DNA of 64,000 bases from Magnolia sinica. Taxonomy: Eukaryota > Streptophyta > Magnoliopsida > Magnoliales > Magnoliaceae. Location of the stretch: the NCBI RefSeq assembly GCF_029962835.1, contig NC_080582.1, positions 69,312,177-69,376,176 of the forward strand, in the 5' to 3' direction. Made by a program: the position numbers and the translations under genes. Positions 1-64,000 of this stretch are shown one piece after another. The notes below the pieces were generated by a model. It worked only from the letters and a program-made list of their open reading frames with translations, was not told the DNA's origin and ran no database searches. Each line of letters starts with the position of its first letter. The stretch's first letter is position 1.

Positions 1-338
1 TCCTTTTTTATTCTTAAATATATTTTTCTCTTGTATCGTTTGAGGTTGAATTACAAATTCAACTTTAAATGAAGATTTAGATGAGAGGATAAAATAAGAT
101 CGGATGATAAATTGAGAGATTAATATTGTCCATTTAGCTTGTCCCTTAAATGATCTAAGCCGTATATCATACTCTGAGGCTATCTATACCATAGAATCAG
201 AGGGGTGATTAGACCCATCCACTCCAGTAGTGGTCAGGTGGACCGCTAGACATGAACTGTTCATCCTTGGCTTTGTGGAGGTCCCATATTGTGTAGACTG
301 TCAGATCCTGAGGGTTCACTCTTTCACACAGACTTTTA
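1..338 (+). mobile_element. 5' LTR (right-hand part) of an old plus-strand Ty1/copia element
   Basis: A segment at about 110-318 recurs in direct orientation at about 14570-14783 with scattered substitutions, as two LTRs of one element would. Directly after it, at 341-352, lies a sequence matching the plant initiator-tRNA primer-binding site except near its first bases (TTGTATCAGAGC against TGGTATCAGAGC). The left edge of the LTR lies outside the window or is too diverged to place; bases 1-109 show no clear match to the distal copy. The reading as an LTR is inference from the repeat pair plus the PBS. Confidence 0.5.
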
Positions 339-340
339 GT

Positions 341-352
341 TGTATCAGAGCA
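341..352 (+). promoter_or_regulatory. copia-type primer-binding site (initiator-Met tRNA)
   Basis: TTGTATCAGAGC followed by AACTC differs from the usual plant copia PBS TGGTATCAGAGC at one position. It starts two or three bases after the end of the LTR-like repeat, where a PBS should lie. It sets the direction of the element as plus and its internal start near 340. Confidence 0.55.
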
Positions 353-1273
353 ACTCAACGGCGGATCTCTGATTTGGTGTTTTAATCACGAAAGGTCATT
401 TGTCATTTCATTACATTATGTATTTTATTTTAATTATATATCGATCAATTACATATTCATTTATCTATTATTATTTATTTTCTTCCCGAGGTATGGGGAT
501 CAAATAATAATAAGTGTAATATCAATTATACGATATATGGATTTACATCCTATTGGCCCAATAAAGTTGGAGAGGTCAATCTTGAGAATTGGTAAAATTT
601 AGACATTGGAGATTTGATTAAGCCTAAATATAATACCGTATCATAGATTGATTTTGGGCAGTCGCAACCATAGACGTCGTCACTGCTCGCAGTGGCAGCA
701 ACCATGGCCATTATCACCGTGAACAACGGCAACTCGTAACACCTCTCTTATTAAATGGTAATCAAAGGGACTGATAATGGTGTGTGTTTATCATAATCCT
801 CTAACAAACATGTGGCTGGAATGTGCATCAATCTACACAGTTATGATTGTAAGGTCTTTTTTGGACGGAGGATAGCCCAGAAAACACAATCAAACTATCT
901 AAGCATATCCAATTGGTGGGTATGAAATGAACAGCTAAAAGGTAAATAATCAGTAATTCAAATCCAATAAATTTTGGGAGACTTTCCATTCCTAACTAGA
1001 CCCGTGGTTTGAATGGTATGGATTGGGGTATATATTTGCTACCATACAGTAGATGACTTACCACCAATTATTAGATGATGACAAACACATACAATAGTCT
1101 CTCCAACATTTATGCAAATGTTATCATTGGTTGAGAATTTTAGGATTTGGAATGAGGAATTTTATGATTTGGCCCACACCATTGAACGGTGCACGGGCAT
1201 TTTCTATTCTAGCAAGTAGACCATTGGTTTAGTAATCTTAGGCACGGAAGGTACAAGCTAAATAATGAAGCTA
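353..1273 (+). other. AT-rich leader of the copia element, no gene seen
   Basis: This stretch has no convincing reading frame on either strand. It sits between the PBS and the duplicated leader/gag block and reads as untranslated leader or unrelated AT-rich filler. Confidence 0.35.
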
Positions 1274-3237
1274 AATAATGAACCAGTGATCGACCTAATG
1301 GCTTTGTTAGAAAGGAAAATGGGACTGCTCCATTTTGGATATATGTGATATAGCCATTTTAATGGGATCATAATTACTGAAGGCTTAAAATCTCAGTTAA
1401 TGAAATCAATGGACAACAATTGTGTACAAGTAATTGTTGTCTATAGTCTCATTTGTTAGGTGGGTTCAAATTTAGACTTGGGCCCATTATTCTTATCATA
1501 GCTTCTTCTTCTTTTTTTTTTGTAAAATTATCTAAATCTGCCTTTTGTAATAAAAATAAAGGGACCATCATAAGCAATCCATGAGTGTTTGGAAAGCCCA
1601 TATGGACCTCATATTAATGTACAAATTGAAATGGACCGGATCTGAAGCCCAATTCACTTTCTTTCAAGATTAATTGTATCTTATTAAGGGTTTTTAATAA
1701 GCCATTTGTGGGTTGATTTAGGCCAAGTATTGGGAAGTGTCTTGGGTTTTTTGTAGCAATATCTAATTAATAGTATGGTCCGTTTTGATGATTAACGGTT
1801 AATATCTCTTGAAATGACGATGATCGATGTATGTATTAAAATAAAAGAACTAAAAATGATAAATTTCAAATTTTTGTGATCTTGATTATGATGTATTAGT
1901 ATCATGATTGTAATCATTTTTAGGTGGGCTACACATTTTTTGGAGTTCGACAACCAAAATGTATATCTCACGTGTTTCTTGATTATTAAATGTATGCATG
2001 CATGCATTAATGCATGTATGCATATATGGGAATGTAGATTCCTTCGCATATCCTACAATTCACTATTGATCAAGAGACCATTAGTGATCGGAACCATCAT
2101 CAATCGTGACGATCAACGTTAATGAGAGGATCTATCATCAACAGTAATCATTAACAATAATAATCTAATCCATCACAAATGGACATAATCATTGGTGATG
2201 ATATGACTCTCTTAACATCTGAGCACTTGTGTTTTTTTTTTTTTTTTTGAAATATGATGATAAGGTTTATATGTGTGATATAATTAGGCTTAATGCGATT
2301 AGATATAGTGCCATTTTTTATTAGAAAATAGAAAACTTAATGTTAGGGTGCTCTTTATATAAAGGTTGTACATAACCTGAGTGGGAGTTAAGTTTCATCC
2401 ACCAAATGATGCATACAACCTGTAATGGAAGGTTGCATGTTATACAAATATATTCTAATAAAAGCCTCATATTCATCTTAAATAAGAGAACTTGATTGAT
2501 CTACACTGCACATTCGGGTATGTGGACTTTCAGATTTTGTTGAGATAAATTGACTACTTTTATACTTTGAAATTTTGAATAATATGTAGAATGCTGATAA
2601 TTAGTGTCAATATCTTAAATCATAGCTAAGTTGTGATACTTAATGCAATGTAGAAATGATCACCAAAGCATTAATCGTTGAAAAGCTCAAAGGTCAACAA
2701 TTCGATGGCAACAACTATGAAGATTGGTCCCGCGCGGTGCAAAGCCTTCTAGACGAGGACAACATATCGCATACACTAGATGAAGTTTAAGAGAAACCTA
2801 TATTGATAAAGAACATAAATTTGTGAGAACATAAGACTGCAATGAACCGCTACAATAAGTAGTGTAAATCTCTCTGCCCATAATGTCCTAATTAGCACAG
2901 TGCACAAAGAACTCATTGTATGAAGTGCATGACACGGCTAAAGGGATATGGGATGCATTAGCAAATGCCTATGCGCAGAATTCAGATGCAAAAGTTCGGA
3001 CAATGGAACTGGAGTTCCAAGAATACAGAATGTCAATCGGCTGTCCTATTAAAAATCATATCCACAAAATGGAACAGATGATAGGCGCCCTTATGAATAT
3101 GGATTTCAAATTGACTGAAAATCAAAAGATAATAGCAATGCACCGTTCCTTACCCGAATCTTGAGCCTCAATCAAAAGAATTCCGAACCATACTGATTCT
3201 ATCTCTATGTTTAGAGACTTTCGTGCCATTTGGTCAG
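1274..3237 (+). repeat. first copy of a ~1.97-kb tandem duplication (leader plus gag start)
   Basis: Bases from about 1274 to 3237 recur from about 3238 onward, offset by 1965-1968 bases and in the same order: an LTR-like or leader tract with a TATATAAAGG box (about 2357), then a gag start at 2656. The match begins about 13 bases before the first plausible TG end, so the copy boundary does not coincide with an LTR end. That favours tandem duplication over two real LTRs. The gag in this copy stops inside the coding region near 3236, where the second copy begins. Confidence 0.6.
2656..3236 (+). pseudogene. truncated copia gag, upstream copy
   Basis: Translation from the ATG at 2656 gives a copia gag N-terminus (MITKALIVEKLKG, then a YEDWS core), which stops after about 44 codons at a TAA. 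The frame resumes at 2916-3164 with the conserved stretch that aligns with the downstream gag (AKGIWDALANAYAQ, then ENQKIIAMHRSLPES). A further stop (TGA) follows at 3163. The sequence then runs into the second copy of the duplicated leader, so the protein could not be completed. In an intact element this protein would form the particle shell around the RNA. Decayed and truncated. Confidence 0.7.
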
Positions 3238-4600
3238 CCATAATGGACCGATGATGGACCTAATGGCTTTGTTATAAAGGAAAATGGGACTGCTCCATTT
3301 TGGGCAAATGATATAGCCATTTTAATGGGATCATAACTATTGAAGAATTGAAGTCTCAGTTAATGAAATCAATGGAAAACAATTTTGTATAAGTAATTAT
3401 TGTCTATAGCCTCTTTTGTTAGGTGGGTTCAAATTTAAGCTTGGGCCCATTATTCTTGTTGTAGCATTTTTTTTTTTTAAAAAAAATTGTGAAATTATCT
3501 GAATTTGACTTTTGTAACAAAAATAAAAGGACCATTATAAGCAATTCATGAGTGTTTGGAAAGCCTATATGGACCCCATATTAATGTACAAATTGAAATG
3601 GGCCAGATCTGAAGCCCAATTCACTTTCTTTCAAGATTAAGTGTATCTTATTAAAGGTTTTTAATAAGTCATTTGTGGGTTGATTGAGGCTAGGTATTGG
3701 GAGTATCTTAGGTTTTTTTTAGCGATATCCAATTAACAGTACAGTCCATTTTTTATGATTAATGGTTAATATCTCTTGAAATGATAATGATCGATGTATG
3801 TATTAAGATAAAAGAACTAAAAATGATAAATTTTTGAATTTTTGTGATCTTGATTATCATGTATTAATATCATGATTGTAATCATTTTTAGGTGAGCTAC
3901 ACATTTTTTAGAGTTCAACGACCAAAATATATTTCTCACATGTTTCTTGATTATTAAATGTATGCATGTGTGCATTATTGCATGTGTGCATGCATGAGAA
4001 TGTAGATTCATTCGTATATCCTACAATTCACTATTAATCAAAGGACCATTAGTAATCGAAACAATCATCAATCGTAATTATCAACACTGATGAGAGGATC
4101 CATCATCAATGGTGTTCATTAATGGTAACGATCGAATCCATCACAAATGGACATAATCATTATTTTTGATAGGATTCTCTTAACATCTAAGCACTTATTT
4201 TTAAAATAAAAAAAAAATATGATGATAAAATTTATATGTGTGATATAATTAAGCTTGATACAATTAGATCTATGGCCATTTTTTAGTAAAAAATAGAAAA
4301 CTTAGTGCTAAAATGCTCTCTATATAAAGGTTGTGCATAACATAACTGGGAATTAAGTCTCCCCCACCAAATGATGCATGCGACCTATAATGGAAGGTTG
4401 CAGGTTATACAAATGTATTCTTATAAAAGCATCATATTCATCTTAAATAAGAGAACTTGATTGATCTACACCGCACACATTCAGGTATGTTGACTTTCAA
4501 ATCTCATTAAGATGGGTTAACTACTTTTATACCTTGAAATTTTGAATAACACGTAGAAATGTTGATGATTAGTGTCAATACATCGTATCATAGCTAAGTA
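3238..4600 (+). repeat. second copy of the duplicated copia leader
   Basis: Matches 1274-2630 with many substitutions and small indels, including the TATATAAAGG box (about 4320), the ATGATGCATGCGACC region and the run into gag. A weak PBS-like string (GTATCATAGC) occurs at about 4585, just before gag. This leaves open a second model in which this block is an LTR. Confidence 0.55.
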
Positions 4601-4623
4601 ATGATACTTAATCCAACGTAGAG

Positions 4624-7600
4624 ATGGTCACCAAAGCATTAATTGTTGAACAGCTCAAAGGTCAATAACTCGATGGCAATAACTACGAAGACCGGTCCCA
4701 TGCGATGCGAAGCCTTCTGGACAAGGACAACATATTGCATACACTAAATGAGGTTCAAGATGAACCTATATTGGCTAAGAACAAAAATTTATGAGAACAT
4801 AGGGCTGCAATGAACCACCACAACAAGTAGTGTAAATAAAATTGTTCTGCCCGTAATATTCTTATTAATACAATGCACAAAGAGCTCATGCCGATGTATG
4901 AATTGTGTGACTCCACTAAAGCGATCTAGGATGCACTGAAAAATGCCTATGCATAGAAGTCATATGCAAAAATTCGGACAATGAAATTAGAGTTCAAGGA
5001 ATACAGGATGTCTGTTGGTTACCCTATTAAAGATCATATCCACAAGATGAAACATGTGATAGGCACCCTTAGGAATATAGGGTTCAAATTGACTGAAAAT
5101 CAAAAGATAATAGTAATCCACCATTACTTGCCCGAATCTTGGGCCCCGATCAAAAGAATTCTGAACCATATTGATTCTATCACTACGTTCAGAGACTTTT
5201 GTAGCCATTTGGTACAAGAGATTGAAATAAATACAATTCAGGTAGGTTCGGCCAAAGCTTTTGCAGCAAAGACCCATAAGCGAAAAGCTAAAAGGAAACA
5301 GTCCAAAGCTCGCAAGAAGGCGAAGAAGTATGAACAATAACAAAAGTCCACTACACCTCCTCCAAATCTCAAGAATGGGAAAAGAAGAAAGAAGCAGAAA
5401 AGTCAAATATAAACTTTGGCCTCTATGCCCACTAATGTGCTCATAAAAAGATGGCAATTCCTAAGTCACTAAATACTTTGTATGTAGGCATTTGTTCTGA
5501 AATCCTTTCCGTCGATACTCTATCTAACAAGTGGATTTTGAATTCATGTACAACAGAGCACGTGGCACGAGAACGTCGAGGACTCGAGGAATTCCGGCCT
5601 AGAGCCACAAGTAGTTATAATATGTATATGGGAAATAATGTTGGTAAATACGTACTAGGGATTGGTGTTTACTGTCTCCGTACGCGCATAGGGCGAACAA
5701 TAATCCTCCATGATACTCTTTTTGCATCGGGCATGCATTAGAGTTTAATTTCTGTTTCTAAATTGTTAGTTGATGGTTTCGATATTTATTTTTCCGGGAC
5801 ATGGGTTTCTTTAAGACTCAATAACCTCATCTTTACATGGAAAATTTTAATTTCATATTTATATATTTTATACGTGGATAGTAATAATGCACATCTTGCT
5901 TTATTTACTATGTCGAATGAAATATAGTAACTGAATCTCTAAAATGGCACGTGAGGTTACGTCACATTAAAAAGAACCGTATGACAAGACTAGCACGCTC
6001 TGGTTTTTTGGATTTATTATTCAAAGTTGATTTGTCATTTTATGAACATTGTGTGTGCGAAAAGACCTTGAAGAAGCAATTCCCTAAAGCAGTTAGGTCT
6101 AAGGGCTTACTGAAGATAATCCATTCATATATTTGCGGACCATTAAATGTACGTGCTAGAAATGGATGTTAATACTTTGTCATTTTTATTGACGATTACT
6201 TGTACTATGGATGTGTATCTCATCTCACAAACATATGAGGCCTTTGATTATTTTCTCAAATGTAAAAGTGAGGTGAAAAATCAGCTTGAGAAAAATATTA
6301 AAATCCTTCAGTCCAATAAAGGTTTCGAGTATACATTGGAAATATTCAAATCATATTGTGAAGACATTGGCATTGTATGGTAGGACATAATGGCTTACTC
6401 TCCACAACAAAATATAGTTGTAAAGAGAATGAATAGGACACTATTAGATATAATTAAATCAATAATGGCATAAGCCTATCTCTCTACCACATTTTGGGGA
6501 GGCGCGGCTAACAGTCGTCTATGTCCTTAATAGAATCACGTTTAAATCCATTCATATGACCCCATATAAGAAGTGGACTGAGATGATTCCTTCTCTAGCC
6601 AACATACGCCCTTCGGTATCTTTGGAATATGTTTTGTTGCTTGCCCCTTATAGAAGTAAACCTGATAGTAAAATCATTAAATGCGTGTTCATTAGGTACC
6701 CCATGCATTCAAATGGATACGTTCTAGTTTATGAGGATCGTAAATGATAGATTGAGATAAAATTTCAGAACATGACCTTTGTCGAAGATATACATCCCAG
6801 CCGAAAGAAGCAAAAGGTTGCAATAGAACTTTTTAAAATTCTTGATATATCTCAAGAGAGAGAGTTCTGCTTTTCAAAATGAAGATGCTCATATAGTTCG
6901 TTGGGACAGTAGGAGCACATTTCTCAATATGCTCCTGAGTTACGTCGAAGCGAAAGAGGATTGATTCTCCGAATATACTTCGATATTGAGAGTTAGCCAT
7001 TCTCTTGTATTGTGGTTGATGATGATGAACATTATTCTTATCAGGATGCATTATTGTTTCCTAATTTGGCCGATTGGGTGACGACTATGGACGAAGAGAT
7101 CGCTTTTATAGAGAAGAATAAAGTCTGAGAAATTGTAAATCCGTCTTCCTATCGCAAAGCGATAGTTAATAAATGGGTACTCAAGATATTAAAAAAAATG
7201 TAAATGGTACAATGGACAAGTACAAAGCACAATTAATTGCTAAAGGTTTCATACAAAAATAATGCATTAATTACGAGAAGACTTTTTCACCTGTTGCAAA
7301 TTTCTCATCAATCCACACGACCTTGTCCATTGTCGCAAATTTAGACTTAGAGTTATTTCAGATTGATGTAAAAACTGCATTCTTAAATGATGACTTGGAT
7401 GAAGAAATATACATGCAACAATTCATAGGTTACGTAGACAAAAAACATCCAAAGAAAGTCTGCAAGTTGTTGAAATCTATCTATGGGTTGAAGCAATCTT
7501 CAAGACAGTAATACATGAGGTTCCACTTATCTATCACCACTTTCAAATTTGCAATGAGTAAAGAAGATCATTATGTATATATAAAACGGTCTAGAAGATC

Positions 7601-8583
7601 TTTTATGATACTATCTATATATGGAGATGATATCATGTTAGCTGGTAATGACATGCGATTGATGATGTTAACTAAAGACATAAAAGATCTTGGTGAAGCC
7701 AACTTTATTCTTGACGTAAAAATCATCAAGGATCGCCCTAGTAAATTCTTAGGCTTGTCTCAAGCCACTTACGTAAAGAAAATCTTAGAGCGGCTTATGA
7801 TGAAAAATTCAAAAGTTTTTGAAATCCCTATGGACGAAGCTACGAAGTTAGACAAAAAATTGTGTCCTCAAATTAAAGCCGAGAAATTGGTTATGTACTC
7901 AGTACCTTATGCAAGCGCAATAGGCAGCTTAATGTATGTTATGCTTTGTACCAAACTAGATATTAGTTATGTAGTTGCATAGTCAGTCGTTATCAGAGTA
8001 ACTGGGACAACCTCATTAGCAAGCCGCCAGACATATATTCCACTATCTTAGAGGAACAAAAGATCCAATGTTGTGTTATGATGGAACGAGTCTTGAGCTC
8101 AAAGGATATTCTGATGTCGTGTAGGGTAATGACACTAATAATGAAAAGTCTAATTCAAGATATGTCTTCTTAATTGAATGGAGAGCTATCTCATGGTCAA
8201 GTAAGAAACATACATCCACAACCCTTTCATTTATGGAGGTCGGGTACATTGCATTGTGTGTTGCAGTTCAGGAGTATGTATGGGTTCGCAAATTCTTACT
8301 AGGTCTGGGTGTTGTACGTGGTGTTGTACCGAGCGTTCCTGGGCCTATATCATTGAGGATAGACAATACTTCTGTCATTAACTTATCAAAGGACCTCAAA
8401 CACTATCGGAAGTCCAAGCACATTAAGATCAAGTATCATTATGTCCGTAATCAAGTGAGAGATGAGAAGGTCACCCTCAGCTACATTCCTACTAAGGAGA
8501 TGATGATTGATCCCATAACAAAACCTATAAGTAGAGATCTATTTCAAGTTCACATCAGACATATGGGATTGAGGAGAGCTTGA
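4624..8583 (+). pseudogene. decayed Ty1/copia gag-pol polyprotein (gag, PR, INT, RT, RNase H)
   Basis: The domain order gag-protease-integrase-RT-RNase H is diagnostic of Ty1/copia. Gag runs from 4624, with its best open part at 4981-5340 ending in a Lys/Arg-rich tail. The protease lies near 5530, where the usual DSG active site reads NSC, so the catalytic Asp is lost. Integrase fragments lie at about 5950-6750. The RT core at 7323-7980 holds DVKTAFL and, near 7620, YGDD in place of the usual YVDD. RNase H lies at 8090-8583 and contains the KHIKIKYHYVRNQV region and the C-terminal ITKPISRDLF motif. Many stops and frameshifts (for example 2-3 bases between the frames ending at 7511 and starting at 7515) make it non-functional. 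The element would have copied itself through an RNA intermediate. Confidence 0.88.
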
Positions 8584-8698
8584 GTGATATGCTTATATCA
8601 TGTACCTTTGATCTTTCATTAATGAATAATATATTCCATTTATTCAGTATTGAACACTAATATAAACTATGCTTGTGGATCATCAGCATTTACCTTAA
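8584..8698 (+). other. start of the copia 3' untranslated tail
   Basis: AT-rich sequence after the RNase H stop, cut by the DNA element inserted at 8699. The tail appears to resume at 12997, because the sequence on both sides of the inserts reads on smoothly if they and one TAA are removed. The TAA at 8696-8698 is the left target duplication. Confidence 0.5.
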
Positions 8699-10478
8699 GG
8701 GCCTGTTTGGTTTTACCAAATAACAGTATTTGGGGTGCAATGGGCAATTATGACATTTCACACTTGTTTGGTTTTTAATGGTATTCAACTGCATTAAAAG
8801 AACGACTGTAGTTGGTTCGATTCGGCGGTAAAGCATAATCCAAATCCTGCTACGATGCAGGTACTCGAATGAAATCGTCTGACGCCCGTCTTTCTGACTG
8901 AAATAAGTATGGTGGTCCGCGGGACACCATTCCACCTTAGCAGCTAGTAATACATATGCACACAACTATATTTTCATTCAGAATACAGAAGCCTTCACTC
9001 CTTTCCCAGCGAGACCGAACGGAGATTTCCACATGCAAGGTATGATCCACACCTTCCGAGTTCCATTTGCTGAAATCCTTCCCTGACGTCGTTAGAAGAT
9101 TGCCATCCTGGCCTGGTGATCTTCTTCCCTTTCAGCGTCCATGCTAACCATCCTTGTCTCTCTCGTTTACCAGATAGTGAAAGTTAGATCTTGCTGGAAG
9201 GGAAATAGACTGTTAATATAAGGCTTCGATTGCTGTTATCGGACGGCTACGTCTTCACGGCTACATCTTCTATCGGAAATAGACTGTTAAGGTAAGGCAA
9301 ATGATGGCTGTTATCTTCCATGGATTGCTAAGTGGATTTTTTATAATGTTTTTTCAAACAAACCTTGCGTTTTCTGGCATCTGGGTTCTTACTGTTGAGG
9401 TGTATGTTGAGTATTTTGGAAGATAGAAGCCTAGAGCCACTTCGAAGCTTTAACAAGACTTTCAGGTTGACAGGGATTTAGTGTGGGCCCATGGAAAGAA
9501 GTACCTTAAAAAAAACATTACCTTTTATGGACCGTTTGGATATACCGCAAATGGTGGAAATGGCAGAATGGGGTGGTCCTATGTGCTGTCTACATTCCTT
9601 AGCAGTTCTGGACTGTAATGTCCTTACGGACGTTTAGTCCTTGATGCCTTAATCCTGCCACTCATCATGTGTAAGAGGTAGATGATCCCGGCATATTTTA
9701 GCTGCAAAAACAGCCTTCCGCCATGATGTTTTTGCCAGATCATCTATAAATCCTCTGTTTACATTCTGTCAAATTTGTATAAAGAAGAGATACAAAAAAG
9801 AAAGATTGATTGTTATTTCCTGTTTTTTTTTCCTCTGTGTGACTAAGTAAAACACTGCTAATCTACAACAGAGATTTAGTGCCAAAGAACCACACTAGTG
9901 TGGTTCGGCTCTGTGAGATGGACAATTAGTTGCTAGTTGAATCGACATCTGGACAGTCCATTTGATAGACCATTTACAAGTGTTTCCACATCCATACAAT
10001 TTCATATCCATGCATGTTACTGTTTTGAGATGCTAACCATCTTCTTTTCAACCATTCAGTTACTTCTAATTAGGGTGGTTGGATGGTAAGGATCTGTTAA
10101 AGAGATTGTCCTGTTCTCACCTTCCATGTAATATTTCTTTGCTCATTGTATATAGGCAAAGACTCTCTTCCATATAGAACTGGCAAACTCATCCGTGATT
10201 GAGGTAAGTGTAATTCTCTACTACTGACTGTTTACGTTTTCTCTCTTATCCAACTTTATAATATTGTTCATATTTGCTTCGAATCAGTTGAAATAAAAAA
10301 GTGATTATCACAAGGGCATAGATGTTTTTATAATCGATTTATTATATACATGCAGTAGGTCTTGTAAATGTTTGTGTTGATTTCCTCTATCAAAGTGTGT
10401 TGGAGAATAGCACATTTCTTTACCACTTTTACAGCTTTATAAATTAAAAGTTGTTATCTGGAAAAACTAAACAGGCCC
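8699..10478. mobile_element. PIF/Harbinger-like DNA element A, non-autonomous
   Basis: The left end reads GGGCCTGTTTGGTTTT and the right end is its near complement (AAAACTAAACAGGCCC). Both ends are flanked by TAA (8696-8698 and 10479-10481), the 3-bp TSD typical of PIF/Harbinger and Tourist elements. The left ~65 bases match the left end of element B at 10657. No convincing reading frame was found inside, so it is probably a non-autonomous relative. An alternative is that 8699-12996 is one larger element with an internal rearrangement. Confidence 0.65.
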
Positions 10479-10481
10479 TAA

Positions 10482-10653
10482 CAGTAATCGACCTATCTGG
10501 CCTACATTACTCTATTGACAGTCCAAGTGCCCTGGTGAATCTCAGATTGGCATTTGGTTGAAGGGCTGTCTGTAAGTGCTCCAACTCAGAATTGAGTTAA
10601 ATATGTAGTTGTGGTCAGTTTCGAAATTAAGTGGGTGTTTGGGAAGACCTCAA
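10482..10653. other. spacer between two Harbinger-like elements
   Basis: About 170 bases flanked by TAA on both sides, with no frame or repeat recognised. It may be residual target sequence or a piece of one of the elements. Confidence 0.35.
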
Positions 10654-10948
10654 TAAGGGCCTGATTGGTTTTACCAGATAACAGTATTCGGCCTGTAATG
10701 GGCAACTGTGACTTTTCCACTCTTTACCTCTTTATTAATTAAAAGTTGGAAATACATATATCTGAATATCCAACTGACTGTTTACTCTGATAATACTTAC
10801 TCAATATATAGTGTACTCTAACAGTGAAATCAAATAATATATTTTTGTTTGAATTTGATTTCTTATTGTGTAACTGTTCTACTGGAATGATCAGTTTTGA
10901 TATTTAAAAATTTCACCCATTCTAGGGCTCCATTATCCAAATGACTGT

Positions 10949-11254
10949 TTGCTGTGTATAACGGGCTGGATTAAACTTTGGTTGAGTAAGATAGTTCATA
11001 GTATTAATTGGTCCGGATGTCAGGCAGTGAAGTCACTAGCGATAACAATTCACCAAGGAAAGGACATGGTCCGAATGTCACAGATTGTTCCCGCTTTGGA
11101 ACAGATTGAAGGGCTCACAGGACATGAGATCCTTCACGCTACAAAGATTCTATCGAAAGATGAGCAGCAGTCTGCCTCCTTCCTTTCACTTCGCGAGCAC
11201 AGGAAGTTGGACTTCGTGTTGATGCTTCTTTCACCGGACCACTCCTCCGACTGA
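10949..11254 (+). pseudogene. fragment resembling the C-terminal tail of a Myb/SANT-like protein
   Basis: The last ~55 residues (VPALEQIEGLTGHEILHATK, then LSKDEQQSASFLSLREHRKL) have the spacing seen at the C-terminus of plant Myb/SANT-like proteins of the L10-interacting-MYB/At2g29880 sort. In those proteins a helical 'LT..E...A..IL..DE..A..FL.L....K..FVL.LL' tail follows the DNA-binding domain. The DNA-binding domain itself is absent upstream in this frame. PIF/Harbinger elements normally carry a Myb/SANT-like partner gene for the transposase, which fits the location. The first ~45 residues look like non-coding sequence read through. The family assignment is from memory of the pattern and needs a profile search. 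Confidence 0.4.
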
Positions 11255-11784
11255 TCTCAGTTAGACGTACAGGGACTTTGTTTGTTTCTTTGGATGTTTT
11301 TTTGGACACTTTATTTTTGGACAATTGCTTTTGGTTGTTTTGGATAACTGTAGGTGACCTTATGTGGATGGATGTGCCTGTATAGAACAGGTCATGGATG
11401 TGCCTATATATAACGGGCTTTGGATGGACTTTGCTACTAGGATGGCAGTGTTGGACATACTGTCATCCTAAGGAAAATTTGACGACTGTTTGCATGTTTT
11501 TGGACTTGGTGGCTATGGTTTGTTGATACGTAACTGTCTGTTACACTGCATAACCTGCTTTTATTATTGGTTTACTATATCGATGATCTTTACAATGTTT
11601 GTAAGTTTTTTCTGTAAACCATTCCGTTAGATTTTGCAGGTGTTCGTAAGGTCGGTTCAGGTAAGTGAGAATAAGTACTTCAATACCATGTTGTCTATTC
11701 CACACAGGTACCATTTCAATTTGATTATCTAATTTTTTATATATTCCACTCAGATATTTTTACTCTTTTTTTGATAATGTGTAG

Positions 11785-12210
11785 ATGGTAAAAAAGCTAT
11801 ATGTTGTGTTCAACGGTCGCCGCCCTAGATTATATTATGACTGGGAGTGTCGTCGGGTGTAAGTGGAGGGATTTTCACAGGCACGTTTCCGTGGATACAA
11901 GTCGGCAGTCAAGGCATATCGTGAATGGTCTAAATGGTCCGAGAAAATGGGTGTTCCGGCTGTCCCACGGGACGAGATGGTAGTTGACCAGGAGAGTGTT
12001 AGGTCGCAGCATAGAGAGCGCTACAATGCCATCTACTTGAGTCATCCTGTTGGACAGACCTCGGCAACAACCTCTTGTGCCCCATATGACTTTGGCACAA
12101 AGAGATGGGGAGGTGTTGCAGATGAGGGAGACTGTGGGGCATTGGTCAGATTCATCTTTGGAATCTTGGTATTGGTTCTTCTCATTCAGCTTATTTCAAA
12201 GCTGAAGTAG
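11785..12210 (+). pseudogene. RNase H1-type hybrid-binding (viroplasmin-like) domain frame with hydrophobic tail, one stop
   Basis: From the ATG at 11785 the frame gives VKKLYVVFNGRRPRLYYDW, then a TAA at 11860-11862, then in the same frame VEGFSQARFRGYKSAVKAYREW. This is the hallmark of the small RNA:DNA-hybrid-binding domain found at the N-terminus of RNase H1 and in caulimovirus inclusion-body proteins (YVV..GR.PG.Y..W..C..QV.GF....F.GYK....A...W). The stop falls where the family usually has Gln, so one C-to-T change (CAA to TAA) would explain it. No RNase H catalytic domain follows. Instead there is a ~60-residue linker and a C-terminal hydrophobic segment (FIFGILVLVLLIQLISKLK) that looks like a tail anchor. 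The frame is otherwise open for 142 codons. It is unclear whether it is a captured host gene, a transposon accessory gene or a spliced remnant. Confidence 0.55.
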
Positions 12211-12999
12211 TGAGCACAGGTTGTGTTTGTATGGACTTTAAATGAGGTTGTTTTGGACAACTTTGAATTTACCTTTCTTGATGGACCATTGGTTACTGTT
12301 TTGATATGTTTGGTTGACAATGAATTTTTAGGTATCACAGCTACGATTGTACTCTATCTTTTTCGACCCCTATGACTGTTTTGTTGAAATAGGTAATGTT
12401 CGACTAATCAATGGTCCTAACATGGGGGAGGCCATTTGGGACGTCCGCTCATCCAACCGCCTCTTCTGTTTCTGATGGTGCTAACATGGTTGGGGCCACA
12501 GATGAACGGCGTGGATATAACACCGTCAGAAGGTGGGGCCTAGAAATAAACGGCGTGGATGTATCAATTGATGAAGGTGTGGCGCACTGATGCACAGCGG
12601 ATGAAACATGTGCAAAAAGTGGGGCCAATCCTCACAGAAGGCAGGGCCCACAATACATTGACCATGACTGCTGGTCCACTGTGTGGGAGAGACCGTCAGT
12701 CCACTCTTCTGTATGAGAATGCAATGGAAACAAACAAAATCAAACAGCCACTGCAGTTAAGTTAGCAATGAGGTGATGGACACCATAACACTGCAGCTAG
12801 TGTGATGCTTGTAATACTCTTATAAACCAAACAAAAGATTGCTGATTTGGTATAGAGTCCTTCCAAAAGATTGTAGAAATCAAACATGTGACTGTAGTCA
12901 ACCGAAATATAAGCAATCATTAAAAATACAAGTGAAACAGCAATCATTACTTCTTTACTTCCAAATACCGTGATAATTGAAAAACCAAACAGGCCCTAA

Positions 13000-13730
13000 G
13001 ATCACGTAGGATTTTTACTTTTGTCAGTAGACCGGTCATCCACTCGCACAGATTGACCAACCATGAATGTACAAGAGATGTACATTTGAAGTGATGTTTA
13101 TATGCTGATGTGCAAACATCCCTTTATTATGAATAATAAAAGATGTGGATACAAATGAGTTGTGTCTACCTTTAGTCCTAAGAGATTGAAGATGAGACTG
13201 ATCAAATAGAATAACATAATCACGCCATTGTTCTTCATACAATCAATGTTATGGCCCGAGGCTAGGTTGTGAGGATATGAAATGAATCATACCCCATGTG
13301 AGATGACATGCGTATTGTAGACTTGACATATACCTAGTATTGTCTACTTTACGACGTGCATTGTAACCACGTCTTAAGATTTTTTACATGCAGAATGCTT
13401 TGATTTAATATAATCATTGTAACATGCAAGTAGCCAGTTCCATAGGTGATTCCTTATGTCCTTAGCTACCCTCCTCTTGTGAATAAGAGGATGATATTGA
13501 GTGTCGTTACTTTAGTGTATCATGACGAAAGGCTCTTGATTGGCCAAACTCGGTTACAATAAGAAAACAGCTTGATTGATTCCAAATTACACATCTACAT
13601 GAGGAAGATCTTGTGACAACTACACTAAGTTTTTAGAATTATAAATATGCACTTAAAAACTTATCTGCTGGCAATATTGGGTTTTTAATAGACTTTTACA
13701 AAAGATATATATATATATATATATATATAT
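13000..13730 (+). other. copia 3' tail, resumed after the DNA elements
   Basis: AT-rich sequence with no convincing frame. It runs from the right TSD of element B to the AT microsatellite, and is read as the 3' untranslated part of the copia element before its 3' LTR. It ends in an (AT)n tract at 13705-13730. Confidence 0.4.
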
Positions 13731-14276
13731 GGGAAAAGATACTATGCGCTCGACCTCACGATAAGCTCCCATGAGGTCGAGCTGTGTGGGCCCCACCGTG
13801 ATGCGTGTCGACCATCAACACTGTGCATTTGATGGGTCCCCTTTAAATTATGGGATATCCCAAAAATCAGCCGTATACGGAACTCAGGTGGGCCATACCA
13901 TCTAAAATCATGTGAAGACACTGTTAAAACATATAAAAGCACTTGGTGGGGCCCACCTAAAATTTGCATGCATCTGAAACTTGGTGTAAACCCTCATCCA
14001 AGTGGGACACACATAATGGATGGGCTAGATTTACAAACCACATCTCGGTGGGCCCAAAAAATGGTTATGAATGTTTTAATGGTGCACAGCCCCTCTCCAC
14101 TTCTGTATGTGGTGTGGCCCACAAAAGTCATGAATTGACTTGATTTTTGAGATCTAGGCCCACGATGGAATGGTGCATCTGACTGATGGGGTAGATGTTC
14201 AAAACGCATCACGGTGGGGCCCACACAGCTCGACCTCATGGGACGGACTCGTGAGGTCAAGCGCATAGTACCTTTT

Positions 14277-14279
<3 letters not shown>
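13731..14279. mobile_element. MITE copy 1 inserted in an AT microsatellite
   Basis: A 549-bp element with long imperfect terminal inverted repeats. The left end begins GGGAAAAGATACTATGCGCT and the right end is its complement (AGCGCATAGTACCTTTTCCC). About 75 bases of each arm pair, including CTCGACCTCA and GTGGGGCCCACACAGCT-type blocks. It is flanked on both sides by (AT)n. A second copy lies at 60753-61297, also next to TATATA. No coding capacity. Confidence 0.85.

Positions 14280-14312
<33 letters not shown>
14280..14312. repeat. AT microsatellite on the right side of MITE copy 1
   Basis: (TA)n immediately adjoining the element, the partner of the tract at 13705-13730. Confidence 0.9.
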
Positions 14313-14315
<3 letters not shown>

Positions 14316-14806
14316 GTGTGTGTATTAGTATTACTTTAAAATGATTCAAATCGAAGTTTGCAAAAACAAAATTTTAATGCGGAATGAAACAGGCATTATA
14401 AAATTTGGTTTATTGAGTACTAGTTAGGTGGTTACTTAGTACCTAAACACATATGAGAAGTTAACAGTGTTCTAGCTGGTCCCACAACTCTAACTGTCAA
14501 TCCTTCCCTATAAATGGAAAAACATCTCTCATGAAAATCATATGAAAAAACAACGAGAGTACAGAGAGAAAATTGAGAGATTAATATTGTCTATCTAGCT
14601 TGTTGCTTAAATAATCTAAGCCATATATCATAATCTGAGGCCATCTATATCATAGAATCATCGGGGTGATTAGACTCATCCACTCCAATAGTAATTAAGT
14701 GGACTGCTAGACTTGAATCGTTCATCCTGGACTTTGTGGAGGTCCCATATCATGTAGACCGTCAGATCCTGAGGACCCAAAGTCTTCTGCACGAACTTTC
14801 AGTTTT
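14313..14806 (+). mobile_element. 3' LTR-like copy of the plus-strand copia element
   Basis: Bases 14570-14783 match 110-318 in the same orientation. A CCCTATAAATGG box at about 14507 could be the LTR promoter. The end is placed near 14806 by comparison with the left LTR end before the PBS. The left edge is not determined. Confidence 0.45.
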
Positions 14807-15391
14807 AATTTCATAACTCAAAACCCATTTTGAAAAATAACAAAAATAAAAATAAAAAGCCTATCTTGCCCATGATTGTTTTTTGCCGTTTGGCAAAGTT
14901 TGTAAAAGAAAAGGGAGAGAACCTTACCAAGAATATGATGGCACTGACCATTTGATCTAGTGTCATGTGAATCCACTCATGTGAAACTAGGGGTTGCAGA
15001 GGGCGGAGTTAGGGACAGGCCAGGGTTGACCCTAGCCCAGCCCTAATCCCTCAAGCCCCGGCCCTAGCCAAGGCTAGGACCTAACAGACTGAAAATGCCT
15101 TGGCCCTTACCGTAGCCCTAATAAGCTAGGCAGCCCAAACTCAAACTTATAAGGAAAAGAGTCAAGTGATCAAAGGTTTCAACATGCCCAATTTCAGTGG
15201 TCAATGGGTTCGCCAGAGGCCCAGAGTAGAGGATGCTCACTAGAATTAATGGTTCTCACTGGGCTCGGATATCATGAAATTTTCAAAATCTAAGAGGGGG
15301 TATCATTAATTTTTCAAAAACTAAGCAGGGATCGTGTATCCTCCTATTATTTATTTATAATGATTGTTTTACATGAGAAGAATTGAAATGG

Positions 15392-15422
<31 letters not shown>

Positions 15423-15824
15423 GAGCCTGCACGTGACAGGTGGATTTGCTGCCACCTACATGTATGTGGGCTTAGGAAACCTCATATTAAAAGTAGAATC
15501 CTTCAAAAATACCACAGTATTGGAAGTAACCCAACACACCCAAAAGCAAATGTTCACAATAGAATTCGCTAATGCATCCAAACACAGATGGAAAGCATTT
15601 GCCAAACAGTATTCGGTAAACCATTGTTTGCCTTCCAAAACCAATTCCTTAATCAGCAAGAAAATACCCAGTTCATAGCATTTACACTCATCATTATTTG
15701 ATGCATTTCTGCAAAATTTACATAGGAAAACCACCTAATGTTTCTTGGATTAGTGCACCATGAAACAGATTGGTGTTTACATGTTGAGGCTTGACATCCT
15801 AAGAACTTTTCATTTCTGCTTTTC
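14807..15824. other. intergenic, with GA microsatellite; probable 3' flank of WDR76
   Basis: No supported gene. It contains a repeat-like tract rich in AGCCCTAGCC-type words (about 15000-15130), a (GA)n run at 15398-15421 and, closest to the gene, sequence that should include the WDR76 3' UTR. The open frames across the GA tract are low-complexity artefacts. Confidence 0.5.
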
Positions 15825-18687
15825 TTACCTTGTCGTCCACACATACACCTGGCCCCCACCAGTGGCGCCAGCCAAAGTCCCAACCTTAAACGGATGTGCA
15901 GCAAACCGGCATGGAATTGCAGTCATGTACGGGCTTTCTAGAGACGTCGTTGTCTTGTTGACTGTGGATATGACATCCACTTCCCTTTTAGTATTACCCA
16001 CAAAGAGATTCGAATCATCCCATCCCCATATTGCTCTGTACCAGCCAAGCAAAAGCAAACATTGTTAAGAGAAATCAGGACGATAATCCAGAAAACAACT
16101 AATGCAAATGTGATGTTCGCATTGGATGTGTATGAACGATTCCTGTGTGATGTGTTAGAGAATCACAAGGCATTCAGCAAGGTGCTTTTGTGCTGATCCC
16201 TCCTTGAGGGGGAAGACATCATGCAGATTGTGACATTCGGACCCATTGGAAAGGGTGCCCAAAACCATAGTGACAAATCTCGCTCTTGGCAATTCCTCAA
16301 CCCAGATATTTCTTGGGAGATTTCAAATTTTGAGGTTTTTAATTATCAGGAAAATCTCTCTAAAAATAAAATTGTTTGAAAATAGTTATTTTAAATTAAT
16401 AAATAACTTTAAATTTTAAATATGTATTCATATAACAAACTCCTTAAGTTTTTTATTATTTTTCTTGATAATATCATAATAAAAAAACCAACATTTTAAA
16501 ATCTCTCAACATGTTGTAGATCTCACCATAATACCATTTAGTGTATTTTTTGCCATATCATGCAAGATTTTCAAAATCTTGGTGATATTTGTCACATTGC
16601 TCAAAATGAGACTCAAAAAGGTATTGTGCCAAGTAGTACATGTATTGACTAGGATTGCACCCCCAACTGTTGGATATCAAGGCTGCCTCTCAAGCAGCCA
16701 TTGCCCAGTGCAGACAAGTATTCGGATGCTTTATTGAACTGAATTTCGTTTTTCAATTCATTGATCATGTTTGTGTAAGAGGAAAACCATCAAAATCTAA
16801 GAAAATGGAAAAGGTTTTCCACTTATGTGACCTAATATTTTGTTTGGAAAACAAAGAAAATGGTAAATTCCACCAAGCAATCATTAGCCTCTTTCTATAG
16901 TTTGGATTCTCGAGCACAAGACACAAGGCAACCATTGTGAGAGAAATATGAGATTTTGTGACTTAATAACAAGACGCCCCAAAGTAGAATTTCCAATCCC
17001 ACACCAAGGACTCCTCCAATCCAAACCTGCCCATTCATTATAAGAAATGATGCAACTTTGGATGACACCATTTTATTTCATAACCATTAAACCTCTATTT
17101 GAAATTCCTTTTTTTCAACTAGGACTAGAAACGACAGTAACAGTAATCTGGGGGTTAGTCCCTCTACTTCTGTCTAATTGAATTATTGTAATTCAAGTGA
17201 ATTGAAGAGCCAAACGCAGTCTAAATCTATTGCACAAGCACAAAAGGTTGAATAGTGACTTTGCCACCAACAGTTTCACCTGCACATTGTCAGCTCTTTT
17301 GTGCTTAATTATTGATTTCTCAAGCATCGAGGAACGCATCGTGCTTTTCTTTTTAGTAATTTAATGGCATGCTAAACATAGATGTTGAATGTTATGTGTA
17401 TAAATGTAGATCCCTGATATATTGTTCAAACATGCAAAAAGATTTTTGCATTAAACATGCAATCTTGGAATAGCATATGGGTAGGAAATACATGTCCATC
17501 AATCTTCCCTACTGAACTGGAATTTTCAAAGATCATGCAAGGCCACTTCATTTCCATCACAGCTTGTTACAAAGCTTGTAACTTTTTTTGGGATAGTGCC
17601 ATGAGAATGAGATAGAAATAATGTGATCTTTGTTAATTTGAAATGCATTTATTAGTCTGAAGAGTGGAAATGATCAAAGTGCATGGTCACAATTCATTTT
17701 GATTGTGCATCCCAATAGCAGCCCTAAGGAGCATTCTAGATGCTTCAAAGCAAGAGTAAGATATTTCAAACTTTAAAAAGACTGCTATGAACATTAACCT
17801 GATTAACAAGATGGTGCGCTTCACGGAGAATGTGCTCCTTTAATTCTAGAAGAACATGAATTGTTCATGAATGTGTTTTGGTTGTATTTTCTTTTCAAGG
17901 GCTAAAATATTCATGCCTAGAATTAATGTGTCCGTCAGTACAAGTTCTACACCACACATGACTATGAAAAGGCCCCACTATGAGGATCATCTAGTACAAA
18001 AAATCAGCCCTATCCAATCATCAAGGGTGAAGAGTGCAGAACAGTATGAAGACAAATGAAAACGACTGCAACATCTTCATAAAGGTTGCAAACACAGGGA
18101 AAGCATACACTAGTTCCAACTTAAAAACTGATCCCAAAAAAAATGAAAGAAGAGAGAAAAAAAATTCTAGCACTGTTTCCAGAAAGCAACTGAGTATATC
18201 AAATATGATTAGAGCAAAAAAATACCTGAAGGTAGAAATCCATTTACTAGTCTGATTGTAATGGGGAATCATAGTCATATCTTCAAACTCAACACCACTC
18301 AGTAAACCAACATTGTTGTCATAACTGCATCAAACAATTCCAACAAAAGGCCTCAAAGAGTCAGTTTCATCATTACCCCAGACAGAATTCACAAGTTTGC
18401 TCCATCACCGACATATGTATTCTCTTTTATTATCTGCATGCCATCAAGGTGTTAGAGGGAAACAAATCCACTTGCTGCTGCTGCTGCCTAGATCAGATTG
18501 CAAATAAATAGGATGTGCAAACAACATATATAACATGAAAACGTACTCCTGTCTGTGGAGAGTTGAGGCTAATAGATTTGGAACTTTAAGCTAAATTTTA
18601 CCAAAGAGGTGAATGTTATATAAAACAGACTGGATGGACGAACTTATGGCCCTCGAACTCAATAATCATAGTTCACCAATATGGTGG

Positions 18688-18738
<51 letters not shown>

Positions 18739-20353
18739 CTATTGTATATACACATAAAAGTACCGGCATGTCTGGTTTTCCAGAGATCCACAGGTCTGAC
18801 AACAATCTCCATGTCAGACACCTAGACAAAATACCCAGTCCAGGCCACCTAGATGACCACATGATGATTTAAAAAAACAAAACAAAAGAGGTCATATAGA
18901 TAAGCATGCAATTTAACTGGCTAGATTGTAGAGTGGTTTGTTCACCCACTGGTAGAAGGGAGTCCTGGTGTAACTTAGCAACACCAGGATCAGTAGCCAC
19001 ATTTCTCAAACTGGACACTAACATAGGGAATGCATTTATGTGATTTAACTTAGTACACCACTATCCATGGTTAATTCTTGTCTGTTCAAGATATTAATAT
19101 ATTATACACAGATAACCTTGACAAGTTCTGGAAACAAGATCTTTGCTACATGCACACACATCCACAATGGAGCTCATGTACACCCACACATGCCAGCATG
19201 GCACACAGGTGCAAGATCCAATCCATCCATCAAGTTGGTCTGACCTTCCACATGTTTTCCCAAAAATAAATCTGATTAACTGAGCATGTGGGTGGATGGG
19301 TTAGGAAACTTCAGCCAAGTTTTTCAGAGCTGTACATTTGTTTTGCAAAAATGTGGTCCACCTGACCATTGGATCAACCTAATTCTTGGGCTAGGGCATT
19401 AATATAGTGGTTCCTTTCTGATGGATGGATTGGATCTCAGGTCTATCATGCCGGGATGCGTGTGTGGCATGTACATGAGCTATATCACACTCACATCACG
19501 TGTGCACTTAGAAAAGCTCTCGAAACAATATTATAAACATCTAAAGATGAAATGAGAAACCATGTTTTGATTGGCAAAACAGAATTTGCAAAGCCAACCC
19601 AAAATAGTTGGAACAAAGCTATGATGATGGTGGTGATGTGATGACAACAATGGAGAAATGAACTCCAAAACAGGTGACAGGTCAGTAGATGATCACTTGG
19701 ACACAAGTAAAAGATTTCCAGATTTATCACTCAGTAAAGGAAAGATCTATTAGATTGAGATATTTTTAAGGTTCTACAAGAAATTCATAAATCAAAAGAT
19801 TCAAAACCAAACCAATATCAAACTAAAAGAACAGAAGGAATAGATTACTTCATTTGGTACACTATAGTAATAAAATTGGTCCTTTGTAACTTCATCTAAT
19901 AGACTAGTATGGGATCCAAATGCTTCAGGACACAGTCAATGTCCTAATTCACCCACTATGTACAAGTGGGACCCATGGACCCATGGATCCATGATCTTGA
20001 TCATTGATTACTATTCATAGGAGCACTGACGTGGATGTGGTGTGACCCAAAGATCTCCCAAACTAGAAGATCATAAACCTTAAATCAGTGGCCTACAAAT
20101 AGACAATTAAGAATAAAATACAGCAACTGTCTATAGAGAAAAGGCCAAAGATTGAATGGGCACTATCTTCCAATCTTGGACATTTTTGGAGCATCCACCA
20201 TCCCAGTGGAATCAATCAGATCACCAAACCAAGGGCCCCATTTGAACAGACTAGCTACAGCAAGAAACTAAAATTCCTGATGCATCAACCTATCATTACA
20301 CTGTCTGAGAAGATTAAAAGAAGACAATCCACACACTTTTGAAAAATTAGATG

Positions 20354-20402
<49 letters not shown>

Positions 20403-22538
20403 AAATGACAGACCTTGTTGTTGCAAGACAACTTCCACTGGGTGAGAAATAAGCAGAATGGACAGCCTTTCGATGATTAACTCTCTTTAGGCATTTCAAT
20501 CGATGGGCACCACTGGCACTTCTCAAATCCCATATGCAGGCCGTGGCATCCGTTGAACTTGTGGCCATCAGATTGGTGTTCTCAGTATTGAAATCTATGG
20601 AGTTGATCCTCTGATCATGCAAATTATATATGCTTGAGATCTTTCCTGCTCGCTCATCCCATAACTTCAACTTCCCTTTACCCACACCAAAATACAAGGA
20701 TTTGACATCATGGGGTCGTTGGGAAAGAGAGAAAATAGCATCATCGCTAGAATAAACCATATTGAAAGTCTCTTTTCCAACATCCATCAAACGAATGTAT
20801 CCATCATAGCTGCTGGTGGAAATCTAGACATTGCATCCAATTAGCAAGTTAGTTCACTTCAAATCAATGAAACTAATCCAACATATAGATGGTTGACAAG
20901 AAAATTTTAGAGAAGGGTCACATAAACATCAATAAGGGTACTCATCAAAGTAGGATTTTGAATTGTATATTACACATCTGGTGTGGGTGTGGGTGTGGGT
21001 GTGGGTGTTGAATGCTACATTCCCATCCCGTGTGTGTGCATGGGTGTACACATGTGCATGTGAGATCTAGGCCATTCATCAGCTGGCCAGCTCTATGTAT
21101 GTCCACTGCCCAACTTGAAAGTCAAGTTGGAATGTTAAATTAGATTTCTTTTGTGCTAAATCTCCCTAGAGTCAGTGGAGGAGTTTTTTTTTTCCCCTTA
21201 ACAATCCCTATTGTTGCTGCAAAGTTTCCTGAATTTAAAGAGGGACTGATCAAATGAAGGTCCGGGGTCCCAAACTGAAACCCGGCAGCAAGGCAACAAC
21301 CTTCTCCAAAACATTACGTTCTCAATGAATTCTTGCCATTTGGATTCCCTAATCCAAACCATCTTGCGAGCCTTACTATTTGGATTTGGACCAAGCTTTC
21401 ATATTTTATCAGTTTTATAATTGCTTTAAAATTGAAATTGGGATGAAACAAGAATCTCACCTAAATCACAAGCCTCATTCCCTAAGAAAATATTTGCCCC
21501 CACACCAATAAAAACCAGGACGGCAATGGGTTGCCAGCAATGGTTATTGTCATGCTACAGTTTGCAGCACTGAAGAAAAATCTCAAACACTTTGAAAACC
21601 AGATGTACCAAAATGAATGTGACTATGCAATTTAGAAATTATACTTGCATATGACACCCTCACACTTCTTTCTCGGAGTGAGAGTATGGTCTTATGATGG
21701 TCTCCGAAATTGATGAGCGAGGGATCTCTGGAACTACATGGCAGTAAATCTGGTTTTTTTTTTTTAAAAAAAAAAATGCAATCTATTGAAGGGATTGAAA
21801 AAAGCATTATATCATAACAATGCAACTTCATCATAATCATGAATTCAATTGAAACATCTTCTCATCAATAAAGAGAAACAAAATCAACAAAATGCCAAAA
21901 ATTGAAAAATACCCAAATTACATACCTTTGACAGGATTGGTTCAACTGAAATCCCTGAAATAGGAGCCGAATGTGGGCTGTAGAGATAAACCCCATTTCC
22001 TCTCTCTTCCTCACAATCCACATCCCAAAACCCAACATTACCGAGCTTGTCACCTACAACAACCATTGTCCGTTCCTCAGATGGAAAGAACGCCACACTG
22101 AGTATCCGTGCAGGCAGCATCCGAGCGATGTTGTCTGGTTTCAAAACCAACGACCCCAAATCAAAGCAATCAACAGCTACACTCTTCTTCGAGCGAGTCA
22201 ATGGCACGTTCTCCGACATGTCCATGATCGTATCAATAAGCTGGCGATTGGAGGACACACGGCCGCTGTAGGCTTGTTGCATAGGGAGCCGTCCCAATTT
22301 CCGGATCAAAGGGTCAAGATGAGAAGATGAGTTGGTGGGTTTTTGAGGGGAGGCGGCAAGGTCATCTTCAACGCCGCTTGCAGTCGAGGCATCAGGTGGG
22401 ATGCCACGGGACCGGAGGGAGCGGCGGATGACGATGGGGGATTTGGTCTTGGGTTTCTTTTCTGGGGTAGTTTCGTACCCTTTGATTTCGATCCTGGAAG
22501 GGAAAATAAGAGAAATTCAAGTACAAATGAATAGAAAC

Positions 22539-22587
<49 letters not shown>

Positions 22588-22713
22588 TTGGCGTTTGGGA
22601 GCAGAAGAGAGCTGATTGGATTTTTGATGGAGTTTGAGAGAGGCCATCATCTGATCATTGCGCTTTATGTTCTCCAACCTCCTTCGCTCGTAGTCGGTGA
22701 GAGCCAATGCCAT
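15825..22713 (-). CDS. WDR76: WD40 protein of the WDR76/CMR1 family, five exons
   Basis: Exons (minus strand): 22713-22586, 22493-21926, 20823-20414, 18324-18226, 16035-15825; 1416 bases, 471 residues. All introns are GT-AG and every join keeps frame. It begins MALALTDYERRRLENIKRN, then a basic stretch and the family block RRSLRSRGIPPD (residues 66-77). A seven-blade WD40 propeller follows. Visible blades include FYPSEER-like VAFFPSEER, SSYDGYIRLMDV, KLWDERAG, ACIWDLRSASG and AIWGWDDSNLFVGN, ending GGQVYVWTTR. WDR76 and yeast Cmr1 act in the nucleus in DNA-damage response and chromatin or replication control, and WDR76 is a CUL4-DDB1 substrate receptor. The two WDxR motifs here (LWDER, IWDLR) fit DDB1 binding. 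The TAA stop overlaps a GTAAG donor-like string, so a further tiny exon cannot be fully excluded. Introns hold AT, TG/AG and GGGTGT repeats. Confidence 0.93.
18691..18738. repeat. compound (TG)15(AG)9 microsatellite, WDR76 intron 3
   Basis: An uninterrupted TG run changes directly into an AG run. Open frames across it are artefacts of the repeat. Confidence 0.95.
20357..20398. repeat. AT microsatellite, WDR76 intron 3
   Basis: (AT)21 starting about 16 bases inside intron 3 from the donor at 20413. Confidence 0.95.
20985..21005 (+). repeat. (GGGTGT)n run with G-quadruplex pattern in WDR76 intron 2
   Basis: Four GGG runs separated by TGT loops on the plus strand, which is the template strand of the gene. 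It matches the G3N1-7 quadruplex pattern. Confidence 0.7.
22494..22585 (-). repeat. WDR76 intron 1, nearly half CT microsatellite abutting the splice donor
   Basis: The 92-bp intron opens with the donor GT and goes straight into (CT)22 (22541-22584 as GA on plus), so the donor is GTCTCTCT. The acceptor side reads TTTTCCCTTCCAG. Confidence 0.85.
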
Positions 22714-22760
22714 CGCAGGCACAGAGAGAGAGAGAGAGAGAGAGAGCTGTTGTAGGGCTG
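22714..22760 (-). other. WDR76 5' leader with CT microsatellite
   Basis: On the coding strand the bases just before the ATG are a (CT)n tract (22718-22746 as GA on the plus strand) followed by GTGCCTGCG and the ATG. CT-rich leaders are common in plant 5' UTRs. Confidence 0.6.
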
Positions 22761-22826
22761 CAGGCGATGCTGCTTTGGGTTTTATGCGTTTTGGTGGAAT
22801 TTTGTTTTTATGGTGAATGTGGGTCA

Positions 22827-22853
22827 CGCGGGAAGAAGGGAAGTGGCGGGAAA
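22827..22853 (-). promoter_or_regulatory. paired E2F-like sites upstream of WDR76
   Basis: Plus-strand CGCGGGAA (22827-22834) and GGCGGGAAA (22845-22853) read on the gene's strand as TTCCCGCG and TTTCCCGCC. Both match the E2F/DP consensus TTTSSCGS or its core. They lie 114-140 bases upstream of the ATG, about 18 bases apart centre to centre. S-phase control by E2F is an inference that fits a replication/DNA-damage WD40 protein. Confidence 0.6.
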
Positions 22854-22873
22854 GAATCCTACAATGCCACGTC

Positions 22874-22938
22874 GACTTTTAAATTTCAGGAATTTTTACC
22901 GCCAATTTTAAATTTCGGTAATTTTTACCGCAAAATTC
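22874..22938. repeat. short direct repeat upstream of WDR76
   Basis: Two ~30-base copies of a TTTAAATTTC...AATTTTTACCGC unit stand side by side, with a small indel between copies. Confidence 0.7.
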
Positions 22939-22979
22939 CTTAGGAGAGTTGAAATTAACAAAATGCAGTGAATTGGATA

Positions 22980-23300
22980 ATTTTTGGGCCCACCTGGAAT
23001 GTATGTAACATCCAACCTGTCCAGTACTCAGGCCGGTGCTGGTCAGTGCTGGTAAAGCTCTGTGGACCCCACCATCATGTATGTGTTTTATCCGTGTCCT
23101 CCGTTCACCCATCATCCCGATTCATTTTAAAGCACAATCAAATTTCAAGAGGACTACACCACACCACATGAAATAGTAGCAATTGAACCCCTACCATTAA
23201 AAACTTCTTTGGAGTCACAAAAGTATTATATCAAGCTGATATTTATTTATATTTCCTTCATCTAAGTCTATGTAGCATAATCATGAGGTTGTATGGCAAA
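22980..23300. repeat. partial GGGCCCAC-family element
   Basis: Contains the family blocks GTGGACCCCACCATCATGTA (as on the plus strand from about 23061), a Cys-poor AT body, GACTACACCACACCACA, and the ACTTCTTTGGAGTCACAAAA block. Only the left half of the quasi-palindrome is evident. Confidence 0.55.
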
Positions 23301-23500
23301 ACTAATTCTTTGGAATTATAAACAATCCCAAATGACCCCAACGAATTGATGGAATAAATTGTCTTTTAGACCTAAATTTGCATAAATGATCTTGGCCATC
23401 CATATCTAAGACCATTTATCAAATGGTTAATATTTAACAAATTGGTGCCATATTTTTTATGGTAGTCCACCCAATTTGCATTGGACATAATAGATAGGGT

Positions 23501-23690
23501 TAGGGCCGTACATGAACCAAGTTAGATCGGTTAGCTCGCTTGACTCGAATCGAAAAAGTTTGATTTGACTTGGTTTGAAATAGAGTTCGAGCTAGGTCGA
23601 GTTGATTTTTTGAGCTCAAAAAAATTTTGAACTGAGTTTGAGTTTGCCTGAGCTCGACTCGACTCAAATCAAACTTAAATGTTCACCCTC
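23501..23690 (+). mobile_element. left-end fragment of a CTCGAG-rich hAT-like element
   Basis: Starts TAGGGCCGTACATGAACC, nearly identical to the left end of the complete element at 53731. It continues with the same GCTCGACTCGAATCGAAAAA-type body. No right end was recognised before 23760. Confidence 0.5.
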
Positions 23691-26014
23691 CACTCTTTGC
23701 CCAAGTTATGGCTTTTAGACCGTTAGAAGGTGATCAAACTTAAGACACTAGTCTAAATTATTATTATATACACATTCATATAGTTGTAACCCCAATCGAT
23801 GCTTGGTCACTGGTCATTTACACCTATTTTGGCACCATAAATAGTTCACTTTTCATACACCCTTTCCCTATGTAAATTACTGCCTTATCATTAGGAAAGA
23901 AAGAGAGAATGAGAGGAAGAAGAAGAGAGAGAATGAATGATCGGAAGCGTAAAGGCTTGTGCATCTTCACCTTCTCATCCCCTCAATAATAACTTCAAGT
24001 CACTCATGGATCCTTTGTTGGAGCTTTTTTTGTCTGCAAATGAAAGTAAGAAATTGATTTTACTTCCTAATGTGAGTCTTTTAAGCTGAGTTTCCTAAAT
24101 CTTATAATAGTTTATATAATTGATTAAGTTTTGGAGATCTTTCCTTAAACCCTGACCCTAAAAGTACTCTGAGTGAGGCAAACCATCACACTGTATTGAC
24201 CATTTTCTTTCAGGTTTCCTTTATCAACCACTGAGAATGAATCTATGTTGTAGTTAGAAATCTGTGTGCTAACATTGCCAAACTTGCTTTTTTATTGCAA
24301 ATCCTGTTGTTAGTTACTTTTTGTAGTCAACATGTTCGACGAAAGGTCCGAATGAATGAAATGCTTAAATTGAAGACTTTACATTACATTGATGTGTTAT
24401 TTAATGTTTACCTGTCATGCTTTGGCTAACAAATATTTATGCTTGAATCACCTCGTTATTTTATGAATTGATAAATACCACAACGACTAGAATTGCGATT
24501 ATTGTGTAATAGGATTTATAAAATGTTTAAGTTAAGGGGTGGCTTGCATTGGTTTGGCCACTCCAATCTTGTTCAAGTGACTATGGTTGAACACCGACAA
24601 CTGACAATAGCTAGACCACTCAAGATGCTTTGCACCCAATGTCGATTGCACCAGGGTTCTCCCATGTCAATCAACTCAGTCGGATGCATGGCTGATCATA
24701 TTGTGTTCATAATGTGTGATAACACTCGATTGAATCTAGGATATCATCATTCCTCTTAAATGAGTCTACTTATAACTGTTAGCGCTACAATCCTATGAGA
24801 CTCATGAGTTGAGCATGGTAGTATGAGATACCATATTCGAGTTGTTGGCTTGATGTTAGGGTGATAAGCCTTCCCGTAGTGACTATTGAGTAGTGATGAA
24901 AGCAGCTTACTTGCCGTGTGATTAAATAAGGTGATGAACCCAAGAACGAATCAAAGGACACGGGTGAGTAGTCGTTTCGGCCGCTACAAGCCTTGTGATC
25001 CGAATGAGACTTGTGATATAATGATGATACCCTAGATTCCATAACATGCTAAATGAATAAAACCTAATAACTGCATGGCTAATCATGCATATCATTCCCA
25101 TTTATTAGTAATGCTGGTGATGAGTCACATTACACTAAGATATGTAGTTTGCGAATAAAGTCATAGTTGTGTGACGATGGAGGGTTGACATTTGCGAAAT
25201 AGGCGTTGAAGTCATTTATTGAGGAAATACTAGACTGTAATACCCATGCATCATTTCATTATAACATTCACGCACTTAATAAGATTAGATGGAAAGTGTT
25301 TGTTTACTTGTGTTATTATTACCTGCATTGATTGAGTTGATAACATGTGCAACTTATAATAAATAGAACTATCGAGTTGATCACTCACTCCTACTCTGCA
25401 ATGGTATTTTAAAACACCAACTAGACAATATTGTAGATGTAGGGTTTATTGAAGCGGACACTTTGAAGGACACACACATGGACCAGGAGAAAGATTTTTC
25501 CTACTTCCAATTATTTGATGGGCAATTATAGCCAGCTCGTTGCTTGACTGAATTTGATGGATATTCTTTTGTTAGATATACTTTATACCCGACACATTTT
25601 CTGTTTCTTTTGGAACTGTATATTAGGTCCCAGCTATGGAACTTATGCTCTAAATGGATGTATATTGTATATTTAAAAATTGTTAATGAATTTAAATACA
25701 TTTATTTTAGAGTATATTTCACTATTTAACTTAGTTTTTTGATTGCTTGGATATCAAATTAAAAATATAGTTAATTTACACTTTCATAAAGCATAAGTGA
25801 CACATGGAATATTGGGGATCGAGTTCGTACTCGGCCATTGAAATTCAAGGCGTTAGATCATGTAAGATTATTTTAGTAAGAATGTTCAATTCATGTTGAA
25901 GACAAATATGTTTCAAGGCCAACCGAGCATTTGAGGTGGCACAAAAACCGGAACTATGCGTTTCCATGTTTTCCACCTAAAAATTCAAGATTTGATCATT
26001 TCATATAGAACACG
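23691..26014. other. 2.3 kb without a supported gene
   Basis: No coding frame of note. The tract 24500-25460 has the texture of a decayed long LTR (short mixed stretches such as GATGAACCCAAGAACG), but no ends or TSD were found. A possible leader-like GAAAGAAAGAGAGAATGAG tract lies near 23897. Confidence 0.3.
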
Positions 26015-26199
26015 TGTTAGAACATAGTAGGTAGATGTAGATAATAATATGAATAGGATAGTTTATATTTTTATTATAATATTTTGTTAAGATATCTCTA
26101 AATCTCTATAAATCTTCAATCTCCTCCATACATTTAGATTTTTATCAAAGAAATAAAATAAGTTATAGCTTTTCACAATGTAGTCTCTCTAGCTTAACA
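26015..26199 (+). mobile_element. short copia-type LTR (185 bp)
   Basis: Begins TGTTAGAACATAG and ends TAGCTTAACA, giving the perfect end pair TGTTA/TAACA. It has a CTCTATAAATC box at about 26105 and is followed at once by a PBS at 26200. No downstream partner LTR was recognised. The small size fits an Ale-type copia or a TRIM. Confidence 0.7.
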
Positions 26200-26210
26200 T
26201 GGTATCGGAG
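26200..26210 (+). promoter_or_regulatory. primer-binding site after the short LTR
   Basis: TGGTATCGGAG directly abuts the LTR end, one base different from the standard plant copia PBS TGGTATCAGAG. The CT-rich sequence after it (26210-26400) is the likely internal start of the element. Confidence 0.7.
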
Positions 26211-26931
26211 TTAACCCAAGCCCTTCTCCCATCTTCTTCTTCTTCAAGTCCTCTGCCGCCACCCAAGCCCTTCTCTCATCTTCTTCTTCTCTACAAATCC
26301 TCTACCCCCATACCACACAACAGCAGCTGATTGCTGCAACTCCATTATCATCTTATTTGTCATCATCTTCTCCATCAGCGGCAGCACCTCCACCCCGCCA
26401 TTCCTACTGACTCACCCCCAACTGTAAATATTGCTTTGGGGGAATCAATATCACCCAACTACAATCTCAAGACACCTAAATGCACCCGAATTGCTCTCTT
26501 TTCTTTTACAAGAGAGTAGCATATCCTCCAGTGAGAATGCATCAATAAAGTATGATATGATCACATTCCTTGGCTTGAATTTAATGAATATTACAGACCG
26601 AAAGTCACATGATGAAAATAAATCCTATTCACAGAGCCCAAAAGTCAAATGATAAAAATAATTCCTAGCTGTCTGATTTGATCACTTGCAAATAGACATT
26701 TGAATAAAGTAGACAACATTCACTCCCAATGGGCAATGATGTGAAATCCAGACTACAACCCCATCCATGGTGGGCCCTTTGGATAAACTGTCCAGATACA
26801 CTTGTGTCCCATGGATAGTCAAGAATCACTAGAACATATCATGATCCCTTGAGCTTCAAAGTCTCAGCATGGTTCTTCCAAAAGAGGAAGTATAAAATAG
26901 ACATTTCCATTGAAACATCCTTGTAGTGGAA
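26211..26931. other. residual internal sequence of the short-LTR element, then unclassified
   Basis: CT- and TCTTC-rich at first, then AT-rich. No gag or pol frame was recognised. A GGGCCCAC-family fragment (GGTGGGCCCTTTGG) lies near 26770. Confidence 0.35.
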
Positions 26932-27255
26932 GGGGTGGTTTGGCTGTAAAAATTACGGGTGGTTAGGAATTGGAATCTAGGATTTTCAATCCAGATAATG
27001 TTTGGCACCCCCAAAATCCCAGATATCAAATTCAGATTGCAAAGTATGCCTTTTAAAATCCACAAAAAAGGTGGGGTACAAAATTCTGGATTTTCAATCC
27101 TCACCAACTGTCATGACTGCCCTCTCCTCCCCTCTTTAGGGCCTGAAATCCAGGCTGCTAAACATGATTTGTAGATTCTGTAGGATTGAAAATCGAAGCT
27201 GCCAAACCCAACTAAAAGAATTTCAAATCCAAATTCATGCTGCCAAATCAACCCC
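26932..27255. mobile_element. MITE with TGGTTTGGC-type ends
   Basis: The left end GGGGTGGTTTGGCTG and the right end GCTGCCAAATCAACCCC are imperfect inverted repeats. The body holds inverted blocks such as GGATTTTCAATCC against GGATTGAAAATC. About 324 bp, no coding capacity. The TSD is unclear. Confidence 0.55.
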
Positions 27256-27520
27256 AAGTCCTTTGCAAAGAAGGGTATATATATCGTAAAAAGAATGAAT
27301 AACAATCACCGGATTTAAACAGACGGGCCCATTCTCTCTCTGTTTTTTTTCCTTTTATTTTCTTATCGCATCAGTGATCTGATCCAAAGTTCCTGATTAT
27401 TCCCCCACTTACATCAAATGAAGAAAAAACAAAAGAAATCGACGCCAGCTTTTCTCTTCTCTGCAATTTCCCCTTCTCCAGCAAAGGCAACAATATTTCT
27501 CTCACTTCTATCTTCTACTC
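27256..27520 (-). other. probable 3' UTR of the H+-ATPase gene
   Basis: Immediately follows the TAA (27523-27521) on the coding strand. T/A-rich, with no other feature recognised. The polyadenylation site was not determined. Confidence 0.4.
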
Positions 27521-28489
27521 TTACACTGTGTAGTGCTGTTGGATGGTCTCGATATCCAGTCCTTTCAGCTTCACCACTGATTCCACGTGCCCTTTGAGCG
27601 TGTGAAGCTCCCTTAGCCTACAAAAACCATATCGTCACAATGCCGGCATTCAATGATCAAAATATCAGTTTCAAAACATATGTCAGCCCTTGAAATAATA
27701 CATACATGGACAGCCTAATATTATACAAATGTCTATGCATCATCACATATATTATCATACCTTGCGACCTCTGCACGCCTCTTTGCTTGCTCAGCAAGCT
27801 CAGATAGCTCCCTGTAGCTGTTCTTCTCGTTGAAGAGATTGCTTGTGTCGGCGGGCTGGAGGCCATGAAGGGTGCGTTGGGCATGGGCCCACTGGGCCTC
27901 CCTCTCTTCCCTGCCGTAATCCTTCTTACTTGTGAAGGCCGTCTGTCAACCAATGCAATGAAGTTAGGGAGGAATCATAAAATGGTTCTTTGCTCGAAAT
28001 GAATTCCATTTCCAACTCGAAATGGACAGTTGGGTATTTACCCTGTTCTCAATCAAATTATCCCATGCTTTGCCACTTAAGCCATAGCGGGTCAGGAATT
28101 TCAGGATGTCGAGGGGAAAGTAGAAGATGATGCTGTACAGCCAGATGACACCAGCCCACCCCCATCCGATGCCTTGGATCCTAGCAAAGCCCCAGTTTGC
28201 ATACACAGCGATGAATGTGGCCAACTGAATGTACTAGATGGTTAGTTTCTGATCGCAATGTGCACCAGTATGATAAGCAATGAGCACTCACCAGCTGGGC
28301 TGCGACGAAAGCACCGACGAGCAAGAGTCCAGGTCGTTCGATGAATGACCAGCTCCGGGACCGGGTGACAAAGATGAGTGCCTGGCTCACAATGCTCACT
28401 TGGAGATAGACAGCTGCTGTAAGCTCTTCGTTGTTGCTCCTGATGGACCGCACTCTGAACCGTTCCTGCAAAAATCCAATGCACAATTA

Positions 28490-28559
<70 letters not shown>

Positions 28560-30534
28560 TATGGTTGTTGCATCTGTCTACCAGTATCTAGTAGTAGGAT
28601 TCAATGTTGATGAACTTACGGAGAAGAAATCGGTGGCCTGTGCCACCCAGAAGAAGACAACGGTCATGAGAGCGAGATAGGTGCCGAGGACGACGCCAGT
28701 GGCGAAGATCTCCTTGAGCTTCCATGAATCTGGCAATGGCGACGGCTTTACTCTGTCCTTGGAGATGGTCATGATGGTGCCGTCGTTGAGTATGGCAATG
28801 ACGAGGACCATGAAGGGAGAGAAATCAAACTTCCAGATGAGCGCAATGAGCATGAAGCCGAGCACAATCCTGATTGTGATGGACACTGCGTAGATTGTGT
28901 AGTTCTTCATCCTTTGGAAGATGGCCCGGCTGGTCAACACTGCGCTGATGATGACACTCAGGCCAGGCTCCGTCAGGACAATGTCGGAGGCACTCCGGGC
29001 TGCATCTGTTGCATCGTCCACTGCAATTCCGATGTCTGCCTTCTTCAGCGCTGGTGCATCATTCACTCCATCTCCTGTCATGCCACAGATGTGGTTCCTT
29101 TCCTGCAGCTTCTTCACTATCTCATACTTATGCTCTGCACCATTCAATCAGTAATAGTAGTGAGAGGCTGTTTGCTAGTCCAATGCATGCCAAGTTCCGG
29201 CCCACTCATCAGGTGGGCTAGCCATGTTGACAACCAGGCATGAAATTAGGTGGTCTACTCATCAGGCATGCCCTGCATGGACGAATAAATGGACAGTTAA
29301 AAGGATAAAAAAGTCCAATGTTCCATACATTGGAACACACACGTGGGTGGATCAGCCTGGTTGTTGGACTAGATCATCAACATTGTGTGGCCCACCTGAA
29401 AAGTGGCTCAGATGTTGTGCATCAGTAGTGAGAAAAGAATGATTAATATGCCTGGGAAAACTCCGGCGAAGCCATCAGCTTTCTCGATGAGCTCGTCGAC
29501 AGGGATAGAGGCAATGGACTCGTCCTTGCACTGGCCAAGGAGGGAGGAGGAGGGGTACATGTTGGTGCCCATGCCCAACCTGCGGCCCGTCTCCTTGCCA
29601 ATCGCAAGCTGATCGCCTGTGATCATCTTCACATTGACTCCAAGGTTGAGTGCCCTGCGGATGGTCTCTGCGCTATCATGCCTCGGCGGGTCAAACAGCG
29701 GCAACAGGCCCACGAATTGCCATGGCCCCCCAGGGCTCTCCTTGTTAGCCTCTGGCACCGTCTGGGACAACCATACGCCAATTCAGCTCTAAGAACATTG
29801 AAACACCAAGAACAAACACATGTTTTAACATTCCCTGTAGATGGGCCCCACCTGTCTGCACACGGCCAGTGAGCGAAGGCCGCGATCGGCAAACTTGTCA
29901 ATGATGGCATGGACTTTGTTCATGGCATCTCCCTTGAGGTCGCAGAGCTCAATGACCTGCCACATACACAAACACACATACTTAGAAAATGTGCATATGA
30001 ACACTGCTATACATAGCTCGAAAAGGTCTAGCATGTGCAGGATTACCTGCTCGGGTGCGCCCTTGCTGCACCTGTGCCACGTGCCGTTGGGCTCAATGTA
30101 AGTTATAGCCGTCCGCTTCTCCACAGGATTGAAGGGAAGGAAATGCACCTCTTCGATCCCTGCTCGTGCCTGCACGAGGATGCAAACAAGTGCATGCGCA
30201 AGTTCAATTACCCAAGTGAAAGCTAACATGAGCCAGGGTGGGCATTGTTCCTTTTTGTTTCAGCTGGGGAACGAAAAGTACTCAAATCATGGCTAACATT
30301 AGTTCTCTTGTCTTCCCACTCATGTTAGTGCAATGGTCAGCTTCTGAAACTACCCTCTAACAACAATGGAACACCCATTAGTTTGAAATGAGTGAAAATT
30401 ACAACTTTTCGATCAGAAGTGGACGGTGATGGAAAGTAGATGGTCCCAAGCAAGTGGCCCATTTTCATCATTGTCTGAGATTCACCTAGAGCCAGCAATG
30501 GGAACTCATGTAATGGTGCATTTTGTACTCGGGC

Positions 30535-30583
<49 letters not shown>

Positions 30584-33500
30584 TTTTCTTTTTCTTTTTC
30601 TGCAATAAGTGAATGATCTGTGTAAACCACCAATTGCGGAAATCGGCAATGTGTGAATTTATCGCCGTCCATCCTTTAAGTGGGTCATGTTTGATCACCC
30701 CACATTCCGAAAATTCAAATGAGTGTAACCCACTTCTCATCACTGCTGGACCTGATAGGATTCACTTATACCAGAAGTCCGCTTTGGGTGTTTGACACAG
30801 GATCCTTTCCCTCTCAAGTAAATCCAATGGGTCCCTTACCTCCTTGGGGTCAGCCAACATTCCGACGATGGACGTATCAATTGCATCCTGGTTTTCGACC
30901 CTTGAAGCCCTTGCTGCAAGCAACACAACGGTGTCCTTGTCCATATCCTTCACAAACACCTGCACCAATACAACCAATGCAAGAAACCTCAGCTGCCCGT
31001 CAGTTGTATCACACCTGCCAATAATCCAAAGTGTTTGATCTTTTCCTCTTCCTAGTCTCACCTCGATCAGGCTTTTGTCAACAGTAAGCTTGTTAAGTGT
31101 GAGGGTCCCTGTCTTGTCGCTGCACAGCACATCCATCCCAGCCAGCTCTTCGATGGCCGTCATCCTCTTCGTGATGGCGCCTTGCTCGGACAGACGGTGC
31201 GAACCAATGGCCATAGTCACTGACAACACCGTGGGCATTGCAATGGGGATACCACCAATGAGCAACACCAACAGATTGTCAATCCCATCTCTGTATTTAC
31301 GGCGTTGGATTGGATACATCACTATAATCTCTATGACCATGCCCGCGGCGATAGAACAAATACAGAAGTTACCAATGGCGGTAAGGACCTGAACAGCAAG
31401 CACCAGCCCAGTGCACATTAGCAGCAGAGTGTAAGCTGTTACTCACTATAAAATGGGGTGCAGTTGAGTGTTAGATATGTGATCCAAACCTTTTGGAAAT
31501 GTCCCACTTGGTTGGTGCTGTCCACAAGGTGGGCCGCCTTCCCGAAGAATGTGTGGACACCAGTGGCAATGACAATGGCCTCGATCTCACCTTGCTTGCA
31601 TGTAGACCCAGAGAAGACCTCATCTCCGGCATACTTGGTGACTGGGAGGGACTCACCTGTGAGGGCTGCTTGATCAATCTTGAGTGGATCACCCTCAAGG
31701 AGCCGAGCGTCTGCCGGAACAATGTCACCCAACTTGATGCTTATAATGTCCCCTGGTACAAGGATTGATGCATCTTGTTCCGTCCATTTCCCACTTCGAA
31801 GAACCTACATCCATCATCACCATGAGCCACCATGGCACACTGCACACTCCATAGTGCATGCTAGAAATTCCCCAGAGCATTTGCTAACATGCAGCATCTT
31901 ATCACCATGAAACTGGCCTAAGGATTTTCCCACTAACTTGTACTATCGAAAAATCCCAACTGTTGGCACGGGGTAGAATTCATTACCTTGGTCTTGGGAG
32001 CGAGGCCTGCCATCAAAGCAGCCGCTGCATTGCCCGCATTGTTCTCTTCAATGAAGCTGATCGTCGAGTTGATGATCAGCAACACAACAATACCCAAGAA
32101 ATCTGGCCAGTCTGGAGGTTTGCCCTGTACCCAAAAAAAAAGAGTTCATGAAGTGTGAAGCATGCATCGAAACATCTACACCGTCTATGTGTAACTTGTG
32201 CAGACCATTGATTTGCCCATCATGTGGATGGGCCATGGCCAAAATTCAAGGTAATTGGATAATGGTAAGCCATCTAATAACTGGCTGAAAATGGACAGTT
32301 TAATTCAATTTCGAACGAAAAATTAGTAAGATTCTGCATCCACCAACAAAATTCCACAAAGTGGTCAGTTGGTCAAGTGCTTCCAAGCCAATGCAATTTT
32401 CAGTGGCCCACCATATCAATGATTTGGATCATTGCAACAACTGATCCATGGACAAATAAACAAGTTTACCCCTCCATTCGCCAATGCAATGGCCATCAAA
32501 GCAGCGAGCTCCATAACCCATGACAGAGGATTCCACATGAAACCCAAGAATTTGAGAAGCTTGCTATCCTGTTTCCATCAAAACATAGAAGAATGTGAGA
32601 AATTTGAAGAGGAAATCTCATGAAAATTTTCAAACAGAAAAGAAAAGAAAAGAAAATATGCCTTTTTCTCTTCTAGCTTGTTTGGGCCAAAGATCTGGAT
32701 CCTTTGCTCTCCTTCTTCTGTTGTCAACCCCTCCTTTGTACATTTCAGCTGCTCAAACACTTCCTCCACAGGTATCCGCTCCTACACCCGATCATCACCA
32801 TACATTATCATCGTCGTCATCATCACCGTTAAATCAAAATGACAAAACTAGTTAAGATAACCCAAAAAAACAGACTCGATGACTCGATCTCCCACTGAGT
32901 CAGTTTACACAGAGACTGAGTCGACATGACTCAGTAAATGAATAAAGAATGTTTAATCTTTAAACACCATAATAAAATATCAAAATAATTAAAAATACTC
33001 TAAAAGAAGAACTTCCTTTCAGGGTACCAGTATTTACACCTGCAATTTTGATAGACACAACCTTTCTTTCTACTTTTGGGAATACAACTGCACAATATTG
33101 TACCGTTGTATTTGTCAAAAATAAAAATAAAAATGGGAGTAGATATCAATCATTCAATTTCCTATCCCAAAGTATAAATGTTATTAAAGGAGAAACCATC
33201 ACTTTCAAGAACTGTAATATCACCGATGTAGGACATCCCAGCCATGGAAATGGTGGGCCACACCATGATGATCAACTGGGCCAGAAATCAAGAAGATCCA
33301 CTCCACCTTGTGACTGGATTGGCATAATCTTGACACCAAATTTCCACTCATCAGGCACAAGATATCATCTCGGCCGCTCATCTAACTCGACATACTGGTG
33401 TGGCCCACCTAACGACCTGATCGACCCAACCTTACCGTAACTGATTTTCACAGAGTTCCCCACCTCTTTGACGGGAAAGATGAATCTCGCGTGACATCCA

Positions 33501-33833
33501 AACCGTTGGATGATAATTCACCATGCAATCCAGTGGCTAACTTTCAACATGTCATATGCATGCAAGATCCAACCCGTCCAATAGATGGGGCCCACCGTGG
33601 GTAGAAATCAGTACCATTAACTCATCAGGCACTCGCTGAGTCTGACTCGATGACTCGGACGAGTCGGACTCAGTCGAACAAGAATGAAAATCGAAAACGC
33701 TGGAAATTCAAGAAACGTAAAAGAAATCCAAACCGTTGGAAAGGAAGATCTAAGGATGGAAATGATTTCTTACGAGATCAATGGTCTCGTTCCTGATTTC
33801 TTCGAGACTGATGCTGGCTCTGTTATTCGCCAT
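27521..33833 (-). CDS. AHA: plasma-membrane H+-ATPase (P3A-type), fifteen exons, complete
   Basis: Exons (minus): 33833-33774, 32781-32662, 32568-32470, 32124-31987, 31804-31490, 31388-31062, 30959-30840, 30169-30047, 29956-29852, 29761-29452, 29134-28620, 28465-28292, 28224-28042, 27942-27761, 27617-27521. The 2868 bases encode 955 residues, the usual AHA length. It pumps protons out of the cell with ATP, energising uptake and setting membrane voltage. Visible: actuator loop TGES (188-191), PIAMP in TM4 (292-296), the phosphorylated Asp335 in [20 protein letters not shown] (592-600), Arg661, Asp690 in TM6 (AHA2 Asp684), and a C-terminal autoinhibitory domain ending [10 protein letters not shown]. 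The penultimate Thr954 is the 14-3-3-binding phosphosite. The C-terminus resembles the AHA4/AHA11/PMA4 subgroup. Introns 2 and 10 appear to start with GC. No key residue is missing. Confidence 0.97.
28494..28556. repeat. (GA)31 microsatellite filling intron 11 of the H+-ATPase gene
   Basis: A perfect GA run of 63 bases inside the 154-bp intron (28619-28466). On the coding strand it is a CT tract ending about 30 bases before the acceptor. Confidence 0.95.
30538..30581. repeat. CT microsatellite in intron 7 of the H+-ATPase gene
   Basis: (CT)n followed by TTTTTC units (30582-30600), inside the 670-bp intron 30839-30170. Confidence 0.95.
33220..33620. repeat. GGGCCCAC-family fragments in H+-ATPase intron 1
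   Basis: Blocks GGTGGGCCACACCATGATG (about 33251) and ATGGGGCCCACCGTGGG (about 33584) have the family's usual arm sequence. The 992-bp intron 1 thus carries a decayed member. Confidence 0.5.
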
Positions 33834-33900
33834 TGTTGATTTCTAGAGAGAATGGAATTGGGGGAGAATAGGAAGTGAGGATTTCTATGAAGAGTATGTT

Positions 33901-33907
33901 TTATATA
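33901..33907 (-). promoter_or_regulatory. TATA box of the H+-ATPase gene
   Basis: TATATAA on the minus strand, about 70 bases upstream of the ATG at 33833. This places transcription start near 33870 and gives a short leader of about 40 bases. The position is conventional; no other TATA box stands nearby. Confidence 0.6.
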
Positions 33908-33910
33908 AGG

Positions 33911-34298
33911 ACGGAAAGCTTGCTCTCTCCATCTTCTATTAGGAATCAGACTCTCAGCCAAGCTCTCTCTCACAGAACCGGTTACTACGGGTGGAGTTCG
34001 TACGAACGACTGGCTTACAAGCTGTGGGCAACCCGGAAACGACTGGGGGAAAGGGTGCTTTTGACCGGTGACGTGTCCGTGGGTCTTGGTTGATGGTTTG
34101 TTACGTGGTTGTGGCTTCGGAGTCCCGGTCCTGCGGGTTGGAAACGATACGGTCCTCGACCTTGTAACATCCATGAAATACTCGGGTTTTTATTTTTTCG
34201 TGATTGCGGCTGTTTTTTTCCATGATCTTGACCGTTGGAATGATGGGGTTCAGTGTGGATGGGATGTGATTTTGAGATTGTTACTTGATCGGACCGTT
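33911..34298. other. proximal upstream region of the H+-ATPase gene
   Basis: Mixed-composition sequence without a supported gene. The open frames on the plus strand here have no recognisable protein. It ends at the TSD of the transposon at 34308, so only about 390 bases separate the TATA box from repeat DNA. Confidence 0.45.
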
Positions 34299-34307
34299 CT
34301 TTAGCTG

Positions 34308-34864
34308 GGGCGTGGATTGGTTACTACCCCACTAGGACCAAGCTAGAGACGGACAGCTCTATCAGAAGCTCTGTGGGCCCCACTGTGATGTATGTATTTT
34401 ATCGACAACGTTCATTCATTTTGAAAAATAATTTTAGATGGTGGTTCCAAAAATGAGGCAGATCGAATCCTTAAGTGGACCACACCACAAGAAAGAGTGG
34501 TGATTGAATGCCTACCGCTGAAAACCTCTTGGGGGCTACAGAAATTTTGGATCAAACAGATATTTAAATTTTCCCTTCATCCACGTCTTTGTGAGCTTAT
34601 GAACATTTTGGATGGAAGATAGTCATTACAGTAGGCCCTAGGGAGGTTTCAACGGTGTGGATCATTGTCACCAATGCTTCCTATGGTGTGGTCCACTCGA
34701 GCCTTCAATCGGTCTCCTTTAAAGTACATTAATCTAAAATAATATTTCAAAATGATCAGACGACTTGGATAAAACACATTTATCATGGTGGGCCCCAAAG
34801 ATCCCCTGACAGGACCGTCCGTCTCTGGCTAGGTCCTGGCGGGGTTGGGACCCAATCCGCGCGC
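34308..34864. mobile_element. Mutator-type GGGCCCAC quasi-palindromic element with 9-bp TSD
   Basis: Flanked by a perfect 9-bp duplication CTTTAGCTG (34299-34307 and 34865-34873). The ends (GGGCGTGGATTGG... and its partner read from the right, GCGCGCGGATTGG...) and the next ~90 bases of each arm are imperfect complements (GCTAGAGACGGAC, CTGTGGGCCCCACTGTGATG and their partners). The body also folds: AAGTGGACCACACCACAA on the left pairs with GGTGTGGTCCACTCGAG on the right. 557 bp, no coding capacity. The 9-bp TSD is the hallmark of the Mutator superfamily. Confidence 0.8.
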
Positions 34865-35099
34865 CTTTAGCTGTGGTCCTGTGCATGTTTGAGAGATGGT
34901 ACGGTGGAGAAGTAAGAAGGATTACATGGTAGAGCCATCTATCTAGAGGACACGTGGCAGAGTGATGTGCGAATTGGGCCGTCTATATACAGGTTCCCAG
35001 TGGGAATGGTTCATGTCTGGTAAATAAGTCGTGTTGGACCGTCCTGTTCATTCGATCCATAGCCATTAAAGTTACGGTGGAAAACAAAAGTAAGTAGCG

Positions 35100-35562
35100 G
35101 GCTGGTGGGTGAGCTCCTGACCGTAGGGCCCATCTCTATGTATTCCTTGTATATCCACACCGTCCATCAGTTCTTCCAGATTATTTTATGATAACTTCCC
35201 AAAAATGAAGCAGATACAAATTTCAAGTGGACCACACAGCAAAAATTGAATTTCCACCGTAGAAACTTTTCTGGGCACAAAAGTTTTAGATCAAGCTCCT
35301 GTTTCTTTATTGCCTTCATCTTGCTATATTTGACATTATCAACAAATTCTATCGAAAGTAAACCTCACAGTGGGCCGTAAGATTTTTTTACGGTGTGTGT
35401 TCAATCATTGCTGTTTTCCAACGGTGTGGTCCACCTGAGATTTGGATCAGATTCATTTTTATGGAAATTTTCTAAAATGATCTAGAAAAACTGATGGACG
35501 GCGTGGATATACAACAAATACATTAATGTGGGTCCCACAATCAGGGCCTCAACCAATAAACT
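35100..35562. mobile_element. GGGCCCAC quasi-palindromic element
   Basis: Arms GTGAGCTCCTGACC/TAGGGCCC on the left and GGGTCCCACAATCAGGGCCTC on the right pair imperfectly, around a body with AAGTGGACCACACAGCAAAA and GGTGTGGTCCACCTGAG. Ends approximate. Confidence 0.6.
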
Positions 35563-35960
35563 GTTACCCTGCCTCACATGATCCGCGTTCCTGCATCATG
35601 CATGGGATGCATGGGTTTTATTTTTATAAAGTCATTGGTACACATGTCAATATATGGGTGGACCTGATCGATGTATCACCCTGCCACGTGTCCGGCCTCA
35701 AGATAACTCTATTACATTTGTATTCTTGTGGGCCTACCTCATCTCCCATGACCGTCCATGTTCTACTGAAAAATGGCCCTAGATGGAGGCTATGATCTTT
35801 CAATCGGAGATACTTCAAGGGCATGGTCCATCTATGTTATGGACTTACGGACCAACGGTCTGGATCAGTGACCTTCCGGCTCCACTTGTGGGGACGGAGA
35901 ACAAGTGTACACCGTGCACATCATCGGGTCGAGGATCGCTATCAATGGAAAGAGGGGTCT
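35563..35960. other. unique-looking sequence between elements
   Basis: About 400 bases with no supported gene. It contains isolated GGGCCTACC and GGTGGACC words, but no pairing arms were found. Confidence 0.35.
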
Positions 35961-35965
35961 GACGC

Positions 35966-36290
35966 TTGCAGACTGGGTACTACCCCACCAAGACTTACCC
36001 GGACGGTCTTGTCAAGGGATCTGTGGGTCCACCCTGATATATTTGTTTTATTTAATCCGTACTCCTGTTCCCCCAAATGGGTTTTCAACCGTAGGTATTC
36101 AATCCTCGCTATTTACAGTGGTGTGGTTCACTTGAGCATTCTATCTCTTTAATTTTTTTGGTTCATCGCTTAAAATTAATTTTCAAAATAAATAGACAAT
36201 GTAGATAAAATACATATATTACTATGGCCCCTACAGAGCTAGGGACGGGCGTCTAGTTCCCGACGGGGGTAGTACGCAATCCCCGCGTCG
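35966..36290. mobile_element. GGGCCCAC element, short copy
   Basis: The left arm ACTGGGTACTACCCCACC pairs with the right arm GGGGGTAGTACGCAATCC. The interior is an abbreviated version of the family body. Ends approximate; no clear TSD. Confidence 0.6.
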
Positions 36291-36319
36291 GATGTGGCCG
36301 TGAACAAGGAGTTCTTAGT

Positions 36320-36729
36320 TAGGGACGCGGATCATACCCCCGCCCGTCTCTACCCCCGAACAGGCGTTCTGTGGGTGGGCCCATCATGATGTACCTGTTT
36401 ATCTAAGCTGTCCATCTCTTTTCTAAGATCATTTTAGGGTATGAACGAAAAAATGACACAAATCTAAAGCTCAAGTGGACCACACCAAATAATATGCTTG
36501 GTTGCATTAAATGCATTGAGCGTTAAATGCCAGTTGCATTAAATGCATGAGCCATCTGTGGTGTGGTCCATTTGAGTGTTTGATCTTGCTCATTTTTGTG
36601 TTAATGCCCTGAAATGATACGAGAAAAGGGATGAACAGATTGGATAAACGGATACATTACGGTGGGCCCATCCACAAAATTACCCAATTGAGGATAGAGA
36701 CGGGCTGCGTCGGACGCAATCCGCGTCCC
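36320..36729. mobile_element. GGGCCCAC element with degenerate 9-bp TSD
   Basis: The left end TAGGGACGCGGATCATACCC and the right end, read inward as GGGACGCGGATTGCGTCC, form the TIR. Flanks GTTCTTAGT (36311-36319) and GTTGTTAGA (36730-36738) agree at 7 of 9 bases. Contains an internal direct repeat of GTTGCATTAAATGCAT words. Confidence 0.65.
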
Positions 36730-36802
36730 GTTGTTAGACTCAACCCAGCAATGCATACACGTTGATTCGGTGGGCCCCGTTACCTTTTGACAAGTCAACA
36801 TG

Positions 36803-37155
36803 GGACGCCGCGTCCTACCCTGCCTGTTTCTAGCCCCAGTTACATGAGAGGGCTCACCGTGGTGTATATGTATGTCCAAGCCGTCGATTCCTTTTTTCAG
36901 ATCATTTTAAGGATAAACATAAAAACAAAGTAGATCCAACGCCCAAGTGGACCACACCAAATAATAAGCTTGGTTGTATTAAATGTAAGAGTCATGTGGT
37001 GTGGTCCATTTAAACATTAGATCTGCCTTATCTTTTGAATGTCCTGACATGACATGGGAAAAGGAATGAATGGCTTGAATATATAGATACATCACGGCCT
37101 ACAGAACTACCCGTTCGGGGCCAGAGACGGGCGGGGTAGGACGCAATCCGCGTCC
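36803..37155. mobile_element. GGGCCCAC element with 9-bp TSD
   Basis: Flanks GTCAACATG (36794-36802) and GTCAACCTG (37156-37164) agree at 8 of 9 bases. Arms GGACGCCGCGTCCTACCC and its right partner GGACGCGGATTGCGTCCTAC pair well. The body is close to that of 36320-36729 (shared GGACCACACCAAATAATA), so the two are recent relatives. Confidence 0.72.
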
Positions 37156-37394
37156 GTCAACCTGACACGGGAAAAGGAGGGGAGGAAGCACTTTTTCACG
37201 TGCCGCCGCCCCGCCGGCACGTAACGGCCAGTGCATTCGCAGCCCATGTGCCGACGACCGATATAGGAGCTGTTAATCAGTTAGGACCCACGGTGCAGAT
37301 TTCCTGGGCGGAATTTTAGAATGGTACGCTCTTCCGGGAAGCGACACGTGTAAAACATACAAAGGGTTCGTTTCACTTGCTTTTGATAACATAC

Positions 37395-37520
37395 GCATGG
37401 GTTGGTATATACACCCGCTAAATTTGGGAAGAATAAAGACTCCTGTCCGTAACATGCGCCTGGGTTGGTATATACACCCGCTAAAATTGGAAAGAATAAA
37501 GACTCCTTTCCGTAGTACTG
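37395..37520. repeat. two-copy 63-bp tandem repeat
   Basis: The unit starts GGGTTGGTATATACACCCGC and ends CCGTA. Two copies are offset by 63 bases with a few substitutions. Confidence 0.85.
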
Positions 37521-37663
37521 GGGCTGTCAACGGGCCCGGCTGGCCCGTCGGGATTTCGGATTCTGCCCGACGGATCCTGGCCCAAAATTTAAACCCGTTT
37601 ATTAACGGGCTGGGCTGAGGCTGCATTATGAGCCTATAAGTCTGGCCTAGCCTGGCCCATTTA

Positions 37664-38269
37664 GGGCCTGTTTGGCCGGCTGAATTAGATGGGCATAGGT
37701 GGGATGGAATTGCATCTGGTCGTGTGCCAATTCCACTCCATGTTTGGGAAGAGTGGAAAAGCTTGGAAGTGGGCTAGATGTAATCGTATCTGGTCCCGTG
37801 CTAATATCACTCAATGTTAGCAAGTTGTGTAGGTCCAACCATGATGTGTGGGCTATATCCACACCGTTCACCGATTTTTAGAGATCATTTTAGAGCATGG
37901 GCCAAAAAATCAGGTAGATCTAAAGCTCAAGTGGACCCCACCATAGAAAGCAATGGGGATTGAATACTTACCGTTGAAAACTTCTTTGGAGCCACATAAG
38001 TATTGGATCTGCCTCATTTTTAGGCCCATGCCATAAAATGAGGTTACAAAACAAATGAACAGTTTAGATATAACACATGTATGTTATTGTCAATAGTTTC
38101 AAATGATGGTGGGTATATACTTTCAATGTACCACCGTATTACAAAAAAAAAAAAAAGGGAATTAAGCTTATATCATGGTAACTGGGAACAGTCCCTGCCA
38201 TGGGTAATAATGATGTTTTTGAATCCCATCCGACCTAATACCGTGGGATCGGTCCGGCCAAACAGGCCC
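37664..38269. mobile_element. Tourist/PIF-type MITE with TTA TSD
   Basis: Perfect 16-base inverted ends, GGGCCTGTTTGGCCGG and CCGGCCAAACAGGCCC, are flanked by TTA at 37661-37663 and 38270-38272. 606 bp, with a GGGCCCAC-family half-element nested at about 37820-38070 and an A13 run near 38143. No coding capacity. Confidence 0.85.
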
Positions 38270-38284
38270 TTAAGGTTTCAAGCA

Positions 38285-38679
38285 CAGTATAGGGTTTTTT
38301 CCCCACCATTCAGTCATTTTTACTAATCATTTGAAGGCATGAGCCCAATAACTACGTAGAATCAAGGCTCAAGTGGATTACAATGGGAATTGAACAGCCA
38401 TCGTTAAAAACCTCTCAGAGGCCATCGAAGTTTTGGATCAACCAGACATTTGTGTTTTCCCTTCATCCATGTTTAGGTAACCTTATGAACAGGTTGGATG
38501 GAAAATAAGCATCACGGTGGGCCCTAGAAAGGTTTCAGGTTTCAATAGTGGATGTCATTATCACTACTACTTCCTACGGTGTGATCCACCTAAGCCTTGT
38601 ATTTACCTCAATTTCGGATTCATACCTTAAAATAACATGGAAAAATAGGCTAATGGAGTGGATAAAACCCATACATCAC
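38285..38679. mobile_element. GGGCCCAC element split by the minus-strand copia
   Basis: Contains the full body series (CAAGGCTCAAGTGGATTAC, TTATGAACAGGTTGGATGG, ACGGTGGGCCCTAG, CGGTGTGATCCACC). It is cut just where its right arm ACATCACGG should continue into GGGCCCAC. The missing part continues after 50831 (GGCCCACATA). Confidence 0.65.
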
Positions 38680-41174
38680 GGTTGTGTTGGAAATCATGTT
38701 GGATATACCAAAAAATAAGAAATAAAATAAGGTTTAATTATTTCGTTTCACTAGGCTGAATCACGTAAAATATACTCTGTCCTTAAAGCATGATTCGCCC
38801 CCTATCAATTGTTGATGGGTTGCAACTGAATTGCTTTTACGATAAGACAAGCTTGTCTGGATCTGGCGTGTAACAATCACGATGGGTCCACTTAGGAATA
38901 ATTTAACATAGCAGATCTTCTGGCAAAATCAAAACAAACAGTGGATGTGTTTATAATATTCTACGAAGGAGATGCTATCTGGAGGATCTGAAAGAAGGAG
39001 AGAGATTTGAGTTTGAGTTGATGAAATTTGGACCAAAATGGTCCAAATTATATAGGCACCAGGGAGTAAATCATTGCTAGGTGGCCATCAATGGTTCAGA
39101 ACGTTTGAAAAACTTTCTGACCGTTGATCATTAATTTCAGCCGTTTCTGGTCGTCAGATCGAAAGATCTGGCGGTTGGATCATCATGACTCGTCCATTTT
39201 CGAACCGTTGTTGTAAGACCCGTGTCTTAGTCCGTACCGTTCCGTTGGCTTCCGTAGTCCTTTCGGTCGAATTCCGACAATCCTCGACCCGTATCTGACG
39301 TTTGCGCGCGATCCTAAACCGGGTACTGCATACCGAAGTCGGTTCGAACCGAAACTTGTATCTTAGCGACCGCGTCGTTGCCGCGACTCGCGTACCGAAC
39401 CGATACCCAGGCTAGAAGATGTGGGTCCACGTTTATTTAGAGGAAAACGCCGTGCGTGCGAATTCTAAGAGAATCTCTACAACATGTCTCATCAATCAAT
39501 CAATCACTCATGTCAAGTACAAGTCAAGTCACTCCATACCCCTAAGTACAACAACTCATCCCTCCTTTCCCATAAGTCAACTCTCCCTCTCCCCTCACCA
39601 TTCCCCTTTACAAAATTTCAATCAGAACCATACATCTTTTACAAATTTTCAAATAAACTCATACCCTTCCTTACATCATCCCATCCCTTTAATCCATTAC
39701 TTCCTTCTCTCTCTCTCATTTCTCAAATCTCCCAAGCAACCCCAAAACTTCATACGTCCAAACATTCTCTCCCAAGCCAAGTGTAGCCCCCCCTCTCATC
39801 CCTCATCCTCACCATCAAAACCCCATCAACCTCCATCAAAGATGAAGACAAGGAGCTTAGGAGCCTAAGGGAGCAAGGAGAAGGCCTAGAGGTGGGTGAT
39901 CTTTGAGTTTCTACCGTTGATTCCATGATTTGAGGGCCCACTTGTTGCGGGACCCACTTGATGTATGAAATGTACAAGGGAGGGCCCAATAGTGGCAGGG
40001 TCCCTCCCCTCCTCGTTCCTTTCTCTCTACATCTCTCCCTCTTCCTATCTTTGATGTGTGGCCCACCATGATGTCAGTGTACATCCAGCCGTTCGTCCAA
40101 TCCATGGATGCTGGATGCAGTTTGGCTGGTGTACCACGCAGCTACCTAGCTGCTACTGTCATGTGTCAGCGGATCATATGGCCCACTAAATGGTGTAAAA
40201 GATCCACACCATTCATTCTCTTAACGTGGACCCCACCGTGGCAGCTTGTGGGGCCCACCATAACATGCGTGTACATCCAGCCATCCGTCCAGGCCTGGAC
40301 AGGGACGCTGGATGCCCTGTAGTAAAATAATAATAATAATAATAAAATAGAGAAAATATAATCCATAATAATATAATATTATATTGTACCTGTTGGATAT
40401 ATATATATGGAGGTGGCACATGCGTGGGACCACCACCGTGGCAGCATCGTGTGAAATAAAATCCACACTGTCCATCTATTTCGTTGGGACCCGCTTGATG
40501 AACGGATTGGATGGTGTATACAGCAGGTGGGCCATGTACGTGGGACCCACCTGATGAGCAGATTGGATGACGCACCTCACATGGCCATGCCTGCTGTGAG
40601 GTGACGTCAGCAAGTTCTGTGGGACCCACGTCCTTGTCCCTGCCTTACATCCAAACCATCCATCCATTAGACGAGCTGCCTCAAGGCTTGAGATTTAAAA
40701 AGAAAAAAGAAAAAAAAAGGAAGTAGATTCATTTATCTGGTGGGCCACCTACGTGGGCCCCACCCCCTGGTGTGTTTGAACATCCATGCCGTCCATCCAT
40801 TTTTATCGGTGGGCCCCTTTCATCCAGGCTGTCCAGCGTCCCTGGACGCTGGACGTTGCCCGCTACACGGTTTCACACACACACACATATGTATATATGT
40901 ATATATAATACATATGATATATATATATACACTATATAATATATTATATTACACATTATATATTACTGTGGTGGGCCACTGTTGCGTGGGACCACCTTTA
41001 TCATAACGTGTACACCGTCCAGATCCATCTGGACGGTGAGTGCGGGCTGTCTGCTGCCACAGTGAGGGTATATATATAATATATAATATAATATTATATA
41101 TTATATATTATATAATATACTAATAATATTTTATTGGTGGGCCACTACATGGACCACACCGTGATGTGTGGTTG

Positions 41175-41585
41175 TATCGTATCTCTACCATGATGCATGT
41201 GTTGTATTCCTACCGTCCATCCATTTGGTGACCTTGTCTCACGGCTTGAGACCAAGGCAGATCCAATATCAAGTGGACCACACTGCGGAGAACGATGGGA
41301 TGATCGCCCACCATTGAAAACCCTTTGGGATTACAGGGGTCTGGATCAATATAATATTTGTTTTTCCTCTATATCCAGGTCTTTGTGACCTTATGCCCAG
41401 ACTGGATGGAAAATAAATGCTATAGTGGGCCCATTGGAATTTAACCGTGGGAATCATTATCACCATTGCTATTTGGGGTATGGTCCAGATGATTTTTTGA
41501 TCTGATTCATTGGTAGGATAATGCACTAAAATGATCTCTATAGTTGGATGAATGGTGCAGCCTAAGTAGTGCAGCCCACTTGTTG
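41175..41585. repeat. GGGCCCAC-family body within the solo LTR
   Basis: The blocks CAAGTGGACCACACTG, TTTGTGACCTTATGCCC, AGTGGGCCCATTGG and TATGGTCCAGATG occur in the family order. Ends not resolved. Confidence 0.6.
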
Positions 41586-41654
41586 TATTTGAGAAGCCCA
41601 ATACGACGTATTTGGGGCCCATGGGTTAAGGCCCGATTTGATGTGTTTGGGGGC

Positions 41655-41815
41655 TCATTTGACTCGGCCCATTCAACTCGGCCCATTAGACTTGGCTCGT
41701 TGATTCGGCTCATTTGAATCGCCCCAATTGACTCAGCCCATTTGTATCGGCCCATTTAATTCAGCCCATTTGTATCGGCCCAGTTGATTTGGCCCATCTG
41801 TATCGGCCCATTTAA
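41655..41815. repeat. GGCCCATT minisatellite
   Basis: About ten units of TCGGCCCATTTGAAT-like sequence, 14-17 bases each, with drift between units. Confidence 0.8.
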
Positions 41816-43927
41816 TGTATCTAAGGCCCATAGGTTGAAGCCCAATGGGATGTTCACAGGCCCATTGTAATGTGATTCCATCGTGGTTTACGTAATGATG
41901 CTCATGGCAGGCCGTGCCTTGGGAGCAATGATGGTTTGATGTCCACATTGTAAGGATGATGTTGGTTAAATGTCCGCATTGTCACTCTCCCTAGGGCCCA
42001 TTGTTAGGCCCATACTTGTAGTGTGTAGGTCGTCTAGGCCCATCTTCGTTATGAACAGAGTCCATCACCACATAACATGTTTAGTATAGATTCATGATTC
42101 ATGATCATACGCATCATATGTTTGCCTGATATGAGGAGTGACTGATCATAGCATAGGCCTTCGGGCATATCGTTTATGGGCTCCTTGATAGGCGGAGTTG
42201 TCCTACATGAGCGCACGGTACGCGCAAGATTGTTGCATGACTGGTAGAGTGATTCATGCACTTGCATTCGTGTGATTATGATTATTGTATGCCCTAGCGA
42301 CATTAGGGCTATAGCCTCCACAGGCACATCGTGGATGGTTGGATTGGATACCGGAAATACTGTTTCTAGCATCGGAGCGCCATAAATGTTCCTGGGTGAA
42401 AATTCCTAAACCTGATGATACCAGAGGACGACTCTAACGTCGAGACCGAGTGGATTTATGAGCGCACGAGAGCTGAATACCAGGAGGCCGCGTCTCCCAC
42501 TATGTCGTGGTCGGTTGGAAAGGGGTGTGGCCTTACTCACCCGAGAGTAGGGGGCAATACTAGGCTGAGTTTGACCAGCTCATGAATGAGTTCGCTATCG
42601 ACGTGCCGAATAAGTATTGACAGACTATTAGCCAGGTGGATAGTAAGGTTTCTTACGCTCACTTGGACTGTGCGGCAGTGCCATTTGGAGTGTACTGAAC
42701 CCCGGTGATTATCCAGAATGAGAACTGTACTGATATATGATGAGGAATGGCATGCTTGAGTTACATTTCGCATCGCATGGCCGTGTTATGGCCGATAGCA
42801 TTCATATCTTGCACCGCATAGCCTTGGTACGGCTGATTGCATTCATGCACTTATCACCATGATTCCGCATTACTCTGACCTTGCATTCTAAGTACGCTTA
42901 TATTGCGCACACACTTACACCACCCTCTAAGCTTTCTATAAGCTTATGTACGATTGATGCGTGCAGGTGACGCTAGGACGCAGCCATAGCTACGCCACAG
43001 TTGGAGTGTGCAGTCGAGCTTTTGGAGTTTCTGTTATTTTCATTATCTTGTATTTCCCTTCATGCGCTCTGTATTCAAAGTTTTTGATTATAGTGGATTT
43101 TGTGATGGTGTTCTTATGGTTATTGTTCGTGGGTTATGCTTATGGTTATGCTTATACTGAATCAAAATCATGCTTGAAATCCTCCTTATAGGATCCCAGG
43201 ATCGAAACCTGGTGTATAGATGCTGGGAGCCGAGAATGGGGTACTACGGAGGTTGTCTGCGCCAGATTCGGCGATCAGAAATTTTGTGGGCCAGGTTTTC
43301 AAGTTTGGGGCCTGACAGTTGTGGCTTTCAAGGCAGCTAGTCATTTTTAGAAATGGCTGACTGTTCTCAGTCGCCTATAAAACTCTGGCTCATTTTAAAT
43401 CCATCGTACTTTGGCTCATACTAGACTCTATAAAATCCTAGCTCATTTCAAACCCATCGCACCTAGGCTCATACTAGATCATTCATATCGCAATTACACC
43501 GTCTCATGACGGTTCGCGTAAGGTTGCAAGGGAGTGACCTCTTTGAGACATGTTGCGCACGTGCGAAGTACAAAATGCGCCAACTAGCGCCACACTGCCC
43601 ACGCCTGAGCGCGAGTGTGTGTGTTACGCACTGGAACACACGCACACAAGCACGCACTCGCGTGGCAGTGTGGTGCTAGTTGGCACACTTTGCACTTCTC
43701 AAATAACTCTACATCTCAACCCGAACATCGCAATCTCCAAAGCTCCAAGTAAGAATACTACACAAACATCCTCATATATACCACAATTCTTCTTTCATTT
43801 CTGATGTGGGACAAAAGCACACACTACACTTTTTGATTTGAAATTCCTAAAAAGTGTTTTGGTGGCAAAATTCTGAAATTTTGAATATTTGATTTTTTTT
43901 TTCCCCAAAAAACCACAAATCTCAACA

Positions 43928-43938
43928 ATCCCCCACTA
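43928..43938 (-). promoter_or_regulatory. polypurine tract of the minus-strand copia
   Basis: On the minus strand AGTGGGGGAT directly precedes the LTR start TGTTGAG. This is the standard copia plus-strand primer site, and it fixes the 3' LTR start at 43927. Confidence 0.8.
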
Positions 43939-45881
43939 GGTTTTTTTTTTTTTTATTTTATTTTATTTTATTTTATTTTAACAATAGAAAATGTCTGCCA
44001 GAAATGAAGAACAATTATTATGCATAGAGAAAGATGTCTTACGATTTGAATATTTCCTTAGTGTGGGTATTTTAAAGTTATGTCAAAATTTCTGGTTGCA
44101 GCATCATTTAACCAGTTATTCTTTTATGACATAACAGAAAATACTACATACATAACAACTTTTGCGTTATATGTTCATTTATATTACTCGCTTAGTACTT
44201 TTAACGGCCATGTTCATATCCTGTTTCATGAACGATCCCCAGATAACTTTAATTCCCATGAGAAGTGATACCACTTTTACGTTCACATAAGTGAAATCCT
44301 TCCAGTGTTTTCGTTACTTAAAACACTTGTCATGTTTGACTAGATTTCATTAAGAGTTCCAAGACTCAGCCCTCTTGTTTGTAACAGCCAACACTTTCAT
44401 CATGGATGAGGTTATTTTTAGATTTAGTGCTGAAACTTTCTACTTATCAGTGATTTGTTGTTTCCCATTGAATTCAATCTTTCTAGATTTTCTAAGTTTG
44501 GGTTAGATTTTTATCACTGGTGGAACTTTGATTAAAGAGTTTCAACCTCATCATTATAGATGTTGTCCTTACTACCTCTCTCGTCAGAAGTTTAGTAAAT
44601 GGATCACCCAAGTTATTACTTGACTTCACAAATGAGATCGCAATGATTCCATCCTAAATCAATTGTCTTATATAATCACGTCTCAAGCTTATGTGTATGG
44701 ACTTTCCATTATAGGTACCGTTGTAGGCTCTCGTTAGAGTGGCTTCACTGTCGGAATGAAGTGAAACAACAGGTATAGGCTTCGCATAGAACGTGATTTC
44801 TAATAGAAGATCTCTTAACCACTCAGCCTCTTTGCCTGTTGCAGCCAATGCTATGAACTCAAATTCCATTGTTGAGTGCGTAATGTAAGTTTGTTTCTTG
44901 AATCCTCAAGATACAACTGCACCTCCTAAGATAAATATCCACCCTGTGGTGGACTTGTTATCCCTTGTACTTAATATCCAACTTACATCGGTATATCCTT
45001 CCAACACTGCTAAAAATTTTGAGTAAAATAACATTACTTCTTTGGTTTCTTTTAAATAACCTAGAACTCTACTTATGGCTTTCAAGTGTTCAACACTTGG
45101 ATTACTGATAAATCTACTTAGTTTACTCACAGCGTATGCTATATCCAGTGTTGTGCATTGCATAACATATATCAGACTACCTATAACACTAGCATACTCT
45201 AGTTGTGCAATTGCTCTTCCACTGTTTTCTTTTAACTTGATACTTTGATCAAATGAGGTTTTTGCATCTTTGATTTTCAAGTGGTTAAACTTGTTCAATA
45301 TTTTATTCATATAATGAGATTGACACAATGCATAACCCCCACTATGTTTTTTTTTTACTTTGATACCTAATATAGTATCCACTTGTCTAAGATTCTTTAT
45401 TTTGAAATCTGAAGAGAGAAACTTCTTTGTTACAGTTACACCTTCCATTTTGTTATTGATTATTAACATATCATTTACATACAAGTATATGATTACAATA
45501 TAATCATTATACACTTTTGTGTATATGTATTTATAGCAATGTTATGTGCAAAACTATAAGACAAAATTTTAGAATCAAATTTATTATGCCACTGTTTTGG
45601 TGCTTGTTTTAATTCATACAAAGACTAAACAAGTCTACACACTTTTCTTTTATTGTCTAATAGAACAAACCCTTCTAGTTGCTCTATATATACCTTCACA
45701 TCGAGGTCTCTATTCAAGAATGCTTTCTTCACGTCTATTTGATGGATATGAAGATGGTGTATGGATGCTAGAGGGAAGAAAATCCTAATTGGTGTTATTC
45801 TAGCTACTAGTGAATATGTGTCAAAATAATCGATTCATTCATTCTTTCAGAAATCATTGGCAACTAATTTTGCCTTAAATG

Positions 45882-47259
45882 TAGAGCTGGGCACATCTGA
45901 CTTGATCCGGTGGATCTGACCGGATCAGACTCGATCCGATCCATTTCGAACCGAATCGACGGCCTGGATCGGTGCGGATCGAGTAGGGGTCGTTAAGATT
46001 CGACCGTTTTCGGATTGAGATCGGGTCGTGGTTAATCCGGACCGACCCGATCCGAATGGAACCGGACTGATTCGATCCGGCTCGATCCGGAGTGGTTCAT
46101 ATCGATATTTCTACTTTTTCCTATGGTACGGTCCACTTGAGCTTTGGATATTCATCAAATTTGGGTTCAACCACTAAAATGTTATGGAAAAACGAATGGA
46201 CGGCTTGGATAAACCACATGCATTCAAGGTGGGCCCCAATAGAGTTTACTCACTGCGCTAAGAGGATTTGCCCGTGTACCACACAAAGCTAGCAGTAGCT
46301 AGCTGTAGGTACGTGTCGTGCGAAGACGAGCACTGACGCTCCTCGAGCTCCGAGTTGTACGAACGGTGAGATCAAAGTTATATGGCCCCACGATGATGTG
46401 TTTATCGTATTTACACCGTTCATATATTTTTAGAGATTATAATAGAGCATTATCCAAAAAATGAATCATATCCAAAGATCATCTGGACCACATCGCAAAT
46501 AACAATTGAGAATGATTTTCACCATTAAACAATTCATAGGGCCCTCCATAACATTTATTTTCTATCCAATCTGTTCATAAGGTAACAGAGGCATGTATTA
46601 AGAGGAAAATCAAATTTCAAATTAATCCAAAAAGGGTTTCAATGGTAGAAGTTCAATCACCACAGCTTTTTTAAGTGTGGTCCACTTGATAGTTAGATTT
46701 GTCTTATTTTTCATCTCAAGCCTTAAAACGAGCTTGTCGAATGGATAGACGGTTTGGATATAACACATACCCCATGATGAGACCCACAGAACTTGCTAAC
46801 GTTTAACCATGCACAACACAGCACGTAACAATTGCTAGCGTGCTGTGCACGTCAACACAGCTGTACTCCTTGAGCTCCGAGTTGTATGAACAGCTCAAAT
46901 GAGATCCACATTATGTGGGCCCCACAATGATGTATTTATTATATCCATACCATTTATCATTTTTTCGTGATCATTTTAAAGTATTTGGAAAAAATGAATC
47001 ATATCTAAAGCTCAAATGGACCACACCAAAAATAGCAGTGTGGATAATGATTTTCATCGTTTAAAAAATCGATTCGTACCCAATCCAATCTTACTTGGTT
47101 TCCCTGACTAAGTCGGACTCGGTTCGGGTCAGGCCAATCATGCAACGGATCGGTTCGGGTCAGATGTCCCGAACTTGGTGCCGGATCGGATCGGGTTCGG
47201 ATCTGGCCATGCAGATTTCGAACCGAATCGGGTCCGACTCAGTCCGATGCCCAGCTCTA
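45882..47259. mobile_element. hAT-like element with perfect 8-bp TSD
   Basis: The perfect duplication CTTAAATG (45874-45881 and 47260-47267) flanks the inverted ends TAGAGCTGGGCA and TGCCCAGCTCTA. The subterminal regions are rich in CGGATCGG and GATCCGA words on both sides. The middle holds GGGCCCAC-family pieces (about 46090-46260, 46370-46800 and 46900-47060). 1378 bp, with no transposase frame recognised. Confidence 0.88.
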
Positions 47260-48841
47260 CTTAAATGTTTGAATTGTACCATCAGTGTGATATTTTTTCT
47301 TAAATACCCACTTACATCCTAACGGTTTAGAATCTGGAGGTAGATCCACCAGGTCCCATGTTTGGTTTGATATAATTGAATCTATTTAATCATGAATGAC
47401 ATCTTTCCAAAAAGCAGAGTCTCTTGAAGTCATAACTTCACTAAAGGTTTTAGGTTCATCTTCTATAGTTAAAACTATAGGTATTTTTCCAATGACATTC
47501 TCTCTATCAGCCTCTACTAGATGAAAAGAGAGACACTGAGAGTCTATTTGATCAGGATCAAGACTCTTCTCTATTATTTCTCTTTAACTGTTATAAGGTT
47601 CACGTGGTATTTTAACTTCTTATTATGTTTCTTCTATAGTTTTATTAGGAGATTGAATCTCAGTATTATTTTTCTCCATGAATAAAGAGTTCTCAAACAA
47701 CTTTACATCTATAGACTCTATGATTACATTGGAGTCTAAGTCTAAAAATCTATAGGCTTTACTATTTTATGCATATCCTACAAAGATGCGCCTGATAGCT
47801 CTTGGTCATAACTTAGTTATTTTAAGTTCAGGAGTTCTGTAACATGCAAGCCACCCCCACACTCTAAAAATGCCCCACGTTTGGTTTCCTTCATTTATAT
47901 ATTTTGTATGGAAATGTATTGGTTTTCTTAGATGAGATTCTATTTAGAACATGACACGCAGTTAACAACGCTTCTCCCCGTACGTTTAAAGGCAACTTTA
48001 TTCGTATTAGCATTGAGTTGACCATTTCAACTAAGGTCCTATTTTTTCTCTCTGCTACACTATTTTGTTGTAGTGTATAGGGTGTAGTGCACTGTTGTAC
48101 TATGACCTATTCCTCACAATAGGTAGAGAATTCATTAGAGAAATATTCTCCTCCTCTCTCATTATAAAGGATTTTAATATTTTTAACTAATTGATTTTCT
48201 ACTTTGGATTTATAGGTTTTAAATGCATTAAATGCTTCATCTTTTGATTTTAACAGATATATACACATATATTGAACAATCATATATAAATGTTATGAAG
48301 TACCTCTTCCCTCCTCAGATAAGAACGTCATTTAGTTCACATATGTCAGTATGCACTGGGTCTAATATTTGAGATGATCTCTCAACACTTGAGAATGGTT
48401 TCTTAGTTATTTTAGACCATATGTATACTTCACATTTATCATTGTCACTATCATTGTATGATTTTAGGTAGTTCTTAGCCATAAGTTTTATGGTACTATA
48501 GCCAATATGCGATAGTCTAATATGTCACAATGTTACAGACTCAATCATATAAGCAAAAGAATTCTTTTCATTCAAAGAAAATTTAATCATTCCATTACAA
48601 GCATAATCGTTACTTATAAAGTTTCTATTTTTGGACAAGATCGGCTTGTCAAACTCAAACACAACCCTTATCGCAGGTTTGCTCAAAAGATCCCCTGAGA
48701 CTAAGTTTCTCCTTATGTTTGGGACATGCAGTACGTTGGTCAGGATTACTTTCTTTCCAGAGGTAAAGAGTAATTCCACGGTTCCTTTGTTCATGACTTT
48801 CGATCGACTTTTATTTCTCATTTGAACCTCTTGACCATTGA

Positions 48842-49808
48842 TCACGTTTTCATAGGTTTTGAAGACAGATCTATCGTTGCATACATGGACTGTGGCACCT
48901 GTATCATACCACCAACCGGGGACTTTCTCTTAAACTAAGTTTACTTATGTAACTGTTGCTATGATATCATCGTTTACCGCATCAATCTCTTTCTTAGGCT
49001 TTTTACGATCCCTACATACTCGGGCGAAATATCCGGTCTTGCCGCAGACATAACAAGGACCTTTGGGTTTGCCATTTTTATTCTTTTGAGTTTTCTTAAT
49101 CTTTGTTAGGTTTTAGGGAATCATTTTTCTCTTAGTTATTGTTTTGGGATGGTCTTTCTATTATATTCACCTTGAATGAGGATGCACCATTAGCATTATC
49201 TTTTTTTTTTATCTCAGTTACGAGATTCTTCTTTAATACGAAGATGCTTTTAGATTTGTTCCAGGGTGAATTCTTCGGATTATGCAATAGTCTCTTCCTA
49301 TAGTCTTTCCAGCTCGGAGGCCTCACGTTTTCATAGGTTTTGAAGATAGATCTATCGTTGCATACATGGACTGTGGCACTTATATCATACCACCGACTGG
49401 GGACTTTCTCTTGAACTAAGTTCACTTTTGTGACCATTGCTACGATATCATCGTCTACTGCATTAGCCTCTTTCTTAGGCTTTTTACGGTCCCTACGGAC
49501 TCAGGCGAAATATCCGACTTGCAGCAGACATAACAAAGACCTTTGGGTTTGCCATTTTTATTCTTTTGACTTTTCTTAAATTTTCCTTGATCTTTGTTAG
49601 GTTTTAAGAAATCATTTTTCTCTTAGTTATTGTTCTAGGATGGTCTTTCTACTATATTCATCTTCAATGAGGATGCACCATTAACATTATCCTTTTTATA
49701 TCGGTTACGAGATTCTTTTTTAATAAGAAGATGCTTTTGGATTTGTTCCAAGGTGAATTTTTCGGATTATGCAATAGTTTCTTCCTATAGTCTTTCCAGT
49801 TCGGAGGC
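48842..49808. repeat. 481-bp tandem duplication inside the copia gag/protease region
   Basis: Units 48842-49322 and 49323-49808 each begin TCACGTTTTCATAGGTTTTG and end in a CTTTCCAG.TCGGAGG block, with scattered differences. The active site is DTG in one copy and DIS in the other. Confidence 0.9.
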
Positions 49809-50831
49809 AGTTTGGCGGTAATAGTTCCGACTTGAAGGAATTCAGGCAGGTCTATTTTTAAAGTCTTTATCTTGTTTACAATTAATTGTAATTTATGGAT
49901 TTGGGCTAGCAGTGGCTTATTGTCTAGCATCATGAAGTCGAAATACCTAAAAATTATGAATTTTTGTGTACCTTCTTCTTCAGTCTTTTACTTGTATTCC
50001 AACGCACTCCAGATTTCTTTCACTGATGTGGTCCCCGTGTACAGATCGTACAACTGATCAGAGAGAACGTTGAGAATATGGCCGCGACACAGCAGTTCGT
50101 CTTCTTGTCGCTTGATTCTTACAGCGATATGTTCTGGTGTGTCAGCATCTGTCGCTTTAGGCAGAGGTTGGAGATTCGGGTTCATGATGTAGAAAATCTT
50201 TAGAGCAGTCAGTAGGAATTTCAGCTTGTCTTACCACTTAGTAAAATTTGAATTGTCGAACCGGTCCAATCTAATCAAATCCTGGTTCATCAATTTAACC
50301 GATGCAACACTTTCGGTATTTATAATCACGCTTTAAGATTGTCGAAATTTGTGTTGGATATACCGAAAAATAAGAAATAAAATAAGGTTTAGTTATTTCG
50401 TTTCAGTAGGCTGAATTAAGTAAAATATATGCATCCTTAAAGCGTGATTCTCCCCCTTATCAATTATTGATGGGTTACAGGCGAATTGCTTCCAGGATAA
50501 TAAAAGCCTATCTGGATCCAGCAAAGTACGCCAATTAGCGCCACTACAGCCATACTACCTATGCCCTAGCCCACGCTCCAATGCGTGTGCATGCATGTGT
50601 TCCAATGCACGCAACTTGAGTGTCACAGTCTTCAAGGCTTCAAATAAGAATACTACACAAACATCTTCATATAAACCATAATTTTCTTATTTTCATTTCC
50701 GATGTGGGACAAAAGCACACACCGCGCTTTTCGATTTAAAATTCCCAAAAAACATTTTGATGGCAAAATCCCACTGAAATTTTGAATATTTGATTTTTTT
50801 TTTTCTAAAAATCATAAATCTCAACAGGTTG

Positions 50832-51238
50832 GCCCACATATCTGACACGATGAACTTCCTAGTAATGAGAACATGAAAGGTTCATATCACCCTAGAAGAT
50901 TGCATCCAAAGGTGGAAGCAGGGATGGTACCCTACTGTTGTAGGGGAAACCTTACCCTATCAAAACTCGTGGTGGAATAAGCTTATTTTACGTGGACCTC
51001 ACAATGGCATTAGGCATCCAAATGCCCAGAAAAAAAATAAAAAATAAATAAATTCTCACTCCATGCAAGTTGAACTCCCTGAAATAAGGCTGACCCAGCC
51101 ATATGTGGGCCACACATGGATTTGGAGGGTTTTGGATGGATATCATTTTTTATTCCATGCTTTGGCCCACTTCATGATTATGTACACATTTTCGAGGAAA
51201 CTTGTAAGGAAAGGGATCACGTAATCCTCAGGTGGGAT
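50832..51238. other. flank of the copia element, no gene
   Basis: Begins with the right-hand continuation of the split GGGCCCAC element (GGCCCACATA). The rest shows no feature that can be supported. Confidence 0.4.
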
Positions 51239-51352
51239 GACATGTATGAAAACAATAAAAATGGACAGCACCTGAGGACATGTATGAAAACAATAAAAAT
51301 GGACAGCACCTGAGGACATGTATGAAAACAATAAAAATGGACAGCTATTCAA
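51239..51352. repeat. three-copy 38-bp tandem repeat
   Basis: The unit GACATGTATGAAAACAATAA... is repeated at 51239, 51277 and 51315. The copies are almost identical, so the expansion is recent. Confidence 0.92.
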
Positions 51353-51860
51353 AAGGACGCGGATTTCCTGCAAAGGAACTTCCCGCGCAAGGATTCTGGG
51401 TGGGGCCCACTGCGATGTTTGTAAGAAATCCCACCCGTCCATCCGTTTTTTGAGCTCATTTTAGTTCAAGCAAGCAAAAATAAGATGGATCCAGAAATCA
51501 AATAAGCCACACGATAGGAAACAGTGGGGATTTAGTGACCACCGTTGAAACATTTCTATGGCCACAAAAGTTTTGTATCGGTCTAAGTTTCTATGTTTTC
51601 AATTCATCCTAGTGAAAATGACCTTATAAACGGTTTGGATGGCATATAAAAATCAAGGTGGAGCCTAGGGAGGTTTCAACGGTGGGCATTCCTTTCCTCA
51701 CTATTTTATCTCGTATTGCCCACTTGAGTTTTGGATCCTCCTCATATTTGTTCGAGTATCCTAAAATGAGCTTGAAAAATGGATGGACGGGTTGGATTTC
51801 TTATCAACATCACGGTGGACGTCACTTTGCATCCTTGCGCGGGAACAGCGTGGTGGCCCA
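51353..51860. mobile_element. GGGCCCAC quasi-palindromic element
   Basis: The arm AACTTCCCGCGCAAGGAT (about 51380) pairs with ATCCTTGCGCGGGAAC (about 51830). GGTGGGGCCCACTGCGATG pairs with ACATCACGGTGGACGTCAC. The full body series lies between. Outer ends approximate. Confidence 0.7.
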
Positions 51861-51899
51861 CTTTCATGTTGACAGATGGCATACATGCACCTGACTCAC

Positions 51900-52560
51900 G
51901 TGCAATACCTTTTTCTTGTGATCCATAAAAGGTTTTTAACGGTCAATAACTGCTGTTTCCTGTGGTGTGGTCCACCTGAAATTTGCATATACTTTAGTTC
52001 TGGGACCTTGGCCTAAAATAAGTGGTAAAAACAGATGAATGGCGTGAATATACAATTCATAAATCTAGGTGTGCCCCTACAGTGAGGTTCTCACCCGCAT
52101 GGCTGGTTCTGGGGTCCAATCAAGTTGCGCAAGGGCTCCGTGGGCCTGATCTATATATTTTATCCACACCATTCATTTATTTTGACAGATCATTTGAGAG
52201 GGTTATTCCAAATAGGAGATAGATTGAAGCTCATGTGGACCACACTACATGAAGTAGTGGAGATTTAAATCCTACTGTTGAAATTTCAAAATGAAAATTA
52301 TGTTTTCCATTCATACAGGTCCATGTAACATTATGAACAGGTTGGATGTCAAATAAACATCATAGTAAGCTCTGGGAAGTTTTAGAGGGTAAGAGTTCAA
52401 TCCCCACTGCTTCTTGTGGTGTGGTCCACTTAAACCTTCAATCTGCCTTCTTTATGATTCAATGTCCTAAAATGATTTATCAAAATAGAAGGATGGCATG
52501 GATAAAACATATAAATCACTTTGGCTCCACTGAGCACCTGACATGACTTCGGGTTCCCAA
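51900..52560. repeat. two partial GGGCCCAC-family copies
   Basis: GGTGTGGTCCACCTGAAAT near 51964 and a fuller body at about 52130-52540 (GTGGACCACACTACATG, then GGTGTGGTCCACTTAAACC). Ends not resolved. Confidence 0.55.
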
Positions 52561-52725
52561 CCACACATGCGACTCGTGTGACGGTTATGTGTTCTTGACT
52601 CAGCCTATTATGTCCTGTTTTTAGCACACGTGACATGTTTGCAGGAAAAAAAAGCCATGCAACCGCTGTATATTATCATTTCATGGGGACTTGGATTGCG
52701 TGGTGTAGCACTCACCACCTTTGCG

Positions 52726-53270
52726 CAGAGCTGTACACGAACGCGTTAGCTTGGTTAGCTCACACGACTCGAAAAAGCTCCATTCGACTCGGTTCGAAAC
52801 TGAGTTCAAGCCGAGTCCAGCTGATTTTTTGAGATTGAAAAATTTTCGAACTGAGTTTGAGCTTGCCTAAGCTCGGATCGAACCCTAACTTGAATCTAAC
52901 TCGGATTGAACTAGTTGGGTGACTTGATTATTTTGATATTGATGTTGCTCACCAAGTGTTTGATGAAATGATTCAAGGAAGTCTCAACTGGTGGCGAGGA
53001 AGGTATGAATATGAAACAAACACCCTTATATCTTGATTTTGAGGTTGCCTACTGAGTGTTTGATGAAATACCTGTAAAACTGTTGCTATTGTTTTATATA
53101 CAGTGAAAAATTGAAGGTGCACTCCCTGTGTGTGTGAAAATGCTGCACAGGCGAACTCGGCTCGAACTGACCTGAGTTGTTGACCGAACCGAGCCGAGCT
53201 GGCCTATTAGGCTCTAGGACCGAGACAAGCAGTGCCAAGCTCAACTCGGTTCAACTCGTGTACACCTCTA
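52726..53270. mobile_element. CTCGAG-rich hAT-like element
   Basis: The left end CAGAGCTGTACACGA and the right end TCGTGTACACCTCTA are inverted repeats. Flanks CCTTTGCG (52718-52725) and CCTGTGTG (53271-53278) agree at 6 of 8, a degraded 8-bp TSD. The body is rich in CTCGGTTCGAA-type words at both ends. 545 bp, non-coding. Confidence 0.65.
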
Positions 53271-53284
53271 CCTGTGTGTTGATG

Positions 53285-53722
53285 TGGCAAAGTTCGGTGG
53301 CCCCGCCATGATATATGTGTTATGTCCACACCGTCTATCTATTTCTTTTATTGGTTAGCACATTAATGCACACATCCCTACTGTTAGCCACATCCTACTT
53401 GAGAATCAATACCGTACATTCATATTATGAGATCATTTCAAGACATGATCCCACAAATAAAGTAGATCCAAAGCTCAAGTGGATCACACCACATAAAACA
53501 GTTGGGATTAAGTTGATATTTGTGTTTTTGCTTCGTCTACGTCTTATGACCTTATGAGTAGATTGGATGAGAGCTAAACATCATGGTGGGCCTGACGAAG
53601 GTTTCAAGAGCGCCATTGGCCCCACTCCTTTTTGTGGTATGATCCACTTGAGATTTGGATTTAGGCTCACAACCTAAAATGATCTACCAAAATTGAATGG
53701 ATGATGTTGGTATAACACATAC
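53285..53722. mobile_element. GGGCCCAC element, left part, split by a hAT-like insertion
   Basis: The body series AAGCTCAAGTGGATCACACC, CATGGTGGGCCTGACG and GGTATGATCCACTTGAG ends in ACACATACATCATGCC. This continues after the insertion at 54368 (TACAGAACATTGCC). Confidence 0.65.
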
Positions 53723-53730
53723 ATCATGCC

Positions 53731-54359
53731 TAGGGCCGTACATGAGCCAAGCTAGCTCAAAAAGCTCGCTCAGTTCGGCTCGACTCGAATATATATTATA
53801 TTATATTATATTTTTATTTTTATTATATATTATTAAAAAAGTTAAAACTTAAACCCTATTTTACATGTCCATCCATTTCTTACCCTTTTTCCTTACTCAA
53901 CCCGTTGCGGCCAAGCTCCCCCACCCCCCCCCCCCCCCCCACTTGGACATTTGCCCGACTTGTCTCAGCCATATGGCCTGCACTCGCCCAAGCTCTCTTT
54001 CTCTCTCTTAGCACCAATATTCAATTATATATATATATATATATTATTAATTGAATATTTGATTTGGGGGTTGGGTCAGTTGGATCGAGTGGTTGGGTTG
54101 AGTTGGGTGCGGGTTGGGTGGGGTTGCTAGGTTGAGTTAGGTGCGGGTTAAGAGCAGGCTCGACTCTAAGCTCACCTCGACTCGATCCACTAGCTCGCCT
54201 CGACTCAATCCATTAACTCACCTCGAGCTTGACTCGAAAGGTTTGACAAACAAGCCAAGCTTCAACGGTAAGCTCAAGGCTGAGCCCGAACTCGAGGAGA
54301 GCAAAGACGAATCAAGCCAAGCTTGGCCCACCATCAACTCGGCTCGATGTACAACCTTA
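53731..54359. mobile_element. hAT-like element with perfect 8-bp TSD ATCATGCC
   Basis: ATCATGCC stands at 53723-53730 and 54360-54367. The ends TAGGGCCGTACATGAGCC and GGCTCGATGTACAACCTTA are imperfect inverted repeats. The interior has CTCGACTCG-type words, a C17 run (53924-53940) and an AT microsatellite (54028-54045). 629 bp, no transposase. It shares its left end with 23501-23690. Confidence 0.85.
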
Positions 54360-54442
54360 ATCATGCCTACAGAACATTGCCACGTCAACACACCAACAAA
54401 GTCTGTCATGGTAATGTGCTACACTATACAATGCGAGTCCAT

Positions 54443-55336
54443 TGTTACAAAAAATATTGATTTTAATAAAATATATTTCAATAATAAAATAATATATAAT
54501 ATATAAAAAGTTGTTTTGAAAAATACTTTTTTGTGGGTTTTTGGGAATAGTCCCACATGGAAAAGAGAAAAATCTGTGGTTTATATGAAGGATGTGGAGT
54601 ATTATAATATTTACCTACCTAGTCCGTGGACTATGGACCTTGTGCGCGCACGCTCGTGCTCGGGCTCGGGCTTGGTCTTGGGCTCGGTGTGAGGGCGTGG
54701 GCATGTAAGGCAGTGTGGCTGTAGAGGCGCTAGTTTTCCAACAGCCAGAAATGGCTTAATGAAATTTAAGTCTCTGGACCATAACCCCCTAGCCACCATA
54801 ACCTATAAAAGGAAGACCTGGATGGGTTTCCAAACCATCTCAACTCACTCCAGCAAACCCATACGAACTGAAATAGCCAGCCCCTCTCCAGTCATATATT
54901 CTAGTGTTTCCAACAACGTAGCAAGGCTTAAACTTTAGCTTGAAGAATAGACCAGCGGTGTGGTCTAGGACGGTTCAACTGAACCAATGGCTGAAGATTT
55001 GAACTGACCTGTGCAGCAGTCGAAACTACTTTTTCTCTTCTTTTCCTCTTCTCTTGGGATTTTTCCTTTATACTGTAATGCTGCCAGAAAGTGTGTAATT
55101 GAGTTTCATTTGGTGGGCTTTTGTGTTTGCTAAACGCAGACCTACACCAAGCTCGTCGTATCCTAGAAGCTGTTTGCCTGTAACCTATCAGCATACTCAA
55201 TTCACTTGAGTAGGGGCAAATAACGCTTTAAGGACAGCGTTTCAGACGTGCTTCAGCCTGTCCTGATTTCTGATTATTTTGCAATTTTCGGTTTCCACAT
55301 TATACAGAACTACATTAATCTGTATAATTTTCAACA
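54443..55336 (+). mobile_element. copia solo LTR, TSD TCCAT
   Basis: Starts TGTTACAAAAAAT, ends TTTTCAACA, and is flanked by TCCAT at 54438-54442 and 55337-55341. It is related to the LTR of the 38685-50826 element: CGCTTTAAGGACAGCGTTTC corresponds to that LTR's minus-strand TGCTTTAAGGACAG region, and GGGAATAGTCCCACATGG to its CCCACATC region. Removing the LTR and one TCCAT restores a sequence like that at 55765-55795. 894 bp. No internal region remains. Confidence 0.85.
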
Positions 55337-55379
55337 TCCATTCCATGTGATCTCACAAAATTCGGAAGCAAATTGCATT

Positions 55380-55800
55380 GTGTGTCACGAAACACTGATT
55401 GTGGGTTGACGTGGCAAACTCCTGTAAGCTCTACAGCATGAGCAAAAAAAAAAAAGAGGCGGATCCAAACCTCAGGTGAACTACACCACATAAAGCAGTG
55501 GGAATTGAACTCCTATAGTCCTGCCGAAAACTTCTTGTGGGCAATAGTGTTTTCCCTTCAGCTGGGGATGTGTGACCTTATGAACAGGTTATACGACAAA
55601 TAAATTTGATGGTGTGCCTAAGAAGTTTTCAACTGTGGAAATAATTGTCCCCAATGCTTTCTATAGTGTGGTCCACTTGAGGTTTGGATCTGACTCATCG
55701 TTGGGCTCACACCGCCAAAATGGATGGATGGTGTGACACAACTTTGTAACGTCAGCTTACACTATGCAATCCGAGTACATTCCACGCGATCTCCTAAAAT
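55380..55800. repeat. GGGCCCAC-family copy
   Basis: GTGTGACCTTATGAACAGG, TATAGTGTGGTCCACTTGAG and the tail TACACTATGCAATCCGAG. The tail matches the interrupted target at 54420-54440. Confidence 0.6.
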
Positions 55801-56099
55801 TTTACGTTTTGAGCTTACGTACATAAACAGAAAGGCAATGGATGCACGTGCCCCAGGGGTCGTGTATTGCTTTTGGTCAAGGTTAGGATGAAAACTCGTG
55901 ATTGGTCCACTCACGTGGTGTTAGATGATCTAGATCGTTTATCCGGTGGCCCACATGGTAAAGATGCCAGAATCTAAAACAAATAAGAGAAAAACTTTAA
56001 TACTCTGGCAGAGTGTGATGGATGATGCGCAGTTCCAGTTGAGTCGTGAGCGGTTTGGTGAGTCAATCATAGGCTTTTATCAATCTCAGGTGGATTGGG

Positions 56100-57200
56100 G
56101 TAGGTGCTCGGATTGGATACCACCCTTCAAGCTCCCGAGCTCCGGACTGGCTGGGACTCTGAGGGGCCACCGTGATTTATGTCTTTAATCCACACCGTCC
56201 ATCCATTTTGTGATATCATTTTATGTAATGATTCAAAAGATGAGGTTAGATCCAAGGCTAGAGTGGACCACACCATAGAAAGCAGCAGTGCTAATGATGC
56301 CTATCGTTGAAACCTTCCTTAGGCCCACCTTGATGTTTGGGAAAACAGAAATATCAGCTTCATCCAAAACTCCAGTGGCTCCCAAGAAGTTTTCAACTGT
56401 AAGCCTTTAATCCTCATTGTGTGGTCCACTTGAGCCTTGGATATACTTAATGTTTGGACTTATAACCTAAAAAAACATGGTAAAATGGACGGATGGTGCG
56501 TATAAAACCCACACATCATGGTGGTTGGTCCCTCATAGCCCCAGTGTGTCCCCAGCTTGACACATGGGGGGTCTTTTGAGGGGCTCGCTGTGATGTATGG
56601 GTTTCATCCACACCCACCATCAATTTGCCATATCATTTTAGGGTACAAGCCAGAAAAATGAGGCAGATCCAAGGTTCAGTGGACCATGGGAAGAAGTAGT
56701 GATGAAGGGTCTGTAATGTTTATTTGCCATCTAACCTATTCATAAGGTCATGTGAACCTGGATGAGGGAAAATACAGATATCAGCTTGATCCAAAACTTA
56801 GGTGGATGAAGGCAAAACACAAATATCAATTTGATCCAAAACTTTTGTGGCCCTCAAGAAATTTTCAACAGTAGCCATTTAATCCCCATCTTATGCACAG
56901 GACCGCAGGTGGGATGCTGATGTATGAACACTGTAAATCCATTTTGCCATATCTTTTTAGCGTATAAGCCTAAAAATGAGGTAGATCCAAGGCTCAAGTC
57001 AATTTTTAATTTGAATTTGGCACTATGATGGATGAACCATAGACACTTAAATTCAGCGAAGTTTAATCAACTTGGTTAAATTTCATTGCCTGCAAACCAT
57101 TCATATATGCAAACTAAGTATTATACTTTTATGCCAGCAAAAGTGTGAAAATCTATTTCAAACTAATTTCTGACCCCACAAACATTGTTAGCACACATCG
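56100..57200. repeat. two adjoining GGGCCCAC-family copies
   Basis: The first copy is at about 56100-56560 (AGAGTGGACCACACCATAG, then GTGTGGTCCACTTGAGCC). The second is at about 56580-57010, where an internal ~60-base block (GATGAGGGAAAATACAGATA and GATGAAGGCAAAACACAAAT) is repeated. Ends not resolved. Confidence 0.6.
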
Positions 57201-57818
57201 TATATGCATGTATCCAACTAAATGTAAATTTGCCACGTCATTGACATAAACTGGCATGGGACCCACTTGTATCCACATATAAAATGAACATAGAAGGTCT
57301 GTGAAAATGGATGATCTATATTGATTAGAAATGAAGATAATCCAATGGTCTTAATTCTACCAACAAGTGTCCACATATCAAAGGTTAGGTGCGTTCAAAA
57401 TAATATGATTTTAGATTTGAAGGTGGACGAATTGAAATTGAAATGCGCTGCATGTTCAGATACTTCCGGGGATGAAATGACGATCTTCTCGCATCAGGCC
57501 CTCCACGTGAAGCACTCACACGGCACATGTGAATTGATCTACTACGTCATAATTACAAGCAATTTACACAACCGTAAAACGAGTTTTTATGACACCGATG
57601 ATAGATGGGTTTGAAATGGAGTCTGAACTAATTGAGTCTGGTCTGGGACTTGACCCAGCCTGCCGGAATGCCTTGCAAGTTCCAGGTTGGGACATATGGC
57701 TAAGGCATGGGGTTTGCGTTGGGGCTAGTAAACCTCTGTATTGGCCAGCTTTGATTTTGGGTGAGTACCATCAGTCTATTGGATTTTGCTATAGATGGAC
57801 CATGTTGCAAATCCCTAC
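57201..57818. other. no supported gene
   Basis: Mixed sequence; the open frames at 57321-57614 and 57589-57885 have no recognisable protein. Left unassigned. Confidence 0.4.
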
Positions 57819-58211
57819 GGGCCCGTTTGGCCAGGTGGATTGGAAGGGATTGAATGGTATTAGGGTGGATGCAATAGATTTCTAGGTAATGATGGTGTTG
57901 TCAGTGGATTGTCTTGAGCTCCATGGGATTGCTATATCCCTGAATTGTTATATCCAGTCTGTTTGGCACGCCCCGCCAATCCCAGGATTAAACCTTCCCA
58001 TCCCTTACAATCCCTCGAACCAAACACATCTCAGGCAAATTTGAATGGATTAGGGTGGATTGGATGAGATTTAACGGTAATGATGGTGTTGTCAGTGGAT
58101 TGTCTTAAGATCCATGGGATTGGGATCAGATTACCGACTCTGTTTGGCACGCCTGGTCAATCCTGAGATTTAACTTCCAATCCCTTCCAATCCGACCGGC
58201 CAAACAGGCCC
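57819..58211. mobile_element. Tourist-like MITE with internal duplication
   Basis: The ends GGGCCCGTTTGGCCAGG and CCGGCCAAACAGGCCC are inverted repeats; flanks TAC and TAA are near the TAA/TTA type. Inside, a ~135-base block (about 57840-57975) recurs at about 58040-58175, sharing TAATGATGGTGTTGTCAGTG and TCTGTTTGGCACGCC. 393 bp, non-coding. Related by its ends to 37664-38269. Confidence 0.7.
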
Positions 58212-58249
58212 TAAAGATTTTGGAAGATATGCTGCCCATCTTGGGGTTT

Positions 58250-58770
58250 TACTCTAGGGTTGACCCAACCCATTTAGACCTTATCCATTTGTTAAATGGT
58301 ACAGATTTGGATCCAAGAACGGACCCAGTTGTTAAACGAGTCTGGATCTGATTTTCTTTATATTAGTCTTGACCCAACCCAACCTCAACCCATTTAGAAA
58401 ATGGGTGGGTTTGATATGTTGCAAGGGATTCATTCAGACCTGATTTGAAACCTGGCAAATATGAGATGGACAAAACGAGAAATCCACCTCTATCGTTCTG
58501 ATCTTTACCCAAGAATTTTCGTTATTACAAGAAATTGCTAAATTTAATTTTTAGCATTGATTAATTTTGATATAAAATCAAAGTGACCCAGATACATTAG
58601 ACCCGTTTATAAGTGGATCTAGTTCAGGATTTGGATATCCCTTAACCAAACCTGTCCATTTAGAAAAAGAGTGTAAAAAGAGTTTGGGTCTAAAATTTAG
58701 TTAGCCCCATACCCATTTAGTAAATGAGCAAATCTGATTTTGGCTAAACCTGCCCCAAACCCGACCATTA
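58250..58770. repeat. CCCATTTAGA-rich repeat, possibly hAT-like
   Basis: The left TAGGGTTGACCCAACCC and the right GACCATTACAGCCCTA could be weak inverted ends. The body alternates GGTCTGGATCTG and CCAACCCATTTAG words. Assignment tentative. Confidence 0.4.
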
Positions 58771-58795
58771 CAGCCCTATTTTACTCCAGATGAAT

Positions 58796-58886
58796 TAGGG
58801 CTGTCAACAGGCTGGGCCTGACAGACCAGCACTACTCAAAATTTCAATTTTGCCTGGTCTAAGCCATGCCCATAGACAGCCCTAAG
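58796..58886. mobile_element. tiny inverted-repeat element
   Basis: TAGGGCTGTCAACAGGCTGGGC at the left is matched by GCCCATAGACAGCCCTA at the right. About 90 bp, possibly an internally deleted member of the same class as 37518-37660. Confidence 0.5.
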
Positions 58887-60752
58887 AATGTGAACTGTTG
58901 TAGTATTTTCCCAATGGTTTTTGAAACACAAGCTCGAACAGGGTATTGCTTGAGATATTCTGAGGGTACAGTACATCCACAAGGTTTTCCCCAAGTCCCA
59001 ACAGATGAACGGTATGGATAAGATATAACCAGAGACCAGCAACCCAGATAATTGAAACATGGCCTCACTTTGACAAATTGAAAAACCAAGCATACCATCC
59101 GGGTTGAAGATCATGTAATTTCTCCCTAGAACAAGTTTTTAATACGGAGAATGGGGGCTATGGTTCAATGATCAAGACCATCAATATCATTGATCTCCAC
59201 ATGATGTATCAGGATTATGTAGCCAGCCCTAATTGATAGGGATAAAGCTTAGATGATAATTGATGATCTTATCAATGTGCAGAGGACGTTGGGCAGTCAA
59301 GGAACAACCTTTTCATAGGTTGAGTGTAACTGAAATGAGAATGAAGAGATAGTTCAGCAGCAGTAGAGGATTCGATGACCTACATTTTAATTGAGGATAT
59401 GGTTCTTGATAGAGAGTAGAATGGCATTGCCTCCTGTGATGAGAGAGTTAATATTAGGAGACATTAGTTCTCAAATAAGAGTATTGGGAATGATTTCCCA
59501 AGTGGAGCTTAGCTTTCAGAGAAAATGCTCAAGGCTCATTTACAATTTAACTGATTTGGCCTGTGATAGTGAAATGGTAGAAGAGTATTAGTCACGGGGT
59601 CTGTCATAACTAGTAACTGTCCTACGTATAAGTTAAATAATAATACTCTCATATGGTTTCATCATTCGAGTAGTTCTGTTTTTCAGCTGTTTCCTAATGA
59701 AATTCAGAATTCACATGGATTGGTTTATACTTAAAACTTACATTTTGAGAGAGGCTAATTGAAGAATCATATCCAATCAAGACCACACAATAAAATGCCG
59801 AACCAAATTTTAGCTTTTTTATAGCAAAAAACCTCTTCATTTTTATTGGATTTAAAACTGTTTACAATGAGGTCTGAGTAATTGGAAGTGATTTTTCTAC
59901 ATGCTAAAGGAAGGTAGAACTGGAAATCAAACCAACATAAATTTCACTATAGATGGCAGGCACACTGAGGATGTCCCAACTCCAAATTAGAATTGTCCAC
60001 TTCGCTTTATATGTAAAGATGGTTTTGCAATTTTTGCAATTTTTCCCCTTCTCCTCCATTTATTTATTTTTTTACACTTTTGCCTATTAGGATCAATTTT
60101 TAATTCATTTTTGACTAGATATTGCAATCCTTGAATATTAAATTACAAGATTTAAGCTGTTTTTAAAGACTTGAAGATGCAGGTCGAATAATAATTATGG
60201 ATTCTTTTTCTTGTTGCAAATTTATCAATCCAATATTATACTGCCGAATTGACCAAATCTTGCTAGATTTGGCCATTGTTTGTATTTATGCTGATTTTTA
60301 TTAACAAAACGACTGTTATGGCTTGTAATGTAACAGTTGAACACCACCAACTCTTGAATAAAGAGTTGGTTTAATCTGGAGTAGAGGGACCACCATTTTG
60401 TGGTTTCCTTGATGTCGTTTTTTGGCCTTTTGGCTTAGCTTCTCCTTTTATGAATTTCTATTATTAACAATACAAAAAAAACAAAAACACCTGACACACA
60501 CACACACACACATGATCTACTATACATTTTCAAGCATCCTGCTTGCAATATTCAACCTTCAAGCATCACACATGCAACTACGAAAACGTGTACACACACC
60601 ACAGCCTACATCGGTTACCATACATCTAAAAGTACCTTTGAGGAGCCACCATTAATCTGCAAGGGCCTCAAATGTGATATAAGCTATGTGCCACAAGATC
60701 ACTCCCTATTCCAATGCATTTGACAAGCAGCATGCAGGACATTATATATATA
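58887..60752. other. 1.9 kb without a supported gene
   Basis: AT-rich; no frame, RNA gene or element ends recognised. Contains a short (CA)n run at 60494-60511. Confidence 0.4.
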
Positions 60753-61297
60753 GGGAAAAGGTACTATGCGTCTTGACCTCACAATAAGCTCCCGTGAGGT
60801 CGAGCTGTGTGGACCCCACCGTGATGTGAGTCGACCATCAACACTGTGCATTTGATGGGTCCCCTTTAAATTATGGGATATCCCAAAAAACAGCTGTATA
60901 CGGAACTCAGGTGGGCCATACCATTTAAAATCATGTGAAGACACCGTTAAAACATATAAAAGCACTTGGTGGGGCCCACCTAAAATTTGCATGCATCTGA
61001 AACTTGGTCTGAACCCTCATCCAAGTGCGACACACATAATGGATGGGCTGGATTTGCAAACCACATCTCAGTAGGCCCAAAAAATGGTTATGAATGTTTT
61101 AATGGTGCATGGCCCCTCTCCACTTCTGTATGTGGTGTGGTCCACACAAGTCACGGATTGACTTGATTTTTAAGACCTAGGCCCACGATGTTATGGTGCA
61201 TCTGACTGATGGGGTAGATGTTCGAAACGCATCACGGTAGGGCCCACACAGCTCGACCTCATGTGACGGTGAGGTCGAGCGCATAGTACCTTTTCCC
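60753..61297. mobile_element. MITE copy 2 of the AT-microsatellite family
   Basis: 545 bp, starting GGGAAAAGGTACTATGCG and ending CGCATAGTACCTTTTCCC. It is colinear with 13731-14279 and differs at scattered sites only. Flanked by ATTATATATATA on the left and ATATATATATA on the right. Confidence 0.88.
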
Positions 61298-62488
61298 ATA
61301 TATATATATAAAGCTAGTCCAAGATCATTTGCTATTCAGGGTGTTTGACAAACAACATACAAGACAATAGAAAAGCTATTCCAAAATCATCCTATTCCAG
61401 GTGCTTGACAAACAGCATACAAAGCAATAGAATAGCTGGTCCAAGATAGTGACTAGACTAGGATTGTTCAAGACAAGAAGCCTAAAATAGCTTGTTTGGG
61501 TAGCCAAATAACGCTAAAGATCAGTAGTGGCACGTCAGGTCTTTGAAAATGTGCAGCTGCACTAGGCAAATGTGGGGCACTTGAAGATGAGTGATGTAGT
61601 GAGTTGAATATAAAGTAGACTAGTGAGCCTAGCCCACGTTGTAAACCCAACATAGCACCCAGACGGCTTCTGCACGAATTTAATATCGAATAAGGAGAGA
61701 AGTGCTAGGTTTATCCATAGATCAAGCAACTCTCATATGTTTGAGACAATTCTCCTCTCATTACTCTCTTCTACTCCTTCACATTATTACTGCTGAGTGT
61801 TCCCACCTAAACTTGAGTATGCAACACAGGCTACCCATGTTGACGGCCCATGCTGATCAATTGTTGGTGCTGTTTAACATAGTATCAAAGCGGTTGCTCG
61901 ATCCAATCATATGATCAAGAATTAGTTGCGTTCGCATTTTGGGAATGAGCAGAATGTTGAATCCATCCTCTTGTGTTGCTGATCTCCTGTTTGCATTATT
62001 GATTTGGTTCAGTAATTTGCTCTGTTGCACGCATCTGAACTCTGAAGCAACAATCGTTGTTCATGATCTGCATTTGCTCATCTACCAGACCCATCAATAC
62101 CCACTGTTAGTTGCTACTAGGCACGTCTATTGATAACACTGAGTTTTGCTGTTGCAAATGTATGAGATGGAGTTGCTTGGTTTCTAATATCCTTAACACT
62201 CTTTTCTTGAATCCGTGTGCAAAACGTGTGGGCGCTCTATTAGACTTATGATGTACACATTTGCACCATGAAACATCTAGCATGCTTAAAGGTTGAATGT
62301 GGTATGTGTGGGGCATCTGTGAATGGTGGAAAAAGTGGCACATTTATATGACAACTGAATAGTCTAGCATGTACCACAATTGGAATGGGCGGAAAGCATC
62401 CTTTATGCAGAGAGACACCTCCCACCATCCTCACATTAGTCATCAGAGTGGATGATATTCCCTCTTTTTTGCAGTCCTATGCCTAGAT
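61298..62488. other. retrotransposon-like remnant and unclassified sequence
   Basis: At 61876-61892 TTTAACATAGTATCAAAGC resembles an LTR end (TTAACA) followed by a degenerate copia PBS. The CTC-rich stretch before it could be U5. Just after 61298 three near-repeats of GTGCTTGACAAACAGCATAC occur (about 61340, 61400 and 60716 upstream). No gene seen. Confidence 0.4.
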
Positions 62489-62692
62489 GGTGTGTGATGA
62501 ACACAGGATAGTCACACAAATCAAGTGAAATATAAGAGTAAAATGAAGCACTCATCCCAAGGTTTTTTAGTACAATGGCCTCACATAAATGGTGTGTGAT
62601 GAACACAGGATAGTCACATAAATCAAGTGAAATATAAGAGTAAAATAAAGCACTCATCCCAAGGTTTTTTAGTACAATGGCCTCAGGGTATG
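62489..62692. repeat. two-copy 102-bp tandem repeat
   Basis: The unit GGTGTGTGATGAACACAGGA... starts at 62489 and 62591. The copies differ at only a few bases. Confidence 0.92.
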
Positions 62693-62699
62693 ACATGGC

Positions 62700-63360
62700 C
62701 AAGGCTTAGTTTTTTTTGTTTTTTTTTCCGCTTGATAGCACTTTTTGCTCTTTTTTTTTGTAAAGACAAAAATGCCCCTCTGCCAGCCACTCCCTCGTAC
62801 CGCGGTAGCTTGTCTCGGAAGATAAAAAAGAAGATTATGGATCTCATCTCTTGACCGATTTGAGCCGTTCATTTTAATCGGACAATCATGTACAATAGAA
62901 GGGTGTTTTCAATTTTCGAAGATAAGCTCTTTGTGGCCCACAATGGCATTAATGTTGTGGGTTAATTCTAAACTATTTTCTTTAGTACGATCCATATGTG
63001 ATGAGTTTTGCCCTCAAACTTTGGCCAATGACATTAAATTAAAACCCCTTTGATGTGAACGGGTTGAATTTACTTCAAGACAAGCAAGTGAGCCCCACAT
63101 AAGATGTTGGATAGGTAATATGGTGGGCCCTTGCTGCAGGAAGGTCATTTGGCCATTTCCTTTGTTTTCTTCTTCCCTTTTTTCTTTTCACATGAGGGGG
63201 ACCACATGAAGAATCAAAGCTTTTTCGACAATCGTTTTAAAAAACCCTTTCATCTTCGGAGGCAAGCTATTGCCGTAAGAGGGTGCAATTGGTAGAGGAG
63301 CATTTTTGTCATAAAAAAATAAAAAAGTGCCCTCAAGGCCATAAAAGTTAGTTTTGTAGA
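62700..63360. mobile_element. inverted-repeat element, Mutator-like MITE candidate
   Basis: The arm at about 62750-62830 (GACAAAAATGCCCCTCTGCC, then GCTTGTCTCGGAAGAT) is matched in reverse complement at about 63235-63320 (ATCTTCGGAGGCAAGC, then GGAGCATTTTTGTC). The arms are about 85-130 bases long around a ~400-base core. Outer ends and TSD not resolved. Confidence 0.6.
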
Positions 63361-64000
63361 GGGGAGACCATTTTGGCATATGATGAGACACATCATCCCA
63401 TGCCCACCTCAAATGTCACTCTTAATTGGTCAATCAAACCATATGATTGATTGACAATAAAACTCATCATGCTTCTTCTACAACGACACTAAGGCTCCAT
63501 TTGGTGTTTTGAATCATCCAATGTTGCTTGCAACCAACAACACCTTGAGTTGCTTCCTTTAATATGCAAAAAAATATGCCAACTCGGGTGGCCCCATACT
63601 ATATAGGAATAATGCAATGTTAGTGGATTTGCTCCAAACTCCCAACTCAACTTGATGACCTCTTCAGTGGACTTGGCTTCTTCGACGACTCACTAGGCAT
63701 AATGCCCGTGAACTTCTCTCCCAAGGCCACAGATCAATTAAAATGAAAAGATAGAGCTAAATCATCAATATTGGACTGTCTCTTCAGCATCACTCCCATT
63801 AAGCAACCAGAGTCATCTGATTACGCCATGTAAAACCAATGGTCAAGATTGATTGTGGTAAAAAGATGAAATGGTAAACGACCCACATTGCATTGCCGAT
63901 CACTCATAAATTACTGGGTCTTTCAGTCTTAATTATCCAATAACTGATAAATAACAACTAACATAGGAAGTCCAAATCTGTAGCTTGCGTCTAACAACTC
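63361..64000. other. no supported gene to the window end
   Basis: AT-rich sequence without recognisable frames or element ends. Confidence 0.4.

Follow-up and report, generated by a model that had tools for sequence, protein, structure and literature searches.

The 64-kb window (i.e., the whole stretch of DNA analyzed) contains a PIF/Harbinger element that is dead, with a stop inside its hybrid-binding domain (HBD) and its transposase gone (Table 1). The original prediction had placed a Harbinger-like element at positions 10657 to 12996. Its TAA-flanked inverted ends were found as described, but the left end has to be moved, since the true start is 8699 and position 10657 is internal. The extended element has TAA/TAA at its target site, as expected of a TWA duplication. 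The G(N)5GTT motif of PIF/Harbinger TIRs, as given in the available part of PMC2213677, was found as GGGCCTGTT at 8699 and in a reversed copy ending at 12996. These limits agree with those of relatives. Locus L022 is a single element (31 to 6064; 6,034 bp) flanked by TAA/TAA whose two ends are homologous to the window element's ends at 8699 and 12996, and L012 plus its upstream stretch (101 to 8583; 8,483 bp), also flanked by TAA/TAA, has outer ends corresponding to those of the window element.

Table 1. Features of the PIF/Harbinger element in the 64-kb window
Feature	Position	Strand	Basis
Internally deleted, non-autonomous PIF/Harbinger element of 4,298 bp	8699..12996	+	TIR-like ends, TAA flanks, relatives' ends
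TAA left flank	8696..8698	.	Sequence
Outer left TIR (GGGCCTGTTTGGTTTT...)	8699..8725	+	Sequence
Internal block containing two TIR-like sequences (10452-10478 and 10657-10683) that face each other across 178 bp	10452..10748	.	
Deletion junction	11012..11024	.	About 3.3 kb of L009 (752 to 4046) missing from the window copy
C-terminal tail of Myb/SANT ORF1	11018..11254	+	84.6% amino acid identity to L011 tail; PF23950 subthreshold
AG of 3' splice-site-like sequence (tgtag), just 5' of ATG	11783..11784	+	
Third ORF (broken here), encoding HBD, linker, and C-terminal membrane-like helix	11785..12210	+	PF01693, relatives
Hybrid-binding domain, PF01693 positions 1-41	11794..11916	+	
TAA stop in frame at codon 26, within the domain	11860..11862	+	
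Transmembrane-like helix, ALVRFIFGILVLVLLIQLI	12139..12195	+	Kyte-Doolittle 2.76
Outer right TIR, imperfect	12960..12996	-	Likeness to outer left end by eye; aligned with 10657 only
TAA right flank	12997..12999	.	Sequence

The presence of TIR-like sequences inside the element suggested a reading as two adjacent elements (8699 to 10478 and 10657 to 12996), which we rejected. The internal block recurs in subfamily-A copies of the same family, being matched in 6 of the 9 that were fetched (L009 to L012, L015, and L016) and partly in L017, whose stretch begins inside the block; L013 and L014 had no match to it. Four subfamily-B copies (L018, L020, L022, and L025) align on both sides and skip the block, and the other B copies were uninformative. 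The outer ends found in L022 and L012 also rule out the two-element reading. Using the inner left end, we obtained matching flank pairs in L012, L019 (TTA/TTA), and L022 and mismatched flanks in L009 and L016; single pairs of TAA flanks are therefore little proof of an element's extent. The outer left end of L009 was not found in 2,500 further bases searched.

The window copy lost its transposase and Myb domain through an internal deletion. No DDE transposase was detected in six-frame scans of 10657-12996 and 8699-10478 or with protein queries, and in a control search the rest of the window had no match to transposase, Myb, or HBD queries at an E value of 1e-3. A Myb/SANT-like tail had been predicted beside the HBD frame. 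The proposed profile check gave nothing, as PF12776 matched neither 10901-11251 nor any frame of 10657-12996 in the six-frame scan, and only PF23950 appeared, below its threshold (18.7 bits versus a cutoff of 27). The segment is nonetheless identified as the tail of the Myb ORF because of its likeness to relatives.

Downstream of this tail, the hybrid-binding frame of the original prediction is borne out by its profile, and the stop at codon 26 had been overlooked. Translated with an X at the stop, the frame matched PF01693 with an E value of 3.7e-07 (30.7 bits versus a curated cutoff of 21), and PF01693 (27.8 bits) was the sole family above its own cutoff in the six-frame scan of 10657-12996. 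In a search of solved structures up to an E value of 1, the only match was human RNase H1 (3bsu), a weak one (E = 0.21) over residues 5 to 45. The TAA codon lies within the HBD, and therefore no such protein is made by the window copy. Splicing out the stop through the GTAAGT at 11859 was considered and rejected, as an intron running to the next acceptor-like site would be about 22 nt long, which is below the minimum intron size of plants. The domain had also been predicted to be uncoupled from any RNase H catalytic domain, and indeed neither the six-frame scans (8699-10478 and 10657-12996) nor the open ORFs of relatives, 140 and 141 residues long, revealed one.

The C-terminal helix is more telling evidence than the length of the ORF, which is not above chance (an ORF of at least 115 amino acids occurred on either strand in 310 of 1,000 shuffles). 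Among 296 stop-to-stop ORFs of at least 60 amino acids in the window, the HBD frame alone had a 19-mer with a Kyte-Doolittle value of at least 2.75 in its last 30 residues, a threshold picked after the value of 2.76 was known; four of the 296 reach 2.0. The single-sequence structure model (mean pLDDT of 51.7 overall) predicted a pair of strands and a pair of helices for the domain region; its only confident part was a helix at residues 114 to 140 (mean pLDDT of 92 for residues 121 to 130 and 94 for residues 131 to 140). The hydrophobic run noticed originally is thus real and is retained in relatives: all nine single-frame HBD proteins end in such a helix (hydropathy of 2.41 to 3.25), as do four of the five tail pieces chosen by eye from frames downstream of an HBD (2.17 to 3.55), with the fifth, from L038, weak (1.92) and no piece picked for L036. 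An R-x-x-x-G motif, read by eye, lies within the helix in 10 of 14 proteins or tail pieces. On the basis of hydropathy, the HBD protein is predicted to be tail anchored by this single segment near its C terminus.

The assembly to which the window belongs (1.84 Gb, 127 contigs) contains 43 matches to 11700-12300, with 40 of 42 first-look candidates scored. Twenty of the 42 other matches, selected by similarity to the HBD frame, were fetched with their flanks, and match identities were used by the analyst to define subfamilies A (10 sequences) and B (11 sequences). Among the 21 aligned copies, the window included, four (L009, L012, L018, and L024) were free of stops and frameshifts. A genome search for other TAA-flanked copies with an intact frame had been proposed; matching TAA flanks were found for L012 and L022. 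All 21 copies have a stop at an identical end position and a recognizable tail, and five (L015, L016, L021, L022, and L027) have a stop inside codons 117 to 140. Nothing in the fetched loci speaks against the expectation that related elements carry the frame at the same position, these loci having been picked by their similarity to the frame or to PF01693.

The gene content lost from the window copy was recovered from longer members. In the part of L009 that the window copy lacks, DDE_Tnp_4 (PF13359; 51.8 bits) and Myb_DNA-bind_3 (PF12776; 62.4 bits) were detected on the same strand as the HBD, whose ORF is an open frame of 140 residues (PF01693, 51.4 bits). Pfam searches of L009 and L030 gave the same gene order on one strand: DDE_Tnp_4, Myb_DNA-bind_3, and Cauli_VI. 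Longer members encode a DDE transposase, a Myb/SANT ORF1, and, as a third product, a protein of about 125 to 145 residues, with no single copy demonstrated to be intact in all three genes. The third protein consists of an N-terminal RNase H1-type HBD, a loose linker, and a C-terminal anchor-like helix. Carriage by a Harbinger element, as originally proposed, is confirmed by the TAA-flanked, Harbinger-type inverted ends and by family relatives that contain Harbinger genes. A YAG resembling a splice acceptor directly precedes the ATG in the window, L009, L024, L029, L030, L031 (second ATG), and L039 and lies four bases upstream of it in L033 to L036; L012 has AAG, and L018 and L032 have no YAG. 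As a background, AG precedes 586 of 8,653 ATGs in the same sequences.

The codons of the HBD are under purifying selection. Between subfamilies A and B, dN/dS was 0.62 for the whole ORF (0.44 to 0.86), 0.42 for the HBD (0.24 to 0.78), 0.95 for the linker, and 0.47 for the tail (0.16 to 1.32), which is not significant on its own (P = 0.064); codons with a stop or gap were excluded, the sequence pairs are nonindependent, and the ranges come from a bootstrap over codons only. The other two reading frames gave values of 0.77 and 0.81. Values were 0.76 within A and 0.50 within B, and the six pairs of open copies ranged from 0.45 to 0.76. Because the copies are decaying, dN/dS is expected to be drawn toward 1. 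At the same loci, transposase pieces gave 0.41 and 0.60, the Myb region 0.54, and the Myb tail 0.30, after exclusion of copies covering half or less of the reference ORF (8 to 10 of 10 A copies and 8 to 11 of 11 B copies remained). For the recent pair L030 and L039, the numbers of synonymous and nonsynonymous codons were 3 and 3 (HBD), 8 and 7 (Myb), 3 and 9 (Myb tail), and 3 and 3 (transposase piece), differences too few for a test of selection.

The HBD ORF recurs in several diverged Harbinger families of the same genome. A genome search with PF01693 yielded 1,159 candidates, and all 150 of those scored were above the cutoff. From these 150, six loci were hand-picked (open-frame classes and two top ranks), and five were taken at even steps (ranks 8, 36, 64, 92, and 120). 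Using tblastn, we detected a transposase, a Myb ORF, and a Myb tail upstream of the HBD on the same strand in L029, L030, L031, L035, L037, L038, and L039; L032 had the Myb tail only, and no Harbinger protein was found near the HBD in L033, L034, or L036. Same-strand upstream Harbinger genes therefore accompany 8 of the 11 PF01693 loci, 7 of which have a transposase. Both the transposase and the Myb ORF were upstream in four of the five loci of the even-step sample and in three of the six hand-picked loci, and one further hand-picked locus had the Myb tail only.

Profile searches supported these assignments in part. PF01693 scored 51 to 65 bits in L009, L012, L029, L030, L031, and L032. L030 contained DDE_Tnp_4 (87 bits), PF12776 (60.4 bits), and the HBD; in L029, PF12776 (78.5 bits) and the HBD were found, HTH_Tnp_4 was below its cutoff, and the transposase was identified by tblastn. 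At an E value of 0.01, Pfam gave no match for the L031 transposase piece or the L030 Myb tail. In L033 to L035, the HBD and the anchor are encoded in different frames, an arrangement suggestive of two exons, and the HBD piece of L037 has a stop. The termini of L029, L030, L031, and L032 were not paired.

With one locus taken per family (seven loci), transposase pieces were 43 to 66% identical and HBDs 37 to 71% identical. Seventeen columns, among them Y6, G11, R12, P14, G15, and W20 (L009 numbering), are invariant in an alignment of seven HBD proteins, of which three belong to the family of the window copy. Transposase and HBD distances were compared for the 11 loci in which over 90 transposase residues were aligned. 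Their correlation was 0.83 (0 of 5,000 permutations), several of these loci being close relatives, and 0.40 for one locus per family (7 loci; 261 of 5,040 permutations were equal or better). By eye, both distance matrices contained the same groups (L009 with L030; L029, L031, and L037; and L035 with L038).

We put the probability at roughly 0.8 that a plant PIF/Harbinger family has a third gene in the ORF combining the HBD and tail, a judgment made on one genome and on loci chosen by their HBD. The original prediction had left the choice between a transposon accessory protein and a captured gene. The accessory gene is favored because the frame sits at the same place in the family copies and in diverged Harbinger families. 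A host HBD gene fragment captured once by Harbinger, in a Pack-TYPE-like manner, and carried as a mere hitchhiker would fit the broken frame of the window copy and an internal TIR-like block reminiscent of the neighboring-insertion capture model. Such capture has precedents in Pack-PIF elements (PMC8903248) and in PIF transduplications in Vitis (PMC2528002), as documented in the available parts of these papers. We consider it quite improbable, since the ORF is found 3' of the Myb ORF across families with such diverged transposase pieces, its HBD codons are under constraint, and its hydrophobic C-terminal helix is retained across families. Because 8 of the 11 loci have Harbinger genes upstream and the transposase pieces of the families are only 43 to 66% identical, the ORF is probably an old third gene of a plant Harbinger lineage rather than a one-off capture.

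Insertion of a frame from a caulimovirus (an endogenous pararetrovirus) is suggested by the name of PF01693, Cauli_VI, given after the caulimovirus viroplasmin. This origin is less probable still. Six-frame scans of 10657-12996 and 8699-10478 contained no viral domain, viral_contigs yielded no confirmed relative with a single-protein or an alignment query, and a protein of 125 to 145 amino acids with an anchor-like helix is unlike the caulimovirus ORF VI protein, which is long and has other domains besides the HBD. No prokaryotic relatives of the HBD protein were confirmed either. Chance likeness in non-coding DNA, to which the unremarkable ORF length might be referred, is refuted by the profile match, the open relatives, and the constraint on HBD codons, and we give it practically no weight. 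An account that differs from ours in function only has the third gene acting at a membrane or on translation, in which the caulimovirus transactivator works, and not in counter-silencing. The membrane-like tail is compatible with such a role, and the domain is shared with a viral protein that reportedly, in work by Mushegian from 1994, facilitates translation. The viral protein carries other domains, and we regard this account as unlikely, less so than a single capture.

Comparison with known systems places the family among otherwise ordinary PIF/Harbinger elements. It shares TWA target sites, GGGCCTGTTTGG-type TIRs, and relatives with a DDE transposase and a Myb/SANT ORF1 with two-gene PIF/Harbinger elements as described in the accessible portions of PMC4482050, PMC2213677, and PMC2836001, and differs in adding a third gene with an HBD and a C-terminal anchor-like helix. 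In the survey of PMC4482050, as far as its available text goes, most candidate autonomous elements had two ORFs. Added genes are known from the Harbinger-related HarbingerS (SET) and the TET/JBP-containing PHISTA of rust fungi, and the products of these genes, in oomycetes and fungi, are enzymes of chromatin or DNA modification (PMC12730594, available part); here, in contrast, the host is a plant, and the added product is a small protein with an HBD and a membrane-like tail, encoded next to a Myb ORF1 of the ordinary kind. The excerpts available of PMC11103583 and PMC13179284 describe a caulimovirus-type domain in another membrane-anchored protein, ANKLE2, which unlike ours has an N-terminal anchor with LEM and ankyrin domains and is an animal host gene product of the ER/inner nuclear membrane. 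PF01693 also occurs on a DNA transposon as capE, the viroplasmin gene of a Pleurotus Helitron, a single captured gene in a fungal element and, in the part of PMC4289320 available, no recurring third gene. Among the full-text literature matches listed, a scope that leaves out most subscription papers and Repbase, none placed PF01693 or a hybrid-binding domain in Harbinger, and we did not find the pairing of an HBD with a membrane-anchor-like tail in Harbinger described among them.

The HBD itself resembles that of RNase H1 (3bsu) in belonging to PF01693 and differs in having a membrane-like tail and no catalytic domain. W43, F58, and K59 are contact residues of the human domain, as are Y29 and K60, which together with R52 and A55 are given in the available part of PMC7657459. 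All 11 HBDs compared retain Y29 and W43, and every one of them has another residue in place of K60. Position F58 is occupied by F, H, or Y, and 2 of the 11 have K at position K59. As judged from these residues, RNA:DNA hybrid binding by the third protein appears plausible.

In the simplest account, the third gene would have been gained before the Harbinger families compared here parted. By analogy with tail-anchored proteins generally, its product may sit in the ER or nuclear envelope with the HBD facing the cytosol or nucleoplasm, where it could bind RNA:DNA hybrids or RNA. It might thereby raise the success of the element, the leading suggestion being that it shields or sequesters element RNA or R-loops and so keeps them from host silencing. 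This particular role, for which other transposon-borne anti-silencing genes offer a precedent (PMC12730594, available part), is rather doubtful, more so than the broader proposal that an entire lineage of plant Harbinger elements is three-gene, with an ancient, coinherited, membrane-anchored hybrid-binding protein acting on element RNA or R-loops at the ER or nuclear envelope, in counter-silencing or in tethering. The latter we offer as a tentative possibility. If true, it would account for the high copy number of PF01693 in the Magnolia genome.

PIF/Harbinger elements mobilize Tourist-like MITEs and are regarded as two-gene machines, and plant proteins with an RNase H1 N-terminal domain as their sole annotation are common. 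Tourist-like MITEs are the most abundant elements according to the available part of PMC2836001. A conserved third gene, if real, would bring one more component, and with it a membrane, into the life cycle of a cut-and-paste transposon and would allow a direct test of the role of R-loops or element RNA in Harbinger silencing or movement. It might also explain the plant proteins annotated solely with the RNase H1 N-terminal domain.

The RNase H1-type hybrid-binding domain (HBD; PF01693) is strongly amplified in the Magnolia sinica genome. A genome-wide profile search returned 1,159 first-look candidates, and all 150 of those that were scored exceeded the PF01693 cutoff. Three high-scoring HBD loci (L033, L034, and L036) had no Harbinger protein (transposase, Myb, or Myb tail) detected by tblastn in their vicinity. 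An anchor-like tail was present downstream of the HBD, in a separate frame, at L033 and L034. These three loci may be solo derivatives or host genes.

Within the element, two sequences resembling terminal inverted repeats (TIRs) face each other. The block containing them was retained in copies of subfamily A (6 of the 9 fetched, and partly in a seventh), one of two groups of the element's family in this genome, and may record an earlier, Pack-TYPE-like fusion between neighboring elements.

Coordinates of the internal block and of other features in the window
Feature	Position	Strand	Details
Tandem duplication	1275-3234, 3240-5213		~2 kb; 84.5% identity
Copia-like frames	7512-8583		Reverse transcriptase and RNase H end; immediately upstream of the element; labeled by eye
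Internal block	10452-10748		TIR-like sequences 178 bp apart
Repeat (two copies)	13720-14293, 60743-61310		93% identity
Frames similar to plasma-membrane P-type ATPase	28578-31442	-	Labeled by eye
Possible additional Harbinger-type MITE	37664-38269		~600 bp; TTA flanks; ends GGGCCTGTTTGG
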